Assembly (NCBI GenBank): GCA_030248195.1
Contig: JASAND010026119.1
Location: 1 to 64,000 of the forward strand
Length of the DNA: 64,000 bases
From: Trissonchulus latispiculum
Taxonomy: Eukaryota; Nematoda; Enoplea; Enoplida; Ironidae
Direction: 5' to 3'
A model generated the notes under the pieces. It searched no databases and had not been told where the DNA came from. It saw nothing but the letters and a program-made list of their open reading frames with translations. This document shows positions 1-64,000 of this stretch, one piece after another. The position numbers were made by a program, and so were the translations under genes. Numbering within the stretch: position 1 is the stretch's first letter; each line of letters begins with the position of its first letter.

Positions 1-95
1 GTTACGTATTGCTCTACAATGCAAAAGTGCAACGGAAGCATAAGCACAAGCGCAGCTGCGATCGTCACATGTTGTCACATGAAGATGTAAAGTTC
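1..95 (+). pseudogene. C2H2 zinc-finger exon fragment, frame-broken
   Basis: This stretch is a diverged partial copy of the zinc-finger exon starting at 6127. The shared part covers the first finger and runs to the bases that encode the end of HEDVKF. Two single-base deletions relative to the 6127 copy (in the cysteine pair region) break the frame. Similarity stops at about position 95, where the arm of the large palindrome begins. It may be the broken flank into which the palindrome inserted, or a piece of the same mobile gene. The left window edge truncates it. Confidence 0.7.
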
Positions 96-2159
96 ACATC
101 ACATTAGCAAGGAATAAGATAACCTACGAAATAATAATAATAATAATTTTAACGTAGCAAATTTCACTGTTTCACTCACCTTCATGTCGTCTCGCTTCAC
201 ACAAATTTGATCCGGATCTCCAGACATCTGCCGTCTCGGTCGAACTGTCCGTGACGTCTCTCCCAACATGCCAAAAACCGGAGCAAACTTCACGTTGAAC
301 TGAAATCGATATGCCCAAGATCCAAATCGAATATCCGGCAACTGCAAAATGTTCCCGCCCACTCAGTCGATGTATCTACCGGATCGTTTCCCACCACTAC
401 ATTGTTCGTTCCTCCAAACATCACTGCCTGGTGGTTGCTCGCCGGGCCACTTTAACTAATACCGGATTTTCACCGACAAGGACAAGATATCAAAATCTGG
501 TGATAAGCACCAGCAGCATACATATATATAATATCAACAGCACGCCAACCGACAATGTTTCGTGTCGCAAGACGGAATCAGAGGTTAAAACCTCTTGCAC
601 TGTTGAAAATAGAAACTCTTTGATGTAGTTTTCGACTGAATGTAGGCAATGGGTAGCAGGTTGAAGGTTTCTGTAGGAAGTTAGTGGAAAGAAGGTGACG
701 TCTACAAATATTTATTATTCATTTGGAATATAATTCTAGTATTACCTAAAGGTTTGAACGCTGTTGTCAGATACATGTTCAAAAATTTTGGTACACAGTG
801 GGGGGATTAGTTGGTAATGTGTCAATATCTATTGTTTAAATTTTTTTCCTTTTTTCTTGAAAAAAGGAAATTGCGCTCCAATTATTTTGACGAGTTTTGG
901 CGAAAGTCAAATTCCATCTACTGTATAAAATGGCAGATGGCATGCATGTTTATGTTACGGGCCAGTGCGGTGAGTGGGGCGTTTACGCGAGTCCCTATTA
1001 AATAGAGGGGCTAAGCATGTACTTTCCGTTTGCGAAACACTATTTCAACTCTTACCGCTACCGCCATCCGCCCGGGCAAAATGCGTAGACCACCTATATT
1101 CCCGAAATTAATACGGGCAGATGCATAAACTCATTTGTACTATTATTTGTAGTTTTTATTTATTTGTTCTTCTAATTATGAATTCTTATTTGTATTCAAA
1201 AATTCCTTGCTTGTTACAAGAAAATCAGTTTTTGGCAATATTCTGAGTATATTTAACAAATATTCCGATGGTTCAAGTTAGCAAATTTTAAATCTTTGAT
1301 TTCAATATATTTTTTTCCACAATTGAATGTAATGTGAGTTACGGGAAATTAAAAAAACAATATTTTTTAATAAACATTTCCTTTAAATAACTTTAATAAA
1401 AAACTGTAAAATTATTTCTGTGGAGAAGAAACCATTTATCAAATATATGATAAATTTGAAATGGTTTTCTCAGAATTGAAATTAAGCTCATTGGAAGATA
1501 TTCTAAGATGTTATGTGATGTTGTTTTTCATGTTTGGTCAAAAACTGTAAAATACAAAGTTATGAAAAGTAAGAAAACGTTCGAACGCGCATGTGTTAGT
1601 TCCCAGAGAAGTCCAGAGAAAAGAGCAGGCTCATTCAATTCACGGGGTGTTCTCCATATTTTAGTTAGAGTTGGTATTTGTTGCAGCAATTTTTAAATTA
1701 GTTTGTCAAAAATTTTATAAGTTGTTAATGCAATATTGTCTTATTTTTCATTTATTTTCATTTTTACAGTTTTATCAAAGCCGTTTAAAGTTGATTTTTT
1801 GCAGTTGCAAAACTTTTGTGACAAAAAATAATCTTTGGACAATTTCAGTTAATTCTTGGTGTATAATTACTCCAAAGTTTCGAAAAAATAAAGCTCTATC
1901 ACACTATTTTCTACGTTTATGTTTCCTTTACAATTTACCAGGAAATTTCAGATTTCTCCAAATTACACTCGGACAGCAAGCACTGCGTCGTGGTGGGGGG
2001 TCTCGCGTATTGCACATTTCCAGGAACGTAGGTAGCGCTACGGTAGATACGCCTCGACCTCATCTCGTCTACAAAGTTAGTAGACCAATTAACGCGCGTT
2101 GTTACGTGAATGTAGTGTTACCGATTTTAGTTTCAGGCCTTATCAAAATAATTTTCAGT

Positions 2160-2300
2160 TTTAGTTAGGTTGAGTTTCAGTTTCAGTTCATTTTTTCAAA
2201 TGAACTGAAACTGAAACTCCGACTGAAACTAAAACTGAAATTATTTTGATAGAAGACCTGAAGCTTAAACTGAAACTGAAACTAAAATCGGTTACTGAAA
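2160..2300. repeat. GTTTCAG/CTGAAAC short repeats at palindrome centre
   Basis: The hinge of the palindrome is built from many copies of GTTTCAG on one side and CTGAAAC on the other, separated by TCATTTTTTCAAATGA. The same heptamer pattern recurs at about 8790-8910, 13740-13835 and 14046-14092. The repeated association with inverted structures suggests it is a terminal or subterminal motif of one repeat family. Confidence 0.7.
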
Positions 2301-3924
2301 CAACACTACATTCACGTAACGGACTTGCGTTTAATTGGTCTACTAGCTTTGTAGACTTGAATGGGCTCGGGCAGCCATGTAATTGCCGTAGCACTTACCT
2401 ACTGTTCTCAAATCGCTACCAGTACGCGCTACCCCCACCATAACGCAGGTGCTATGTCCAGTGAAATGTGGCCAAATCTGGGCATTCCTGGTAAATTGTA
2501 AAGGAGAGATAAACGTACAAAATAGTGTGATAGAGCTTATTTTTTCCAAACTTTAGATTGGTGCCACCAAATTAACTGAAATTGTCCAAAGATTATTTTG
2601 TCACAAAAGTTTTGCAACTTTAACAAATCAACTTTAAACAACTTTGATAAAACTGTAAAATGAAAAAGAATGAAAAATAAGACAATATTGCATTAACAAT
2701 TTATAAAATTTTTGACAAACTAATTTAAAATTGCTACAACAACTTCTAACTCTAGCTTAAAACTCTTCAGAACACCCAGGTAGTTGAAACACCATGCTCT
2801 TTCCTCTGGACTTCTCTGGGAACTAACACATGCGCGTTCGAACGTTTTCTTTACTTTTTCATAACTTTGTATTTTACAGTTCTTGTTAAACATGAAAAAC
2901 AACATCACATAACATCTTAGGATATCTTCCAATGAGCTTAATTTCAATTCTGAGAAAACCATTTCAAATTTATCATATATTTGATAAATGGTTTCTTCTC
3001 CACAGAAATTATTTTACAGTTTTATTAAAGTTATTTAAAGGAAAAGTTTGTGTAAAAATATTATTTGGACAATTTCCCGTAACTTACATTACATTCAATT
3101 GTGGAAAAAAACTGTTGAAATCAAAGATTTAAAATTTGATAGCTAACCATCGGAATATTTGTTAAATATACTCGAATATTGCTTAAAGCTTATTTTCTTG
3201 TAACAAACAAGAGTTTTTGAATACAAATAAATTCATAATTAGAAGAACAAATAAATAAAAACTACAAATAGTAGTACAAATGAGTTTATGCATCTGCCCG
3301 CATTAATTTCGGGAATATAGGTAATTTACGCATTTGCCCGGGCAGATAGCGATAACTGTTAGAGTTGAAATAGTGTTTCGCTATCTGCCCGGGCACATGC
3401 TTAAATTATCTATTTGCTCGGGAACTTGCGTAAACGCGCGACTTTATGTATTGGCCCGTAACATCTACATGCATGCCATCTGCCATTTTATACAGTAGAT
3501 GGAATTTGACTTTCGCCAAAACTTCGTCAAATTGTTTGGAGCGCAATTTAATTTTTCCAAGAAAAAGGTTGAAAGTTTAAACAATAGATATTGACACAGT
3601 ATTAACTAATCCCAATTATGCGTGTACAAAATTTTTGGTTTGTATCTGACAACAGCGTTCAAACCTTTGGTAATACTAAATTATATTCCAAATGAATAAT
3701 AAATATTTGTAGACGTCACCTTCTTTCCACTTCTTTCTACAGAAACCTTCGCTATGATAGCCATTGCGTAGCTGCAGTTGTTTACATCAAGAGTTTCTAT
3801 TTTCAACAGTGCGTTTTAGGGTTTTAACCTCTGATTCCGTCTTGCGACACAAGCATTGTCGGTTGGCGTTAGCAACATTGATGCTGGTGGTATATATATG
3901 TATGCTGCTGGTGCTTATCACCAG

Positions 3925-4262
3925 ATTTTGATATCTTGTCCTTGTCCGGCGGAAAAATCCAGCTATTAGTTAAAGTGGCCCGCTTGGCTGCTCACGACGG
4001 CTACCAGGCAGTGATAGTGTTTGGAGGAACGAACAATGTAGTGGTAAGGAAGCGATCCGGTAAGGTGCATCTGAAGCTGAGTGAAACAGGCTATTTTGCA
4101 CACGGTTTTGACGGACTGCCGGATATTCATTTGAATCACCAAGGCGCGGAACTGGTTCAACGTGAAATTTGCTCGGTTTTGCAGCATGTTGTTGGTTCGG
4201 AGGGGCGTCCTGGTTCCAGTTCGACCGAAACAGCAGATGTCGCAAGTCCGAATCAAATTTAA
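3925..4262 (+). CDS. SGNH/GDSL-hydrolase-like exon (C-terminal part)
   Basis: An open frame runs from a good splice acceptor (TTATCACCAG at 3915-3924) to a TAA ending at 4263. It has no ATG near its start, so it is best read as an internal/last exon. The translation begins DFDILSLSGGK. It contains VIVFGGTNN, resembling the block III GTND/N region of SGNH hydrolases, and later DGLPDIHLNHQGAELVQREI, resembling the Asp-x-x-His catalytic block V. A Ser-containing block I is absent, so upstream exons would be needed. It lies in the right palindrome arm, about 130 bp from the outer end. It is therefore probably transposon-borne. The left-arm equivalent (about 100-460, minus) is frame-disrupted. Family assignment rests on motif resemblance only. 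Confidence 0.5.
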
Positions 4263-4400
4263 TGTGAAACGAAATTTGACATGAAGGTGAAGTGAAACAG
4301 TGAAATTTGCTACGTTGGATTATTAGTAGTTAAAGTCAATTTATTATTATTATTATTATTCATTAGTTATCTTATTCCTTGCTATGTGATGTGAACTTTA

Positions 4401-5327
4401 AAATCGATCCGTGCAACATTTTGTAACAGAAAAGGGAGTGTAATGAGTCTAATGTTGGTTTTCTCTTAAGTAATTCACAAAATAGCTCGAGATTGGATCT
4501 AGTACTTAAACGATCAGATTGATTCTGTCGTTAGACTCGTTACGCTGGCCTGTTGATCTGGCGTGATGGCCTGATAGTTTTTAGTTGACTAATTAGTTGC
4601 TGTTGGTGTGGCCTGCTGGCCTAGATTAAAGCTGTGGCGTGTTAGTCAGTCTTAACTGCTGCGTCCTACCTCATTAATCTTACAGAAAATAACACATCGA
4701 AATCCATATTTAGACGGATACAGTTGAAACTGAACATTTATAGAGATGTTGAGCAAACGAGAAGCTACACAGAAACCAGGCGAAGAAATTGGTATTTCAA
4801 ACGATCAAAATCTTGTGGACTAAACTGAAATTAGGGTATAACTGTATACAGAGGTCAAACAACATAGCGCTCTGACTAAATCGGACTAAGACCAGCTAGC
4901 TAAAAATGCTAAGTCCAAACAAAATTTCGAGCAGTTGACGTGAAAGAGCGCATTAAATTCGCCATGTGGACGATTTTTGAGCAATTAAAGACCATTTTTG
5001 GATTTTGGCTTTCTCCTACACCTCGGTTTTATTTTCCCATTTCCTAAAAGTTCCTCGCTAAATTAAAAAAAATCGTCGCAGGAAGAAAGAACTCAAAGAA
5101 CTCAAATTCTCAAAGAAACCATCAAAAGTAGTATAGATGACCAATAACGACCACTTAGCACTTAAGAGCGTGCTATGTTCTTAATGAAGGGACGATCAGT
5201 TGACACTGAAGGAAAGATCAATTAACACTTAAGAGCGTGCTATGCTCTTAATGCAACAGCATCTCTCAAGTACTAATTGGTCGCCCTTAAAAGGGCGGGT
5301 GGGTAAAATGGCGACCGTGTGACATAA
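4401..5327. other. Intergenic; two copies of a hairpin motif
   Basis: No coding region is supported here. A 26-bp motif, CTTAAGAGCGTGCTATG plus TCTTAATG, occurs twice in direct orientation at 5161-5186 and 5228-5253. The second copy folds as TTAAGAGC-GTGCTAT-GCTCTTAA. The rest is low-copy-looking AT-rich sequence. Confidence 0.55.
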
Positions 5328-5540
5328 TTAATCGTGGTCAGGATATGCAGTCTTGATAATCCATTCCTGGCCGACCTGTTTCGTAACAACCCGTACTGTA
5401 TGAGTGAGCTCTCCGGTTAATCCGAATGTTCCAACAACGCATGGATAACGCCGGTAGCAAAACTTGCGTTTTTCCTTCCTTCCACGTTCATCCTTTCCTA
5501 TTATCACTCTGGTCTTTTGCGGCTCTTGAAATGTTTGCAT
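5328..5540 (-). CDS. Small ORF, unrecognised protein (70 aa)
   Basis: The ORF starts with ATG at 5540 and ends TAA at 5328. The sequence is basic in its first half (GKDERGRKEKRKFCYRR) and ends in TVRVVTKQVGQEWIIKTAYP. The alternating hydrophobic strand ending in TAYP resembles the last strand pair of some small BECR-fold nuclease domains, but this is only a visual impression and no function is claimed. A splice-acceptor-like GGCAG lies 12-15 bp upstream of the ATG, so it could be the last exon of a longer gene. Composition looks protein-like compared with flanking AT-rich DNA. Confidence 0.3.
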   Translation of the reverse strand: MQTFQEPQKTRVIIGKDERGRKEKRKFCYRRYPCVVGTFGLTGELTHTVRVVTKQVGQEWIIKTAYPDHD

Positions 5541-6126
5541 AATAGTTTACACTGCCATCTTTTTATCATTGAAGACGGAAATTCCAGAACCGGGAGGTAC
5601 AGGAGGGAGGTATTTTCTAAATAAATGGGATCCTGTAAATAATAACACCATTACATATAAAGAACTGTAAAATTGTTCAGTGATGCCAGAATTTAAAAAT
5701 CAAGTTTGATTTATTACAGAACTCAAAACAATGAGTCTCTTCCTTTGAGTCTTGAGGCAGATGTTTTCAAAATTTAACTCAGAGGGTGTCCTACTTTTGC
5801 ACCTGTTCTTTTAACAATCGCAATTTAAATTTTGAAATTAATAAAAGGAGCTTTTAAAGTCTACATATTATCAATTGAGTTACTCAAAGGTGTGTAAATT
5901 ACCTTGTATATAAATCATTGAGTTCTATTAGTGATTGATTGATTAAACGATTTATTAATTAATTGATTAATTAATTAATCGACTATAAATAACGTTAACT
6001 TTGTTTACTAAATTTATTAAATCACTTTTCCTTTCGATATTTTTTCAGGCATCACTGAAATAATTTCCACTCATTAATTGTTTATACTCGTAATGCTTTA
6101 TTGTTTTAGCAAATACTACAATCGAG
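5541..6126. other. Intergenic, nothing recognised
   Basis: AT-rich sequence with a TTAATTAATTGATTAATTAATTAATCG run near 5945-5985 and no supported gene or repeat boundary. A TTTTAG acceptor-like site precedes the zinc-finger exon by about 20 bp. Confidence 0.5.
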
Positions 6127-6504
6127 ATGGTTTACCAATGCAAAAAGTGCAATCGGAAGCATAAGCACAAGCGCAGCTATGATCGTCACATGTTGTCACA
6201 TGAAGATGTAAAGTTCAGCTGTGATGTATGCGGGGAGCCCTTTACCCGAGCGGACAGCTTGAAACGAAACAAGACGAAGATGCATGGTGGAGATTCCAAT
6301 CCAGCAGAGCCCGTACCCATCGCCCAGTCCACTCCGTATCAACCTGAGGTCTCCAGTCCTGGCAAGACCCTTTTCGAAATAAATTCCCCACTGCCCTCTC
6401 CCACAAGGACTCCACCGCCATCACCATACAACAGTGACAATGAACCGGTATATATAGCTATAATTGTTGCTTCAATGTTATCTGTTTGTTACGTGTACCA
6501 ATAA
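6127..6504 (+). CDS. C2H2 zinc-finger protein, N-terminal exon
   Basis: ATG at 6127 opens a frame with two C2H2-type fingers. Finger 1 (residues about 4-25) is C-x2-C-x12-H-x3-H and complete (CKKCNRKHKHKRSYDRH). Finger 2 begins CDVCGEPFTRADSLKR but has Asn where the first zinc-binding His is expected (RNKTKMH), so it may be weakened. A Pro/Ser-rich tail follows (SPTRTPPPSPYNSDNEP). A GTATAT donor follows CCG at 6448, so the true exon may end at 6447 and the remaining hydrophobic codons to 6504 be intronic. A broken copy of this exon lies at 1-95 beside the palindrome, so it may belong to a mobile multicopy gene. Downstream exons were not identified. Confidence 0.6.
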   Translation: MVYQCKKCNRKHKHKRSYDRHMLSHEDVKFSCDVCGEPFTRADSLKRNKTKMHGGDSNPAEPVPIAQSTPYQPEVSSPGKTLFEINSPLPSPTRTPPPSPYNSDNEPVYIAIIVASMLSVCYVYQ

Positions 6505-6662
6505 TATATTAGATAACAGATAATGTTACGCTAACTAAGGTTTGTACAACTAAACAAGCTTATCTTAAAAGCCGAATTTACTTAACAGATCTGGAAATTT
6601 GTAGTCGTAGTCTCACTCCTTACCGAAATTTGGCTTTCAATTACTTACGTAAACATAACTAA

Positions 6663-7207
6663 GGGCCTATTTCTTTAAAGATTAAAATGGTCGGATTAAA
6701 CGGATTAAAATTTTAATTTCTATTTCTTTAATGCAGGATTAAACGGATTAAACGGATTAAAATTAACTCGTTTAATCCGACCATTTTTAATCCGCGGATT
6801 AAACGAGTTGATTTTAATCCATTTAATCCGCCAATAAATAAACACCCATTAAAAATTATAATCCGCCTTTTTCAATCCGTGTAATCCGCGTAGCTGCACG
6901 AAGATTAAAAGTTAGTTGAAAATGCAGGCGGAGGATTAAACGGTTTAAAATTAATCTTTAAAGAAACAGCGATTAAGCATGTCGGATTAAAATTAACTCG
7001 TTGAGTTTTTAATCCGAAGTGTGAATAAAGAAACAGGATTAGATTAAAATTTTAATCCTAGTTGCATTAAAGAAATAGGATTAAATTTAATCCGTTTAAC
7101 TCGTTTAACTCGCCGGATTAAATTTTAATCCGTTTAATCCGAGGTGCTATTTCTTTAAGGCGGATTCATTTTAATCTAATCCGTTTAATCTTTAAAGAAA
7201 TAGGGCC
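6663..7207. mobile_element. Tourist-like (PIF/Harbinger-type) MITE, 545 bp
   Basis: The terminal inverted repeats are GGGCCTATTTCTTTAAAG on the left and CTTTAAAGAAATAGGGCC on the right, flanked by the 3-bp duplication TAA (6660-6662 and 7208-7210). A GG/GC-rich start, TWA duplication and small size fit PIF/Harbinger MITEs. The interior is almost entirely made of the 9-mer CGGATTAAA and its complement TTTAATCCG in both orientations. No ORF is present. Confidence 0.85.
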
Positions 7208-7667
7208 TAAGAAAGTAATCTAAGCCTATTGCTATTAATAAGAAACCATGTTTCTACTGTTGTCAGATTAACTTCTACGTATTTTCATTATGAATTGTTT
7301 GTCATGGGCATTGTTCATTATGGGCGTAATTACTTCATCGCTCTATACTGAGTTTCTATGACACTTTGATAAGTTTCAAGTTCATTGTTAGTAATTTATC
7401 AACTTAAAAAAGAAGACGAGACTTTAATTGTGCTTTTCAACTCCTGCCGAGACTTCAACGAATATTTTCAAACTAGTGACTTAGGTTAAGCCAAAATGGG
7501 ACGACCCAACTATTTTTGCTACAAACTATATAACAAATGGAAACCCTTTTGCTCTCAGATCACTGTCTCACTAGATCACAACCTCATTTGGACAAAAAGT
7601 TAGAAAGCGCCAAGTTTAGAAAGCGCCAAGTTAAGAGAGCGAGGTCAGGTTTAGTAGGTGAGTCTGG

Positions 7668-7677
7668 TAATATATAA
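7668..7677 (+). promoter_or_regulatory. Possible TATA box upstream of the 7877 ORF
   Basis: AATATATAAA lies about 200 bp upstream of the ATG at 7877. The intervening leader is strongly pyrimidine-rich (CTTCGTC, TTCTTATCATTCTCATC types), typical of a 5' UTR. There is no experimental support. Confidence 0.35.
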
Positions 7678-7876
7678 ACCCCAAAACTTTTATCAAACAT
7701 ACAGTTTTCAAAAACGCATTTTAACGTTTCACACTCGTTTTATCTTTAACCACTCCCGTCTTAACTCTCGTCTTCGTTTAACTACTCACATCTTCGTCCT
7801 TCCCATTCATTCTTATCATTCTCATCATTCTTTCATTATTCCCAGCTTCAGCTTCCTCATCATACCATATCTCGTC

Positions 7877-8558
7877 ATGAATGCCTATATCACCTTCCTG
7901 GCCCTGCTGGATTCCCTCACCGGGGGCCTGGGGAACCAAGGTGCGAACTGGAAGGAACGGTGCCTGGGGGCCCTGGAAGCTGCCTACGGGGTGTCCTGGA
8001 CTCCTTTCCCCACGTTCGGACCCAACGGGGAGGAGGCCAGAAACTCTCTCCTGGTGCATTTCTTCAGGCACGGAGGAGAGTTTGAAAATGGTGGTACCCT
8101 GAGCTACCTGATGGCAGCCCGGCAGGCGCTCTTTGTCCTTTGGAACTGGATGGTGGAGGAGGGTCCCAGTGAGGTGGAAGGCGACGGGAAGGTGGAAATG
8201 GAGGCTCACCGTATCCTCCTTACCGGCGTCGATGGGTTTGGGTTGGGGACAGCCACCAGCTGGTCCGGGTCAAACTGGCGGGCTGGCTGGAATATCCCTA
8301 CTTCCGGTGGGTCCTTCCCAGGGAGAATGGAGAAGATGAAGAGGAAACTCTTCAGGCCCCTCATACGAGGCCGTAGACGGGGACACATGGGAGTGACCCC
8401 AGGAGAATTAGGATGGACCTCTCCCACCGGTGACCTGGTATGCCAGACAGGTGGGCACCATCAAGCGGAAGGTGGTGGTCGTGGTGGACATGTCCCCCGT
8501 GGTTGGGCCCCACTTCATCACGTGTTATTGCACGGACTCTGAAATCACACGGTCTGTG
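7877..8558 (+). pseudogene. GC-rich ORF with frame disruptions, unrecognised family
   Basis: From ATG 7877 the frame reads MNAYITFLALLDSLTGG and stays protein-like to GVDGFGLG near 8245. Protein-like sequence then continues one frame over (DSHQLVRVKLAGWLEYPY, WVLPRENGEDEE) up to a TAG at about 8377-8379. Near 8415 it resumes in the third frame (PPVTWYARQVGTIKRKV, DMSPVVGPHFITCYC) to TGA 8556-8558. The simplest reading is one ORF of about 225 codons broken by two indels and one stop. G/C is strongly preferred at third positions, unlike other genes here, which hints at a different origin (mobile or transferred). A TATA-like site and pyrimidine-rich leader precede it. I do not recognise the family. 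Confidence 0.5.
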
Positions 8559-8789
8559 TGACTGGAGAAATGACTGGCCCAGACAGTTGGACTTGCTTGG
8601 ACAGTGGACTGGTAACATTTTGTTTTGTATGTATATATATCTTGTAACTGTACATATTGTGTATTGTCTTGCTTATATACTTGTTTACTCCAACAATACA
8701 GCTCATTTTATGTCGCCTTTGTATATTTCATAAGTCGTAGCTAGCTTTTTACCAAATATAGTTTTTGTTTCAGTCGGCTGCCTAAAAAT

Positions 8790-8910
8790 GTTTCAGTTTC
8801 AGTTTCAGGTCTCTTCTCAAAATAGATTCAGTTTCAGTGACTGAAACTGAAACCTGTACAAACTGAAACCTACATAGTTTCAGTTTCAGTTTCCGTGACT
8901 AAAACATCAC
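8790..8910. repeat. GTTTCAG/CTGAAAC cluster
   Basis: Alternating direct and inverted copies of GTTTCAG lie between 8795 and 8905. They form an imperfect hairpin around GTGACTGAAACTGAAACC. This is the same motif as at the centre of the 88-4400 palindrome. Confidence 0.6.
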
Positions 8911-9554
8911 TAGGCGTTGGTTGTCTCTGTGGAGAGGCCTCGCGACAGCTCACTAGCTAGAGGGCGGGAAGCAGCTTCCATCTACCTGCCTACGGTAAAC
9001 AATGTCATTGAACACTCTTAAGAAGACTCCTGTAGAAATTACAAGAATTCTTGCAGCTTTCCACAAAAGTGCTCCTGTGCGGTCAGTCACTAGCTTCCTG
9101 TATTTTCCACAAAAGTAACTTTCATACTTTTTACCGGTCATTCGAATGTATAGAGAAAATTACAGGAGCTTCCAGTAGAAAATGCTAAGGAAACCTGTAG
9201 TTTTGTCTGAACTTTCGACAATCCCAAATCTGATATGTACCAAACTGTAGTTTTTACAAGACAAAACCAGTAAGTTTTACTGGAGCGACCTGTTAATGAA
9301 AAGGGGAGGGGCGGCCGTTCCCAAAATATTTTCGGCAGAGAGCCGCCATTACAAAAAACCACCCACGGGGTGTTAAGACTGAAAATTTGAAAACATTCAA
9401 AAAAAATTCAGTCTTCAAATATTACGATCACTGTCGCCCTTACTCAGTTTGCGTTATCAGCGTATCGAGTAATAACCTGTGGAGTAAACCTGCAAACCAG
9501 TGAAAACTACAGGTTTCATTTGTATTGAATACTAGCCTAACTTGTATTAATCCG
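8911..9554. other. Intergenic, no gene supported
   Basis: No coding signal or clear element boundary was seen. Short words such as CCTGTAGAAATT and CTACAAAA recur here and again at 9910-10020, on both sides of the foldback at 9566-9889, suggesting one older repeat split by that insertion. Confidence 0.4.
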
Positions 9555-9565
9555 TACTACCAAAG

Positions 9566-9889
9566 AGTACACATAATACATAAAGAGTATGACAGCTGGC
9601 ATACTCTATGTATTATGAACTTGACACATCCTCTGCACGCTAACGGCTGACCAACCCCCCCCCCCCCCCGCAAATTGGTGCCAGTCGAAACAGGGGTATG
9701 CTCGCTCTATGTTTATGTGCTAAAGCTCGAAAGCATAAGCACTACGTGCGCGAGTTTTGTGTCTGGTTCGAGTTTTAAAACACATGTATAGCGGCCACAT
9801 TCGGGGAGGGGGGGGGGGTAAGTCGTTAGCGTGCAGAGGATGTGACACGCTTATAATACATACGAGTATGGCAGCTGTCATATTCTTGA
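9566..9889. mobile_element. Foldback MITE with 11-bp target duplication
   Basis: Flanked by the direct repeat TACTACCAAAG (9555-9565 and 9890-9900). Internal inverted repeats pair GAGTATGACAGCTGGCATAC on the left with GTATGGCAGCTGTCATATTC on the right, then a second block around CCTCTGCACGCTAACG. A target duplication of 9-11 bp and long inverted arms fit Mutator-like foldback elements. A 16-C homopolymer sits in the left arm near 9655 and a G run in the right. Confidence 0.75.
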
Positions 9890-10813
9890 TACTACCAAAG
9901 TATCTCCGGTAAAAACTACCAACAATGTCCTGTAGAAATTGCTAAACTTGACCTGTAATTTCTACAAAAACTTTTGTTTATCGTCTGCAAAAGTGATTCC
10001 TGTAGTTTCTACTAGAATATTTCTAACAACTTTGGCTTCCCACTTGGTGTTTGGGACTAAAACATTTTAGTGAGTTGTTCAAGGCCGGCCCCAGCAAAAT
10101 ACTTGTATATCCGCAAGACTACCGTCGCGGGTCTGCTAGTAGGTCCACCTTCCAATATCCGTCAGTGTTGGGGGCGGGCCGCGGGTACCCGCGGGGCGGG
10201 GCGGGGCGGGCCAAAAATTACTACCGCAGTGGCCCGATTTTTTGTGAGACAGGGTAAGAAAGTTTGAACTTTTCAGATATTCTAACATTATAATGGAACT
10301 TTTCCTCATTGAAATATATTTTGTCTTCCTTATCTTCCTTTTCCCACTTCTATTTTACTTATAATTTTGAATATTAGTCAGTTACTATTTTCTGCAGCTA
10401 ATAAGCGGCGCTTGGTCTTGGTGGACTCAATTTGTACAAATTGAAAACAAATGTTTACGATCTTTGTCTGCTCTTGCCACCTTAGGCCGTGTTACCCTAT
10501 TTTTTAATAGTTATCAATTTTCAGCGTTGGTTGGTTCGCCGTTCCTTTAGAGCGTCGTTTTCAAACGAAGTAGTTCTCTCAAATTTCAGAATTGGAAAGA
10601 GATCGAGTTTTGCTTACAAGGAAACATTTTAGTGGCGACATAAAACAAGCAAAGGTATTTTCCAGCTTTTCAGACAGACCAGTTAAATTACAGACTGACA
10701 GTCTTTAAACACCGATTTCTCCTTTGACTTGACCATTGAGAATTTTGTGTGTTCATAACACTTAAACATAGCAGATTTTAGATTTTTTAAATTTGCTTAG
10801 TTTCTGCACTTTA

Positions 10814-12343
10814 GGGGGGGGGGCGACTAAAATGGGGGTGCCCCAAATTTCTTGGATCGGTCTCGTTTTTTGCATGAATATACACCATGTGCGTGGTCAA
10901 AAAATACTTGGTAGTTGGTTCTTGGCTGGCTCTCAGTAGCTCGCCAGGCACCTGACAACTGGCCCGACCCCCCACTTTTAGTGACATCCATTATAAATAC
11001 TAAAAAATTCTCTTTGCTGTGTGGTTCAATGAAAACGTCTATGCTTTGCCACAATGAGTGAAGACATATTGGGTAATATATACATAGCATTCGCTTTGCT
11101 GTAACCCTAACGGTTAGAGAGCTATAGTATCCTAAACTTGAAGAATCGTCGCAAATTTGGAAAATTTTGGCCGCCGAATCAAAAAATTCAAATCTGGTAG
11201 GACCCCGAAAGCTGACATTTGGTGTGAACATACACCCCATAGGTCTACAAAATTATGCCAAATATGAAGGAATTCTGTCCAGGCATTATAGTTTTATTCC
11301 ACTTGAAACATGAAAAAATGCCAATTCTGGTCAAGTTCAAAAAGTATTTCAAGGTGTTCTAGCTTGACAACGCTGACAGATTTGGCTCAAATTGTACTGA
11401 TTTGTAGCCTTACTAACCCTATCACAAGACATAAATTTCAACATGCTTCCGTCATAAATAGATGCATGGCTGATACTTTGATTACTCCGTTGAATGCAAA
11501 CTCAACTGCCTGACCAGTGCATTATTGTAGCGTTTGTACAGCCTCCCAAACGAAAAGAAAATAAGCAACAGGTAAGTAGTTGGTAAGCAACAAAATACAT
11601 GTAAACAAATGAATTTTACCCGGTACAAACGTTTTCTCAACGTAATCAACATTTATGATAAGGCAAAGTGAAGGTCAAAACCTTCAATTCAGTGGTCCTT
11701 TTAAACAATGACATTTCAGTTTTTCGAAAATAACTTGAAATAGATGGCAAATTGTTCAGAATGACGAAAGCTATCGATTGATATACATATTATGCATATT
11801 GGACAATCTTCAAAAATCCGCTTTCTGCCGGTTTTTGACACTTTTTTCATGTTTCAAGTGGAATAAAACTATAATGCCTGGACAGAATTCCTTCATTATT
11901 TGGCATAATTTTGTAGACCTACGGGGTGTATGTTCACACCAAATTTCAGCTTCCGGGGTCCTACTAGATTTGAATTTTTTGATTCGGCGGCCAAAATTTT
12001 CCAAATTTGCGACGATTCTTCAAGTTTAGGATAGTATAGCTTTCCAACCGTTAGGGTTACAGCAAAGCAAATGGTATGTATATATTTCCCAATATGTCTT
12101 CTCTCACGGTGCCAAAGCGTTAGATGTTTTCATTGAACCAAACAGCAAAGAAAAGTTTTGGTATTTATAGTGGATGTCACGAAAAGTGGGGGGTCGGGCC
12201 AGTTCTCGGGTGCCTAGTGAGCTACTGAGGGCCAGCTAAGAACGAAGGACCAAGTATTTTTTGACCACGCACATGTTGTATATTCATGCAAAAAATGAAG
12301 CCGATCCAAGAAAGTTTTGGCAAAAGTTTAGTCGCCCCCCGCC
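10814..12343. mobile_element. 1.53-kb foldback element with about 510-bp arms
   Basis: Inverted arms run about 10814-11325 and 11835-12343. Paired landmarks include GCGACTAAA/TTTAGTCGC, CTGGCCCGACCCCCCAC/GTGGGGGGTCGGGCCAG and GGAATTCTGTCCAGGCATTA/TAATGCCTGGACAGAATTCC. It is flanked by TTA on both sides (10811-10813, 12344-12346), compatible with a PIF-type duplication. The ORFs found inside follow the arms on both strands and look non-coding. Confidence 0.82.
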
Positions 12344-12710
12344 TTAAGCGTACTATCACATAGAAAACGTTTTGTTGGGTTTAAAGCCAACCCGGACCCA
12401 TCTTAGTGAACAATTGGCCGTTTGAGGGAATTGAAAATTTGGCTTGAATTTTACTTGATTTCGGTCACCTCGACAACACATAGAAAAATAGATAAAAGGT
12501 AAAATTTATACCGAATTGACCAGGAGGCTCTACTGAGCTAAGAATTGCATGAATTTTCCTTTTGCTGCTAGAAAAAATTTATCTTGAAATTTGGGTCTTT
12601 TCTCGCACATGGTGTTTTCCCCACCGAGTCTAGGTCATCCTCAGGTCGCACCGCAGGCAGGCACTACAGTCAAATCGCACATGCCACCCTAAGGTTTAAA
12701 CATATCCTCT

Positions 12711-13180
12711 GTGTAATAGTGTTGTTGCCCGGCCGGTTTTTTGACTCGGCCGGCCGAGCTTGTGAACCCGGCCGGCCGGCCGGTCAAAAAAGGCCGACCA
12801 GTACCAGTTTTGCCCTATTTCTCGTGTATTTTGCAAAATATTTAGCATTAATTGATGCGTACAGTTACTCCTGGTTATGTATAACTGTTAAATATCAGCA
12901 ACCCAGAAAGGTTGAAATCAGCGTAATAATCTAGTCTCAACGTCCGGGGGTGTGGCTCAGTGGTAGAGTTCTCGACTACAGATCCAAAGCTCGGTGGTTC
13001 GATCCCCGCCCTGGACACTTTTCTTCACATCTTTCAGATCCTGATTTCAACCTTTCACATAACAGATAAAATCAAGTATTATCCTTTTTCTGAAGACCGG
13101 CCAGCCGGCCGTCCGGATTGTCGGCATAGTGGGCCGGCAGGCCGGATTTTCCTCGGCCGGCCAACAACTCTACTGTGTAA
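12711..13180. repeat. GC-rich palindrome of CGGCCGGCC repeats around a tRNA-like core
   Basis: Left arm 12711-12815 and right arm 13090-13180 are inverted and rich in GGCCGGCC. The outer edges pair GTGTTGTTG with CAACAACTC. An inner perfect 16-bp pair, GAAAGGTTGAAATCAG (12906-12921) and CTGATTTCAACCTTTC (13041-13056), brackets the tRNA-like sequence in the loop. Confidence 0.75.
12942..13016 (+). tRNA. Degenerate tRNA-like sequence (possible SINE head)
   Basis: It contains an A-box-like TGGCTCAGTGG and a B-box GGTTCGATCCC at tRNA spacing, with ends GTCCGGG and CCTGGAC that can pair as an acceptor stem. The D stem is good; the anticodon stem has mismatches, so the anticodon is uncertain. No SINE body or target duplication was seen, and it lies in the loop of a palindrome. 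It is probably not a functional tRNA. Confidence 0.5.
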
Positions 13181-13737
13181 CTGTAACTGTATGTAATTCG
13201 TTTTGGGCAATGTTTTCCAGTAGTTTGGGATGGCACTCCAAAATTCACCGAAATTTTCAAAATCCCACAAAATAGCTGAGAAGCAGCGGGGGTACAATAA
13301 TACAGTCTCTAGGCCAAAATTCTTACATTAGAAGTCAACAAAAATTCGAAAAACGCACGACTGAAGCTATATGAATGCTTTTGAAAACAACAATCGCGCT
13401 TATATGGCAGTTTCTATAGAAAAACGACGAATATCAATAAAAGTAGCAATATTTAACGCTATGGTGCTTGCATAACCTAAATTTAGCTGCGGGCCACCGC
13501 GGGCCGAATTTTATTGATGCGGGCCGCGGGCCGGCCTTGTGAGGGCCAAAAATCTGAGCGCGGGCTGCGGGGCGGGTGCGGGCCGCAAATTTCGGCCCGC
13601 GTCCAACACTGATATCCGCTGGTACTGCGGATAACCGTGCCAGACCCGCTTACAACTGTTTGTCGTAGAACACAAATTTTAGACCGGCTTGCGAGTTCAA
13701 GTTTTCGTCAGCTCAGTATATAAGTAGGGATGTTTCG

Positions 13738-14092
13738 TTTCAGGCACTGAAGAAACGGATACTAGGTTTCCGGTTGTACAAGTTTCAGTTTCAGTCCCTG
13801 AAACTGAAACTATTTTGGGAGAAGACCTGAAACTGTTATATATATATATTTATATCTATATATTATATAACTTAAAGACCTTAAACTTGTTTCAGTAAAT
13901 ACTTGACGCCAGGAATATCTTCCCTCAAAACATGAATATTCGAAGGATTTAAGCTACTATTTCGTCACTATGCTGGAGTAGAATTATAATCATCAGTTTA
14001 TGCTTTACATTATTTCTCAAGGCTAGCAACTGCAGTATTGTTGAATGAACTGAAACTATTTTCCATTCCCGACTGAAACTGAAAACATTTCC
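13738..14092. repeat. GTTTCAG/CTGAAAC repeats and TA microsatellite
   Basis: GTTTCAGTTTCAGTC and its complement occur at 13785-13835, and CTGAAAC copies at 14046-14090. They enclose a TATATATATTTATATC run at 13840-13870. It matches the motif at the centre of the first palindrome. Confidence 0.5.
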
Positions 14093-15566
14093 CTCGTTAT
14101 TATTGATAACAGCCATTATTAACAGCACTGAACTTGCCGTGCATTGCGTAGTGTAGCACTAGAAGCAGTCTGTATTAAACGAAAGGCACCAGATCAAAAT
14201 CTAAACACTGAGGCTATGGTAAATTTAAATTAGTAGGCTTTCTTTTTTGAAATTTCTTTTTCTTTGCATTCAAATATGACAGTAGCTGTATCCTGAACTA
14301 ACGAAAAGCTGAATAGCAAAACTACACGCTAGTTCTACGACCTCAAGAAACCCCAATAACGTTTCAACAAGTCATCCCACCTTAAGTCTTAACCAACTGC
14401 TATACCAACCAATTAAGGTGAAAATTTAATCCTGCACATTCGAAAGCATTTCAAAAGTACGTAACAATAACACACGAATTGATACAGATAGATACACAAA
14501 CAGTACCATAATCATCTTAAGCTTTTCCTGAGTAAAACACAATAGAAACGGAACTCTAGCCTCACAGACTACAAAAATCCGATTCTAAAACAACCACCTT
14601 AAAACTCCCATCGGTCAAAAATGAAAGACTAGTCTGAGAAAAAATGGGTTACAGCCATTTTTTGGGTCAATAGTGACCTATTGTACAGACAAGACACGTC
14701 ACTTCAAACATTCCTTGCCCAAATCATAAATTATGCAAAACAGGAAAATTTTAGCCTAAGCATGCACAGAACACAGCACTGTATTATTATTGTTTTGGGA
14801 TGTTACACTGTTTAAATATTCATTTACAAAATTAACGACCGCAAGCATAACTTTTTATATATCAGAAAACTGCGACACACTTTTAGATAGAAATGACAAA
14901 AATTTTGAATTTAAAATCAATTTTTTTTACCAAACAATTTACATACAAAATTACACTCTCGCAGATCAGACAAAAGTCAATAGTAACAACATTACAACAA
15001 AATGCAATTATATAGCACACATTAGACAATACATTGTCAATTACTAGTAGATAACAAAAAAACGGGAATTCATCCATGCCAAGGTTATGTGCAAACAAGT
15101 ATACAGGTTAAAACAATCTTCACATTTATGGTACAGGAAACTGTACAAATTCAACTCTTGGAGTAAAAGACAGTGAGGACAGAGGCGGAATCAGCAAACT
15201 TTCAAAAAAGCTATAAAAAATTTATGCAAAGGCAGATTTGAAAATATCTTTTAGGAATTTTACATTTCACAATTTTCACATAAACGATATAATAAACGGT
15301 AAGAGGGACCTACCGGATAGGCTGCAATGCTGCAGTGCTAACATTGCAGTGAAATTGCAGACACAGACAAAGTGGTACTATACTGGGGAAAGTTTGCGAA
15401 ACGATAAAGCCAGGGGAGAATAACTGACAGCATATACAGGCATTGGCAAACGGCGAAGTTAATGGGGGGGGGAACCTAAAACACACGTATGGTACGGTCA
15501 AAACTTTCCAAGCGGAGGAATTTCAGCCAATAGTAAGGGCAAATACATCTGAAAAATGTTCGTACA
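14093..15566. other. AT-rich intergenic, nothing recognised
   Basis: About 1.5 kb with no supported gene. Short ORFs are low-complexity and lack conserved motifs. Confidence 0.45.
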
Positions 15567-15753
15567 TAAGAGTGTGACAGCTGACAACCTCTCTGTTAAC
15601 AGCTCCACGCAGACGCTCTGCGCGCTAACGACTGACTTCCCGTACGTTCACTTCAAACAAATTAGTCTGATATCCGTACGTTCTAAAGCTCGAAACAGAC
15701 ACAATTTTGGACAACAAACATCGTGCTATCGATCTTTAACAGGTAAAAAACAT

Positions 15754-16132
15754 CTGGCATTTTTTTAGGGTTTTGAAAGTGGGGGGGGGAAGTGGGGGGG
15801 GCTTCCGAAAAGTGGGGGGGGGGGCGAGCCAAAAGTAAAATATACCGAAATTTTTAGCGAAAAATTAGCATTTTTAAGGTAAAAACGCAAAAAATCGCTG
15901 TTTTTAAGCTTAAAATGAGCTTATAAGTCCATAAATTAGCTAAAAATTGAGAAAATTTTTGAAAATTTGACCCCAAAAACCTTATTTTTTGACAATTTTG
16001 GGCGACCCCCAAAAAAGTGGGTGCGGGCTTGCCGAAAAGGGGGGGGGGCGAAAGTGGGGGGCTCCGAAAAGTGGGAGGGGGGAACCGAAAAGTGGGGGGG
16101 CCCCCCCCCCCCCCCCACTAAAAAAATGCCAG
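15754..16132. mobile_element. G-run MITE, CTGGCATTTTTTTA ends
   Basis: Terminal repeats are CTGGCATTTTTTTA on the left and TAAAAAAATGCCAG on the right. Just inside are long G runs (left) and a C run of about 16 (right). The AT-rich core contains GCGAAAAATTAGCATTTTT-type words. It is non-coding. Confidence 0.78.
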
Positions 16133-16168
16133 AATATGGTGAGTGAACCTACAGAAACGTTTACTGGG

Positions 16169-16472
16169 CTGGCATTTTTTTAGTGGGGGTGGCCCCCCAC
16201 TTTTCGGCAAGCCTCCCCCCACTTTTTTGGGGGTCGCCAAAAAGTGTCGAAATATTAGGTTTTTGAGGTCAAATTTTCAAAATTTTCTGAATTTTTAGCT
16301 AATTTATAGACTTATAAGTTAATTTTAAGCATAAAAACAGCGATTTTTTGGTGTTTTTACCTAAAAAATGCTAATTTTTCGCTAAAAATTTTGGTATTTT
16401 ATACCTTGGACTCGCCCTCCCCCCACTTTTCGGAAGCCCCCCCCCCACTTTCAAAACCCTAAAAAATGCCAG
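16169..16472. mobile_element. G-run MITE, second copy in opposite orientation
   Basis: Ends are CTGGCATTTTTTTA and TAAAAAATGCCAG, as in the element at 15754-16132. The core is the reverse complement of that copy, so the two form a large inverted pair separated by about 36 bp. Confidence 0.75.
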
Positions 16473-16706
16473 CTGGGCATTGACTTATGGGGGCGAGGCC
16501 AGCCGGTAGTGTGCAGAGACTGTATCTGAAGCTGATAACAGAGAGCCTGTCACATGTCACACCCTTATATACTGTGGACTGTTGTCAGGATATGTATATA
16601 TACGTACTGTATTGATAATTAGAAATCAGACGAAACTTCGAATTTACGAAAGTAGTAGCTCCGCTAGTATGCAGAATCAAACATTTGCATCAAGAGCACA
16701 CAGTAA

Positions 16707-16925
16707 CTACCAATTGGACCCCAGTGACCTCCTCCCACAAATCAGTACCTGGTCTAAACGGAGGTATGCTCAATGTATGTCTATTATACGTGTTGAAGCT
16801 CAAAACATTGTGTATACCAGTAGTCGAGCTATTCTGAGCATCAACCATACAAGAGAGTGAGCATACCTCCGTTTAGACCAGGTACTGATTTGTGGGAGGA
16901 GGTCACTGGGGTCCAATTGAAAGGG
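16707..16925. repeat. Inverted repeat with about 65-bp arms
   Basis: Left arm 16707-16772 and right arm 16857-16922 pair through CAATTGGACCCCAGTGACC / GGTCACTGGGGTCCAATTG and GTCTAAACGGAGGTATGCTC. The loop is about 85 bp. It is a foldback MITE or its remnant. Confidence 0.75.
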
Positions 16926-17039
16926 GGCTTCTGCTGTTTGCGCGCACATAATGTCCCAAGCCTAATGACTAGGAGTGTGACGCTTGTAACACTCTTGGTC
17001 ACTACGAACTCTTGCTTGCATTCATCAACCAAAAAACTT

Positions 17040-17543
17040 TTTGTGTAAACTTATTTTTTACAATAACGAAAGATAGCAAAAATGCCAATTACTATTAAAC
17101 GATGATGCTAAAAAATCGGTGCAAGAAATTGCCTCATAAAAATCCATCAGCCAATCATAAAAAACAGTCGTCAAACACAATTACATAGCGTCAACATTCA
17201 TTGGAAAACAAGACCAAATATACTACAGTAAATAAAAACACACTATCCCTGAGCGGTTTTCTCTGCACAAAAAATCCTAAGCGATTGATTGAAAAAAGGG
17301 GATTATGTAAGAAAAAACTGAAAATGCAGCCGCTAAGCGCAGCTACACAGATTCGGCTAAAACTTCCTCTAGACAACAACAAAAGGACAACACCAACAAC
17401 CACAACAACAGCAACAAAATTATTACATAGTGTTAAGCAACATTTACAAGAAACATTATGTATTCCAAGTAACAATGATAAACATCAACCAAAAACAAAC
17501 ATCAACAGGTATGCGCATTTCATGCGAAGTATTTGATTACCAT
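17040..17543. other. AT-rich region, nothing supported
   Basis: An open frame of about 110 codons here is Thr/Asn/Lys-rich low-complexity sequence, and the opposite strand is equally open. No motif supports a gene. Confidence 0.4.
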
Positions 17544-18116
17544 CTGGCTTATTCCTGGGCAAAAATTTCTGGGGGCCGCCCCCCCCTCGGTCTGGGACGG
17601 ATTTCCGGGGACGGGGAGATTAGAATAATTTTCGAAAAACGCTTTAAAAATAGCTATTTTTGCTGCTGAGCTAAAAATTTAACTATTTTAACCTAAATTT
17701 AAGCTTAAAATGCTGAAAAAGGACAAAAAATACGGCTAAGCCGGGAAAATTTTCGCAAATTTACCCTAAAAACCCTATTTTTTGTGGACTTCTGAAGTCT
17801 GGGGGCCGGCAGGTCCTAATCTGGAGGGGGCGGTTCTGGTTCGAATTTTTGTGGGTATTTTGTGTATAAACTGCTAAAAATCGCTCAAAATGACTAACTT
17901 TGGGAGTTTTTAAACGAAAATAGCCAAAATTTGTTAAAAATCCGGCAAAGCAGGAAAATTTTTGAAAATTTAGGGTAAAAATTGCAAAACTTGGCAATTT
18001 TTGAGATTATGGGGAAGAGGTCGAAAGTTATGGGAGCTTTTAATGGGAGGGGGGCACCTTGAATGGGGGGAGGTCGCCGAATGGGGAGCGGACCACCCCC
18101 ACTAGGGATAAGCCAG
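17544..18116. mobile_element. G-run MITE, CTGGCTTATTCC ends
   Basis: The left end CTGGCTTATTCC and right end GGGATAAGCCAG are inverted. G runs lie inside both ends, and an internal block near 17940 resembles the CCGGCNNNGCCGG hairpin found in related elements. A second G-rich junction at 17800-17830 suggests that two copies are fused. Confidence 0.6.
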
Positions 18117-18920
18117 ATTAATACAGTATTCAGGCCAACCAAGAGTACATAATTATAAGAGTGTAACAGCTGGTAGGCTCTCTGTTATCAGCCCCCGAGG
18201 CATTAACAAATTCACATTCAGATGTTAATATCAACGAAATGCTACGCAGCAAAACTACTGGCTTATTTTTACTGGGGGTTGAGGTCCCCCATAAATAATC
18301 CCAGCCTCAACCACAACCCAAAAAACTTGTCAAAGTTTAAGATTTCTTCACCTAGTATCTAAATTGTTTCCGACTTCGCTGGAATTGCAAGGGGATTATT
18401 GGGCTGCCGCCTTTTTACCAAAAAAGGCAACCCTTTAATTTTGGTATGTCCGTTATTGCTTTTCCTAGCCTGAATACAAGTAAAATTAGCCATTTCAGCA
18501 CTTTTTGGCAGTTTATGAACTGAATAAACAATGTCACAATTTGCAAATAAGTTTTTAAAATAGGCACCCCCGCCAAACCCTCCTCATTTCCTAAATAAGT
18601 CAGAACAATGTATACGTACAATCTTCGTTACCGATAAGTATGCATGTATTAAACATTCTGCATGCCACACAGATAGAAGAGTTTAACAGTATATACTGTA
18701 AACAATATGCTACAGATACAGAAGTCTAATTTAATCAGACTTGTCATACCTTTAGCTTAGACACCGTGACCTGCACCGTTTTAAGAATCTAATGAAACGT
18801 CGAAGCTTTAATTAAAATCTGGAACGGTAAGCTTGCTAAACAGCTTTTCCTTTTCCTGAGAGGTGGGTGCCCCCAGGACTGCTGCCCCAGAACCCAAAGC
18901 TAATCGGAAAACGGTCAGTT
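18117..18920. other. Intergenic; partial foldback terminus
   Basis: Around 18150-18200 the sequence ATAAGAGTGTAACAGCTG with CTCTCTGTTATCAGC repeats the terminus of the 15567-16567 foldback, without a matching second end. Nothing else was recognised. Confidence 0.45.
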
Positions 18921-19291
18921 GCTGGGGTATTTCTAGGCAAAAATATTTGGGGGGAGGGGGGATGGGGGAGGTCCAAAAGCTTCCCACACGGCGTGCGTAT
19001 AAATCAGTGAATGAACGCTAAGGTGTGCTATAAAGTATACGTGCTTAAATATTTAAGTTTTATTACCAAAGTAGATGATTTTTGACCAAAAATTTCCGGC
19101 GAAGCTGGAAAAATTTTGACCAAAAATTCTAAAAATTTGGCAATTTCTAAGCACCTTAGGCTGAGTGGGGGGGGGGAAGCCCAAAAAAGTGGGAAGGGGA
19201 ACGAGTGGGAGAGGGGGAAGAGGTCGAGTGGGGGACCTAAAAAGTGGGGGAGCGCCCCCCACAAACCTCCCAGTAAAAAACAAAACCTCAG
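18921..19291. mobile_element. G-run MITE (probable)
   Basis: GCTGGGGTATTTCTAGG on the left is roughly inverted to CCCAGTAAAAAACAAAACC on the right. Long G runs are present and the core carries TTCCGGCGAAGCTGGAA near 19095. It has the same architecture as the other G-run MITEs here, but the ends are imperfect. Confidence 0.5.
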
Positions 19292-19578
19292 AATTGGGGA
19301 CAAATAAATGTTTCCAGCACCAGAAGTTCCTTTAAACTTTGGAACATCAAATTCTGAGCTCACCTTTTTCCTTAAAAATTTTTGTTTGTAAATACTTTTG
19401 AAAAAAATTAGTTCACCAAATCCAGAAATTGAAACTTAAAAAACTAATAAGCTGCAAGTAGACTCAGATATTCTGTGCCTAAAGTTCTTTGTATTCCCTT
19501 GGAAGGGGAAACAAAGTTAACAGCCTTAATAGAACTCTGGCTTAATACGGGACTACGGGAGGACAGGGACTTACTTAA

Positions 19579-20558
19579 GGTAGTGATTCCTTTTGGGCAC
19601 ATATTGTTATTTGGCGGCGTAAATCAACATGAAATTTGATGAAACTTTCCGAAATAAGTTCTTTTAGCGTTCTAACACCCTCCGCGCAATCCCGATTCAA
19701 AAATTCGAGATTTCCGGTCAGAGTGGTTTTTCCCAATTTCTGAACGTTTGCCAGTTGCTATACAGCTATGACTATATTCATTCGAAAGATCTCATTGAGC
19801 TTCACATTTTTGCTTTTTAAAGCAAGTTTCTAGCTTTTTTCTACCGTGAGATATAACCGATTTTCTTGTTTTGGCGTCGAAAACTTGTCATTTTCGCAGA
19901 AATCAAATAATCCAACATTTCTTGAACTACGCAAGCCGTAAAATCAAACTAAGGGCGTCGATCTGAAGGTCTAACAGGGACAAATTATCCGACTCATGAT
20001 CGTCTTCCAACAGCTATCCTGTAGGCTTGTATCATAAAAAATGTAGTTTTTGCAAAAACACGACCAATTTTTCCAATGATTGTGGAGCATTCACCATGCA
20101 AGCTGGAGGGCTGCTACTGAACAAATGTGTTCTGCACAAATATACCCAGGGACGATTTTTTAGTTGCCCCGATTGCTGCTTTCTAGCTAAAGTAATCGCT
20201 TGACAAACTTGGGAAAAGTAGGCAAAATACAGGTTACGCACACATTTCAGCTTATTTCTCTATAACGAACAGCGATTTCACAATAAATAAATAATCGTCC
20301 CCAGCTATTTGATGGAGGTATCGAATGATATAACCGATGTCTCGCGAAAAAATTTACTTGAGTCTGCAAAAATTCTGGAAAATTATACTTCTTCTAAAAT
20401 GTGTTAAAAATATTTTAGCAAAGCAACATTAGTTTCGTGGCATGCATTAAAAAGAGAAAATGTCAAGCTACATTTTGATATAAAGATGGCTTCTTAACTC
20501 CAAGTAATGAATGAGTAATAATGGTGCAAACTTTGTGTGACCAAAGGGAATCACCACC
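19579..20558. mobile_element. 980-bp MITE flanked by TTAA
   Basis: The terminal repeats GGTAGTGATTCCTTTTGG and CCAAAGGGAATCACCACC abut TTAA on both sides (19575-19578, 20559-20562). TTAA flanks fit a piggyBac-type duplication, although piggyBac ends usually start CCC. The interior is non-coding. Confidence 0.65.
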
Positions 20559-21008
20559 TTAAAAAAGGACAAATTTAATGTTTATATCAAAAATATGTCG
20601 GGGCCGGACCAAAAGTATTTATTTGGTGTGGACAATAATTTCCTACACCAGCTTTCGTAGAAAAAAATCATCGGAACCTCCCAGGACTACAGCACCAAAC
20701 CAGGGTTCAGGCTAAGCCAAAAGACCAAAAAATTTGAACATTCAAAAAGACAATGCTGGAACAAACATAAACACAGTAGACGAAACGTAAGTTCAAACAG
20801 ATAAAAAACAAAAGAAAACAATGTCAAACAAACACCAAACAAAATCCCCCAATTCCAGAAAACAGAGAAACAAATTAATCAATTGGTACGTACAAAAACG
20901 CCAGCCAACAATGTTTAGTTCAATTCAAACTATTGCCGGTGTCAGTTACTACCATAATAAGTAGGGGGGGGGGGGAATTCAGTAGAGTCTTTTTTGTCAA
21001 TCAATTTT

Positions 21009-24000
21009 CTACGGAAGCGTTTGTCGACGATTTTTCTCCTGCAAGACTTCCTTCAATTCCTGTCGATACTCCGGATACTCCAGGAGCTTATCTCGAATTT
21101 GGGTCAAAATCTCGCCCAGCTTATTCTCCCCGCGCCACTGACGCCGATCCGACTTGCGCCGGTCGTCCAGACCCAGGCCTTAAATAGAAAAGCAGAAATT
21201 AAAAAACAATTACGTCATACGTGAGTATGACTATACATAAGTTTGGGTCACTTCTAGTTCAGTATTTATGGAGGGGGGGCGCGATAAGGTGAACTTGAAG
21301 AGGCCCTCTTCATTGATGGCAGGCACATATTTTTGAAACATTTTTGCGACGTTTTAAGGAATTTTGTGGAAAAACTGCCAAGAATTGCTAAAAAAATAAA
21401 CAATATATGGTGTTATTAAGCTAAAATGGCGAAAATTTAAAAATTTGGCGAAGCCGGAAATTTTTTGAAATTTTACAAATATGGTAAAATTTGGCAATTT
21501 TTCGGCTTATGGGTGGAGGTCGAAACTTATGGGGGAAACTTTCCGAATTGGGGCGGAGGCGGTTCCCCCTATCCTCAAAACCAGTAGGTTGGGAAAATTT
21601 AGCAATCCAAGACAGAATCTGACAAAGAGGGCACGCGGTTTGCACTAAATTCGGAAGGACTAAGTTCTTTCCAGTGACTGGAATTGGTATTAAGATAAGA
21701 GTATAATAAATTTCGCAGAATAATTCAATGCTCAACCGTAGAGCATTTTGGCAGGCGTTGAAGTCTGCAGCCTTTTTAGTCCTAAAGGTAAACACTTACT
21801 ACAATAGACCCATCTTAACTCAGTAACCGGTTGCAGGCAGACCTGTCTAAAATTTCATTAAAAAAGTGGAAGTAACATACTGCAAGACAAAAATTCTTGG
21901 TGTGACCACAATTTCGTTATGCACAGCCAGGCCCCATGCCCCCCCTTACGGTTTTCTAGACATTTTGGCATGTGAATGTCATTACGAGCAGGCAGCTGTT
22001 TATTATACAACCCATGATATCCAATACGTGACCTACACACACATGGGAAAAGTGTGAGTTAAGTGTATCAAAGCTGAATATCAATTGCGACATCCTTAGC
22101 ACTATTATTGTCACTTTAGGTTGGATAGGAACTGCTTCAATAGCTCGATCATTAATCCGGAGGTTTTGAGTTCGAATTTTCCCAGTTGTGAACCGAATTT
22201 TCCAGAATTTTAAAACCACAGAATAATAGGCCGGTCGCTAGAAATTACTCGATTCTTTCTATGTGTGTGTGCCGGATGAGAGAAAAACAGCGAAATATTT
22301 TATGTACGTAGACTACACAATAAAGGGATAAATTTATTGAATTCAATAATGGAGTTTCAGTCAACTCGAAAAATGCCATTACGTACCAATTCCCCATCGA
22401 CAATCGTTCGGATTACACTCGACCAGGGTTGTTCCCACCGTGCTGAACAGGGCTCGGCGAAGATGATCGTTTTGAACATACTGAAAAGAAAATGAAAACA
22501 CAGGCAAACATTAAATAAAAATAAAGTTAAATTAAAATGAGAAAACATCGAGTAGTTGTTGTTGTTGTTAGGCATCTCTCAAACAAAATACTTTAAGGAA
22601 CCACTGCAAAAGTTCACATCGAGATATGATTACTAAAACTGCAGTCATTTTGCAACCACAATAATTAATGATCCTTGAGTATATAGGACTTTGATATCTC
22701 TAGAAGGCGGACTGATTTTTTGCTGGCAAAAATTAAATTCAAACAAATTACACAAAATGAAATTTTCAGCTGGGACAAAAATCAGAGAAAAAAATCATAA
22801 TTTAATTGACTTTATCAGAGTGAGTGTTAACTGTGGAGCAGAAGAATCCGCGTCCGGCTTAGATATCTCTCTCTTGCTGTGGTCAATGCGGTTGGACGAT
22901 TATCCTTCCGCGTGGTCCCTGGGGCGTTGACCAGCGCGCCAAATGGATTCTGTTTCCCCCTGTGGCACAAGTTAGAACTGGTGTCGATCTTCGTCACTCA
23001 ATTAACGATCTAGCCAGAACTAATCATCCTTAAACTGCCCCGCGCGAGCGAAGGGCAGCCATCTGTAGAACCATCCGATCAGTTTTTAATCCGATGAGCA
23101 TGGCCTTAGATCCTTCATTCTCTCAACGTAGAGTTAGTGAAAAAATGAAATACACTAACTAAGGTTATGGAGATAAACATATTATCTTCACCGGCAAAAC
23201 AAAAGAAAAAACACAAAAAATGGCCAAACAAACCTTATAAAGATTGGCCTCAAACATGATACCCTCCGAGACCTCATCCCATTTGCTCTGCTCAAATCCT
23301 CGGACCTGACCACCCAACGTCTTCTGCTCCTTTGCATCAAAACTCCGCTTTATCTTATCCGCCGTTTCATCATCACCAAAGTGTTCTAAACAGAGAGAAA
23401 AAGCTTACAACAATATTGCATCATTTGTTTCCTGTTGTGACAAAACGAATTTCGTTGAAGATGAAAAGGGGGGTACCGTCACACGAAAATTTACATAAAA
23501 ATCTTTCATCTGAGTCAGTATAAAATACACTCTTGCAGTGCTTGCATAGACTCGCTCGCATTTCCCACAGGCAAATACCATTACAAGCAGATCAAATACA
23601 AGAGGCCCGTCCTCTCAGTAACACAATTTAAGGTGGACCAGAGGTATATATCCAGTTGCGACCATGACTGAAAGTATATAAAATAGACAGAGGTAGAGGG
23701 CCAGCCATGCCCTGCAATTGTAAACCTTTGTGGGTGGTTTACCAGACGGATGTCAGAGGACACCTGTGGGATCTCCATTTGATAGGGTCCATGTCCATCG
23801 GATTTCCCATGCGAGATGCAGACATACCTTATGCGTACTGTTCCTAATTTCCACTAGACACCTTCAAATGTTACGTAACCTCAGCAAACTATGTTGGAAA
23901 AAATGAAAACAGTCGCGAGTCGTCCTAAAAAGATTGTGGCGAAAAAGCAATCGCTTCGAAGTCCTTGCCTTACTCGGCCCAAGCAAATCTCTACAAATAC

Positions 24001-26342
24001 GTACGTATGTCAGCATATGGCGCCTAAGTATATATATAAGAAAATGTTAAACCTATCCAAGACCGCAACCTTTATCTTTCATACTTAATATTGAAGACAC
24101 ACACAATTTCACAAACGAAAGGTCAGGCATTAGACGTCTCTTAGGATGCATCATGATTCGGTCGGAAGGAATTAACGAACTTTTGCAAATTTTTTAACAT
24201 TGCTGGATCCAATTTTAGAATTTAGAAGGTAAAAAATCGGTTCAACCTGTTTTCAATCGTTCTCACAGATTAACTTTACCCCCCCCCCCCTCCCAAGGAA
24301 TATGTATACATAACTACATCATACATCTCTAATTTTTACCAGCAAAAAAATGTGCGCCAACTATATATATACTTACTAGCCTTCTTCCACATATAGTACT
24401 GCTCAGAACAAGTGAAGACGTCGTTGTCAATCACCATCGTGCAGGGATGATGATTGGAGTAGGGATAGCGTTTCGTGAAGAAAAAGGTGAAATCGTCCGT
24501 ATCCCGGCCGGAGGTCGGAAATCTAGAACTTCCGCCAGACGAAGAGGAGCCGCCAGCAGCGACCACGCGCTGCTGATAGCGATCCAGTTTTCGCTGTTCC
24601 CGGACCGGGTCGTGCCCAAGGTCGGCCGGGCCCAGATCTGCTGAGGGCAGCTCGGCCCAACCAGCACCTCCTCCTCCGGCGGATGCCACGGAGGGGGGTG
24701 GTGTACCAGCAAACCCTTTATCCCCATGGATCAGTTTCAGATCCCGACTGGATATTTCGTCCAGACTACGATCAGACTCCTGGTCCAGCAGCAGCTTTTT
24801 GGCCACCTCAGCCGCTGACTGGTTGTCAATCTTTTTCCAGGGCTTCCGGGATCGCTGACTGGCAGCGGGGGGCTCACTGGAGGGAACGACGATGGGAATT
24901 TTCGGGAGGGCAGCCCCGCCCGGCGACGGAGCGTCTACCTGGAGCGGTTTCAGTTTCAACTTCTGTCCACCACCACCACCGCTTGCCAGAGAAGAGATTG
25001 GCTTGGCCGAATCTGCCGGGGCAGACTTTGCGGATTTACCAGTGGTAGAGGAGGATGCTAAAGCACCAGAGGATTTAGCCAACGATTGCTGAGGTTGCTG
25101 CTGCTGCTGCTGCCTAGACGGTAGAGGGATATCGGTGAGATCTAGAGAATCTGGGGCGAGCTGGCTCGATTTGGACTTTGGGCGTTCCGGGGGCGGGGGC
25201 GGGGCCGGTTGGTCACCAGTCGTTCCAGGAGGGCTGGGGGGAACAGGGATCTCATCCTCTGACCGGGGCGACGAAGAGCCAGAGCGATTTTTCTCGGCAA
25301 TCTGGCGAATTCCCTTCAACTGGCGACCCAGCAGGCTGCCCATGGGGGAGGCCGCATCGGGAGTAGACCGGCCACGAACGGTGGTGGTGCCGGTACGGGG
25401 GGGCTGACTACCTCCACGAGAGCCTGAAGAGATGGGGGAAGTCTTTCGTGGGAGTTCGCCATGGGACCCCTCCCCCTTCTTAGGATTAGATTTGACGACC
25501 AGAGCAGGGTTGTTCTGATCATCACTGTCCGAGGAAGCAGTAGAACTGCTGCTGCTCCCGCCAGAACTGAGCTCCCCGTCAGTACTGGCGGCGGGAGAAT
25601 GATTCTTCGAGGCAATCTCGCCAGTACGAGGTCGCGAAGCAAGGACCGTTTTCCTGGCACCCCCGCCAGCGGAACCAGGTCGAGAAGACGGCTGTTGGCT
25701 GCCGGATCGTCCTCCGGCAGAGCTCAGGAGAGGTGATAGGTTGTGGCCGGGGGAAGCCTCAGCGGCGCGACTGGAGGACGCGACCAGTCGCTGACTCGCC
25801 GCGGATTTGCCAGCCTCGGCGCCAAAACCACCCGCTGGCGGCTGAGATTCCAATCTGCTCTCCTTGGAAATGACCGTGCGACCATTTCTAGCCGCTCCAG
25901 CCACGGAAATCCGGTCACCATCAATTTCAGCATCATCATCGTCATCATCATTATCACCCCCTGCTCGATTGCTACTACTACTGTTACCAGTCCGATACAC
26001 CTTCCGGGGAGGTTTATGAACCGTTCGTCGATGGGCCGACAGTGAGCCGCCGACCGTCGGACCGGTGCCGTGATTTGTTTGCCGGACTGCGCCGGAAGGG
26101 GTGGTCACCTGAGGGTCACTCTCCTCCGAGCCGCTGTCCATCTGAATCCGGCGTTTGTTCGGGCCGGGGCCGCCGGGCCCGCCCGCGCCCGGACCGGGCG
26201 CAAACGCCCCATGCTGGGGTTCCAGGGTCACCACAATACGGGAGTGTGCCGAGGGCACCGTTCCCGATCCCGGCCCCGGTTGATGCAGGAGCGATCTCTG
26301 ATGTCGCTGATGCAGATCTCGCATGTAGGGATTTCGATCCAT
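21009..26342 (-). CDS. NADAR-domain protein with long disordered N-terminus (4 exons)
   Basis: Exons: 26342-24377, 23385-23234, 22480-22387, 21178-21009 (TAG). Donors are GTAAGT, GTTTGT and GTACGT; acceptors are TTTAG, TTCAG and TTAAG; phases join exactly. From the first ATG (26342) the protein would be about 793 aa, but the open frame continues upstream without ATG for about 110 codons and looks coding just before the ATG ([20 protein letters not shown]), so an upstream exon is likely. Residues 1-610 are Ser/Gly/Pro-rich low complexity with an acidic run, a polyQ (CAG-rich) run and Pro runs. Residues about 616-775 form a complete NADAR domain: [94 protein letters not shown] (YbiA-like) proteins are N-glycosidases acting on riboflavin-pathway intermediates or ADP-ribosylated nucleobases. 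The substrate here is unknown. Confidence 0.88.
21260..21600. mobile_element. G-run MITE-like repeat in NADAR intron 3
   Basis: TATTTATGGAGGGGGGG begins a segment with the same AT-rich core as other G-run MITEs, including GGCGAAGCCGGAAATTTTTT near 21450, and ends in GC-rich sequence near 21570. No clean terminal repeat could be fixed. Confidence 0.45.
22110..22200 (+). repeat. Possible tRNA-derived SINE remnant in NADAR intron 3
   Basis: The string AATCCGGAGGTTTTGAGTTC, followed by GAATTTTCCC, resembles the anticodon-arm and B-box region of a tRNA. An A-box-like part lies upstream but is poor. No target duplication was seen. Confidence 0.3.
22690..23233. other. NADAR intron 2, no element recognised
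   Basis: The intron lies between exons ending at 23234 and starting at 22480. The central part, about 22840-23100, is GC-richer than usual but shows no coding or RNA structure that I could identify. Confidence 0.5.
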
Positions 26343-26749
26343 GGCCCGTGGAATGGCCCTGGCCACAGCGCCCTCAAGCAGAGATTCGGGGATCACTAGG
26401 CCGGAGACCAGACGAATCTCCCGGTTATTACTCGTCGTCGTGCTCCCTCCGGAATGAAGACGGTTGTTGATGGTGGTGGTGGTGGAGGTCGTTGTGGCGA
26501 TGACGATGGAAAAGCCAGTGACAGCAGTAGCAGTCGAAGCGGAAGCGAAAGAAGGATTAGAAATGGAAAAGAGAGCAGAAAAGGAAAAAATGCTCCTTGT
26601 GGTAATGCCGTTGTAGATTAAAATTCGCGGCAAAATCGTATAACGGTGTACACGTCGTGTAATTACGTAAATGGCAACCAAAACTGCGGATTAGGTAGGC
26701 ACTGTCCCATAAAAAGAATTTACTATAACGAAAACTACGTATACAGTTA

Positions 26750-29020
26750 TCATGGGGGAGCTCGGAGAGCCCCCCATAATATGAGCCATAAAGGCACTTT
26801 GCGGATTTGGAAAAGTGCTAATTAGGCATAACTAATTAACGGGAAGGAATTAAGAGCTAATATTTACATTTTTGAAATCTCCAGGCCAAGAGCTTTCGAA
26901 TGATACCAAACTTGCCCGGAAAAAATGAACTTTGAAAAAATCGACTTTCTCTTACGGGTTTGAAAGTGGGGTTTTTTTCTCTGTATTCAGCATGATTTTT
27001 TCCAATTTTGTGTTAACTCGATTTTTCGAACGGCCCATAGGAAAAATTTTTCTATACTATTTTTTGATTATCTAGGCAATGGTACTTAGCAAGTTTATGT
27101 TTTTTTTCTAATTTCGATTTGGTTCGCTTTTTATTGATGGTCAAAAATGGGAAAAATAGCGTTTTTGGACACCTTCAAGCTGAAAAATTTCTAAGTCCGA
27201 AAATTTGAAAATAGTCTAAAAACGGGCAAAAACAGCGTTTTTCGGCCTCGGGGTGGTACCCATAGACATTAAATCGGGGTCGCTGAACACGATAAGCATA
27301 TCGCCGAAGCCGACGGATGTGACCCTCGGGCTGCATGGCGCCCGTGGTTCCTCGCCCAGGGTCAAAGTTGGGAAAAGTCCCTAAAAACGGCTATTTTTGG
27401 TCTTTTGGTGGTGCCTATATATAGTAAATCGGGGTCGCTGAACACGATGAGCATATCGCCGAAACCGACGGATGTGACCCTCGGGCTGCATGGCGCCCGT
27501 GGTTCCTCGCCCAGGGTCAAAGTTGGGAAAAGTCCCCAAAAACAGCTATTTTCGGCGTTTTGGTTGGGGGCATATACAATAAATCGACTATGCTCGTTTC
27601 AATGGGCATATTCTCGAAACCGACAGAAGTGACCACTGATCACTACGGTCTAGGTGGGCTATTGACCACTGGTCAAACCCCCTAAAACAGCGTTTTTCGG
27701 CGTTTTGGTTGGAGTCATATATAGTAAATCGACTATGCTCGTTTCAATGAGCGTATTGTCGAAACCGACGGAAGTGACCACTGGTCACTACGGTCTAGGT
27801 GGACTATTGACCACTGGTCAAACCCCCTAAAACAGCGTTTTTCAGCGTTTTGGTTGGGGGCATATATAGTAAATCGACTATGCTCGTTTCAATGGGGATA
27901 TTTTCGAAACCGACGGAAGTGACCACTGGTCTAGGTGGCCTATTGACCACTGGTCAAACCCCCTAAAACTTCGTTTTTCGGCGTTTTGGTTGGGGGCATA
28001 TATAGTAAATCGACTACGCTCGTTTCAATGGGCGTATTGCCGAAACCGACGGAAGTGACCACTGGTCACTACGGTCTAGGTGGGCTATTGACCACTGGTC
28101 AAACCCCCTAAAACAGCGTTTTTCAGCGTTTTGGTTGGGGGCATATATAGTAAATCGACTATGCTCGTTTCAATGGGCATATTTTCGAAACCGACGGAAG
28201 TGACCACTGGTCTAGGTGGCCTATTGACCACTGGTCAAACCTCCTAAAACTTCGTTTTTCGGCGTTTTGGTTGGGGGCATATATAGTAAATCGACTACGC
28301 TCGTTTCAATGGGCGTATTGTCGAAACCGACGGAAGTGACCACTGGTCACTACGGTCTAGGTGGCCTATTGACCACTGGTCAAACCCCCTTAAGCTTCGT
28401 TTTTCGGCGTTTTGGTTGTGGGCATATATAGAAAATCGACTATGCTCGTTTCAATTGGCGTATTGTCGAAACCGACGGAAGTGACCACTGGTCTAGGTGG
28501 CCTATTGACCACTGGTCAAACCCCCTAAAACTTCGTTTTTCGGCGTTTTGGTTGGGGGCATATATAGTAAATCGACTACGCTCGTTTCAATGGGCGTATT
28601 GTCGAAACCGACGGAAGTGACCACTGGTCACTACTGTCTGTGTCTAGGTGGGCTATTGACCACTGGTCAAACCCCCTAAAACAGCGTTTTGGTTGGGGCA
28701 TATATAGTAAATCGACAATGCTCGTTTCAATGGGCATATTTTCGAAACCGACGGAAGTGACCACTGGTCTAGGTGGCCTATTGACCACTGGTCAAACCCC
28801 GTGAAACTTCGTTTTTCAGCGTTTTGGTTGTGGCATATATAGTAAATCGACTACGCTCGTTTCAATGGGCGTGTTGTCGAAACCGCCGGAACCACTGGTC
28901 ACTACGGTCTAGGTGGCCTATTGACCACTGGTCAAACCCCCTGGAACAGCGTTTTTCGGCGGTTTGGTTGGGGGCATATACAATAAATCGACTGTACTCG
29001 TTTCAATGGAAAGGACATAC
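26750..29020 (+). mobile_element. Helitron/HINE-like element with satellite core (right end uncertain)
   Basis: The left end is TC followed by a hairpin ATGGGGGAGCTC-GGA-GAGCCCCCCAT (26752-26777) and then AATATG. The same layout (TC, ATAGGGG hairpin, AATATG) begins the elements at 40288, 44602 and, inverted, 32501. About 480 bp of AT-rich sequence is followed by a long tandem array (27259-28990). The right end may be near ACATACTTG at 29010-29020, but this is not certain. No protein is encoded. Confidence 0.5.
27259..28990 (+). repeat. Tandem satellite, alternating 145/136-bp units
   Basis: The landmark CATATA at the start of each unit occurs at 27571, 27716, 27861, 27997, 28142, 28278, 28423, 28559, 28699, 28834 and 28975. 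Spacings are 145, 145, 136, 145, 136, 145, 136, 140, 135 and 141. The long form carries TCACTACGG inside GACCACTGGTC..TCTAGG and the short form lacks it, so the array is a dimeric higher-order repeat of about 281 bp. Two diverged units of about 156 bp (27259, 27415) lead into it. Each unit contains the near-palindrome GACCACTGGTC, often twice. Confidence 0.9.
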
Positions 29021-29029
29021 TTGGACAAA

Positions 29030-29450
29030 AGGAGGAAAAAAGCTCGGGGGGGAAAAAAAATTATAGGCAGGAGGGAAAAAGTGGGGGGGAAGGGGGAGGG
29101 GGGGGAATGGGTGTTTTTCGTGGGTGTGGTGGTTGTGATTGTGTTTTTTGGGCGGGGAGCAGGGGGGGGGAAAGGGAGTGGTGGAGAAGAATGTGGGGGG
29201 GGGAGGGTTGGTGGGCAGAGGGTGGGGGGGGCCGGGGGGGGTGGTGGGTTTGGTGGATGCGGAGGAAAAAAGAAGGGGGGGGGGGGGAGGGGGGGAGTGG
29301 AAGGAGGGAAGTAAAGTTGAGGAGAGGAGGGAGAGGGGGGGGCGCGGTTGGGGTGGCGGGATGGCAATATGATATATACAGGTTTGGGGCGGGGGGGGGG
29401 GAGGTGGGGCGGGGGTGGGAAGATATGGGGAAGTCTTTTTTTTTTTGGTT
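29030..29450 (+). repeat. G-rich polypurine tract, about 400 bp
   Basis: The plus strand is very strongly G/A-biased, with many runs of five or more G. The ORFs in this region (Gly-rich on one strand, Pro-rich on the other) are products of this bias. It sits between a satellite element and the next Helitron-like element. It could form G-quadruplexes or triplexes. Confidence 0.8.
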
Positions 29451-29483
29451 ATTGGTTGTTGTGATAATTTATAGTATAGTATA

Positions 29484-30264
29484 CAAGAACCAAAAATGCT
29501 CCTTCGTCGCATGTAAAATACATATGAGTACTCTCAGGCAGGTTGTACAAACACGGAAACTAGCCTGTAAAATGCATATGAGTGGCGTTGAGGTTGTAAA
29601 TTAAGGAAAACAAGTTGCAACGGCTTAACATATGAGCCTGTCCTACAACGAGGCTCATATTGGCGTACGTATGTCATAATATAATTTGTCGATATTTGAC
29701 CTTCATATAAATAGCACGTAAAGCTTTTCATTACAAAATTGTCCTTCACACACCTTGTCGCTGAGACACTGTGCATACGCATTATACGGCATGCCACTCT
29801 GCGCTCTGACTCAGAGCCATGTGGGGAAAGCATTACGTATGTGAGAGTAGTGTGGCATAGTGTTCCGAGAATACAGTAGGTGTACTATAGTGCTTCCGGA
29901 AATAGTAGGTGCCACGGTGTTTCGGGAAACATCAGCTTGCATGTACAATTAAACTTGAGGTGTCGCAGTTCACTTCGATCTGTCCATTTCTTTCAAGCCA
30001 CAATGTTAACATGACGTTATGTCTATTCATTCGTTTTTTCTTTAATATGATGACCTGATGATCTTTAAGAAGGCTACTGTGACGCCAATATGAGCCTCGT
30101 TGTAGGACAGGCTCATATGTTAAGCCGTTGCAACTTGTTTTCCTTAATTTACAACCTCAACGCCACTCATATGCATTTTACAGGCTAGTTTCCGTGTTTG
30201 TACAACCTGCCTGAGAGTACTCATATGTATTTTACATGCGACGAAGGAGCATTTTTGGTTCTTG
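29484..30264. repeat. Foldback module F1 (781 bp, about 185-bp arms)
   Basis: Arms 29484-29668 and 30080-30264 are inverted and begin CAAGAACCAAAAATGCTCC. The arms contain TGAGCCTGTCCTACAACGAGG near the inner edge. Near-identical modules occur at 32902-33683 and 36477-37266. Confidence 0.88.
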
Positions 30265-30340
30265 TTTTCCATTCTTTTACATATGTATGCGCAAAAAAGA
30301 ACCAACATAATATATTTCCGAACACCATGCGCAAGCAGAT

Positions 30341-31395
30341 ACTATTTTGACCACTTTTGGAAAATTTCATATTTGACCCAAAATCGCCTAAGTCCCCACC
30401 CCACCACAGCACTCACAGCCACTTTGAGCATGCAATTCTATGATAAAAATTGCTCAGCTCACTTAGGGCTTTCATTTGGTACCAAATTTGACCACTTTTG
30501 AAACATTTCATTTTTGACCGAACAATCGCCTAAGTCCCCACCCCACCCCACACAGCACTCTACAGGCACTTTGAGCATGCAATTCTATGACAAAAGTTGC
30601 TCACCTCACTTAGGGCTTTCACTTGGTACCAAATTTGACCACTTTTGAAAAATTTCATTTTTGACCGAAAATCCCACTCCCCACCCCACCCCACCACAGC
30701 ACTCTACAGCCACTTTGAGCATGCAATTCTATGATAAAAATTGCTCAGCTCACTTAGGGCTTTCATTTGGTACCAAATTTGACCACTTTTGAAACATTTC
30801 ATTTTTGACCGACAATCGCCTAAGTCCCCACCCCACCCCACCGCAGCACTCTACAGGCACTTTGAGCATGCAATTCTATGACAAAAGTTGCTCACCTCAC
30901 TTAGGGCTTTCACTTGGTACCAAATTTGACCACTTTTGAAAAATTTCATTTTTGACCGAAAATCGCCTAAGTCCCCACCCCACCCCACCGCAGCACTCTA
31001 CAGGCACTTTGAGCATGCAATTCTATGACAAAAGTTGCTCACCTCACTTAGGGCTTTCATTTGGTACCAAATTTGACCACTTTTTAAAAATTTCATTTTT
31101 GACCGAAAATCGCCTAAGTCCCCACCCCACCCCACCGCAGCACTCTACAGGCACTTTGAGCATGCAATTCTATGACAAAAGTTGCTCACCTCACTTAGGG
31201 CTTTCATTTGGTACCAAATTTGACCACTTTTTAAAAATTTCATTTTTGACCGAAAATCGCCTAAGTCCCCACCCCACCCCACCGCAGCACTCTACAGGCA
31301 CTTTGAGCATGCAATTCTATGACAAAAGTTGCTCAGCTCACTTAGGGCTTTCATTTGATACCAAATTTGACCACTTTTGAAAAATTTCATTTTGG
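30341..31395 (+). repeat. Satellite A array, about 148-bp units
   Basis: About seven head-to-tail units. Each contains TTTGACCACTTTTGAAAAAT, then CTAAGTCCCCACCCCACCCC, GCACTTTGAGCATGCAATTC and AAAGTTGCTCACCTCACTTA. A frame is open through three units because unit lengths are near multiples of three; this is not evidence of coding. The same satellite recurs at 33850-34480, 35640-36340, 37330-37545, 41530-42050, 45880-46250 and, diverged, 57940-58690. Confidence 0.9.
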
Positions 31396-31399
31396 ACCA

Positions 31400-31830
31400 C
31401 CTGACCCCTTACCGACCTGACCCCTCTGACGGTCAAGTGGAGCCAGCCCAGCCAAATGGGTGCGTTGTACAGCAAAACGGACACCGGAAATGAGCTGGGC
31501 GCACCAGAAAACCCATATAGAGAAAGTTTTGAGAGGCCAAGTAGAGCCTAGTATGGACCTCCAGGAAACGGTCGCCGACATGACCCTCCAGACGACAAAG
31601 TGGAACCAGCCCAGCAAGATGGATGAGTCGGTCGGCAAAAAGGACACCGGATATGAGCTGGGCGCACCAGAAAACCCATATAGAGAAAGTTTTGAGAGGC
31701 CAAGTAGAGCCTAGTATGGACCTCCAGGAAACGGTTGCCGACATGACCCTCCAGACGGCAAAGTGGAACCAGCCCAGCAACTTGGGTCAGTCGGGCAGAA
31801 AAACTGATAGCGGGAATCGATTCTCCGTCC
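31400..31830 (+). repeat. Satellite B, about 185-bp units
   Basis: Two and a half units carry GAGCTGGGCGCACCAGAAAA, CCATATAGAGAAAGTTTTGA and GACCCTCCAGACG. Related units lie at 34495-34880, 35290-35620 (inverted), 40920-41520 (inverted) and 45240-45860 (inverted), always beside satellite A. Confidence 0.85.
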
Positions 31831-32661
31831 GCAAAAACCTTTGTATGCAAGATTTGAGGCTTCCAGGTCGCAAAATAAGCGAAAAAACTAAGTTCAAAGT
31901 TGGACCCAAAATTCACCAACTTTGGCAGGCCAGTACCCAAAAATTACGCTCAGGACCGGAAAATCATATAGCAATTGAACGACCCTGATATGTGTCCTAT
32001 TCAGCCATATAGGCAGTATTGCCCCATATATAGCCCAGTCTGACTTATTACGGCGCCTTTGAAGCATACTTTTTGGCCATTTTAACGTTTTGGCCGACTT
32101 TGGCCCCCCGCCAAAAATTTTTTCCGGCTCTGGGAGGCATAAAAACTAGCCTATCGGCTTATTTTTGTTGCGTACTCCAAGAATATATATGGTTTTCATA
32201 GGCAAAAATTTTTCTATCTGTTGTTATTAAAGCTACAAAACCCCCTTACCAGACGTCAAAGCGGAGAACCGGAAAAAAAAACATCACTCTCGTAAGCGAT
32301 TTTTGGCGCAACTTTTTAACGGAAAGTGGTACGGGGATGAAACTTCGCACACATACTAAACTCGACACGTACAATTTTTTGCGCACATAATCTGCGCAGG
32401 ATCTGCGCAGGAATCTGCGCAGCTTCTGCGCAGCCTTGTTTTACACGGTCATTCGACCATTTTCACTCATATTATAGGGGTCGCTACCGCGACCCCTATG
32501 ATATAAATGTGCAAGTCAATCGTTTTTCTCAACTTTAACTTGGCCTTTTTGTGTTAATTTGGCGTGGCCTAAACAAATTTGAAAAGGGGTTGGATCCTCC
32601 CCCAACTGGACACGTCCCCGACCCTCCCCAAAAACTTTCGCTCCCCTGGCTCTATATATGT

Positions 32662-32850
32662 GGTAGCAAGATAGTAAAATTGGCAAGATAGTTATCTTGC
32701 TAAGACTTTGGCAAGATATATAGTTATCTTGCTAAAATTTTAGCAAGATAGCTATCTTGCCACGAAATTTAGCAAGATTACTATCTTGCCAAAATAGTTG
32801 GTAAGATAGTAATCTTAGTAGAATTTAGCAAGATAGTCATATTACCAGAT
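32662..32850. repeat. Array of short GCAAGATA..TATCTTGC palindromes
   Basis: Between two Helitron-like elements there are at least four consecutive palindromes of the form GCAAGATA-N2-6-TATCTTGC, plus a diverged fifth (TAAGATAGTAATCTTA), spaced about 30-35 bp apart. The spacers vary more than the palindromes. Confidence 0.8.
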
Positions 32851-32901
32851 TCAGTATGAAAGGTGTTTTCAATTTGGAAACAAATGCAGTCATTAATAAT
32901 A

Positions 32902-35900
32902 CAAGAACAAAAAGTGCTCCTTCGTCGCATGTAAAATACATACGAGTCTTCGTAGGCAGGTTGTACATAAGCAAAAACTTTCCTGTAAAATACATATGAG
33001 TTCCGTAGGGAGGTTGTAAATTAAGGAAAACAAGTTGCAACCGCTTAACATGAGCCTGTCCTACAACGAGGCTCATATTGGCGTATGTCATAATACAAAT
33101 GATTTGCAGATATATATATTCTACTTTTATATTAATACATACTGCATAAAGCTTTTCATTACAGATATGTCCTTCACATAGCTTGTTGATCAGTCACTAT
33201 AGTGTGCATATGCTCAATACGGTACGCCATGAGGCGCTCTGACTCAGAGCCAAGTGGGAAAGCATTCTCCGTGTGAAAGTGTTTCGAGAATGCATTAGGT
33301 GTACCGTGTACCACAGCGTATCGCGAAATATTAGGTGTGCCATAGTATTTCAAGAAACATCAGGTTGCATGTATATACAGTTCAGCTTGAGCAGTCGTAG
33401 TTCACATCAGTCCATTTCTTCTGGGCCACAACGTCTATTCATTTTTCCGTAATGTCGATGAAGCTGAGGTTCTTTAATGAGGCTTTAATGTGGAATGCAC
33501 TGTGACGCCAATATGAGCCTCGTTGTAGGACAGGCTCATGTTAAGCGGTTGCAACTTGTTTTCCTTAATTTACAACCTCCCTACGGAACTCATATGTATT
33601 TTACAGGCTAGTTTTTGCTTACAACCTGCCTACGAAGACTCCTATGTATTTTACATGCGACGAAGGAGCACTTTTTGTTCTTGTTTTCTATTATTTTATA
33701 TATGTATGCTCCTGAAGGTATGTATAGATAGATATCTTTCAACAGTAGCAAGCAAGCCAACCACAGCTCGTACCGCTTACACTCTACAGCCACTTTGGGT
33801 ACGCAGCTCTATGACAAAAGTTGCTCAGCTCGCTTAGGGCTTTCATTTGATATTATATACATATACCAAATTGACCACTAAAATCATTTAAGTCCCCACT
33901 CCACCCCACCAGAGCACTCAACAGCCACTTTGAGCATGGAGTTCTATGACAAAAGTTGCTCCGCTCGCGTAGGGCTTTCACTTGATACCAAATTTTACCA
34001 CTTTTGAAAAATTTTAGTTTTGACCGAAAATCGCCTAAGTCCACCACCCACCCCACCACAGCACTCCACAGTCACTTTGAGCATGCAGTTCTATGACAAA
34101 AGTTGGTCAGCTCGCGTAGAGCTTTCATTTGATACCAAATTTGACCACTTTTGAAAAATTTTAGTTTTGACCCAAAATCGCCTAAGTCCCCACCCCACCC
34201 CACCACAGCACTCTACAGCCACTTTGAGCATGCAGTTCTATGACAAAAGTTGCTCAGCTCGCTTAGGGCTTTCATTTGATACCAAATTTGACCACTTTTG
34301 AAAAATTTTAGTTTTGACCCAAAATCGCCTAAGTCCCCTCCCCACCCCACCCCACCACAGCACTCTACAGCCACTTTGAGCATGCAGTTCTATGACAAAA
34401 GTTGCTCAGCTCGCTCAGGGCTTTCATTTGATACCAAATTTGACCATTTTTGAAAATTTTCATTTTTGACCACATCACCTCCCACCCCCACCCCTCCAGA
34501 TGGCAAAGTGGTACCAGCACAGCTTTGAGCATAGGTGGGTCCGACGGCAAAAGAGATGCTCAGGAATGAGCGTGGGCGCACCAGAATACCCTATAGACAA
34601 TTTTTTGAGAGGCTATGTCATCTATTGGTGTTCCACGGAAGTCGGTACCGAACGGACCCTCCAGACGGCAAAGTGGAACCAGCACAGCAAGATGGGTGAG
34701 TCAGACGGCAAAACGGACACCGGGAATGAGCTGGGCGCACCAGAAAACCCCTATAGACAAAGTTTGGAGAGGCTAAGTAAAGCCTACTATGGACCTCCGG
34801 GAAGCGGTTACCGACTTGACCCTCCAGACGGCTAAGTGGAACCAGCCCAGCAACTTGGGTCAGTCGGGCAGCAAACTTGATAGCGGGAATCGATTCTCCG
34901 TCCAAGAAACCTTTGTATGCAAAATTTGAGCCATCCATGTAGCAAAATTAAGCGAAAATTAAAAAGCGAAAAAATTAAGTTCAAAGTTCGACTTTCAAAG
35001 TTCAAAATTCACCAACTTTGACCGGCCAGTACCGAAAAATTACGCACAGAGACGGAAAATCACATAGCATTTGAACGACTCCGATATGTGTACTGTTTAA
35101 CCATATAGTCAGTATTGCCCCATATATAGCCCAGTCTGACTTATTAAGGCGCCTTTGAAGCATACTTTTTGGCCATTTTAGCGTTTTGGCCGAATTTGGC
35201 CCCCAGCCAAAAAATTTTTTTTCCGGCCTGGGAGGCATAAAAACTAGCTTATTTTCTTATTTTTGATTTGTACTACAAGAATATAGCATGGAGTCAGTCG
35301 GTAACCGCTTCCCAGAGAGTCCATAGTAGGCTTTACTTAGCCTCTCCAAACTTTGTCTATAAGGGTTTTCTGGTGCGCCCAGCTCATTCCCGGTGTCCGT
35401 TTTGCCGTCTGACTCACCCATCTTGCTGTGCTGGTTCCACTTTACCGTCTGGAGGGTCCGGTCGGTACCGACTTCCGGGAACACCATATAGAACTGTACA
35501 TAGCCTCTCAAAAAATTGTCTATAGGGGTTTTCTGGTGCGCCCAGCTCATTCCTGGCATCTCTTTTGCCGTCGGACCCACCTATCTTGCTGTGCTGGTTC
35601 CGCTTTGCCATCTGGAGGGTAAGTTAAGTGGGAGGTCATGTGATCAAAAATGAAAATTTTCGAAAGTGGTCAAATTTGGTATCAAATGAAAGCCCTAAGC
35701 GAGCTGAGCAACTTTTGTCATAGAACTGCATGCTCTAAGTGGCTGTAGAGTGCTGTGGTGGGGTGGGGTGGGGAGTGGGGACTTGGGCAATTTTCGGTCA
35801 AAAATGAAATTTTTCAAAAGTGGTCAAATTTGATACCAAGTGAAAGCCCTAAGCGAGCTGAGCAACTTTTGTCATAGAACTGCATGCTCAAAGTGACTGT

Positions 35901-37266
35901 GGAGTGCTGTGGTGGGGTGGGGTGGGGACTTATGCGATTTTGGGTCAAAACTAAAATTTTTCAAAAGTGGTCAAATTTGGTATCAAATGAAAGCCCTACG
36001 CGAGCTGACCAACTTTTGTCATAGAACTGCATGCTCAAAGTGGCTGTAGAGTGCTGTGGTGGGGTGGGGTGGGGGGATTTAGGCGATTTTGGGTCAAACC
36101 TAAAATTTTTCAAAAGTGGTCAAATTTGGTAAAGTGGTCAAATTTGGTACCAAATGAAAGCCATAAGCGAGCTGAGCAACCTTTGTCATAGAACTGCATG
36201 CTCAAAGTGGCTGTAGAGTGCTGTGGCGGTGTGGGGTGGGGACTTAGGCGATTTTGGGTCAAAACTAAAATTTTCCAAAAGTGGTCAAATTTGGTATATA
36301 TATATATGTAATATCAAATGAAAGCCCTAAGCGAGCTGAGCAACTTTTGTCATAGAGCTGCGTACCCAAAGCGGCTGTAGAGTGTAAGCGGTACGAGCTG
36401 TGGTTGGCTTGCTTGCTACTGCTGAAAGATATCTATACATACCTTCAGGAGCATACATATATAAAATAATACAAAACAAGAACAAAAAGTGCTCCTTCGT
36501 CGCATGTAAAATACATATGAGTCTTCGTAGGCAGGTTGTACATAAGCAAAAACTTTCCTGTAAAATACATATGAGTTCCGTAGGGAGGTTGTAAATTAAG
36601 GAAAACAAGTTGCAACCGCTTAACATGAGCCTGTCCTACAACGAGGCTCATATTGGCGTCACAGCGCATTCCACATTAAGGCCTCATTAAAGAACCTCAG
36701 CTTCATCCACATTACGGAAAAAATGAATAGACGTTGTGGCCCAGAAGAAATGGACTGAAGTGAACTACGACTGCTCAAGCTGAACTGTATATACATGCAA
36801 CCTGATGTTTCCTGAAATACTATGGCACACCTAATATTTCGCGATACGCTGTGGTACACGGTACACCTAATGCATTCTCGAAACACGTTCACACGGAGAA
36901 TGCGTTGCCACTTGGCTCTGAGTCAGAGCGCCTCATGGCGTACCGTATTGAGCATATGCACACTATAATGACTGATCAACAAGCTATGTGAAGGACAATT
37001 TGTAATGAAAAGCTTTATGCAGTATGTATTAATATAAAAGTAAAATATATATATATATCTGCAAATCATTTGTATTATGACATACGCCAATATGAGCCTC
37101 GTTGTAGGACAGGCTCATGTTAAGCGGTTGCAACTTGTTTTCCTTAATTTACAACCTCCCTACGGAACTCATATGTCTTTTACAGGAAAGTTTTTGCTTA
37201 TGTACAACCTGCCTACGAAGACTCATATGTATTTTACATGCGACGAAGGAGCACTTTTTGTTCTTG
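32902..37266. mobile_element. Inverted dimer of Helitron/HINE-like elements, 4.4-kb palindrome
   Basis: Order: foldback F2 (32902-33683), satellite A plus (33850-34480), satellite B plus (34495-34880), central spacer (about 34880-35285), satellite B minus, satellite A minus (35640-36340), foldback F3 (36477-37266). Both outer edges are CAAGAACAAAAAGTGCTCC or its complement. The hairpin end seen in single copies is absent, so two partial elements are joined through their left regions. Arms are very similar and differ mainly by unit number. Confidence 0.8.
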
Positions 37267-37545
37267 TATATGTATGCTCATGAAGGTATGTATAGATATC
37301 TTTCAACGGTAGCAAAGCAAGCCAACCACAGCACTCCACAACCACTTTGAGCATGCAGTTCTATGACAAATGTTGCTCAGCTCGCTCAGGGCTTTCATTT
37401 GGTACCAAATTTGACCAGTTTTGAAAAATTTCATTTTTGACCGAAAATCGCCAAGTCCCCACCCCACCCCACCACAGCAGCCCAGCACAGCACTCTACAG
37501 CCACTTTGAGCATGCAGTTCTATGACAAAAGTTACTCAGCTCGAT
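37267..37545 (+). repeat. Satellite A remnant beyond foldback F3
   Basis: The sequence repeats the stretch found inside the palindrome next to F2 (GAAGGTATGTATAGATA, then satellite A), mirrored about F3. The module F3 is thus the hinge of a further inverted repeat covering about 36000-37545. Confidence 0.7.
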
Positions 37546-37732
37546 CTATAGCAATTAAAAGGTAATATACGCAATTATAAACCACAATTTCGGCAAATTT
37601 AGGCATATTTTTGAGCAGAAAATTGTCAATTTTCAAGCCCTATTCTCGCATACGAAAGACTATTGACAGCCGCTTTGAGTATGGTTAATGTACTGTACAC
37701 CGAAAAATGAGCATTTTTAGCTAAGAAAACTT

Positions 37733-38090
37733 GGGTACAGTTTAGGGGGGGTCCCCCTCCCCCGAATTTCGGATTTTGGTGGGGTCCCCCGAGCCAAATT
37801 TGGACCTTCTACTCCCCCCCCAACCCAAACAGGTGGTACACCTATGCCCCCAAATCGACTTTTCGCAACCCCCCCTCCCCCTTTTCTCGCCAAACCCCCT
37901 CCCTGCTTTTTTCTGAACCCCCACCCCCACTTTTTTCGCCAGCCACACCTATGGTTGGGGGGTACTCCCCATCACATTTCTTGGGTCGACCACCAACCTT
38001 CCGAGATTTATATACCCCCCCCCCCCCCGCCCAGACCCAAAGTTTCAGGGAAACTATGGGGAGGAGTGAGGACCCCCCGAAACTGTACCC
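37733..38090. mobile_element. MITE with GGGTACAGTTT ends
   Basis: GGGTACAGTTTAGGGGGG on the left and CCCCCCGAAACTGTACCC on the right, about 358 bp, GC-rich interior with C runs. Internal words CACCTATG and CCAGCCACACC resemble hAT MITE ends seen at 39547. Confidence 0.7.
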
Positions 38091-39089
38091 AAATTAACAC
38101 AAAAGAGCAAAGCTTAATGTAGATAGTAATCATTGACCTGTACGACTATACAGCTGTGACATACAGTATCATTGTGCACAGTGATCGCATATATATATGG
38201 ATCGCCTTGTTATGCCCGACTGACCTGATTGTGGGACTCATCAGGGGCTTACAATCAGGTTATTTTTCTTTGAAATTGACCACCCGTTTTCAATAACTAA
38301 ATGTGGTTTCGTCCCCTGGCGATCAACTCCAGCCACACGTGATGTTAAGCACACATATACACCTTTCAAATAATTAATGCCCACATATAAAACAGTAAAT
38401 GTCCCCGAACGTTAAAAACGACGGGTATTCATAAGGTTCCGTCATCCATTATGAACGACAGCATTCTTAAGTATCCTTCAATTGAAGGATTTTCATAAGA
38501 AAACATATAGATATACGTACTCATAAGTCACTGCCGTAAAAATGTAAATATTTAATGTGTAACATAAAAACAACTAATAAGATGCGCATCCGCACCGGCC
38601 CAGGACAATCTGGTGGGAGCAATCCTCAACCGTTCCAGATTGTCAAGGACAAAGCAAATTAACACAAAAGAGCAAAGCTTAATGTAGATAGTAACCATTG
38701 ACCTGTACGACTATACAGCTGTGATATACAGTATCATTGTGCACAGTGATCGCATATATGGATCTCCTTGTTATGCCCGACTGACTTGTTTGTGGGACTC
38801 ATCAGGGGCTTACAATCAGGTTATTTTTCTTTGAAATTGACCACCCGTTTTCAATAAATAAATGTCGTTTCGTCCCCTGGCGATCAACTCCAGCCACACG
38901 TGAGGTTAAGCACACATATACACCTTACAAAGAATTAATGCCCACATATAAAACAGTAAATGTCCCCGAACGTAAAAAACGACGGGTATTCATAAGGTTC
39001 CGTCATCCATTATGAACGACAGCATTCATAAGTATCCTTCAATTGAAGGATTTTCATAAGAAAACATATAGATATACGTACTCATAAGT
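38091..39089. mobile_element. TRIM/retrozyme-like direct-repeat pair
   Basis: Two direct repeats of about 436 bp (38091-38528, 38656-39089), highly similar, flank a 127-bp unique spacer (monomer period 565 bp). Size and layout fit a terminal-repeat retrotransposon in miniature or a metazoan retrozyme. The repeats do not begin TG or end CA and I found no clear primer-binding site. On the minus strand each repeat holds CTGATGAGTCCC and GGGGACGAAAC, which match the two hammerhead core strands. Confidence 0.6.
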
Positions 39090-39546
39090 TTTTAGTTTTT
39101 TTAGCTAAAAATGCTCCTTTTTCGATGTACAGTACACTAACGTATAGCCATGGGGGGGGGAAACCCACATTTTCGGATTTTGGCTGGAACTTTTTTATTA
39201 CATATATATATACGTATATAAGGGCTAGATGAGAACTTTATATACCATCGTACTTGGCGTATATACCTAGATCTATCTTTTAAGCCCATTTGCACTTCTC
39301 TAGGTTGTACCGTTAGGCCGGTATAATGCAAAAAGTAGCGTTGGAAAAAACCCAATGGGGGAAAAACCCAAATGGGGTGAAAAACCCAAACCTCACATGT
39401 CTCAAAAATTGTCGTAGCGCTATTCTGACACTTTCGGTGTCAACTCTTTTTAGATAGTACGTATATTTAAACCAAAAAACCCGATCTAGGTACCTTTTTT
39501 GAGATTTCATGTGCTATTGAAAATGCAGCATCAAACGGGCAGGTTT

Positions 39547-39728
39547 CCATAGGTGTGTTGGGTGGGGGTGACCCCCCCACGAAAATGACAAATTTCGGCG
39601 ACCCCCCCCCCAGATTTTCAGATTTTTGCTACCCCAGATTTTCGGCCAAAAATGGCATAAAATCGAAAATTTAGGGGGACACCCTCCGTCGGACCCCCCC
39701 CCCCAGATTTTTGCCCAGCCACACCTAT
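39547..39728. mobile_element. hAT-type MITE, CATAGGTGTG ends
   Basis: Flanked by the perfect 8-bp duplication GCAGGTTT (39539-39546, 39729-39736); copy A at about 55990 shows the empty site (CCAGGTTTCATAAAG). Ends are CCATAGGTGTG and CACACCTAT. The interior has C runs. Copies of this terminus also appear near 37835, 37950, 42680, 43020, 43445 and 48305. Confidence 0.85.
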
Positions 39729-40287
39729 GCAGGTTTCATAAAGTTTAACATATAAACATAGGACAATTTTTGAAAAATGTTAAAAACGATGTAATTTGAT
39801 AAAACTTGCTAGTCTATCGTGTAGAGAATGGTTTTTTACCTCCAATTGGCTGTTATGTAAAATCCACAATTGGACCTGACCTGTCCTGGGTCCTCCAATA
39901 CCGACATGGCACTTTCAGGATTTTTGGCGACTAGCTAGCCAGGGAAGCAAAATTATCCAAATCTGACACCATAGGATGATGTAGCCGTAGCGTCCTCGAT
40001 AGTACCGTGCTATAGTGTCGAATTGTTTCCCTGTTTGGTTGTTAAAAAAATTTTCAAAAAATGGGTGGGGTTTTCCCCCCAAAGTGGGTTTTTTCCCCGC
40101 CACATTTGGCAATGTGCCAGACCAACGGTTCATCGGATCGACCTAATTCTGGCTGTGTGCATAGAGGAAGACTTGCTATCATTGCAGATATTTGTGAAAC
40201 TTTTCTAACCCAACCCAGTCAAAAGTTACATCGGTCCAAACTTTTGCAATATTTTAGCGTGGTTGGACCAAAAAGTAGGTGTCATTT

Positions 40288-42154
40288 TCATAGGGGTCGC
40301 GGCAGCGACCCCTATAATATGTGTCAAAAGTCCCTGGAGACACCGTAAAATAAGCTGCGCAGAGGCTGCGCAAAATCCTGCGCAGATCCTGCGCAGATTT
40401 CATGCGCAAATTGTAGAGCACATCGAGTTTAGTATGTGTGCGAAGTTTCAGCCCCGTATCACTTTCCGTTAAAAAGTTGTGCCCCGGACCGGTTATGGCG
40501 GCGATGTTTTTTTTCCGGTTTCTCCTATTTAATGGTCGTATTGTCCTGATTTTCCGCCTCTTTCACGTAATCTGCAGCGGAGGCCGGACCTAAAGGGGTA
40601 TAGGGTCTGGTAGTACCCCATGCGCCATTTAAGAATCGCTACTTTTTTGCGCCGCAGGCGCGCCACAGCGCCGCAGCGGCGCCGCAAAGTCGGCTCAGAG
40701 CGAAAAGTGACCATTATTGTGGTCGCTGCGCAGCTCGAACGTTAAGAGCTGGAGCCGATTTCTTTTTATATTCAGAAACTACATATATTGAACTAACTAA
40801 ATAGCTAAGTCTCGTTTCTCTATCACTTCCCATGCGACCACAGTGGCCGGTCAAAAATGGTGAAAATTCGAAAAATGAAAAATCGAAATTTCTCGCTGTG
40901 TATTCAACTTAGAAAGCTCAATTCTTTCATACAAAGGTTTTCTGGCACGGCGAATTGATTCCCGTAAGCAGTTTTGCCGTCGGACCCACCCATATTTCTG
41001 GGCTGGTTCCACTTTGCTGTCGGGAGGGTCAAGTCGGTACCGACTTCCAAGAACACCATATAGGACTGAACAACTTTCCCCATAACTTGCTGTGTCGGAT
41101 TTATAATACTTTCTTTCTCAACCGGATTAAACGACAGACATAGGCCCAACACACATATTATCCCCTTTTGTGCGGAGCATTTTTGTTACTTGTCAAAATG
41201 TCATATAATGAGCAGGAGTGGACCAAATAACTTGATCTTTGCCTGCGTAGGTAAGAAAGAGTCGCGCTTTCTGCTGCTCATTTCCGGTGTCCGTTTTGCC
41301 GTCCGACCCACCCATTTTGCTGGGCTGGTCCCACTTTGCTGTCGGGAGGGTCAAGTCGGTACCGACTTCCAAGAACACCATATAGGACTGTGCATAGCCT
41401 CTCAAAACTTTGTCCATAGGGGTTTTCTGGTGCGCCCAGCTCATTTCCGGAGTCCGTTTTGCCGTCCGACCCACCCATTTTACTGGACTGGTTCCACTTT
41501 GTCGTTTGAAGGGTAAATCGGGTAGGGGGTCAAGTGGTCAAAAATAAGATTTTTCAAAAGTGGTCAAATTTGGTACCAAATGAAAGCCCGCATCGAACTG
41601 AGCAACTTTTGTCATAGAAGTGCGTACCTAAGTGGCTGTAGAGGGCTGTGGTGGGGACTTAGGCGATTTTGGGTCAAAAATTAAAATTTTCAAAAGTGGT
41701 CAAATTTGGTACCAAATGAAAGCCCGCATCGAACTGAGCAACTTTTGTCATAGAAGTGCGTACCTAAAGTGGCTGTAGAGGGCTGTGGTGGGGTGGGGTG
41801 GGGACTTAGGCGATTTTGGGTCAAAAATTAAAATTTTCAAAAGTGGTCAAATTTGGTACCAAATGAAAGCCCGCATCGAACTGAGCAACTTTTGTCATAG
41901 AAGTGCGTACCTAAAGTGGCTGTAGAGGCCTGTGGTGGGGTGGGGTGGGGACTTAGTCGATTTTGGGTCAAAAATTAAAATTTTCAAAAGTGGTCAAATT
42001 TCGAGTCAAATGAAGGCCCGCATCGAACTGAACAACTTTCGCCATAACTTGCTGTGTCGGATTTATAATACTTTCTTTCTCAACCGGATTAAACGACAGA
42101 CATAGGCCCAACACACATATTATCCCCTTTTGTGCGGAGCATTTTTGTTACTTG
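40288..42154 (+). mobile_element. Helitron/HINE-like element, copy 2, with empty site in window
   Basis: Starts TC plus hairpin ATAGGGGTCGC-GGCA-GCGACCCCTAT, AATATG; then the TGCGCAG region, satellite B and A (minus orientation), and ends GGAGCATTTTTGTTACTTG. The flanks GTCATTT and TCAAAATGTC join to exactly the uninterrupted sequence GTCATTTTCAAAATGTC at about 56458-56474, so no target duplication is needed and insertion is between two T. Inside, about 960 bp including the right end and 86 bp of right flank is tandemly duplicated (first end at 41192, second at 42154). No transposase gene is present. Confidence 0.75.
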
Positions 42155-42330
42155 TCAAAATGTCATATAATGAGCAGGAGTGGACCAAATAACTTGATCT
42201 TTGCCTGCGTAGGTAAGAAAGAGTCGCGCTTTCTGCTGCTATGATTTGGAGCTCATAGCTCCAACCCTTGGTCCAGGATGCGGGTGGGTTCCCCCCCCCC
42301 AAAAGGGGGTGTGTTTTCCCCACATGGCTA

Positions 42331-43500
42331 TACTCAAAACCTGTGAATAGTTTTCGTATGCGAAAATAAGGCTTGAAAATCGACAAATTTGTGCTACAAT
42401 ATGCTTAAATTAGCCCAGATTGTGGTTTATAATTGCGTATAATTACCTATTAATTGCTATAAATAGCCATCTTTAGCTGTTTATAGCTGATTTATAGCCA
42501 TTTTTACGATTTTTTTTCGAAAATTTTCAGAAATTGCAAAAAATTTTTTAAAATTTTGCATTTTTTACTTGGTTTGAGCTCGGCGGGGGGGGAGTAGTTG
42601 AGGTCGGGTAGGGTGGGAGGGCGGAGGGGGGTCTGACCTCTCCGTGGTGGGGTCTCACAGGGGGCAAACTGTAGCCTGATACACCTATGTTTGAGGGGGG
42701 GGGGTTGTCAATTCTTGACCCTCCCCCAATTTTCGGCTACCCCCCTGAAGCCCCTCTGCGATTTTTGGACCCAAAAAGCTAGCTAAATTTTGCCGAAAAT
42801 GGTCATTTTTTGAAACGTTTCTAAAATTTTGACTTAAAAAAGCTTTAAAACGGTGCAAAACGCATAAAACGTTAGAAACAGGCCTTATTTTGAAGAAAAA
42901 AGGGCTAAGTAGAAGGCTTTGCGTATTTTCCGAAATTTCTGAGGTCCGAATTTTGGGAGAAGGTTGGGGGATACCCCATAATATTTCTTGGGTCGACCAC
43001 CAACCTTCCAAAATTCCCCCGACATAGGTGTATTCAGGTGTGTTAGGGTGGGGTGGGGAGACCCCTCCCCCCAAATGGTGGGGAGACCCCACCCCCCAAA
43101 TGGTGGGGTCGCCGACCCTCCCCCCTTAAAACTTTTTCCTCCCCCTCTCCCAACTCCCAACTCGGCCTTCGCCCGACCCCCCTAAAAATTTTCAACCCCC
43201 TACCTATTTTTTTTGCAAATTTTTAGCCAAAAATTGAAAAATTTTCAAAAATCTGGGAAAAATTGCTAAAATTCGCCTAATTACCTTAAAATCCCTAAAA
43301 ATAGCAGAAAATTGAGAAAATTTTTCTTTTCAGTTTTTTAGCGAAAAACCGATTTTTCGGCGACCCCCTTTCGAAAATTTTTCTTACCCCTCCCCCCGAA
43401 TCGACTTTTTTCAAACCCCCACCCCCACTTTTTTCGCCAGCCATACCTATGCCCCCAGACCCAAAGTTCCGGAGAAACTATGCATCTGCTGTACGTATAT
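42331..43500. other. G/C-run repeat mosaic upstream of SENP8
   Basis: Contains inverted similarity to 37550-37690 (the AT-rich GGTTTATAATTGCG block), several CACCTATG/CATAGGTGTG hAT-type termini (42683, 43020, 43447) and G- or C-run segments like those at 37750-38060. No gene is supported; the ORFs follow G/C runs. Confidence 0.55.
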
Positions 43501-43507
43501 ATAAGAC

Positions 43508-44209
43508 ATGGTCATTATAGACACTTCCTTCATGTCAAAGTCTAACAGTACGGATGGAGTGATCGTTAGTTATTTTGACTCCTGTTTAAGGAAGGCTGAC
43601 GTTCAGTTACTTGACGATTGCTGTTGGCTAAACGACCAGTTAATATCCTTCGTGTTGGAATACCTGGAACATGTTACTCTGAAAGAGCTGGATCTTTGCA
43701 ATAGCTCTGTTGCCTTTGTTGGACCTGAAGTAGTGCATTTGATTAAGTGTTCCTCAACGGAAATTTCCCAGTCTATTTTGTCAACATTAGATTTAAAATC
43801 CAAAGATTTAATATTTTTCGTCATTAACAATAATTTGACTTCTGACGTAGGGGGTACTCACTGGAGCTTGCTTTGTTTTTGCCGAAATCCGTTTTCATTG
43901 TTTGTCCATTATGATTCATTAAGACTATCCTCTAATATAAATGATGCTAAAAGAGTTGCTGCTCTAGTTGGCTCCTTTATTTTGGACGACTCTGTTAGCT
44001 CGAGATCAATTAAATCCGCTGATTGCAGTGAACAGTCAAATGGCTACGACTGTGGGATACATGTGATCATGAATATTGAAGCCATTCTAAGACACTTTGC
44101 TTTGCATAAAGATTTGCCATTATCAGTCTCTGTTGGTCTTGAAACTCCTGCTGATAAACGAAAATCACTGCGGTGTTTAATAAACGAACTTGCTACTAGT
44201 CGTGTGTAA
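43508..44209 (+). CDS. SENP8: SENP8/NEDP1-like deneddylase (C48 cysteine protease)
   Basis: Single-exon ORF of 233 aa; human SENP8 has 212 aa and a single coding exon. The enzyme removes NEDD8 from cullins and other proteins and processes the NEDD8 precursor. ULP1-fold landmarks: SYFDSCLRKADVQLLDDCCW and LNDQLISFVLEYLE (residues 21-54), GGTHWSLL with catalytic His118, VHYDSL with Asp136, SEQSNGYDCGIHVI with Gln176 (oxyanion hole) and Cys182. All catalytic residues are present. ATG 43508 gives eight extra residues before a second Met (43532) that aligns better with the usual start; either could be used. The GTGAGT after the stop may mark a 3' UTR intron. SHQ1 starts about 290 bp downstream on the same strand. 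Confidence 0.93.
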   Translation: MVIIDTSFMSKSNSTDGVIVSYFDSCLRKADVQLLDDCCWLNDQLISFVLEYLEHVTLKELDLCNSSVAFVGPEVVHLIKCSSTEISQSILSTLDLKSKDLIFFVINNNLTSDVGGTHWSLLCFCRNPFSLFVHYDSLRLSSNINDAKRVAALVGSFILDDSVSSRSIKSADCSEQSNGYDCGIHVIMNIEAILRHFALHKDLPLSVSVGLETPADKRKSLRCLINELATSRV

Positions 44210-44500
44210 AGCTCTCTGGTGAGTGTAAATTTTTATTTCATTCTATTCGTGACATTCCTTGGCTTATTTTTTTGCCAACTGTATTCATATATATATATAT
44301 ACATATTTTGTCGGCAGATTGTTGCTTTATAATAAATTAAGGTAAGAAACTTTATTTTGCTGCGCTATCAGAATAAGTAGATTATATAAATCCAATCTTT
44401 CGTACGCATATATACGTATATTATGTTTAGGATGCTTTCATCCCATTTTATTCCTTTCATCCACGCTTATTATCTTTATTATTAATCTAACACTGCGTTA

Positions 44501-47500
44501 ATGATGCTGACGCCATCGTTCAAGTTAGACCAGGACGATGACTTCCTGTTGGTGTCTATAAAAGCACCGTTTTCTAAGGTTAGTGATTGCTGCGATGTAT
44601 ATCATAGGGGTCGCGGCAGCGACCCCTATAATATGTGTGAAAAGTGGCTGGAGACAGTGTAAAATAAGCTGCGCAGAAGCTGCGCAAAATCCTGCGCAGA
44701 TCCTGCGCAGATTTCATGCGCAAATTGTAGAGCACATCGAGTTTAGTATGTCTGTGAAGTTTCAGCCCCGTATCACTTACCGTTTAAAAAGTTGCGCCCC
44801 GGACCGGTTATGGCGGCGATGTTTTTTTTCCGGTTTCTCCTATTTGATGGTTGTATTGTACATGATATGCACGTTCTCCGCTTTCCACGCGGATCCGCAG
44901 CGGTGGTCAATACTCAAGGCGATGGGGTCTAGTAGCGTACCCTGAAGGACCTTAAGAATCACAACTTTTTTTTTAACCAAAGATTGCTCCTACAGCACGC
45001 AGTGGGCGCCGCAAACTCGGTCGACAGCGAAAAGTGACCATTTTTGCGTGTCGTCGCTCAGTGGTCAAGACATGAGAGCTGAGCCGATTCTCTTTATATT
45101 CAGAAATTACATATATTGAACCAACTAACGGTCCAGGATGCGTTTACTCTATCAATTTCCTAGCGACCACAGTGGCCTGTCAAAAATGGCGAAAAATTCG
45201 AAAAATGAAAAATCGAAATTTCTAAATCTATTTAACTTTGAAAGCTCAAATCTTCCACACGGTTTTCTGGCACCGAGAATCTATTCCCACAGTCCGTTTT
45301 ACCGTCGGACCCACCCATCTTGACAGACTGGTTCCACTTTGTCGCCAGGAGGGTCAAGTCTGAAACGGTCTCCGGAGGTCCAAGTAGGTCTTTACCTGGC
45401 CTCTCACCCTGTTGGTCAGGTGTTTCCTGGTGCGCCCAGGTCACTCCTTGGTGTCCTTTTTGCCGTCAGACTCATCCATCTTGCTGTGCTGGTTCCACTT
45501 TGCTGTCTGGAGGGTCTAGTGTCGGCAACCGCTTCCTGGAGGTCCATACTAGAGCTCTACTTCTGGCGTCTCCGTACCCTGTCCATAGGGGTTTTCCTGG
45601 TGCGCCCAGCTCATCTCCGGTGTATCCGTTTTGCTGTCCGACGCACCTGTTTTGCTGGGCTGGTTCCACTTTGCCGTCGGGAGGGTCAAGTCGGAAACCG
45701 CTTCCGGAGATCCATGCAGGCTTTACCTGGCCTCCGAAAACTTTGTCTATAGGGTTTTCTGGTGCGCCCAGCTCGATTCTCTGTATCCGTTTTGCCGTCC
45801 GACGTACCTATTTTGCTGTGCTAGTTCCACTTTGCCGTCGTGGAGGGTCGAGTCGGGTGGAGGGGATCAAGTGGTCGAAACTGAAAGTTTGGAAAAGTGA
45901 CAAATTTTGTTTCAAACGAAAGCTCTAAGTGAGCTGAGCAAGTTTTGTCATAGAACTGCGTACCCAGTGCGCTGGTAGAGCGTTGTGGTGGGTTGGAGTG
46001 GGGACTTAGGCTATTTTGGGTCAAAAATAAAATTTTTCAAAAGTGGTCAAATTTGGTATCAAATGAAAGCTCTAAGTGAGCTGAGCAACTTTTGTCATAG
46101 AACTGCGTACCCAAAGTGGCTGTAGAGTGCTGTGGTGGGGTGGGGTGGGGACTTAAACGATTTTCGGTCAAAAATGAAAGTTTTCAAAAGTGGTCAAATT
46201 TGGTATCAAATGAAAGCCCTAAGTGAACTGAGCAACTTTTGACATGGAACCATCCACCAATATTTGCTGTGCCAAATAACGTCACGTGCCTATGAAACTT
46301 TTGTCTTTACTTCTTCAATCGGAATTTAAGGATATACCTATTTATATTTATTATATATTTAAAGGATATTTGAAGGATATATATACGATACAGCCAACAC
46401 ACACACATATTATCCTCTTTTGTGCGGAGCATTTTTGTTACTTGTATTTAATATTAGTACGACCACTACCACATTATGTTAAATCCTTTCGGATCCTGAC
46501 TCCCTGTGAGGAGTTGAGGTAGCGCGATCCAGCTGGGTTTTCTTTAGTGGAGGGGGGGCGCCCCTCACGTTTGGGTTCTCCCTCCCACTCGTTCCCCCCA
46601 CTTTTTTTGGGCTTCCCTCCCACTCACTTTAAGGTATCCAAAAATGCCAAATTTTAAGGATTTTTGATGAAAATTTTCAAAAGTTTTCTCGATTTCTCAA
46701 AAAACTCGATTTTAGAGCACTTTCGAGCTTAGTTGTAGCAGCTGGGTTTATTTTACTGGGGGGGGGGGCGGGGGGGGGCGCGCCCCCCCGCGCTGGGTCC
46801 CCACTCACTATAGGGTGCCCAGAAAATGCCAAATTTTAAGGAGTTTTGGTCAAAATTTTCAAAAATTTTCCGGCTACGCCGGAAATTTTTGATGAAAATT
46901 CGCCTTTTTTGGTGCTAAAAATTGATTTTTGAGCACTTTTAAACATAGTCATAGCAGTGTATGTGGAAAACAGGCTATTTATACAGCATTTTTAGCATTT
47001 TTGGCTCATTTTATTTGCCCCCCCCCCACTCTCCCCCCCCCCCCCCCCACTTATTTTTGCCTAATGTAAACCCAGAGCAGTATACGAAGGTGAATACGCA
47101 ATGTTTACGGTATTTTTGCCAATTTTATCCCCCCAATGGAGGGCTTCCCCCCCGCCTTTATTGGCCTAGAGAAAACCACCAGCCTAGTATAGAGATCGGG
47201 AAAAAAACCAACCCGCAAGTGGCGGGGAGAAAACCACCCCTCGTTTGGGCGATGAGGATGAGCTGGCGGGTTCAAATTTTGCATGCGGAAGTTGGTAGGG
47301 CCCATCCCACCTACCACACCAAATTTGAGCAAAATCGGACCACTTTTGAACATTGTATGACATTTTGAAAATTTTGGCATTTTCGACCCCCCAAAAATTC
47401 AAAATTTGCCTATTTTTGAAGGCCTGTAGAAACTTTTCCAAGTAGTTAGGTGATAACTTTTGATAGTTTCTATGAGAACAACATGTGCTCTTTCCAAAAA

Positions 47501-50500
47501 TGTCGGTCTCGCCTTCCTGCGACGCTTGTGCAAGCTGCAAGCAGAATTTTTACAAAATGGTAAAAAACCAAGGGGTGGGAATAAACCAATTTTGCTTTTG
47601 CTTCCAGAACTCCCAAAAATGGTTCTTAGTTGCTCAAACCGTCGTCCACATAGCATGTTTAATACGTTCTTTCACATGAACAGCTCAAATTGCATTTTGG
47701 TACCTGATAATTTTGTGCTAACCGGTAAGAACCTCATTTCAGCTAAAGTGGCGAAAAAGTACTCTGGGACACAGGTAGAAATGCCGCGAAAAAACACTGA
47801 AACAACATTTATTTTAATTTATTTCATCGATTTTCAAACGTTTTACAAATTTTTGTATTTCAACATAGAAACTGGCAAATTTTATGAAACCTAGCCAGTT
47901 GATGCTGCAAATATTGAAGTTTGATTTTCTCCTTATTATACGGAATATATATCGCAAAAAATAACACAGATATGAAGTCAGCGACGCCGATTTTACCTGT
48001 GTATGCATAAAATCGCTAATATGAGTTACCCTGGCCGAATATTGGGGTTGGTTTTTTCCCCATCGGTTGGTTTTTCCCTCGGTATTGGTTTTTTACCCCG
48101 GCTAATTAACCGTTAATTACTAATTAACGACAGGACTTAGAGAGGCGATTTTATACCAAAATGACAGTCTAGTCAGGGCTTCGGGGCTAAGAAAATAATT
48201 TATAGCCGGATTGCTCCACTGGGTAGTTCTGCAGAGTCCAAAAAGTGACTACCTCTGGTTCCCCCCCCCGACCCCCTGCGTCTCTTAGAAATGGGCCCCG
48301 TCACCATAGGTGTAACGGGGATTTGTGTTGGGGGAAGCCCCTTCTTCCGAAAATTTGAGGGCGGGCCCCCTTTTTAGACTTCCCCTAAACCACCCACCAC
48401 GACCACTCCCCCCACACCACCCCCAAAACTTTTTTCCATTTTTTATGCCAAAATATATATAAGCATTTTCAGCCATTGCTAATCCCAAAAAACACATCCA
48501 ACCATGAAGTTATAATCTTAACATTAGACAGTGGTGTTAAACTCGAACTTGATTGTCAACATGTTTCTAACTCCGTAAAATAACGTCAATATTGAGCTTC
48601 AGAAAGTCTAGAAAACCTGGGCATTATTTCCACTTGAGGCGGCCCCCCATAAACACCTCTTCCCCCAAAAATCGCCCCCCCCCAAAAAAAAAGTGGGTGC
48701 CCCTGTGTTACCAACTTTTGCTCTGAAAAATTCGGTCAGAAGGCCAAATTTTCAAAAATTTTCCGGCTTCGCCGGAGATTTTTAGTCGGTCTTTGCCTAT
48801 TTAAGCACTAAATCAGCTTATTTTTGGCGACTGCTATAAAAATAGAGCAATTTTTAGCATGTTTTTGGGAAAATTTTTCGCCCCCCCCAAAATGCCTCGC
48901 CCCCGAGGGCCTAAATTCCCCCCAAAGAGCCCCCCCCCTAGAAAAAATCGCTAGAATAAGCCCAGAAAACTGTTATAAACGTGTATTTTTCGCAATAATG
49001 AACACTTAAACCATCTGGACATTTGTGAAACATTTTGCAAATTTTACCCTAAAACACCCAATTTTCGGCCAATTTTCCGCGCCTTCGGCGCCACTCCTAC
49101 CCCCTCCTCCCCTCCCCAGTTGGTGGGGGGCGGGGATCCGTGCAACAATGTTTTCGAGTGGTTTTGGAACAGTGGCTGGGGGTCCTTCCACCCTCCGCAA
49201 TGTGGATGTGTGGCCGTCACTACCGAATGTACCTCTTTGTCTGCTACTGTGATAGGACTTTGACTTGCCTTTCGTATGAAACCCTTTGTTTGCATTAGTG
49301 ATTATGGCTTCTCTACCTTGAAATGTTGGCCTGGAAACAGCCATCCTTGTTTTACTTCTGAAGTCTTCGATTTGAGCTTTGTTGAACAAATTTCACGAAT
49401 CTGGATTCTAGTAGTGGACTGAAATTATAGGGGTCGGCGTTGTTTTGCTGAATAGGAAATTCCTTCCATATTCCCTGGTCAGTTGAACTAGGTGGTGCCG
49501 GAAGGAAGGCGGCCGCGCTCCCCACTGCAGATTTGAAGAAAAAATTGAGGAAAGTAGAGAAAGGGTCAAAAAGAAAAAATTCTTCTTGACGGCATGTATT
49601 TTACGAGGTATTTTTTAGGGATTTTTCAGCGGAGTCTTCCAGCCCCGCACCCGGGGGGGGGGCAATTTTCGGGGGATGGGAGGTTTTGCCAAAAATAGGC
49701 CAAAAATTGTATTTTTTGGCGTATTTTGCAGGGTAAAACATAAAAAGTTCTCAAAAATGCCAGGATTTAAGGTAAAAAGAGCGGTTTTTACGAAAAAATC
49801 TCCGGCGAAGCTTCGGAACGATTTTGAAAGTTTGACCATTTTTGGAAAAAATGTGGATCCTCATTAAGGGTGAAGACCAAAATCCGGGAAGCCGTGTAGC
49901 GGAATGGTTAAGGCGTTGGACTTCGGATCGAAAGGTCCGAGGTTCGATTCCCACCTTAGCCGTAATGAAGTTGCACTGTTTCCTTGAGCAAGAAACTTAG
50001 GCTACATGCTCCGGCCGGTCTGATGAGGGGGTAAATTGAGTGGGCTCGTGTGCTGTCTTGCTGGGGGCAGTGCACGCTAAAACACCCTTATTCCACTTAT
50101 CGTCAAGAGTAAAGCGCTGAGTCCCGGTGGAATGCGCACCCCCATCCCTGGGATCAACCAGTACCCTTGCAATGTGACCAACCTACCCCCTGCGAAGGGG
50201 TGCTGGGTGCAACTGAGTCAAGTACTCTAATTGGTCTCATTTCCCGTGGCTTGCTTCCTGATCCCCCTCATCTGCGCTAGAGACCTGGAGCGCCGAAAGG
50301 CGCTGTGCTCCTCTGCCACGCGCATGAGCAGTTAATGGAGGTAGACAGCCCGGAGCCGAAAGGCCAAGATGGGTCCCCTCCAGCCTCCCACTGTGTGGAG
50401 TGCATCCAGGCAACATAGCGAGAGTCATACTAGATATGGCTGATGAGGTGAAGCAAGGGTTCTATACCCCGAGTATAGGAGTAGATCCTGATCGGCCACC

Positions 50501-53500
50501 TAATTCGACGACGACGACGACCAAAATCCGGGGGGGAAGGCTTTTTCGGGGGGGGGGGGGCAAGTTCGGGGGCCCCTGTAAAAAATACCCTGTATTTTGG
50601 CGTAAAAATATGTAATATTTTAAAACATTTTCGCGGTTCTTCACATTGCTAATATATAATTAAAGATTTGAAGATCTATATATTTTCGTGCAAGCACAAA
50701 ATGTTTCTTCAGCTTTTGGGAAGCTGCGTCCCCCAGACCCTCAGCTCAGATGACACTTCCTTGGCAGCCTGATCAGCCTCTTCCCAGGCACTCCGGCATG
50801 TGCTGGGATCCATTGGAAGGTTGTGTGGCTCGACAGCTAGGTTATCTCGTCCAATCTAGTCCAGATGAGGTTCATCACAGTAGAGTTGCGGGTCTGCATG
50901 GGGTTGGACAGCCTAGAGATGATAGATTGGGAGTCAGAGCAGACATTGATTTCTTTCCATTCAGGGTTCCAGTTTCCTACTACCCAGGACAGGTCGGATT
51001 CAATAGTCATTAGTGCAGTCCTATAGCTAGAGCAACCGACCCGGCCGGTAGAAGGATTCCTTCCAACGTGTTGCATGCTCCCGAGAAGATGATGGCTGCA
51101 GATCCTCCGTTTCGTATGCCCTCCTCTACGGAACCGTTTGTCCAAATGATGATCTCGGCGGCGGGCAAAATGGATAAGGTTTCCATCACTAGCGTAGCCA
51201 GAAAAAAATTTCGGGGGGGGGATGCAAAAGTTTTCGGTGGGGTCCCCCAGAAGCTGAGAAATTTTTTTATTTCGTGACCTGCGTGGAATTTTTACAGAAC
51301 ATTCGTTGAAATTACAATATTTAAGGCGCAGCTCATGTACCCAAATGACGCAGAAGGTGGTCAAAGTACACCAAATAGAGTAATTGGTACTCATTTTTAA
51401 GCGCGAAACACGTATTATAACGGTGCAACACACCTATTTCGCGCCGAAGGCTCGAAAATTTTTTGAAAAATGGGCGTTTTACACATGGCAGGAAAAAATT
51501 CCTGGGGGGCAACACAATTTCGGGGGGGGGAATTCCCCCCATTTCCCCCCCCCCTTTGCTACGCGCCTGGTTTCCATAGCCAGCCTCCGGAGGTCATCAG
51601 CGTTGCGGCTGGAGGAGGGGTTGACGAGCTGAGGTTTGAACGTAGCAGAGGCAGCATCCCATGGTGCAATGGATTGAAGCTGGAAGTTTCCCCTGTGGTT
51701 ATGCCCTAGGTTATGGCTGTTCCGTTCAGAAGCAGGTTAATGAGCGTGGAAATCCCCCTATTACACAGTTTCGGCTAGAAATAAGGACTGTCGGATCAGA
51801 GTTTTGTTGCCGCTGCTCGTCACACTACCTCTGGATCGGAGGTATGTATTCACTGAGGACCTGGAGATCACCAGAGGGAAAGTGGATTCGGGCTGCCACG
51901 ACATCCGTGGTGGTATCCATTGGAGCAGCAGGACCTGTCAATTTTGGTGTAGGGTATATTGTTCCTTATAGGGATACACACTCCGCCTCCTTTGATTGGG
52001 CCGTTGCCACGTCCCAGTCTCCGGGACTGCCAGAATTCATTGAATCCAGGAAAGGTGATGGTTTGGTTGAGAGGCAGCTGAGTTTCCTGGATGAGGGCTA
52101 TGTCCGCATTCGATTCGTGAAGCTGCTTTCGAACCCAAGCAGCCTTAGCCTTCAGGCGCCGCACCGGCTTTCCACTGCCAGATCTTCCGGGGATGCGTGG
52201 CTGGCCTGCCGGCCACTGTAGACTGGCGACGGGGTGGTGGCCCGGGTGCCGGTCTGGATGGGGGTCTGGGCACAACAAGGGGCTTCCGGTATACCCAGTG
52301 GCGGATCCAGGGGGGGGCGGTCGCCCCCTCAGTCGCGATTCGAAAGTAGAAAAAATTAAGGAGAGAACGAGGACAAAGGGCAAAAAATTTCGCGCTTTCG
52401 ACACGAATTTTCTACTTTTTAACCGCATATTTATTGCATTTATGAAGACAAAGCTCAAAATGCATCCGATTTTTCGAAGAAAATTACCACTTTCGCCTAA
52501 GAATGTCAAGAATTTTAAAAACTTTTCTCAGTTCTTCAGTATATGTGAAAAGAATTAAAGATCCGAAGACCGATTTCATTGCAAAAACAAAAGATTTCTT
52601 CCACTTCTGAGGGGGGGGGCTCCGCCCTCCAGACCCCGGCTAAAAGCTTTTACCGTCCCCGTCACCAAATCATAGATCCGCCAGTGGGTATCCCTGCTGA
52701 CGATTTGTTGCTGGGCCAGGGGCTCGGGCCTGAGGAAGGGGGGGGGCGGCTGGCTTATTTTTAGGCCAAAATTTATTGGGGGGGGGGGCTCAAAGGTGCC
52801 CCCCCCATCGATGGGGGGGGGCTCACCAAAAGTGGGGGAGCATATTTTTGTTTTTTGTGTAAAAATTGCCAAAAATCGCTAAAAAATGACTAATTTTAGG
52901 TGTTTTTTTACGCTAAAATAGCTAAAATTTCGTTAAAATTCCGGCGAAGCCGGAAACATTTTTGAAAATTTAGGGTAAAAATGGTGAAATCCGGCAATTT
53001 TTTGGCTTATGGGGGGAGGTAAAAATTTATGGGGGGCTTTTATGGGGGGGGAACCTCGAATGGGGGGAGGGAGGTTGCCGAGTAGGGGGGCCCAACCCAG
53101 TAAAAATAAGCCAGGGCGGGGGCCTGCCCCGATTCGTCGGTCCAGGGCGGACCTGGCTGTGCTGAGTTGTTGTTGCAGCAGCTGGGATGTTGGGCGGATT
53201 CGTCGTAGTATACCTCCGGCACTTCAATAGGTAAGGGTCGTAATCACCGAATGACCGAAGCCTAGAGCATGGGCGGAGATGGACCCAACCCATACAGACT
53301 GTATACTTAGGGTCGGGTTTGGAGCAGATTGGGCAGGGCCAGTTGACTGGACCGGGGTTTCTCTCTATATCCCTGGCAGGCAATAGCAGCAGGCGCCAGT
53401 ATGCCGGTCTACCAGGACGAAAACCACGACAGGACAGGGTGTGCATGCAATCCATTGGGGGATTTGGGTAGTCCCAGTGGGGCCTCCGTTTGCGGAGAGG

Positions 53501-56500
53501 TGGGCTTGAGGGGCCCATGTGAATGAGTGCCATTTGTTGTCCTCCGGTCGGGATCTCGAGGGAGGGGTCCTGCCGTACCACCAGCGGCAAGGTACTCTCC
53601 TGGTACAGAAGTTTACATATCAACAGAAGCTATGAATCTTAAGATTGTTGATACGGTATGCATTGACTATGTAATGTGTTTATAATACCTCGCTGAATAA
53701 TTATGATGTTTGTTTTTAAGGTAACTGATGCTGACATTGCCATTACTGGGAATGAGTTCTTTTTCAGTGCAAAGCCATATTTCCTCAGGTATGGTAATAG
53801 GAGGCACCACTACAGCAACCTATGTATGAGATGAGTCCCAGCCCCCGGGCTTATTCTAGTGGGTGGGCGAGGCGTAGACGACCTCCCAAAATTATTTCCT
53901 CCTTTCCCAGAAATCGCCCCCCTCCACAAACCAGAAGGTGCCCCGTTTGGTACCAAATTTTGCCCTGAAATATTCGCTCAGAAGGCCAAGTCGGCGTCAC
54001 TGGAAATATTTTTATTCAATCTTTGCCTTTTTCACCATTAAGTCTGGACATTTTTGCAGTGAATACTAGAAAACTAACGCGAAGCAAATTTTTAGGAAAA
54101 AGTTTGCCCCACCCCAATAAAAACCAACTTTCCCAATTTTCGTAATTTCGCCAAAATTGTCGATATTCTCGAAATTTTCTTTCCATGCATGCGCGTATCC
54201 AAAAGGGGAGAGAGGGTTTGGGAAATTGAAACCTCTTTTAGGTTGACCAAAGGATGTTGTAGTGCAAAACGAGTAAAATTTCGAAAACTTTTGATTAACA
54301 CTTTTTCATTATGGTTCTCACTTTTTATTCTACGCAAGGTTTTTATTTAGGCCATAGCTAAGGCCATGGCCTAAATTTTAGAGCCGACGGTCTAAACAAT
54401 TGTGACTTTTTTGACAAAAACTCGTTAAATTTTATTGGTCTTTTAGTGAAAACAGTTGTATACAGGCGCGTAGCCAGGGGGGGGGGGGAAGGGGGGGGGC
54501 ATCCCCCCCCCGAAATTGTGTTGCCCCCCAGGAATTTTTTCCTGCCATGTGTAAAACGCCCATTTTTCAAAAAATTTTCGAGCCTTCGGCGCGAAATAGG
54601 TGTGTTGCACCGTTATAATACGTGTTTCGCGCTTAAAAATGAGTACCAATTACTCTATTTGGTGTACTTTGACCACCTTCTGCGTCATTTGGGTACATGA
54701 GCTGCGCCTTAAAAGTTATTGTAATTTCAACGAATGCTCTGTAAAAATTCCACGGAGGTCATGAAATAGGAGGCCATTTGGACTAAAGGTCGGCAACGAA
54801 ATAAAAAACCCTGATTCCACAGGGCCCTGTTTGGGAAGAAACATTTCATATTGGCTTGTATGCGCCATTTGTACGTTATGATTACCGGACGGTGTTAAGG
54901 CTGTGGTTACTCTTGGCAATTTTGTGTAGCCACATCGACCGTTTTATATTATAGGGTGACCGTGTCAGCGTTTTATAGGATTTTGGATTTTTGCTTGCTA
55001 ACTTAACTTTTCGATTGGAGCTCTCAGAAAAGAAAGTAAATATGATAGAAAGTTTTGATTTATCAGGTTTTGTTAAGGGACGAGGGGTAAGCTGATCACG
55101 CAATCCTCCCTCGTCGTGCTCTATATTATTTAGTTGACATGCGTATGTTTTATTTGTTTCTGATTATTTTGTTTGTTCTCTTTGATTTGAATAGTCTACT
55201 ATTAATAACAATTTAAATACGCTAACCGCATTAATTTTGCAGTTGTTACCTACGATGGTATATTACTTTATATATTGAGTATATACACACCTTTTGTCAT
55301 TAAATATACAGAATGTTTTGTTCGTATTGTTTTAAATTTGTGCCCTCAAAATATTTTGCTTAACGCACGCATGACTTGCCGGCAGGAAATCACATTAGTT
55401 TTAAAAGCGTTTCTTTTCAGCAAAAAGGTTGGTTTAGAATATTTTTGTCAGGCTTTAGACTAGTGATGGGTGAGGGAGAAAGGTTTTCTATTTTCCAATG
55501 AATAATACGAATGAAAAATATTCGTCGCGTTATTTTGACGATTTTTACAAAATATACTGTTTTATGAACTTTTGCTGCGAGTTTGCACTATTTACAGCCT
55601 TTTTCGAGGTGCATAAGTAGAGAATATATAGCCATGGGGGGAAAAACCCACATTTTCGGATTTTGGCTGGAACTTTTTTTATTATAAGGGTTATCTGAGA
55701 ACTTTATATACCATCGTACGTGGCGTACTTAGAACTTTCTTTTAAGCCTATTTGCACTTCTCTAAGTTGTACCGTTAGAGCGGTATAATGCAAAAAGTAG
55801 CGGGGGAAAAACCCAATGGGGGAAAAACCCAAATGGGGGAAAATAAACCCACCCCTCACAGGTCTTAAAAATTGTTCTATCGCAATTCTGACACATCCAA
55901 TGTAAAATTCAACCCTTTTTTAGTTAGCATGAACCAAAAAACCCGATCTAAGTAGCTTTTTTGAGATCTCATTTGCCGTTGAAAATGCTGCATCAACTGG
56001 CCAGGTTTCATAAAGTATAACACATAAACATAGGGCAATTTTTGAAAAATGCTAAAAAATGATGTAATTTGATAAAACTTATTATTCTATCGTGTAGAGA
56101 ATGGTTTTTTACGTAGAATTGGCTGTTAAAATCCACAATTGTACCTGTATTGGGTTCTCCAGCTGCGAAATGGCACTTTTATGGTTTTTAGCCTTTAGCT
56201 AGCCAGATAAGCAAAATTGTCCGAATCTGACCGCATAGGATGACGCAGCATGCTCGATAGTACCGTGCTATAGTCTCTAATTGTTTCCGTGTGCCAGACT
56301 AACGGTACAGCGGATCGGTCTAATTTTGGTTGTGTGCAAAGAGGAAGAGTTGCCATCATTGCAGATATTTGCAAAACTTTTCTAGCCCAACCCAGTCAAA
56401 AGTTTCTTCGGTCCAAACTTTTGGTAAATTTTTGGATGGTTGAACCAAAAAGTAGTTGTCATTTTCAAAATGTCATAAAATAAGCAGGAGTGAACCAAAT

Positions 56501-59500
56501 GACTTGATCTTTGCGGACATAGGTTAGAAAGAGTCGCGCTTCCTGCTGCTATGTTTTGGAGCTCATATCTCCAACCCATGACCCAGGAGGCGGGTGGGTT
56601 TCCCCCCCCCCAAAGGGGGTGGGTTTTTTTTTACCCCATGGCTATAATGTTAAACCTGACGCAATTGTATTTCCATTTTTTCGAAACATCGGAGAAAATG
56701 AAAAAATCGGGAAATGTTCTGAAAGTGAATTTGTGAAATTAGAGTATTAGGGAACTATCAAGTCGAGTGTTTTCTGAGGCAATAAGGCGATTTCACTGAA
56801 CATGGGCTAATTTTGGAAGTTAATTTTTTGCGGTTGAATGTGTAGTGTGTATATATACGATTGAGTATGACCTCAGCTAGAGTTAATAATGCCATGAATA
56901 ACAGTGGTGTGCTAAACCTAATACTGTTAAAACGTCTAGATTTGTTTATATTGTCCAAGGACAGTGGCGCACATAGGAAATTTTTTCAGGGGGGGGCGGA
57001 CCTCAAAAAATTTGGGGGGGTCTGGGGCAAAATTTTTGAAAACCAGGTTTAAAATTCAAAAATAAGCGTAAATTAAACAAAAATCGAATAAATTTTGCGC
57101 CGACCAAGGGCGCACCCGGGATTTAGAAGAGGGGAGTTGAGTCTCAGAAAGTTTTTACATTCGTCAGGTGCACAAGATTTCGAAATAGCCGTTCATCTAC
57201 CGGGGGTCTGGGGGGCAGAGCCCCCCAGAAGTTGAAGAAATTTTTTGTTTTTGCAATAAAATCGGTCTTCGAAGCTTTAATTCTTTTCATACTGAAGAAT
57301 TGAGAAAATTGTTTAAAATTCTTGACATTTTTAGGCAAAAATGGTAATTTTCTCCGAAAAGTCGGATGCATTCCAAGCTTTTTCTTCATAAATGCATTAA
57401 ATATGCCGTTGAAAAGTGGAAAATTCGCGCCGAAGGCGCGAAATTTTTTGGTTTTTTGTCCTTTTTCCTCTTTCTCTCCTTAATTTTTCCTACCTTCGAA
57501 TCGCGACGGGGAGGGGGCGGCCGCCCCCCCCGCCCCCCCTAAGTGCGCCCCTGTCCAAGGATGTCTTTTATTTTGTTATTCTTATTTTATTTAGACTGTT
57601 TTTGAAGCAGAACCTTATTGAGGATGGCCGAGAATCAGCCGAATACTGCTGTGAATCCAGTAGGTCTAGAGCTAGCTTGTTTTTTGTTGATTCCACTTCG
57701 TATCTGTAGTTGTGAGCGAATTAGGGGGAACCTATCCATGAGGCTCGGGGGGCACTCTGATGGATGTGGGCCCCAACCGTGTCGCAAGTCCTAATTTAGC
57801 CTATTGTACAGAAAGATCCGCAACTGATAGAGCTTTCTTATTTGGCATGTGAGGTGGGCCAAAGAAGGACTACAACGTAGGCTATAGTAGGTTTCGCCCG
57901 GACCCCTGTGGCGCCTTGGCCAGGGGTCCGGATCGGTCAAGTCAGAACTCAATATAAGTTTGGTATCAAATGACAGCTGTTGGTGAAGCGAATAATTTTT
58001 GTTATTGGAGGACCCCTCTAAAGTGGACCCAGCGGCCTGCGGCATCCTGACTAGGGTCCGGGCTGGCCCAGAATCGAAATTTCCAGAAGTGGTCAAGTTT
58101 GGTATCAAATGAAAGCGGTTGGTGAAGCGAACAATTTTTGTCATTGGGAGGACCCCTCTAAAGTGGACCCAGCGGCCTGTAGCACCCTGACTAGGGTCCG
58201 GGCCTGCCCAAAATGGCCCAAAATAGAAATTTCCAGAAGTGGTCAGGTTCGGTATTACATGAAAGCCCTTGGTGAGGCGAACAATTTTTTCATTGAAGGA
58301 CCCCTCTAAAGTGTCTCCAACGGCCTGTAGCACCTGGCCAGGGGTCTGAACCGGTCAAAATTGGTCAAAATTCAAAATTTCCAAAAGTGATCTCGTTTGA
58401 TATCACATGGTGAGGTGAACAATTTTTTATTGGAGGACCCCTGAAGACCCCCGCCTGGACAGGGGTCCTAATTTGTCAAAAGTCAAAATTTCCAAGAGTT
58501 GTCAAATTTGGTTTTAAATGAAAGAAATTCTTAAGTGAGCTGAGCAACTTTTGTCATAGAACTGCATATCCAAGGTGACTGTAGAGCGGTGTGGTGGGTT
58601 GAATCAGGCGACTTTGTGTCGAAAATAAAATTTTTCAAAATTTGGTCAAATTTTATATCATATGAAATAACTTAAAGAGACTAACAAGTTTTGTCATTAG
58701 TGTGTTCTGCCGTGTCAAAGTCAAAGCTGTTATCACGCTTATTCAGCATATTCGGATTTCGATATTGTTGCAGATCCGTTTGCTTCGTTCTTATCTTGTC
58801 GAGAAATGATAAAAGCAAGCAATAATATAAATGAAATGCTTTTGATAGCACATATTTTAACACAAGCACAGTCGACCACGAATTGTGCTTAATGCGAATA
58901 TGGATACGTATTCTTGCTCCTGCTGCTAGGGTTTGTTTGTTAACATGAAAGGTTTGCGTACTTAGGGCGGTTGTTTATGTCACTCCATTTTCCAACATAT
59001 TTATTTCAGAGATGGGGTAGGTCAAAGAGTAGCCAGCTTAGGGTCACCCCTAGTCACCTCAGAATTGGCACTTAAAATGTGATAATGGGCGTTATGCTTA
59101 CGTTAGCAGATGCTAGCAGAATATATTGCACATCATTACCTATTTCTTCTCGAAAGACGAAAAGTTCGCGCGAATAGGGCAGAAGGAGGGAATTCCCTAT
59201 TCAGCGGCAAAGCTGGTTTCTGTTATTTTAGTCGCCGAGTAGATTCCCTATTCGGCGACAAAGCTGGTTTCTATTATTTTAGTCGCCGAGTAGATTCCCT
59301 ATTCGGCGACAAAGCTGGTTTCTATTATTTTAGTCGCCGAAGCGCACAAAGCTGGTTTCGGCCATTTTAGTCGCTGATAAACGGCATTTTTCCCCTTCAG
59401 CAGAACCTCAATTGTAAACATGCATCGTGTATTTTATATCTAAGTATTTCCCTATTCAACCAAGTTGGTCGCTCGTCGAGCACATTTCCCCCTTGTTGTA

Positions 59501-60361
59501 ATATTGTCACTTTGTGGACTGTGACACTGTGAGGTGTCATGTGTTTTTCTATTGTAGGTAGCTACAAGATTAAGGTCCCAAAGATGGTTCCAGGAGAAAC
59601 TTTTACATGTCTAGACATGATCACTGATTTGCTCACACCCCCAGGAAAAATTTCAGCTACTGCTGCGGTAGAAGAACTAAATACATCTGGTGTGTTCTGT
59701 TTTGTTAGGTGTTGCAGTTTCTGTGTATTTTTTGAGAAATAAGTAAAGGTGGTAAACCATTATAGCTTGTTACAGCTTTTGGGCCAATATTAGGTAGGTA
59801 AATGGTAAAGGTAATCTCGGAAAATTCTCCTACCCCGGTTAGGGTCTAGGGTGCCGATGCTAATCCCCGGATACACAGCTCTGTGAGCCAGGAGTATCAC
59901 CTCGAATTAGGACTAAAACCGTGGATGAAGGGCTAGCTCCTCTAGGCAGATGCCCTGCAGTGTCTCCAGTATTGTCACCTTATTGTCAAGACAGCAATCA
60001 TGAAAGAGGCTTCAGTTCTTCTAGTCTGGTGTCTTGGTTTCCGTTAACTCACCAATTCATGTAAAAGGCTTGGTGTGGTTTTTCAGATGGCATGCAATCC
60101 TACAGTGGACCCTTATATTGTTAGTTATACTAATGAAGATATTTTCTTGTTTTGTGACTTAACTTACTCACCGAACTTCCACCACTCATTAGTATCATTG
60201 TTTTAGATTGTAATGATGAAGATAACTATGGTTCTTGTTGGTCAGTTGCTCAAGAAATTACTTATAGTTATGATGCAGTAGACGGGACAAGGGTTTCTTC
60301 TCCCACACCTGTCGGATACGGGTTTGCCTGCCTTCGCTGCAATGTGTTCAGTACTCTTAAA
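44501..60361 (+). CDS. SHQ1: SHQ1, H/ACA RNP assembly factor (exons 1-5, 3' part missing)
   Basis: Exons found by splice sites and phase: 44501-44578 (MLTPSFKLDQDDDF..SIKAPFSK), 53721-53788 (VTDADIAITGNEFFF..KPYFL), 57595-57659 (LFLKQNLIEDGRESAEYCCE), 59558-59689 (YKIKVPKMVPGETF, MITDLLTPPG, VEELNTS), 60207-60361 (YGFACLRCNVFSTLK). The order and spacing of motifs match SHQ1: MLTPxFxLxQD start, AKPYFLRL, LPKETPGxxF-like, VEE, then YGFxxLRxxV at the start of the SHQ1-specific domain. Exons 1-4 make the CS-like N-terminal domain that holds dyskerin before H/ACA RNP assembly. Donors are GTTAGT, GTATGG, GTAGGT, GTGTGT, GTTAGT. ATG ATG starts at 44501/44504. Later exons may lie beyond the window or in diverged sequence. 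Introns are 9.1, 3.8, 1.9 and 0.5 kb and are loaded with transposons. Confidence 0.9.
44602..46444 (+). mobile_element. Helitron/HINE-like element, copy 3, in SHQ1 intron 1
   Basis: Begins TC plus the ATAGGGGTCGC hairpin (about 44604-44629), 24 bp after the SHQ1 exon 1 boundary. Then TGCGCAG region, spacer, satellite B (45240-45860) and satellite A (45880-46250), both inverted, ending GGAGCATTTTTGTTACTTG at 46444. The left 350 bp are nearly the same as in copy 2. Flanks are A on the left and T on the right, with no target duplication visible. Confidence 0.75.
46500..47130. repeat. G-run MITE fragments in SHQ1 intron 1
   Basis: Two left ends in the same orientation (CTGGGTTTTCTTTAGTGG near 46532 and CTGGGTTTATTTTACTGGG near 46741) are followed by G runs and AT-rich cores; the second contains TTCCGGCTACGCCGGAA. 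C runs near 47020-47050 may be a matching right end. Boundaries are unclear because copies are overlapped or truncated. Confidence 0.5.
47131..49005. other. SHQ1 intron 1, mixed repeats, no gene supported
   Basis: Includes a 144-codon open frame at 47460-47894 without recognisable motifs, a GGTTTTTTCCCC-type block near 48050, a CACCATAGGTGTAAC hAT-like terminus near 48302, and a G-run MITE core with TTCCGGCTTCGCCGGAG near 48760. Confidence 0.45.
49006..49545 (-). pseudogene. Protein-like fragment of unknown family
   Basis: On the minus strand, two frames give successive protein-like stretches: first AVGSAAAFLPAPPSSTDQG and PYNSFPLL-like text near 49520-49400, then FNKAQIEDFRSKTRMAVSRP and GREAIITNANKGFHTKGKSK from 49389. 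The frame change near 49375 suggests a decayed retroelement ORF or a lost exon. No domain was recognised. It lies inside SHQ1 intron 1 on the opposite strand. Confidence 0.3.
49607..50589. mobile_element. G-run MITE split by a SINE
   Basis: GGTATTTTTTAGGG at 49607 and CCCCTGTAAAAAATACC at 50573-50589 are inverted ends. Without the SINE (49889-50518) and one target copy the element is about 340 bp. The core has TCCGGCGAAGCTTCGGA near 49800. Confidence 0.7.
49889..50518 (+). mobile_element. tRNA-derived SINE, about 630 bp, 14-bp target duplication
   Basis: The perfect direct repeat GACCAAAATCCGGG flanks it (49875-49888, 50519-50532). The head (49891-49962) is tRNA-like: GTAGCGGAATGGTTAAGGCG as A-box region, GGACTTCGGATCGAAAGG as anticodon arm with loop CTTCGGA (anticodon TCG, as in tRNA-Arg), and GGTTCGATTCC as B-box. 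Next comes CCTTGAGCAAGAAACTTAGG, resembling conserved central domains shared by invertebrate SINEs. The tail ends in (CGA)n. The body is unusually long. Mobilised in trans by a LINE, probably one with a similar tail. Confidence 0.85.
51187..51569. mobile_element. hAT-type MITE, CACTAGCGTAGCC/CAGGCGCGTAGC ends
   Basis: Perfect 8-bp duplication GTTTCCAT (51179-51186, 51570-51577). Ends CACTAGCGTAGCCAG and TTTGCTACGCGCCTG. It splits the RNase H remnant of the LINE; joining the flanks restores LINE similarity. A truncated inverted relative lies at 54463-54770. Confidence 0.88.
52296..52686. mobile_element. hAT-type MITE, CAGTGGCGGATC ends
   Basis: Duplication GGTATACC / GGTATCCC (52288-52295, 52687-52694) flanks ends CAGTGGCGGATCCAGG and TAGATCCGCCAGTG. 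A core of CATCCGATTTTTCGAAG and AAAGAATTAAAGATCCGAAG type is shared, inverted, with the element at 56962-57553. It interrupts the endonuclease side of the LINE. Confidence 0.88.
52750..53114. mobile_element. G-run MITE, CTGGCTTATTTTTA ends
   Basis: CTGGCTTATTTTTAGGC on the left and CAGTAAAAATAAGCCAG on the right. G runs lie inside each end and the core carries TTCCGGCGAAGCCGGAA near 52940. It separates ORF1-like and endonuclease parts of the LINE. Confidence 0.82.
53348..53371 (-). other. 2A-like ribosome-skipping motif DIERNPGP
   Basis: On the minus strand the ORF reads RPAYWRLLLLPARDIERNPG followed by P. DxExNPGP with a preceding Leu-rich stretch is the signature of 2A peptides, at which the ribosome fails to form the Gly-Pro bond. 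CPICSKP and WVHLR follow, like the PHD-type finger that often comes after 2A motifs in LINE ORF1. Similar 2A motifs are known in trypanosome ingi/L1Tc and in sea urchin and other invertebrate LINEs. Confidence 0.8.
53789..54462. other. SHQ1 intron 2, start; no element delimited
   Basis: GGGCTTATTCTAGTGGG near 53847 looks like one end of a G-run MITE, and AT-rich core-like sequence follows. No second end or coding exon was found. Confidence 0.4.
54463..54770. mobile_element. hAT-type MITE, truncated, CAGGCGCGTAGCC end
   Basis: Aligns in inverted orientation with 51187-51569 through GAGTACCAATTACTC and AGGAATTTTTTCCTGCC. The other terminus is lost near AATAGGAGGCC at about 54770. Confidence 0.75.
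54771..55628. other. SHQ1 intron 2, nothing recognised
   Basis: AT-rich sequence without a supported exon or element boundary. Possible acceptors (for example TTTTGCAG near 55243) are not followed by SHQ1-like sequence. Confidence 0.45.
55629..56644. mobile_element. TA-flanked element TAGCCATGGGG, copy A (uninterrupted)
   Basis: Ends TAGCCATGGGGGGAAAAACC and CCCCATGGCTA, flanked by TA (55627-55628, 56645-56646); 1016 bp. It aligns with copy B (39145-42330) and supplies the empty site for both insertions there. No ORF with recognisable motifs. Confidence 0.82.
56962..57553. mobile_element. hAT-type MITE, CAGTGGCGCAC ends, next to SHQ1 exon 3
   Basis: Perfect 8-bp duplication TCCAAGGA (56954-56961, 57554-57561). 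Ends CAGTGGCGCACATAGG and GTGCGCCCCTG. The internal block near 57180-57400 is inverted relative to the 52296-52686 core. Its right end is 41 bp from SHQ1 exon 3, so it lies in the branch-point/acceptor neighbourhood of that intron. Confidence 0.88.
57940..58690 (-). repeat. Diverged satellite A array in SHQ1 intron 3
   Basis: About five units of 120-150 bp carrying GTTTGGTATCAAATGAAAG-like and GTGAAGCGAACAATTTTTG words (near 57958, 58097, 58247, 58388, 58508). The last units return to canonical satellite A (GCTGAGCAACTTTTGTCATA). Inter-unit blocks contain GGACCCCTCTAAAGTGGACC, which is absent from the other arrays. Confidence 0.75.
59128..59390 (+). repeat. 51-bp minisatellite with internal hairpins
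   Basis: The unit AGATTCCCTATTCGGCGACA..AGTCGCCGAGT repeats with 51-bp period (GTCGCC at 59231, 59282, 59333), with partial units on both sides. Each unit pairs TCGGCGAC with GTCGCCGA around a 26-nt loop. The 17-codon periodic frame is a by-product. It lies in SHQ1 intron 3, about 170 bp before exon 4. Confidence 0.8.
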
Positions 60362-60469
60362 GTTAGTGCGTATACTAAGTTGTGTGCGTATTGCACTTCC
60401 AGTTACTGCTAGTTTCCTGGTGTGTTCTGTTTTTACGTTATGTAGCGCCTCTTGACGTTTCTGTAGGCG

Positions 60470-60722
60470 CAGGGTTGGGAGTCTCGGTCCGAGACCAAAA
60501 ATTTTCTGAAAACATCAAATTTCAGCGAAAATTTTAAATTAATATAACGAAAATTAACTGACGAGGTGCGGAAACCGTATGTTTATGTGTTAAAGGCCCT
60601 AATACTGTTCCTAGCCTCAAAAACTGGAAGAAATTAAATTTAAGCTTGAAATTGCTAGTCTAGGTCTCGGCACCCTGGTCTCGGTCTCGGTCTCGGCGAA
60701 ATCTCGGTCTCGCCCAACCCTG
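60470..60722. mobile_element. hAT-like MITE, CAGGGTTGGG ends
   Basis: CAGGGTTGGGAGTCTCGG on the left and CTCGCCCAACCCTG on the right, with GGTCTC repeats inside. Flanking TGTAGGCG / CGTAGGGC is a poor match for an 8-bp duplication. It lies 109 bp after SHQ1 exon 5. Confidence 0.65.
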
Positions 60723-61198
60723 CGTAGGGCTAGCTTTATTTCTCACTAAACGATATGTTTTTGACACTGTTTTCGTTCACCAAAGTAGTTTTGTTTGCGG
60801 TGCAAAGAAATAATAAGCAGTTATATACGTATACATAGAAAGAAAAACACAGAACGAGGCACAGTAACACAAGATGCGCACTCAACCTCTTCTGTAGTTA
60901 GAGTCATTTTAAATTCAAGAGTACTGGATACATCCGACATAGACATATTCCGTTCCATTGCATTGCAAACCCCAACCTATTCAAAAATGAGTGTATATAC
61001 GTAAAATAACAGTGCATAACATACTAGGTGCCTTGGAGCACAGGCAATATATATCCTCAGATGAGTGCTCAAAGCCCCATGCGTCTCATCACCCAGCCTC
61101 ACCAGGTGCGCACCTGGCATGGGGAAACTGGGTGGATATATATATTTACTCCAAGAGTGAGAGTCATACGAATACACAAAGAATTATATAAATTTTTT
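60723..61198. other. Region between SHQ1 exon 5 and the Penelope-like element
   Basis: A small open frame (60795-61004) does not resemble SHQ1. Near 61085-61135 CACCCAG..CTGGGTGG encloses CCAGGTGCGCACCTGG, a nested palindrome just beyond the 3' end of the Penelope-like element. Confidence 0.45.
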
Positions 61199-61693
61199 TT
61201 AAAAATAAACTTTATTTAAAAAAATTTTTAATAATAAAATTTTGTCAACATTTTTGTCCGTAAACAGAGATTTTTTAGAAAGCCACTTCGAAATAATCTG
61301 TCGTAATTTATTATTGGAAAATTGTCTATAAGTAAGTTTATGAATGAGTTTGACAACGGATTGCTCGAGAAATGACGTATTAGTACTTAACATAGTTAAA
61401 CGTACTAATTCGTTATAAAATACTTGTCCAGCCATTTTTTGTGAGTAATTAAAAAAGGCATGTGGGAATTTAAGCGTAATAAAATTAAACTTTTCCGTTT
61501 TATCGAAAGGTTTTGTTATAAAATAACCATTTTTAATCGCAATTTCTATATCCAATACTTCAGCTAGACTATCGTCTTTATTTTGTCTTCTTAAAATCAA
61601 AGATAGTGGATAAATCATCGGTTTAACGATTTCAAATTTTCCTTTATCATTAAAAACCGTTAAATCATCCATATATCGAAAAATGTAAATCAA
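61199..61693 (-). pseudogene. Reverse transcriptase C-terminal part (YMDD and thumb)
   Basis: Starts IYIFRYMDDLTVFNDKGKFE and continues through the thumb-like region KFPHAFFNYSQKMAGQVFYN to TAA at 61199. It belongs to the same protein as 61731-63245 but is out of frame with it. Confidence 0.8.
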
Positions 61694-61730
61694 CGAATTA
61701 GTTAATTCCCAGTCTTTTTGTTTAATTAAA

Positions 61731-63245
61731 CTATATATAAATGAATTTGAATTCGCAATTAAATAAAAACAGATTTACTAAGTATGGAGCACAATCTGTG
61801 CCCATGGGAATACCTATATTTTGTCTGCAAACTTTATCCCCAACAGTAAAAACCGTATTGCTAACTACACACTTTATAAATTCCTTTAAATTTTGTTTAT
61901 CAATAAAATTTGAAAGATTTTTGTTGTTACTCCAGAAAGCTTTCTCAGTAGTAGCAACCATTCCACTCGTTCCCATAAAACGATCTATAAGATCATTCAT
62001 ATAAAAGAAAATATCATCGAGTGTTAGAGAAGTATACATTTCTGTAAAATCATAAGTAGCCACGTTTTGTGCGACCACCTTTTTATTCATTTCTTTAATT
62101 GCATGAATTATCTGTTTTGAATTATCAATTACCCAAAATAATTTTAATTTGTACCTTCCGTTACGTCCAACAGCTTTACAATAATTACGTACATTGATGT
62201 ACAATAATTTCAAGCATTGAGAAACTTTAGATGAAATAGTTTTCAAGAAAGAATTTTTTGAAGAGATAATTACTCGAAACTTTACTGGTTTTTTATGAAA
62301 CTTAGGCAAAATTTGTATAAAAGGGAGCGAACCATACAAACTTTGTTCATTCAAACCATAATCCATAGCAATTTGCTGCTTCAATTCTGGTAATGTTATA
62401 GAAGTAAAACTATAATTTGCCACATTATGTTCATAACCAGTTTCCAACAGAAGTTGTCTTAAATAGAATTGTTTGCAGATGAGGCAAAAATTTTGAGAAG
62501 CCTTATCTATCACCGTAATTACAAAATGTTCTTTAATAAATTCCAAATAATTTTTGGCATCTACTGACAACTTCTCATTTTTTATTAATTCAAAATATTT
62601 GCTTTGAGATACTTTCTTAAGATTGTTTTTACAATCTTGAATAACAGCATGCATCCAATCTAAATAATCCGATTCTATCAAGCACTTTTTTGAAGTAATA
62701 TTATAAATATAACTTTTCAATCCAGCTTTAATTTTTTTGATGCAGTTATTTATATTAGTCGCCTTTCGAAACCGATATTTAGGGCCTTTCTGCATTAGCT
62801 CCCTTAGTTCTATATTATCTATAACTTCTAAATCCCCAGTAATTACATGACCATGATCAGCATCACAAAAACGAGAATTAGTACATGCACAACTATTGGG
62901 TGTATTGATTACTGCATCCACTTTGAAATTTTCCACTGTCTGCCTATAGTTAAAAATAAAACTCGATATTGGTGGATCATATGAATAAAGAACCATAGGA
63001 TTTGAATATTCTTCTTCAAACTCTTTATCCTTCCAGAATACTTTATTTTTGGCAAAAATTCGTCGAAAACATAGTATGTCCATTAACATATTATCAAAAC
63101 GAAAAAATATTTTACTTTTGTTGTTTTTATTTTCATTATTCCTTTCAACAACTTCATGCAATTTTGCTCTTACAATATCTCTCATTAATTCAATAAATAA
63201 AGTTTCTTTGGAATTTAATATTATCGCATACAACATTTTTAACAT
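61731..63245 (-). pseudogene. Reverse transcriptase, main part (504 codons)
   Basis: Holds the N-terminal region with SCACTNSRFCDADHGHVI, the DKA motif, PKFHKKP, motif A and motif B. The frame stops at TAG right after EFKFIYI. Removing four bases of the TATATA run would continue into the next frame, which begins YSLIKQKDWELTNS and contains YMDD. Confidence 0.82.
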
Positions 63246-63925
63246 ATTGTTTAGGTTTACTAAATATAAATTTTAAAACATTTTTTCTAAATTTTTTACC
63301 GTCTGTGATATACCACATTTCTAAATTAGAAAGGAAAGATTTAGTATCGTTCATATTCCATTTAGTTTGCACGCTACTAGGTCGTTTGCTTCCGCGTACT
63401 TTGTTAACATTTTTCTGAACATATTTTCGGTTAAAATTCCAAAAAATAGCTATATCGTCTTTCTGTCCTTTCATTATTGTATTAAGTCCGTATGGAGATT
63501 TTGTGCGCAAATCTTTTATCCAATATTGTTCCCGATCTAATCTCGCATTCTTATCCATATTATCATCACCTGTAGATTCTACAGTTTCTATTAACTGTAC
63601 ACTATAATTTTTACAAGTTCCCATATTAAAATGTTCGATTAACTCAGTACAACCAGGTTTGGACTGTGTCCGTATAGCATAAATATGTTCCCGAATCCTT
63701 TCTTTAAACATACGTTTGGTCTCCCCTACGTACTGCATATTGCAGTCATTGCAAGTTAACAGATAAATTAAATTTTTTGTAGTACATTTAAAATTTTCAT
63801 TATTAATAGGTTCAATGTGATATTTACAAGAATTATAAGCACCGATAAATGTTTTGGAGCTATTTGTTTTAGAACAAGCTAAACATTGAGAAAACGAACA
63901 TTTGGTAAAAGAAGTAGGTGCTAAT
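63190..63925 (-). pseudogene. GIY-YIG endonuclease part of the Penelope-like element
   Basis: The open frame covers residues LAPTSFTKCSFSQCLACSKT to the linker. The zinc-finger-like cysteines, the Tyr of LIYLL, the YVG of the GIY-YIG pair, the catalytic Arg in FKERIREH, Glu in REQYWI and Asn in YGLN are all present. No ATG lies before the finger, so the true start is lost or upstream. The frame ends at 63190, overlapping the RT frame, which is shifted relative to it. Confidence 0.8.
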
Positions 63926-64000
63926 TAGCCACCCGGACCGGTTACTACACCCATAATAACCAGGGTGGGCGCGGGGTGGATTCCTACTAGCCAGGGTTTG

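Follow-up and report, generated by a model that had tools for sequence, protein, structure and literature searches.

The insertion c2, 1867 bp of DNA in a contig of the nematode Trissonchulus latispiculum, is probably a nonautonomous rolling-circle element of the Helitron superfamily. Its family is very abundant and successful, and among relatives of the Helitrons it has an unusual build. It is a real and precise insertion into an older repeat, and the empty site survives in a relative of that repeat within the window (the whole stretch of 64,000 nucleotides analyzed here). Its coordinates and those of its parts and relatives are given in Table 1.

An exact insertion and its empty site

Element c2 starts TCATAGGGG and finishes GTTACTTG. 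Joined, its flanks read GTCATTTTCAAAATGTC, identical to the unbroken relative, with zero duplication and zero deletion, so that the insertion and the pre-insertion site proposed in the original prediction both stand. The joined flanks were also crossed by BLAST alignments at four loci elsewhere in the genome (L024, L032, L037, and L050), at the level of alignment rather than base by base. Its boundary can be shifted by 2 nt, as TC begins the element and the right flank alike. We chose the register TC...CTTG because TC precedes the hairpin in 30/30 genomic heads, whereas c2 alone among the 21 complete copies has TC after its 3' end. These 30 heads were retrieved with a query containing TC; only c1, c3, and a second head at locus L006, which came from a TC-free pattern, are independent of that query, and TC was present in all three. 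By eye, the same host repeat also holds a 182-bp hAT-like insertion (window 39540-39737, CATAGGTGTG...CACACCTATG), which is flanked by an 8-bp duplication, CAGGTTTC, and is missing from the relative at 55629.

Table 1. Features of the element family in the window (positions in nucleotides)
Feature	Position	Strand	Remarks
Head d1, related subfamily	26750..26783	+	Same layout, different stem sequence (by eye)
c1, longer copy of sister subfamily, 3018 bp	29484..32501	-	3' boundary set by motif; no empty site
Foldback at c1 3' end, arms ~187 bp	29484..30264	.	CTTG-type 3' motif on both tips
Host repeat split by c2	39145..42330	.	Ends TAGCCATG; TA-flanked
Element c2, TC...CTTG, nonautonomous, 1867 bp	40288..42154	+	Exact empty site; 20 other two-ended copies
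5' terminal hairpin, arms 11 bp, loop 4 nt, perfect	40290..40315	+	Preceded by TC
Left subterminal inverted repeat ATAATATGTGT	40314..40324	+	2-nt overlap with hairpin
~163-bp satellite units	40936..41527	+	Broken by internal 3'-end duplicate
Internal duplicate of 3' end with 86 bp of flanking host repeat	41065..41278	+	99.5% to 42027-42240
Array of 147-bp satellite units, 2.8 copies	41634..42046	+
Right subterminal inverted repeat ACACATATTAT	42113..42123	+	31 nt from 3' end
3' terminal motif GGAGCATTTTTGTTACTTG, then T	42136..42154	+	c2 ends ACTTG at 42154
c3, second copy, 1843 bp	44602..46444	+	Head match
Unbroken relative of host repeat	55629..56644	.	Empty site for c2

Termini and interior of c2

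The hairpin of c2 has the arms ATAGGGGTCGC and GCGACCCCTAT. The hairpin pattern, with up to three mismatches allowed, had three matches in the window compared to a mean of 0 in 100 shuffles, and the first 133 nt of c2 folded with a z score of -6.3. From element nucleotide 27, just inside the hairpin, runs the left copy of a subterminal inverted repeat that is 11 bp long in c2 and 12 bp in c3, where a G is added (ATAATATGTGT(G)); repeats of these lengths arose in 4/2000 and 1/2000 shuffles, respectively. The repeat of c1 is shorter, at 8 bp (as long in 47/2000 shuffles), and stops 38 nt short of the 3' end. We considered whether this repeat covaries between c1 on the one hand and c2 and c3 on the other, but found no firm support, because a swap control that paired the head of c1 with the tail of either c2 or c3 likewise yielded 8 bp. 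At the 3' ends of c2 and c3, no hairpin beyond those of shuffled sequences was found (folding z scores of +0.55 and +0.94); by eye, a small stem, ATGTA-TTT-TACAT, lies 27 nt from the end in the c1 subfamily. The TC and the literature on Helitron2 suggest that the hairpin end is the 5' end, and we infer the labels 5' and 3' on that footing.

The interior of c2 contains satellite units, and the internal arrays, the terminal hairpin, and the absence of a target duplication at c2 were all confirmed in the window. The 3' end is present twice, owing to the tandem copy formed by 41065-41278 and 42027-42240, and positions 40971-41068 and 41293-41390 are 96% identical. We read 41065-41278 as a probable later tandem duplication inside c2; in the 19 complete copies fetched from the genome, only one GTTACTT-type end was listed downstream of each head. 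Rolling-circle read-through was considered as the source of the second 3' end and rejected, as ordinary tandem duplication explains the duplicate. A Pfam profile scan of ten frames in or overlapping the window copies found none above cut-off (the best reached 14.8 bits against a cut-off of 25), and the window was without any Rfam family at gathering score.

Relatives and other features in the window

The left end of c2 is 95% identical to that of c3 over 258 bp and 81% identical to that of c1 over 245 bp. The final ~780 bp of c1 form a foldback, and three foldbacks of this type occur in the window, each adjoining arrays of 147-bp satellite units. Head d1 keeps the layout of TC, 11-bp stem, and AATATG, with one bulged base in the stem (by eye), and is followed by 145/155-bp satellites at 27227-29009. 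None of c1, c3, d1, and the doubled 3' end of c2 had been part of the original prediction.

The window holds several further repeats and genes. At 32902-37266, a palindrome of >4 kb is built from two foldbacks that enclose head-to-head satellite arrays, with a further array beyond (by eye). A single open frame for an Ulp1/SENP8-like C48 peptidase (43532-44206, plus strand) lies between two element copies. A Penelope-like retroelement (61202-63924, minus strand), which may resemble Naiad elements, has a GIY-YIG endonuclease frame (PF01541) N-terminal to its reverse-transcriptase frames, and the identical frame order recurs in several metagenome relatives. By eye, 50840-53629 (minus strand) contains degraded frames like those of non-LTR retroelements, with a 2A-like DIERNPGP stretch.

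Abundance and copies across the genome

Searches covered the window's own assembly (733.8 Mb in 21,732 contigs). A 5'-head pattern for both stem types had 6,009 genomic matches (2,930 and 3,079 on the two strands), and its reversed control had none. The copies studied were sampled with the 273-bp head of c2, which gave 1,550 first-pass candidates; all of the 40 that were scored came to 100% after rounding, and the studied copies are therefore biased toward TC-bearing heads closest to c2. Nineteen of 20 fetched copies, together with c2 and c3, form a set of 21 two-ended copies that span 810 to 2605 bp; the remaining fetched copy (L039) was without a 3' end in the fetched stretch. In ungapped comparison with c2 over the 273-bp head, 18 of 20 copies showed one difference, L032 showed none, and c3 showed 67. 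The 3' end is CTTG in 20 of the 21 copies and CTTA in the other, as located by a motif search for ends in CTTG with one mismatch allowed. One of 30 heads directly follows a 3' end (loci L012 and L041, which are the same place), and this arrangement, ACTTG|TCATAGGGG, is the one expected of a circle junction or of rolling-circle copying in tandem.

Outside the genome, two scans of viral contigs with the head pattern gave 0 matches. A lone match among prokaryote species genomes, where by our rough estimate ~1 to 2 would be expected by chance, was rejected as a relative: it lies between two frames of a Nitrospinota MAG, which has nothing else in common with the window (E < 1).

Target preference and junctions

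Of the 21 two-ended copies, 19 have A before TC, c2 alone has T, and one has G; the base following the 3' end is T in all 21, with A next in 18. Of the 30 heads, 26 have A before TC, three have T, and one has G; TA precedes TC in 26/30 and TT in 3/30, c2 included. From these counts, the family therefore inserts mostly at TA|TA, with TT as a minority site. Insertion between T and T, which the original prediction had noted at c2, thus holds for few copies (TT before TC in 3/30 heads, T after the 3' end in 21/21).

Five empty sites could be read, and no duplication of constant size, an outcome that would have spoken against the original prediction, was seen across them. The site of c2 is exact, those of L040 and L032 are consistent with no change, and those of L035 and L033 carry extra TA. 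Copy L040 sits in a foldback repeat known from the window (36919-37156); its joined flanks are of equal length with one mismatch at the junction, and a 6-nt difference in a TA run lies further right of the junction. Compared with L050, L032 fits no change, with the left side poorly aligned. The L035 site shows 4 extra nt (TATA), on a side that is ambiguous, and L033, compared with L003, shows ~14 extra nt of TA (by eye) and is the copy that ends CTTA. The flanks of L037 were too diverged for an empty-site reading, and no clean site was found for the joined flanks of L046. Tandem repeat units of ~561 bp occur both at window 38193-39053 and at L035, where one unit has been struck by a copy of the element.

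The TC/CTTG boundary thus fits three of the five empty sites, and two carry extra TA at the junction, so that the second outcome counting against the original prediction, termini reaching beyond TC and CTTG, is partly borne out. It is possible, and we entertain it as a tentative alternative, that a (TA)n tail is made or carried at insertion, mainly on the CTTG side, in which case the boundary drawn in the original prediction is too short in many copies. On average the TA run after the 3' end measures 10.7 nt and the one before TC 3.9 nt; the former is the longer in 15 of the 21 copies and the shorter in 4. Copies L033 and L035 exceed their empty sites by TA. Against a tail, c2 gains none, L040 and L032 fit none, and insertion into a pre-existing TA run with later slippage gives the same figures. 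The extra TA may thus be acquired or brought along at the CTTG end, or existing TA runs may be targeted and slip afterward.

RepHel candidates as partner

The original prediction suggested a search for a Helitron replication-helicase (RepHel) protein with matching ends; RepHel frames do occur in the genome, but the stretches read showed no ends that match. The Helitron_like_N profile (PF14214) had 147 genomic matches, many in open frames of >1,300 amino acids (aa). All eight RepHel frames scanned contained PF14214, and six of the eight matched the PIF1 helicase, four of the six above cut-off, in stretches that are partial. By our reading of the comparisons, the frames form four or five groups. 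At L072 (G000 C17744), the frame that comes after a 1763-aa RepHel frame has endonuclease matches below cut-off (26.2 and 21.5 bits versus cut-offs of 27.4 and 24.5; E = 7.8e-6 and 2.2e-4), and this gene order is that of Helentrons. Dozens of RepHel places score the same as L072, or nearly so, of which only L072 was read; the clustering of scores hints at a young Helentron family.

Neither element end was found in 20 RepHel stretches of 3.1 to 3.6 kb. No such head occurs in the ~770 bp upstream of the RepHel frame at L072 (a 7.9-kb stretch) or in 5.8 kb upstream of the RepHel stretch at L074 and L073, where 2.4 kb in between was unread. Satellite units of 150 bp, relatives of the element's 147-bp units, occur at two loci of one RepHel group. 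At L069 these units abut a truncated RepHel frame, and on contig C7445 they lie 1.7 to 2.9 kb ahead of a 387-aa frame and 6.7 to 7.9 kb ahead of the RepHel match.

Alternatively, the element might be a HINE/DINE-1 element in the opposite orientation, with the hairpin end as 3', CAAGTAAC as 5', and movement by the Helentrons of the genome. We regard this as somewhat unlikely. The one-ended hairpin, the subterminal inverted repeat inside it, the central tandem repeats, and the lack of a target duplication all match HINE traits (PMC4067079, PMC7492417), and the genome does have a RepHel frame with an endonuclease-matching frame behind it (L072; 26.2 bits at best, below cut-off). Most copies, in opposition to this, target TA|T and not TT; the inverted repeats lie 26 and 31 nt from the ends, compared to 2 to 4 and 38 to 60 nt in mite HINEs; and the hairpin lies 2 nt from the end, compared to 8 to 35 nt. 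The original interpretation is partly supported: the element has a Helitron-superfamily appearance and no recognizable coding domain, and it parts from the HINE/DINE-1 type in target and in repeat spacing.

Favored mechanism

We favor a rolling-circle element driven in trans because c2 has no recognizable coding domain, a duplication-free site, a TC start, an A|T target, and a terminal hairpin, and because inner inverted repeats and one head-to-tail junction, ACTTG|TCATAGGGG, accompany them. The ends, the copies, the c2 empty site, the lack of recognizable coding domains in the scanned frames, and the many open RepHel frames in the genome are direct observations, and on them we build a proposed scheme, in which the protein at work, the passage through a single strand, the part played by the hairpin, and the assignment of the 5' end are inferred. 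A RepHel protein encoded elsewhere in the genome would nick the TC end and the CTTG end, and a single strand would be peeled off, copied, and then joined into a TA|TA target. Staggered cuts would not be made at the target, which would leave no target duplication. Recognition and stop signals may be provided by the TC-end hairpin and the short inner inverted repeats, and the satellite units may be passive cargo that expands and contracts. Four points weigh against the favored reading: RepHel frames with matching ends were not found, which is the main gap; two of the five empty sites are unclean; c2 and c3 have no 3' hairpin; and the inverted repeat of c1 is only 8 bp.

It is also conceivable, if quite unlikely, that the family is a separate rolling-circle group, with its main hairpin at the TC end, a hairpin-free CTTG end that gains a variable (TA)n tail on joining, and a sister subfamily (c1) whose 3' end, a ~780-bp foldback, bears the 3' signal on each tip. 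Highly improbable is a DDE-type element, cut-and-paste or otherwise, that duplicates 2 bp (TA) of its target: TA does precede TC in 26/30 heads and follow the 3' end in 18/21 copies, and L035 gains TATA, but c2 has TT before it, TC after it, and an exact empty site, L040 and L032 fit a gain of zero length while L033 gains ~14 nt, so that no constant size emerges, and the inverted repeats stop short of the ends.

On the favored, trans-driven rolling-circle reading, the ~6,000 places with the exact head pattern, the near-identical copies, and the many open RepHel frames in the same genome make this family a natural test bed for the terminal signals that a Helitron-like protein needs, for the formation of head-to-tail copies, and for the spread of satellites by rolling-circle elements.

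Comparison with known systems

The combination of features described here was not found in our search of the openly available literature. A hairpin at the TC end, which the original prediction had thought unusual, has precedents in Helitron2 (PMC3627910) and in the FoHelis of Fusarium (PMC5148889). Helitron2 elements have a 5' T or TC, a hairpin 0 to 2 nt from the 5' end, and usually no target duplication (Bao and Jurka 2013, PMC3627910). The element resembles them in a hairpin within 0 to 2 nt of a T/TC 5' end (most heads having been found with a TC-holding query) and in an inverted repeat ~30 nt from the 3' end. It differs in that its left inverted repeat comes after the hairpin, at nucleotide 27, and not 0 to 2 nt from the 5' end, its right repeat lies 31 nt from the 3' end compared to 20 to 30 nt as described for Helitron2, c2 and c3 have no 3' hairpin, and the target is mostly TA|T instead of TTTT|T/C. 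FoHeli3-5 of Fusarium oxysporum share with the element a 5' hairpin, the lack of a 3' hairpin, and an asymmetric inverted repeat; in contrast, they start TGCCT and end CTCCTGT, and satellite cargo goes unmentioned in the accessible text (PMC5148889).

HINE/DINE-1 elements (PMC4067079) and Cg_HINE (PMC7492417) likewise have subterminal inverted repeats, a palindrome at one end, and central tandem repeats. Like them, the element makes no target duplication, exactly so at c2 and consistently at L040 and L032, with extra TA at L035 and L033. Unlike them, it rarely inserts at TT (A before the end in 19/21 copies; TT in 3/30 heads), and its palindrome is placed differently; the repeats of mite HINEs are 12 to 15 bp long at the spacings given above, compared to 11 to 12 bp here. 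With Helitron1 (PMC5148889, PMC4067079) the element shares the 5' TC and A|T insertion (19/21 copies), but its 3' end is CTTG and not CTRR, and in place of a hairpin 10 to 12 nt before the 3' end it has one at the opposite end. Replitrons make target duplications of 2 to 8 bp (PMC10741241), whereas c2 has none. We do not file the element as Helitron2, HINE, or Helitron1 because it departs from them in the place of the inverted repeats, in the 3' hairpin or palindrome, in the target, and in the CTRR end. The best reading is that it works like Helitron2 but departs from the defining features examined of Helitron1, Helitron2, and HINE alike.
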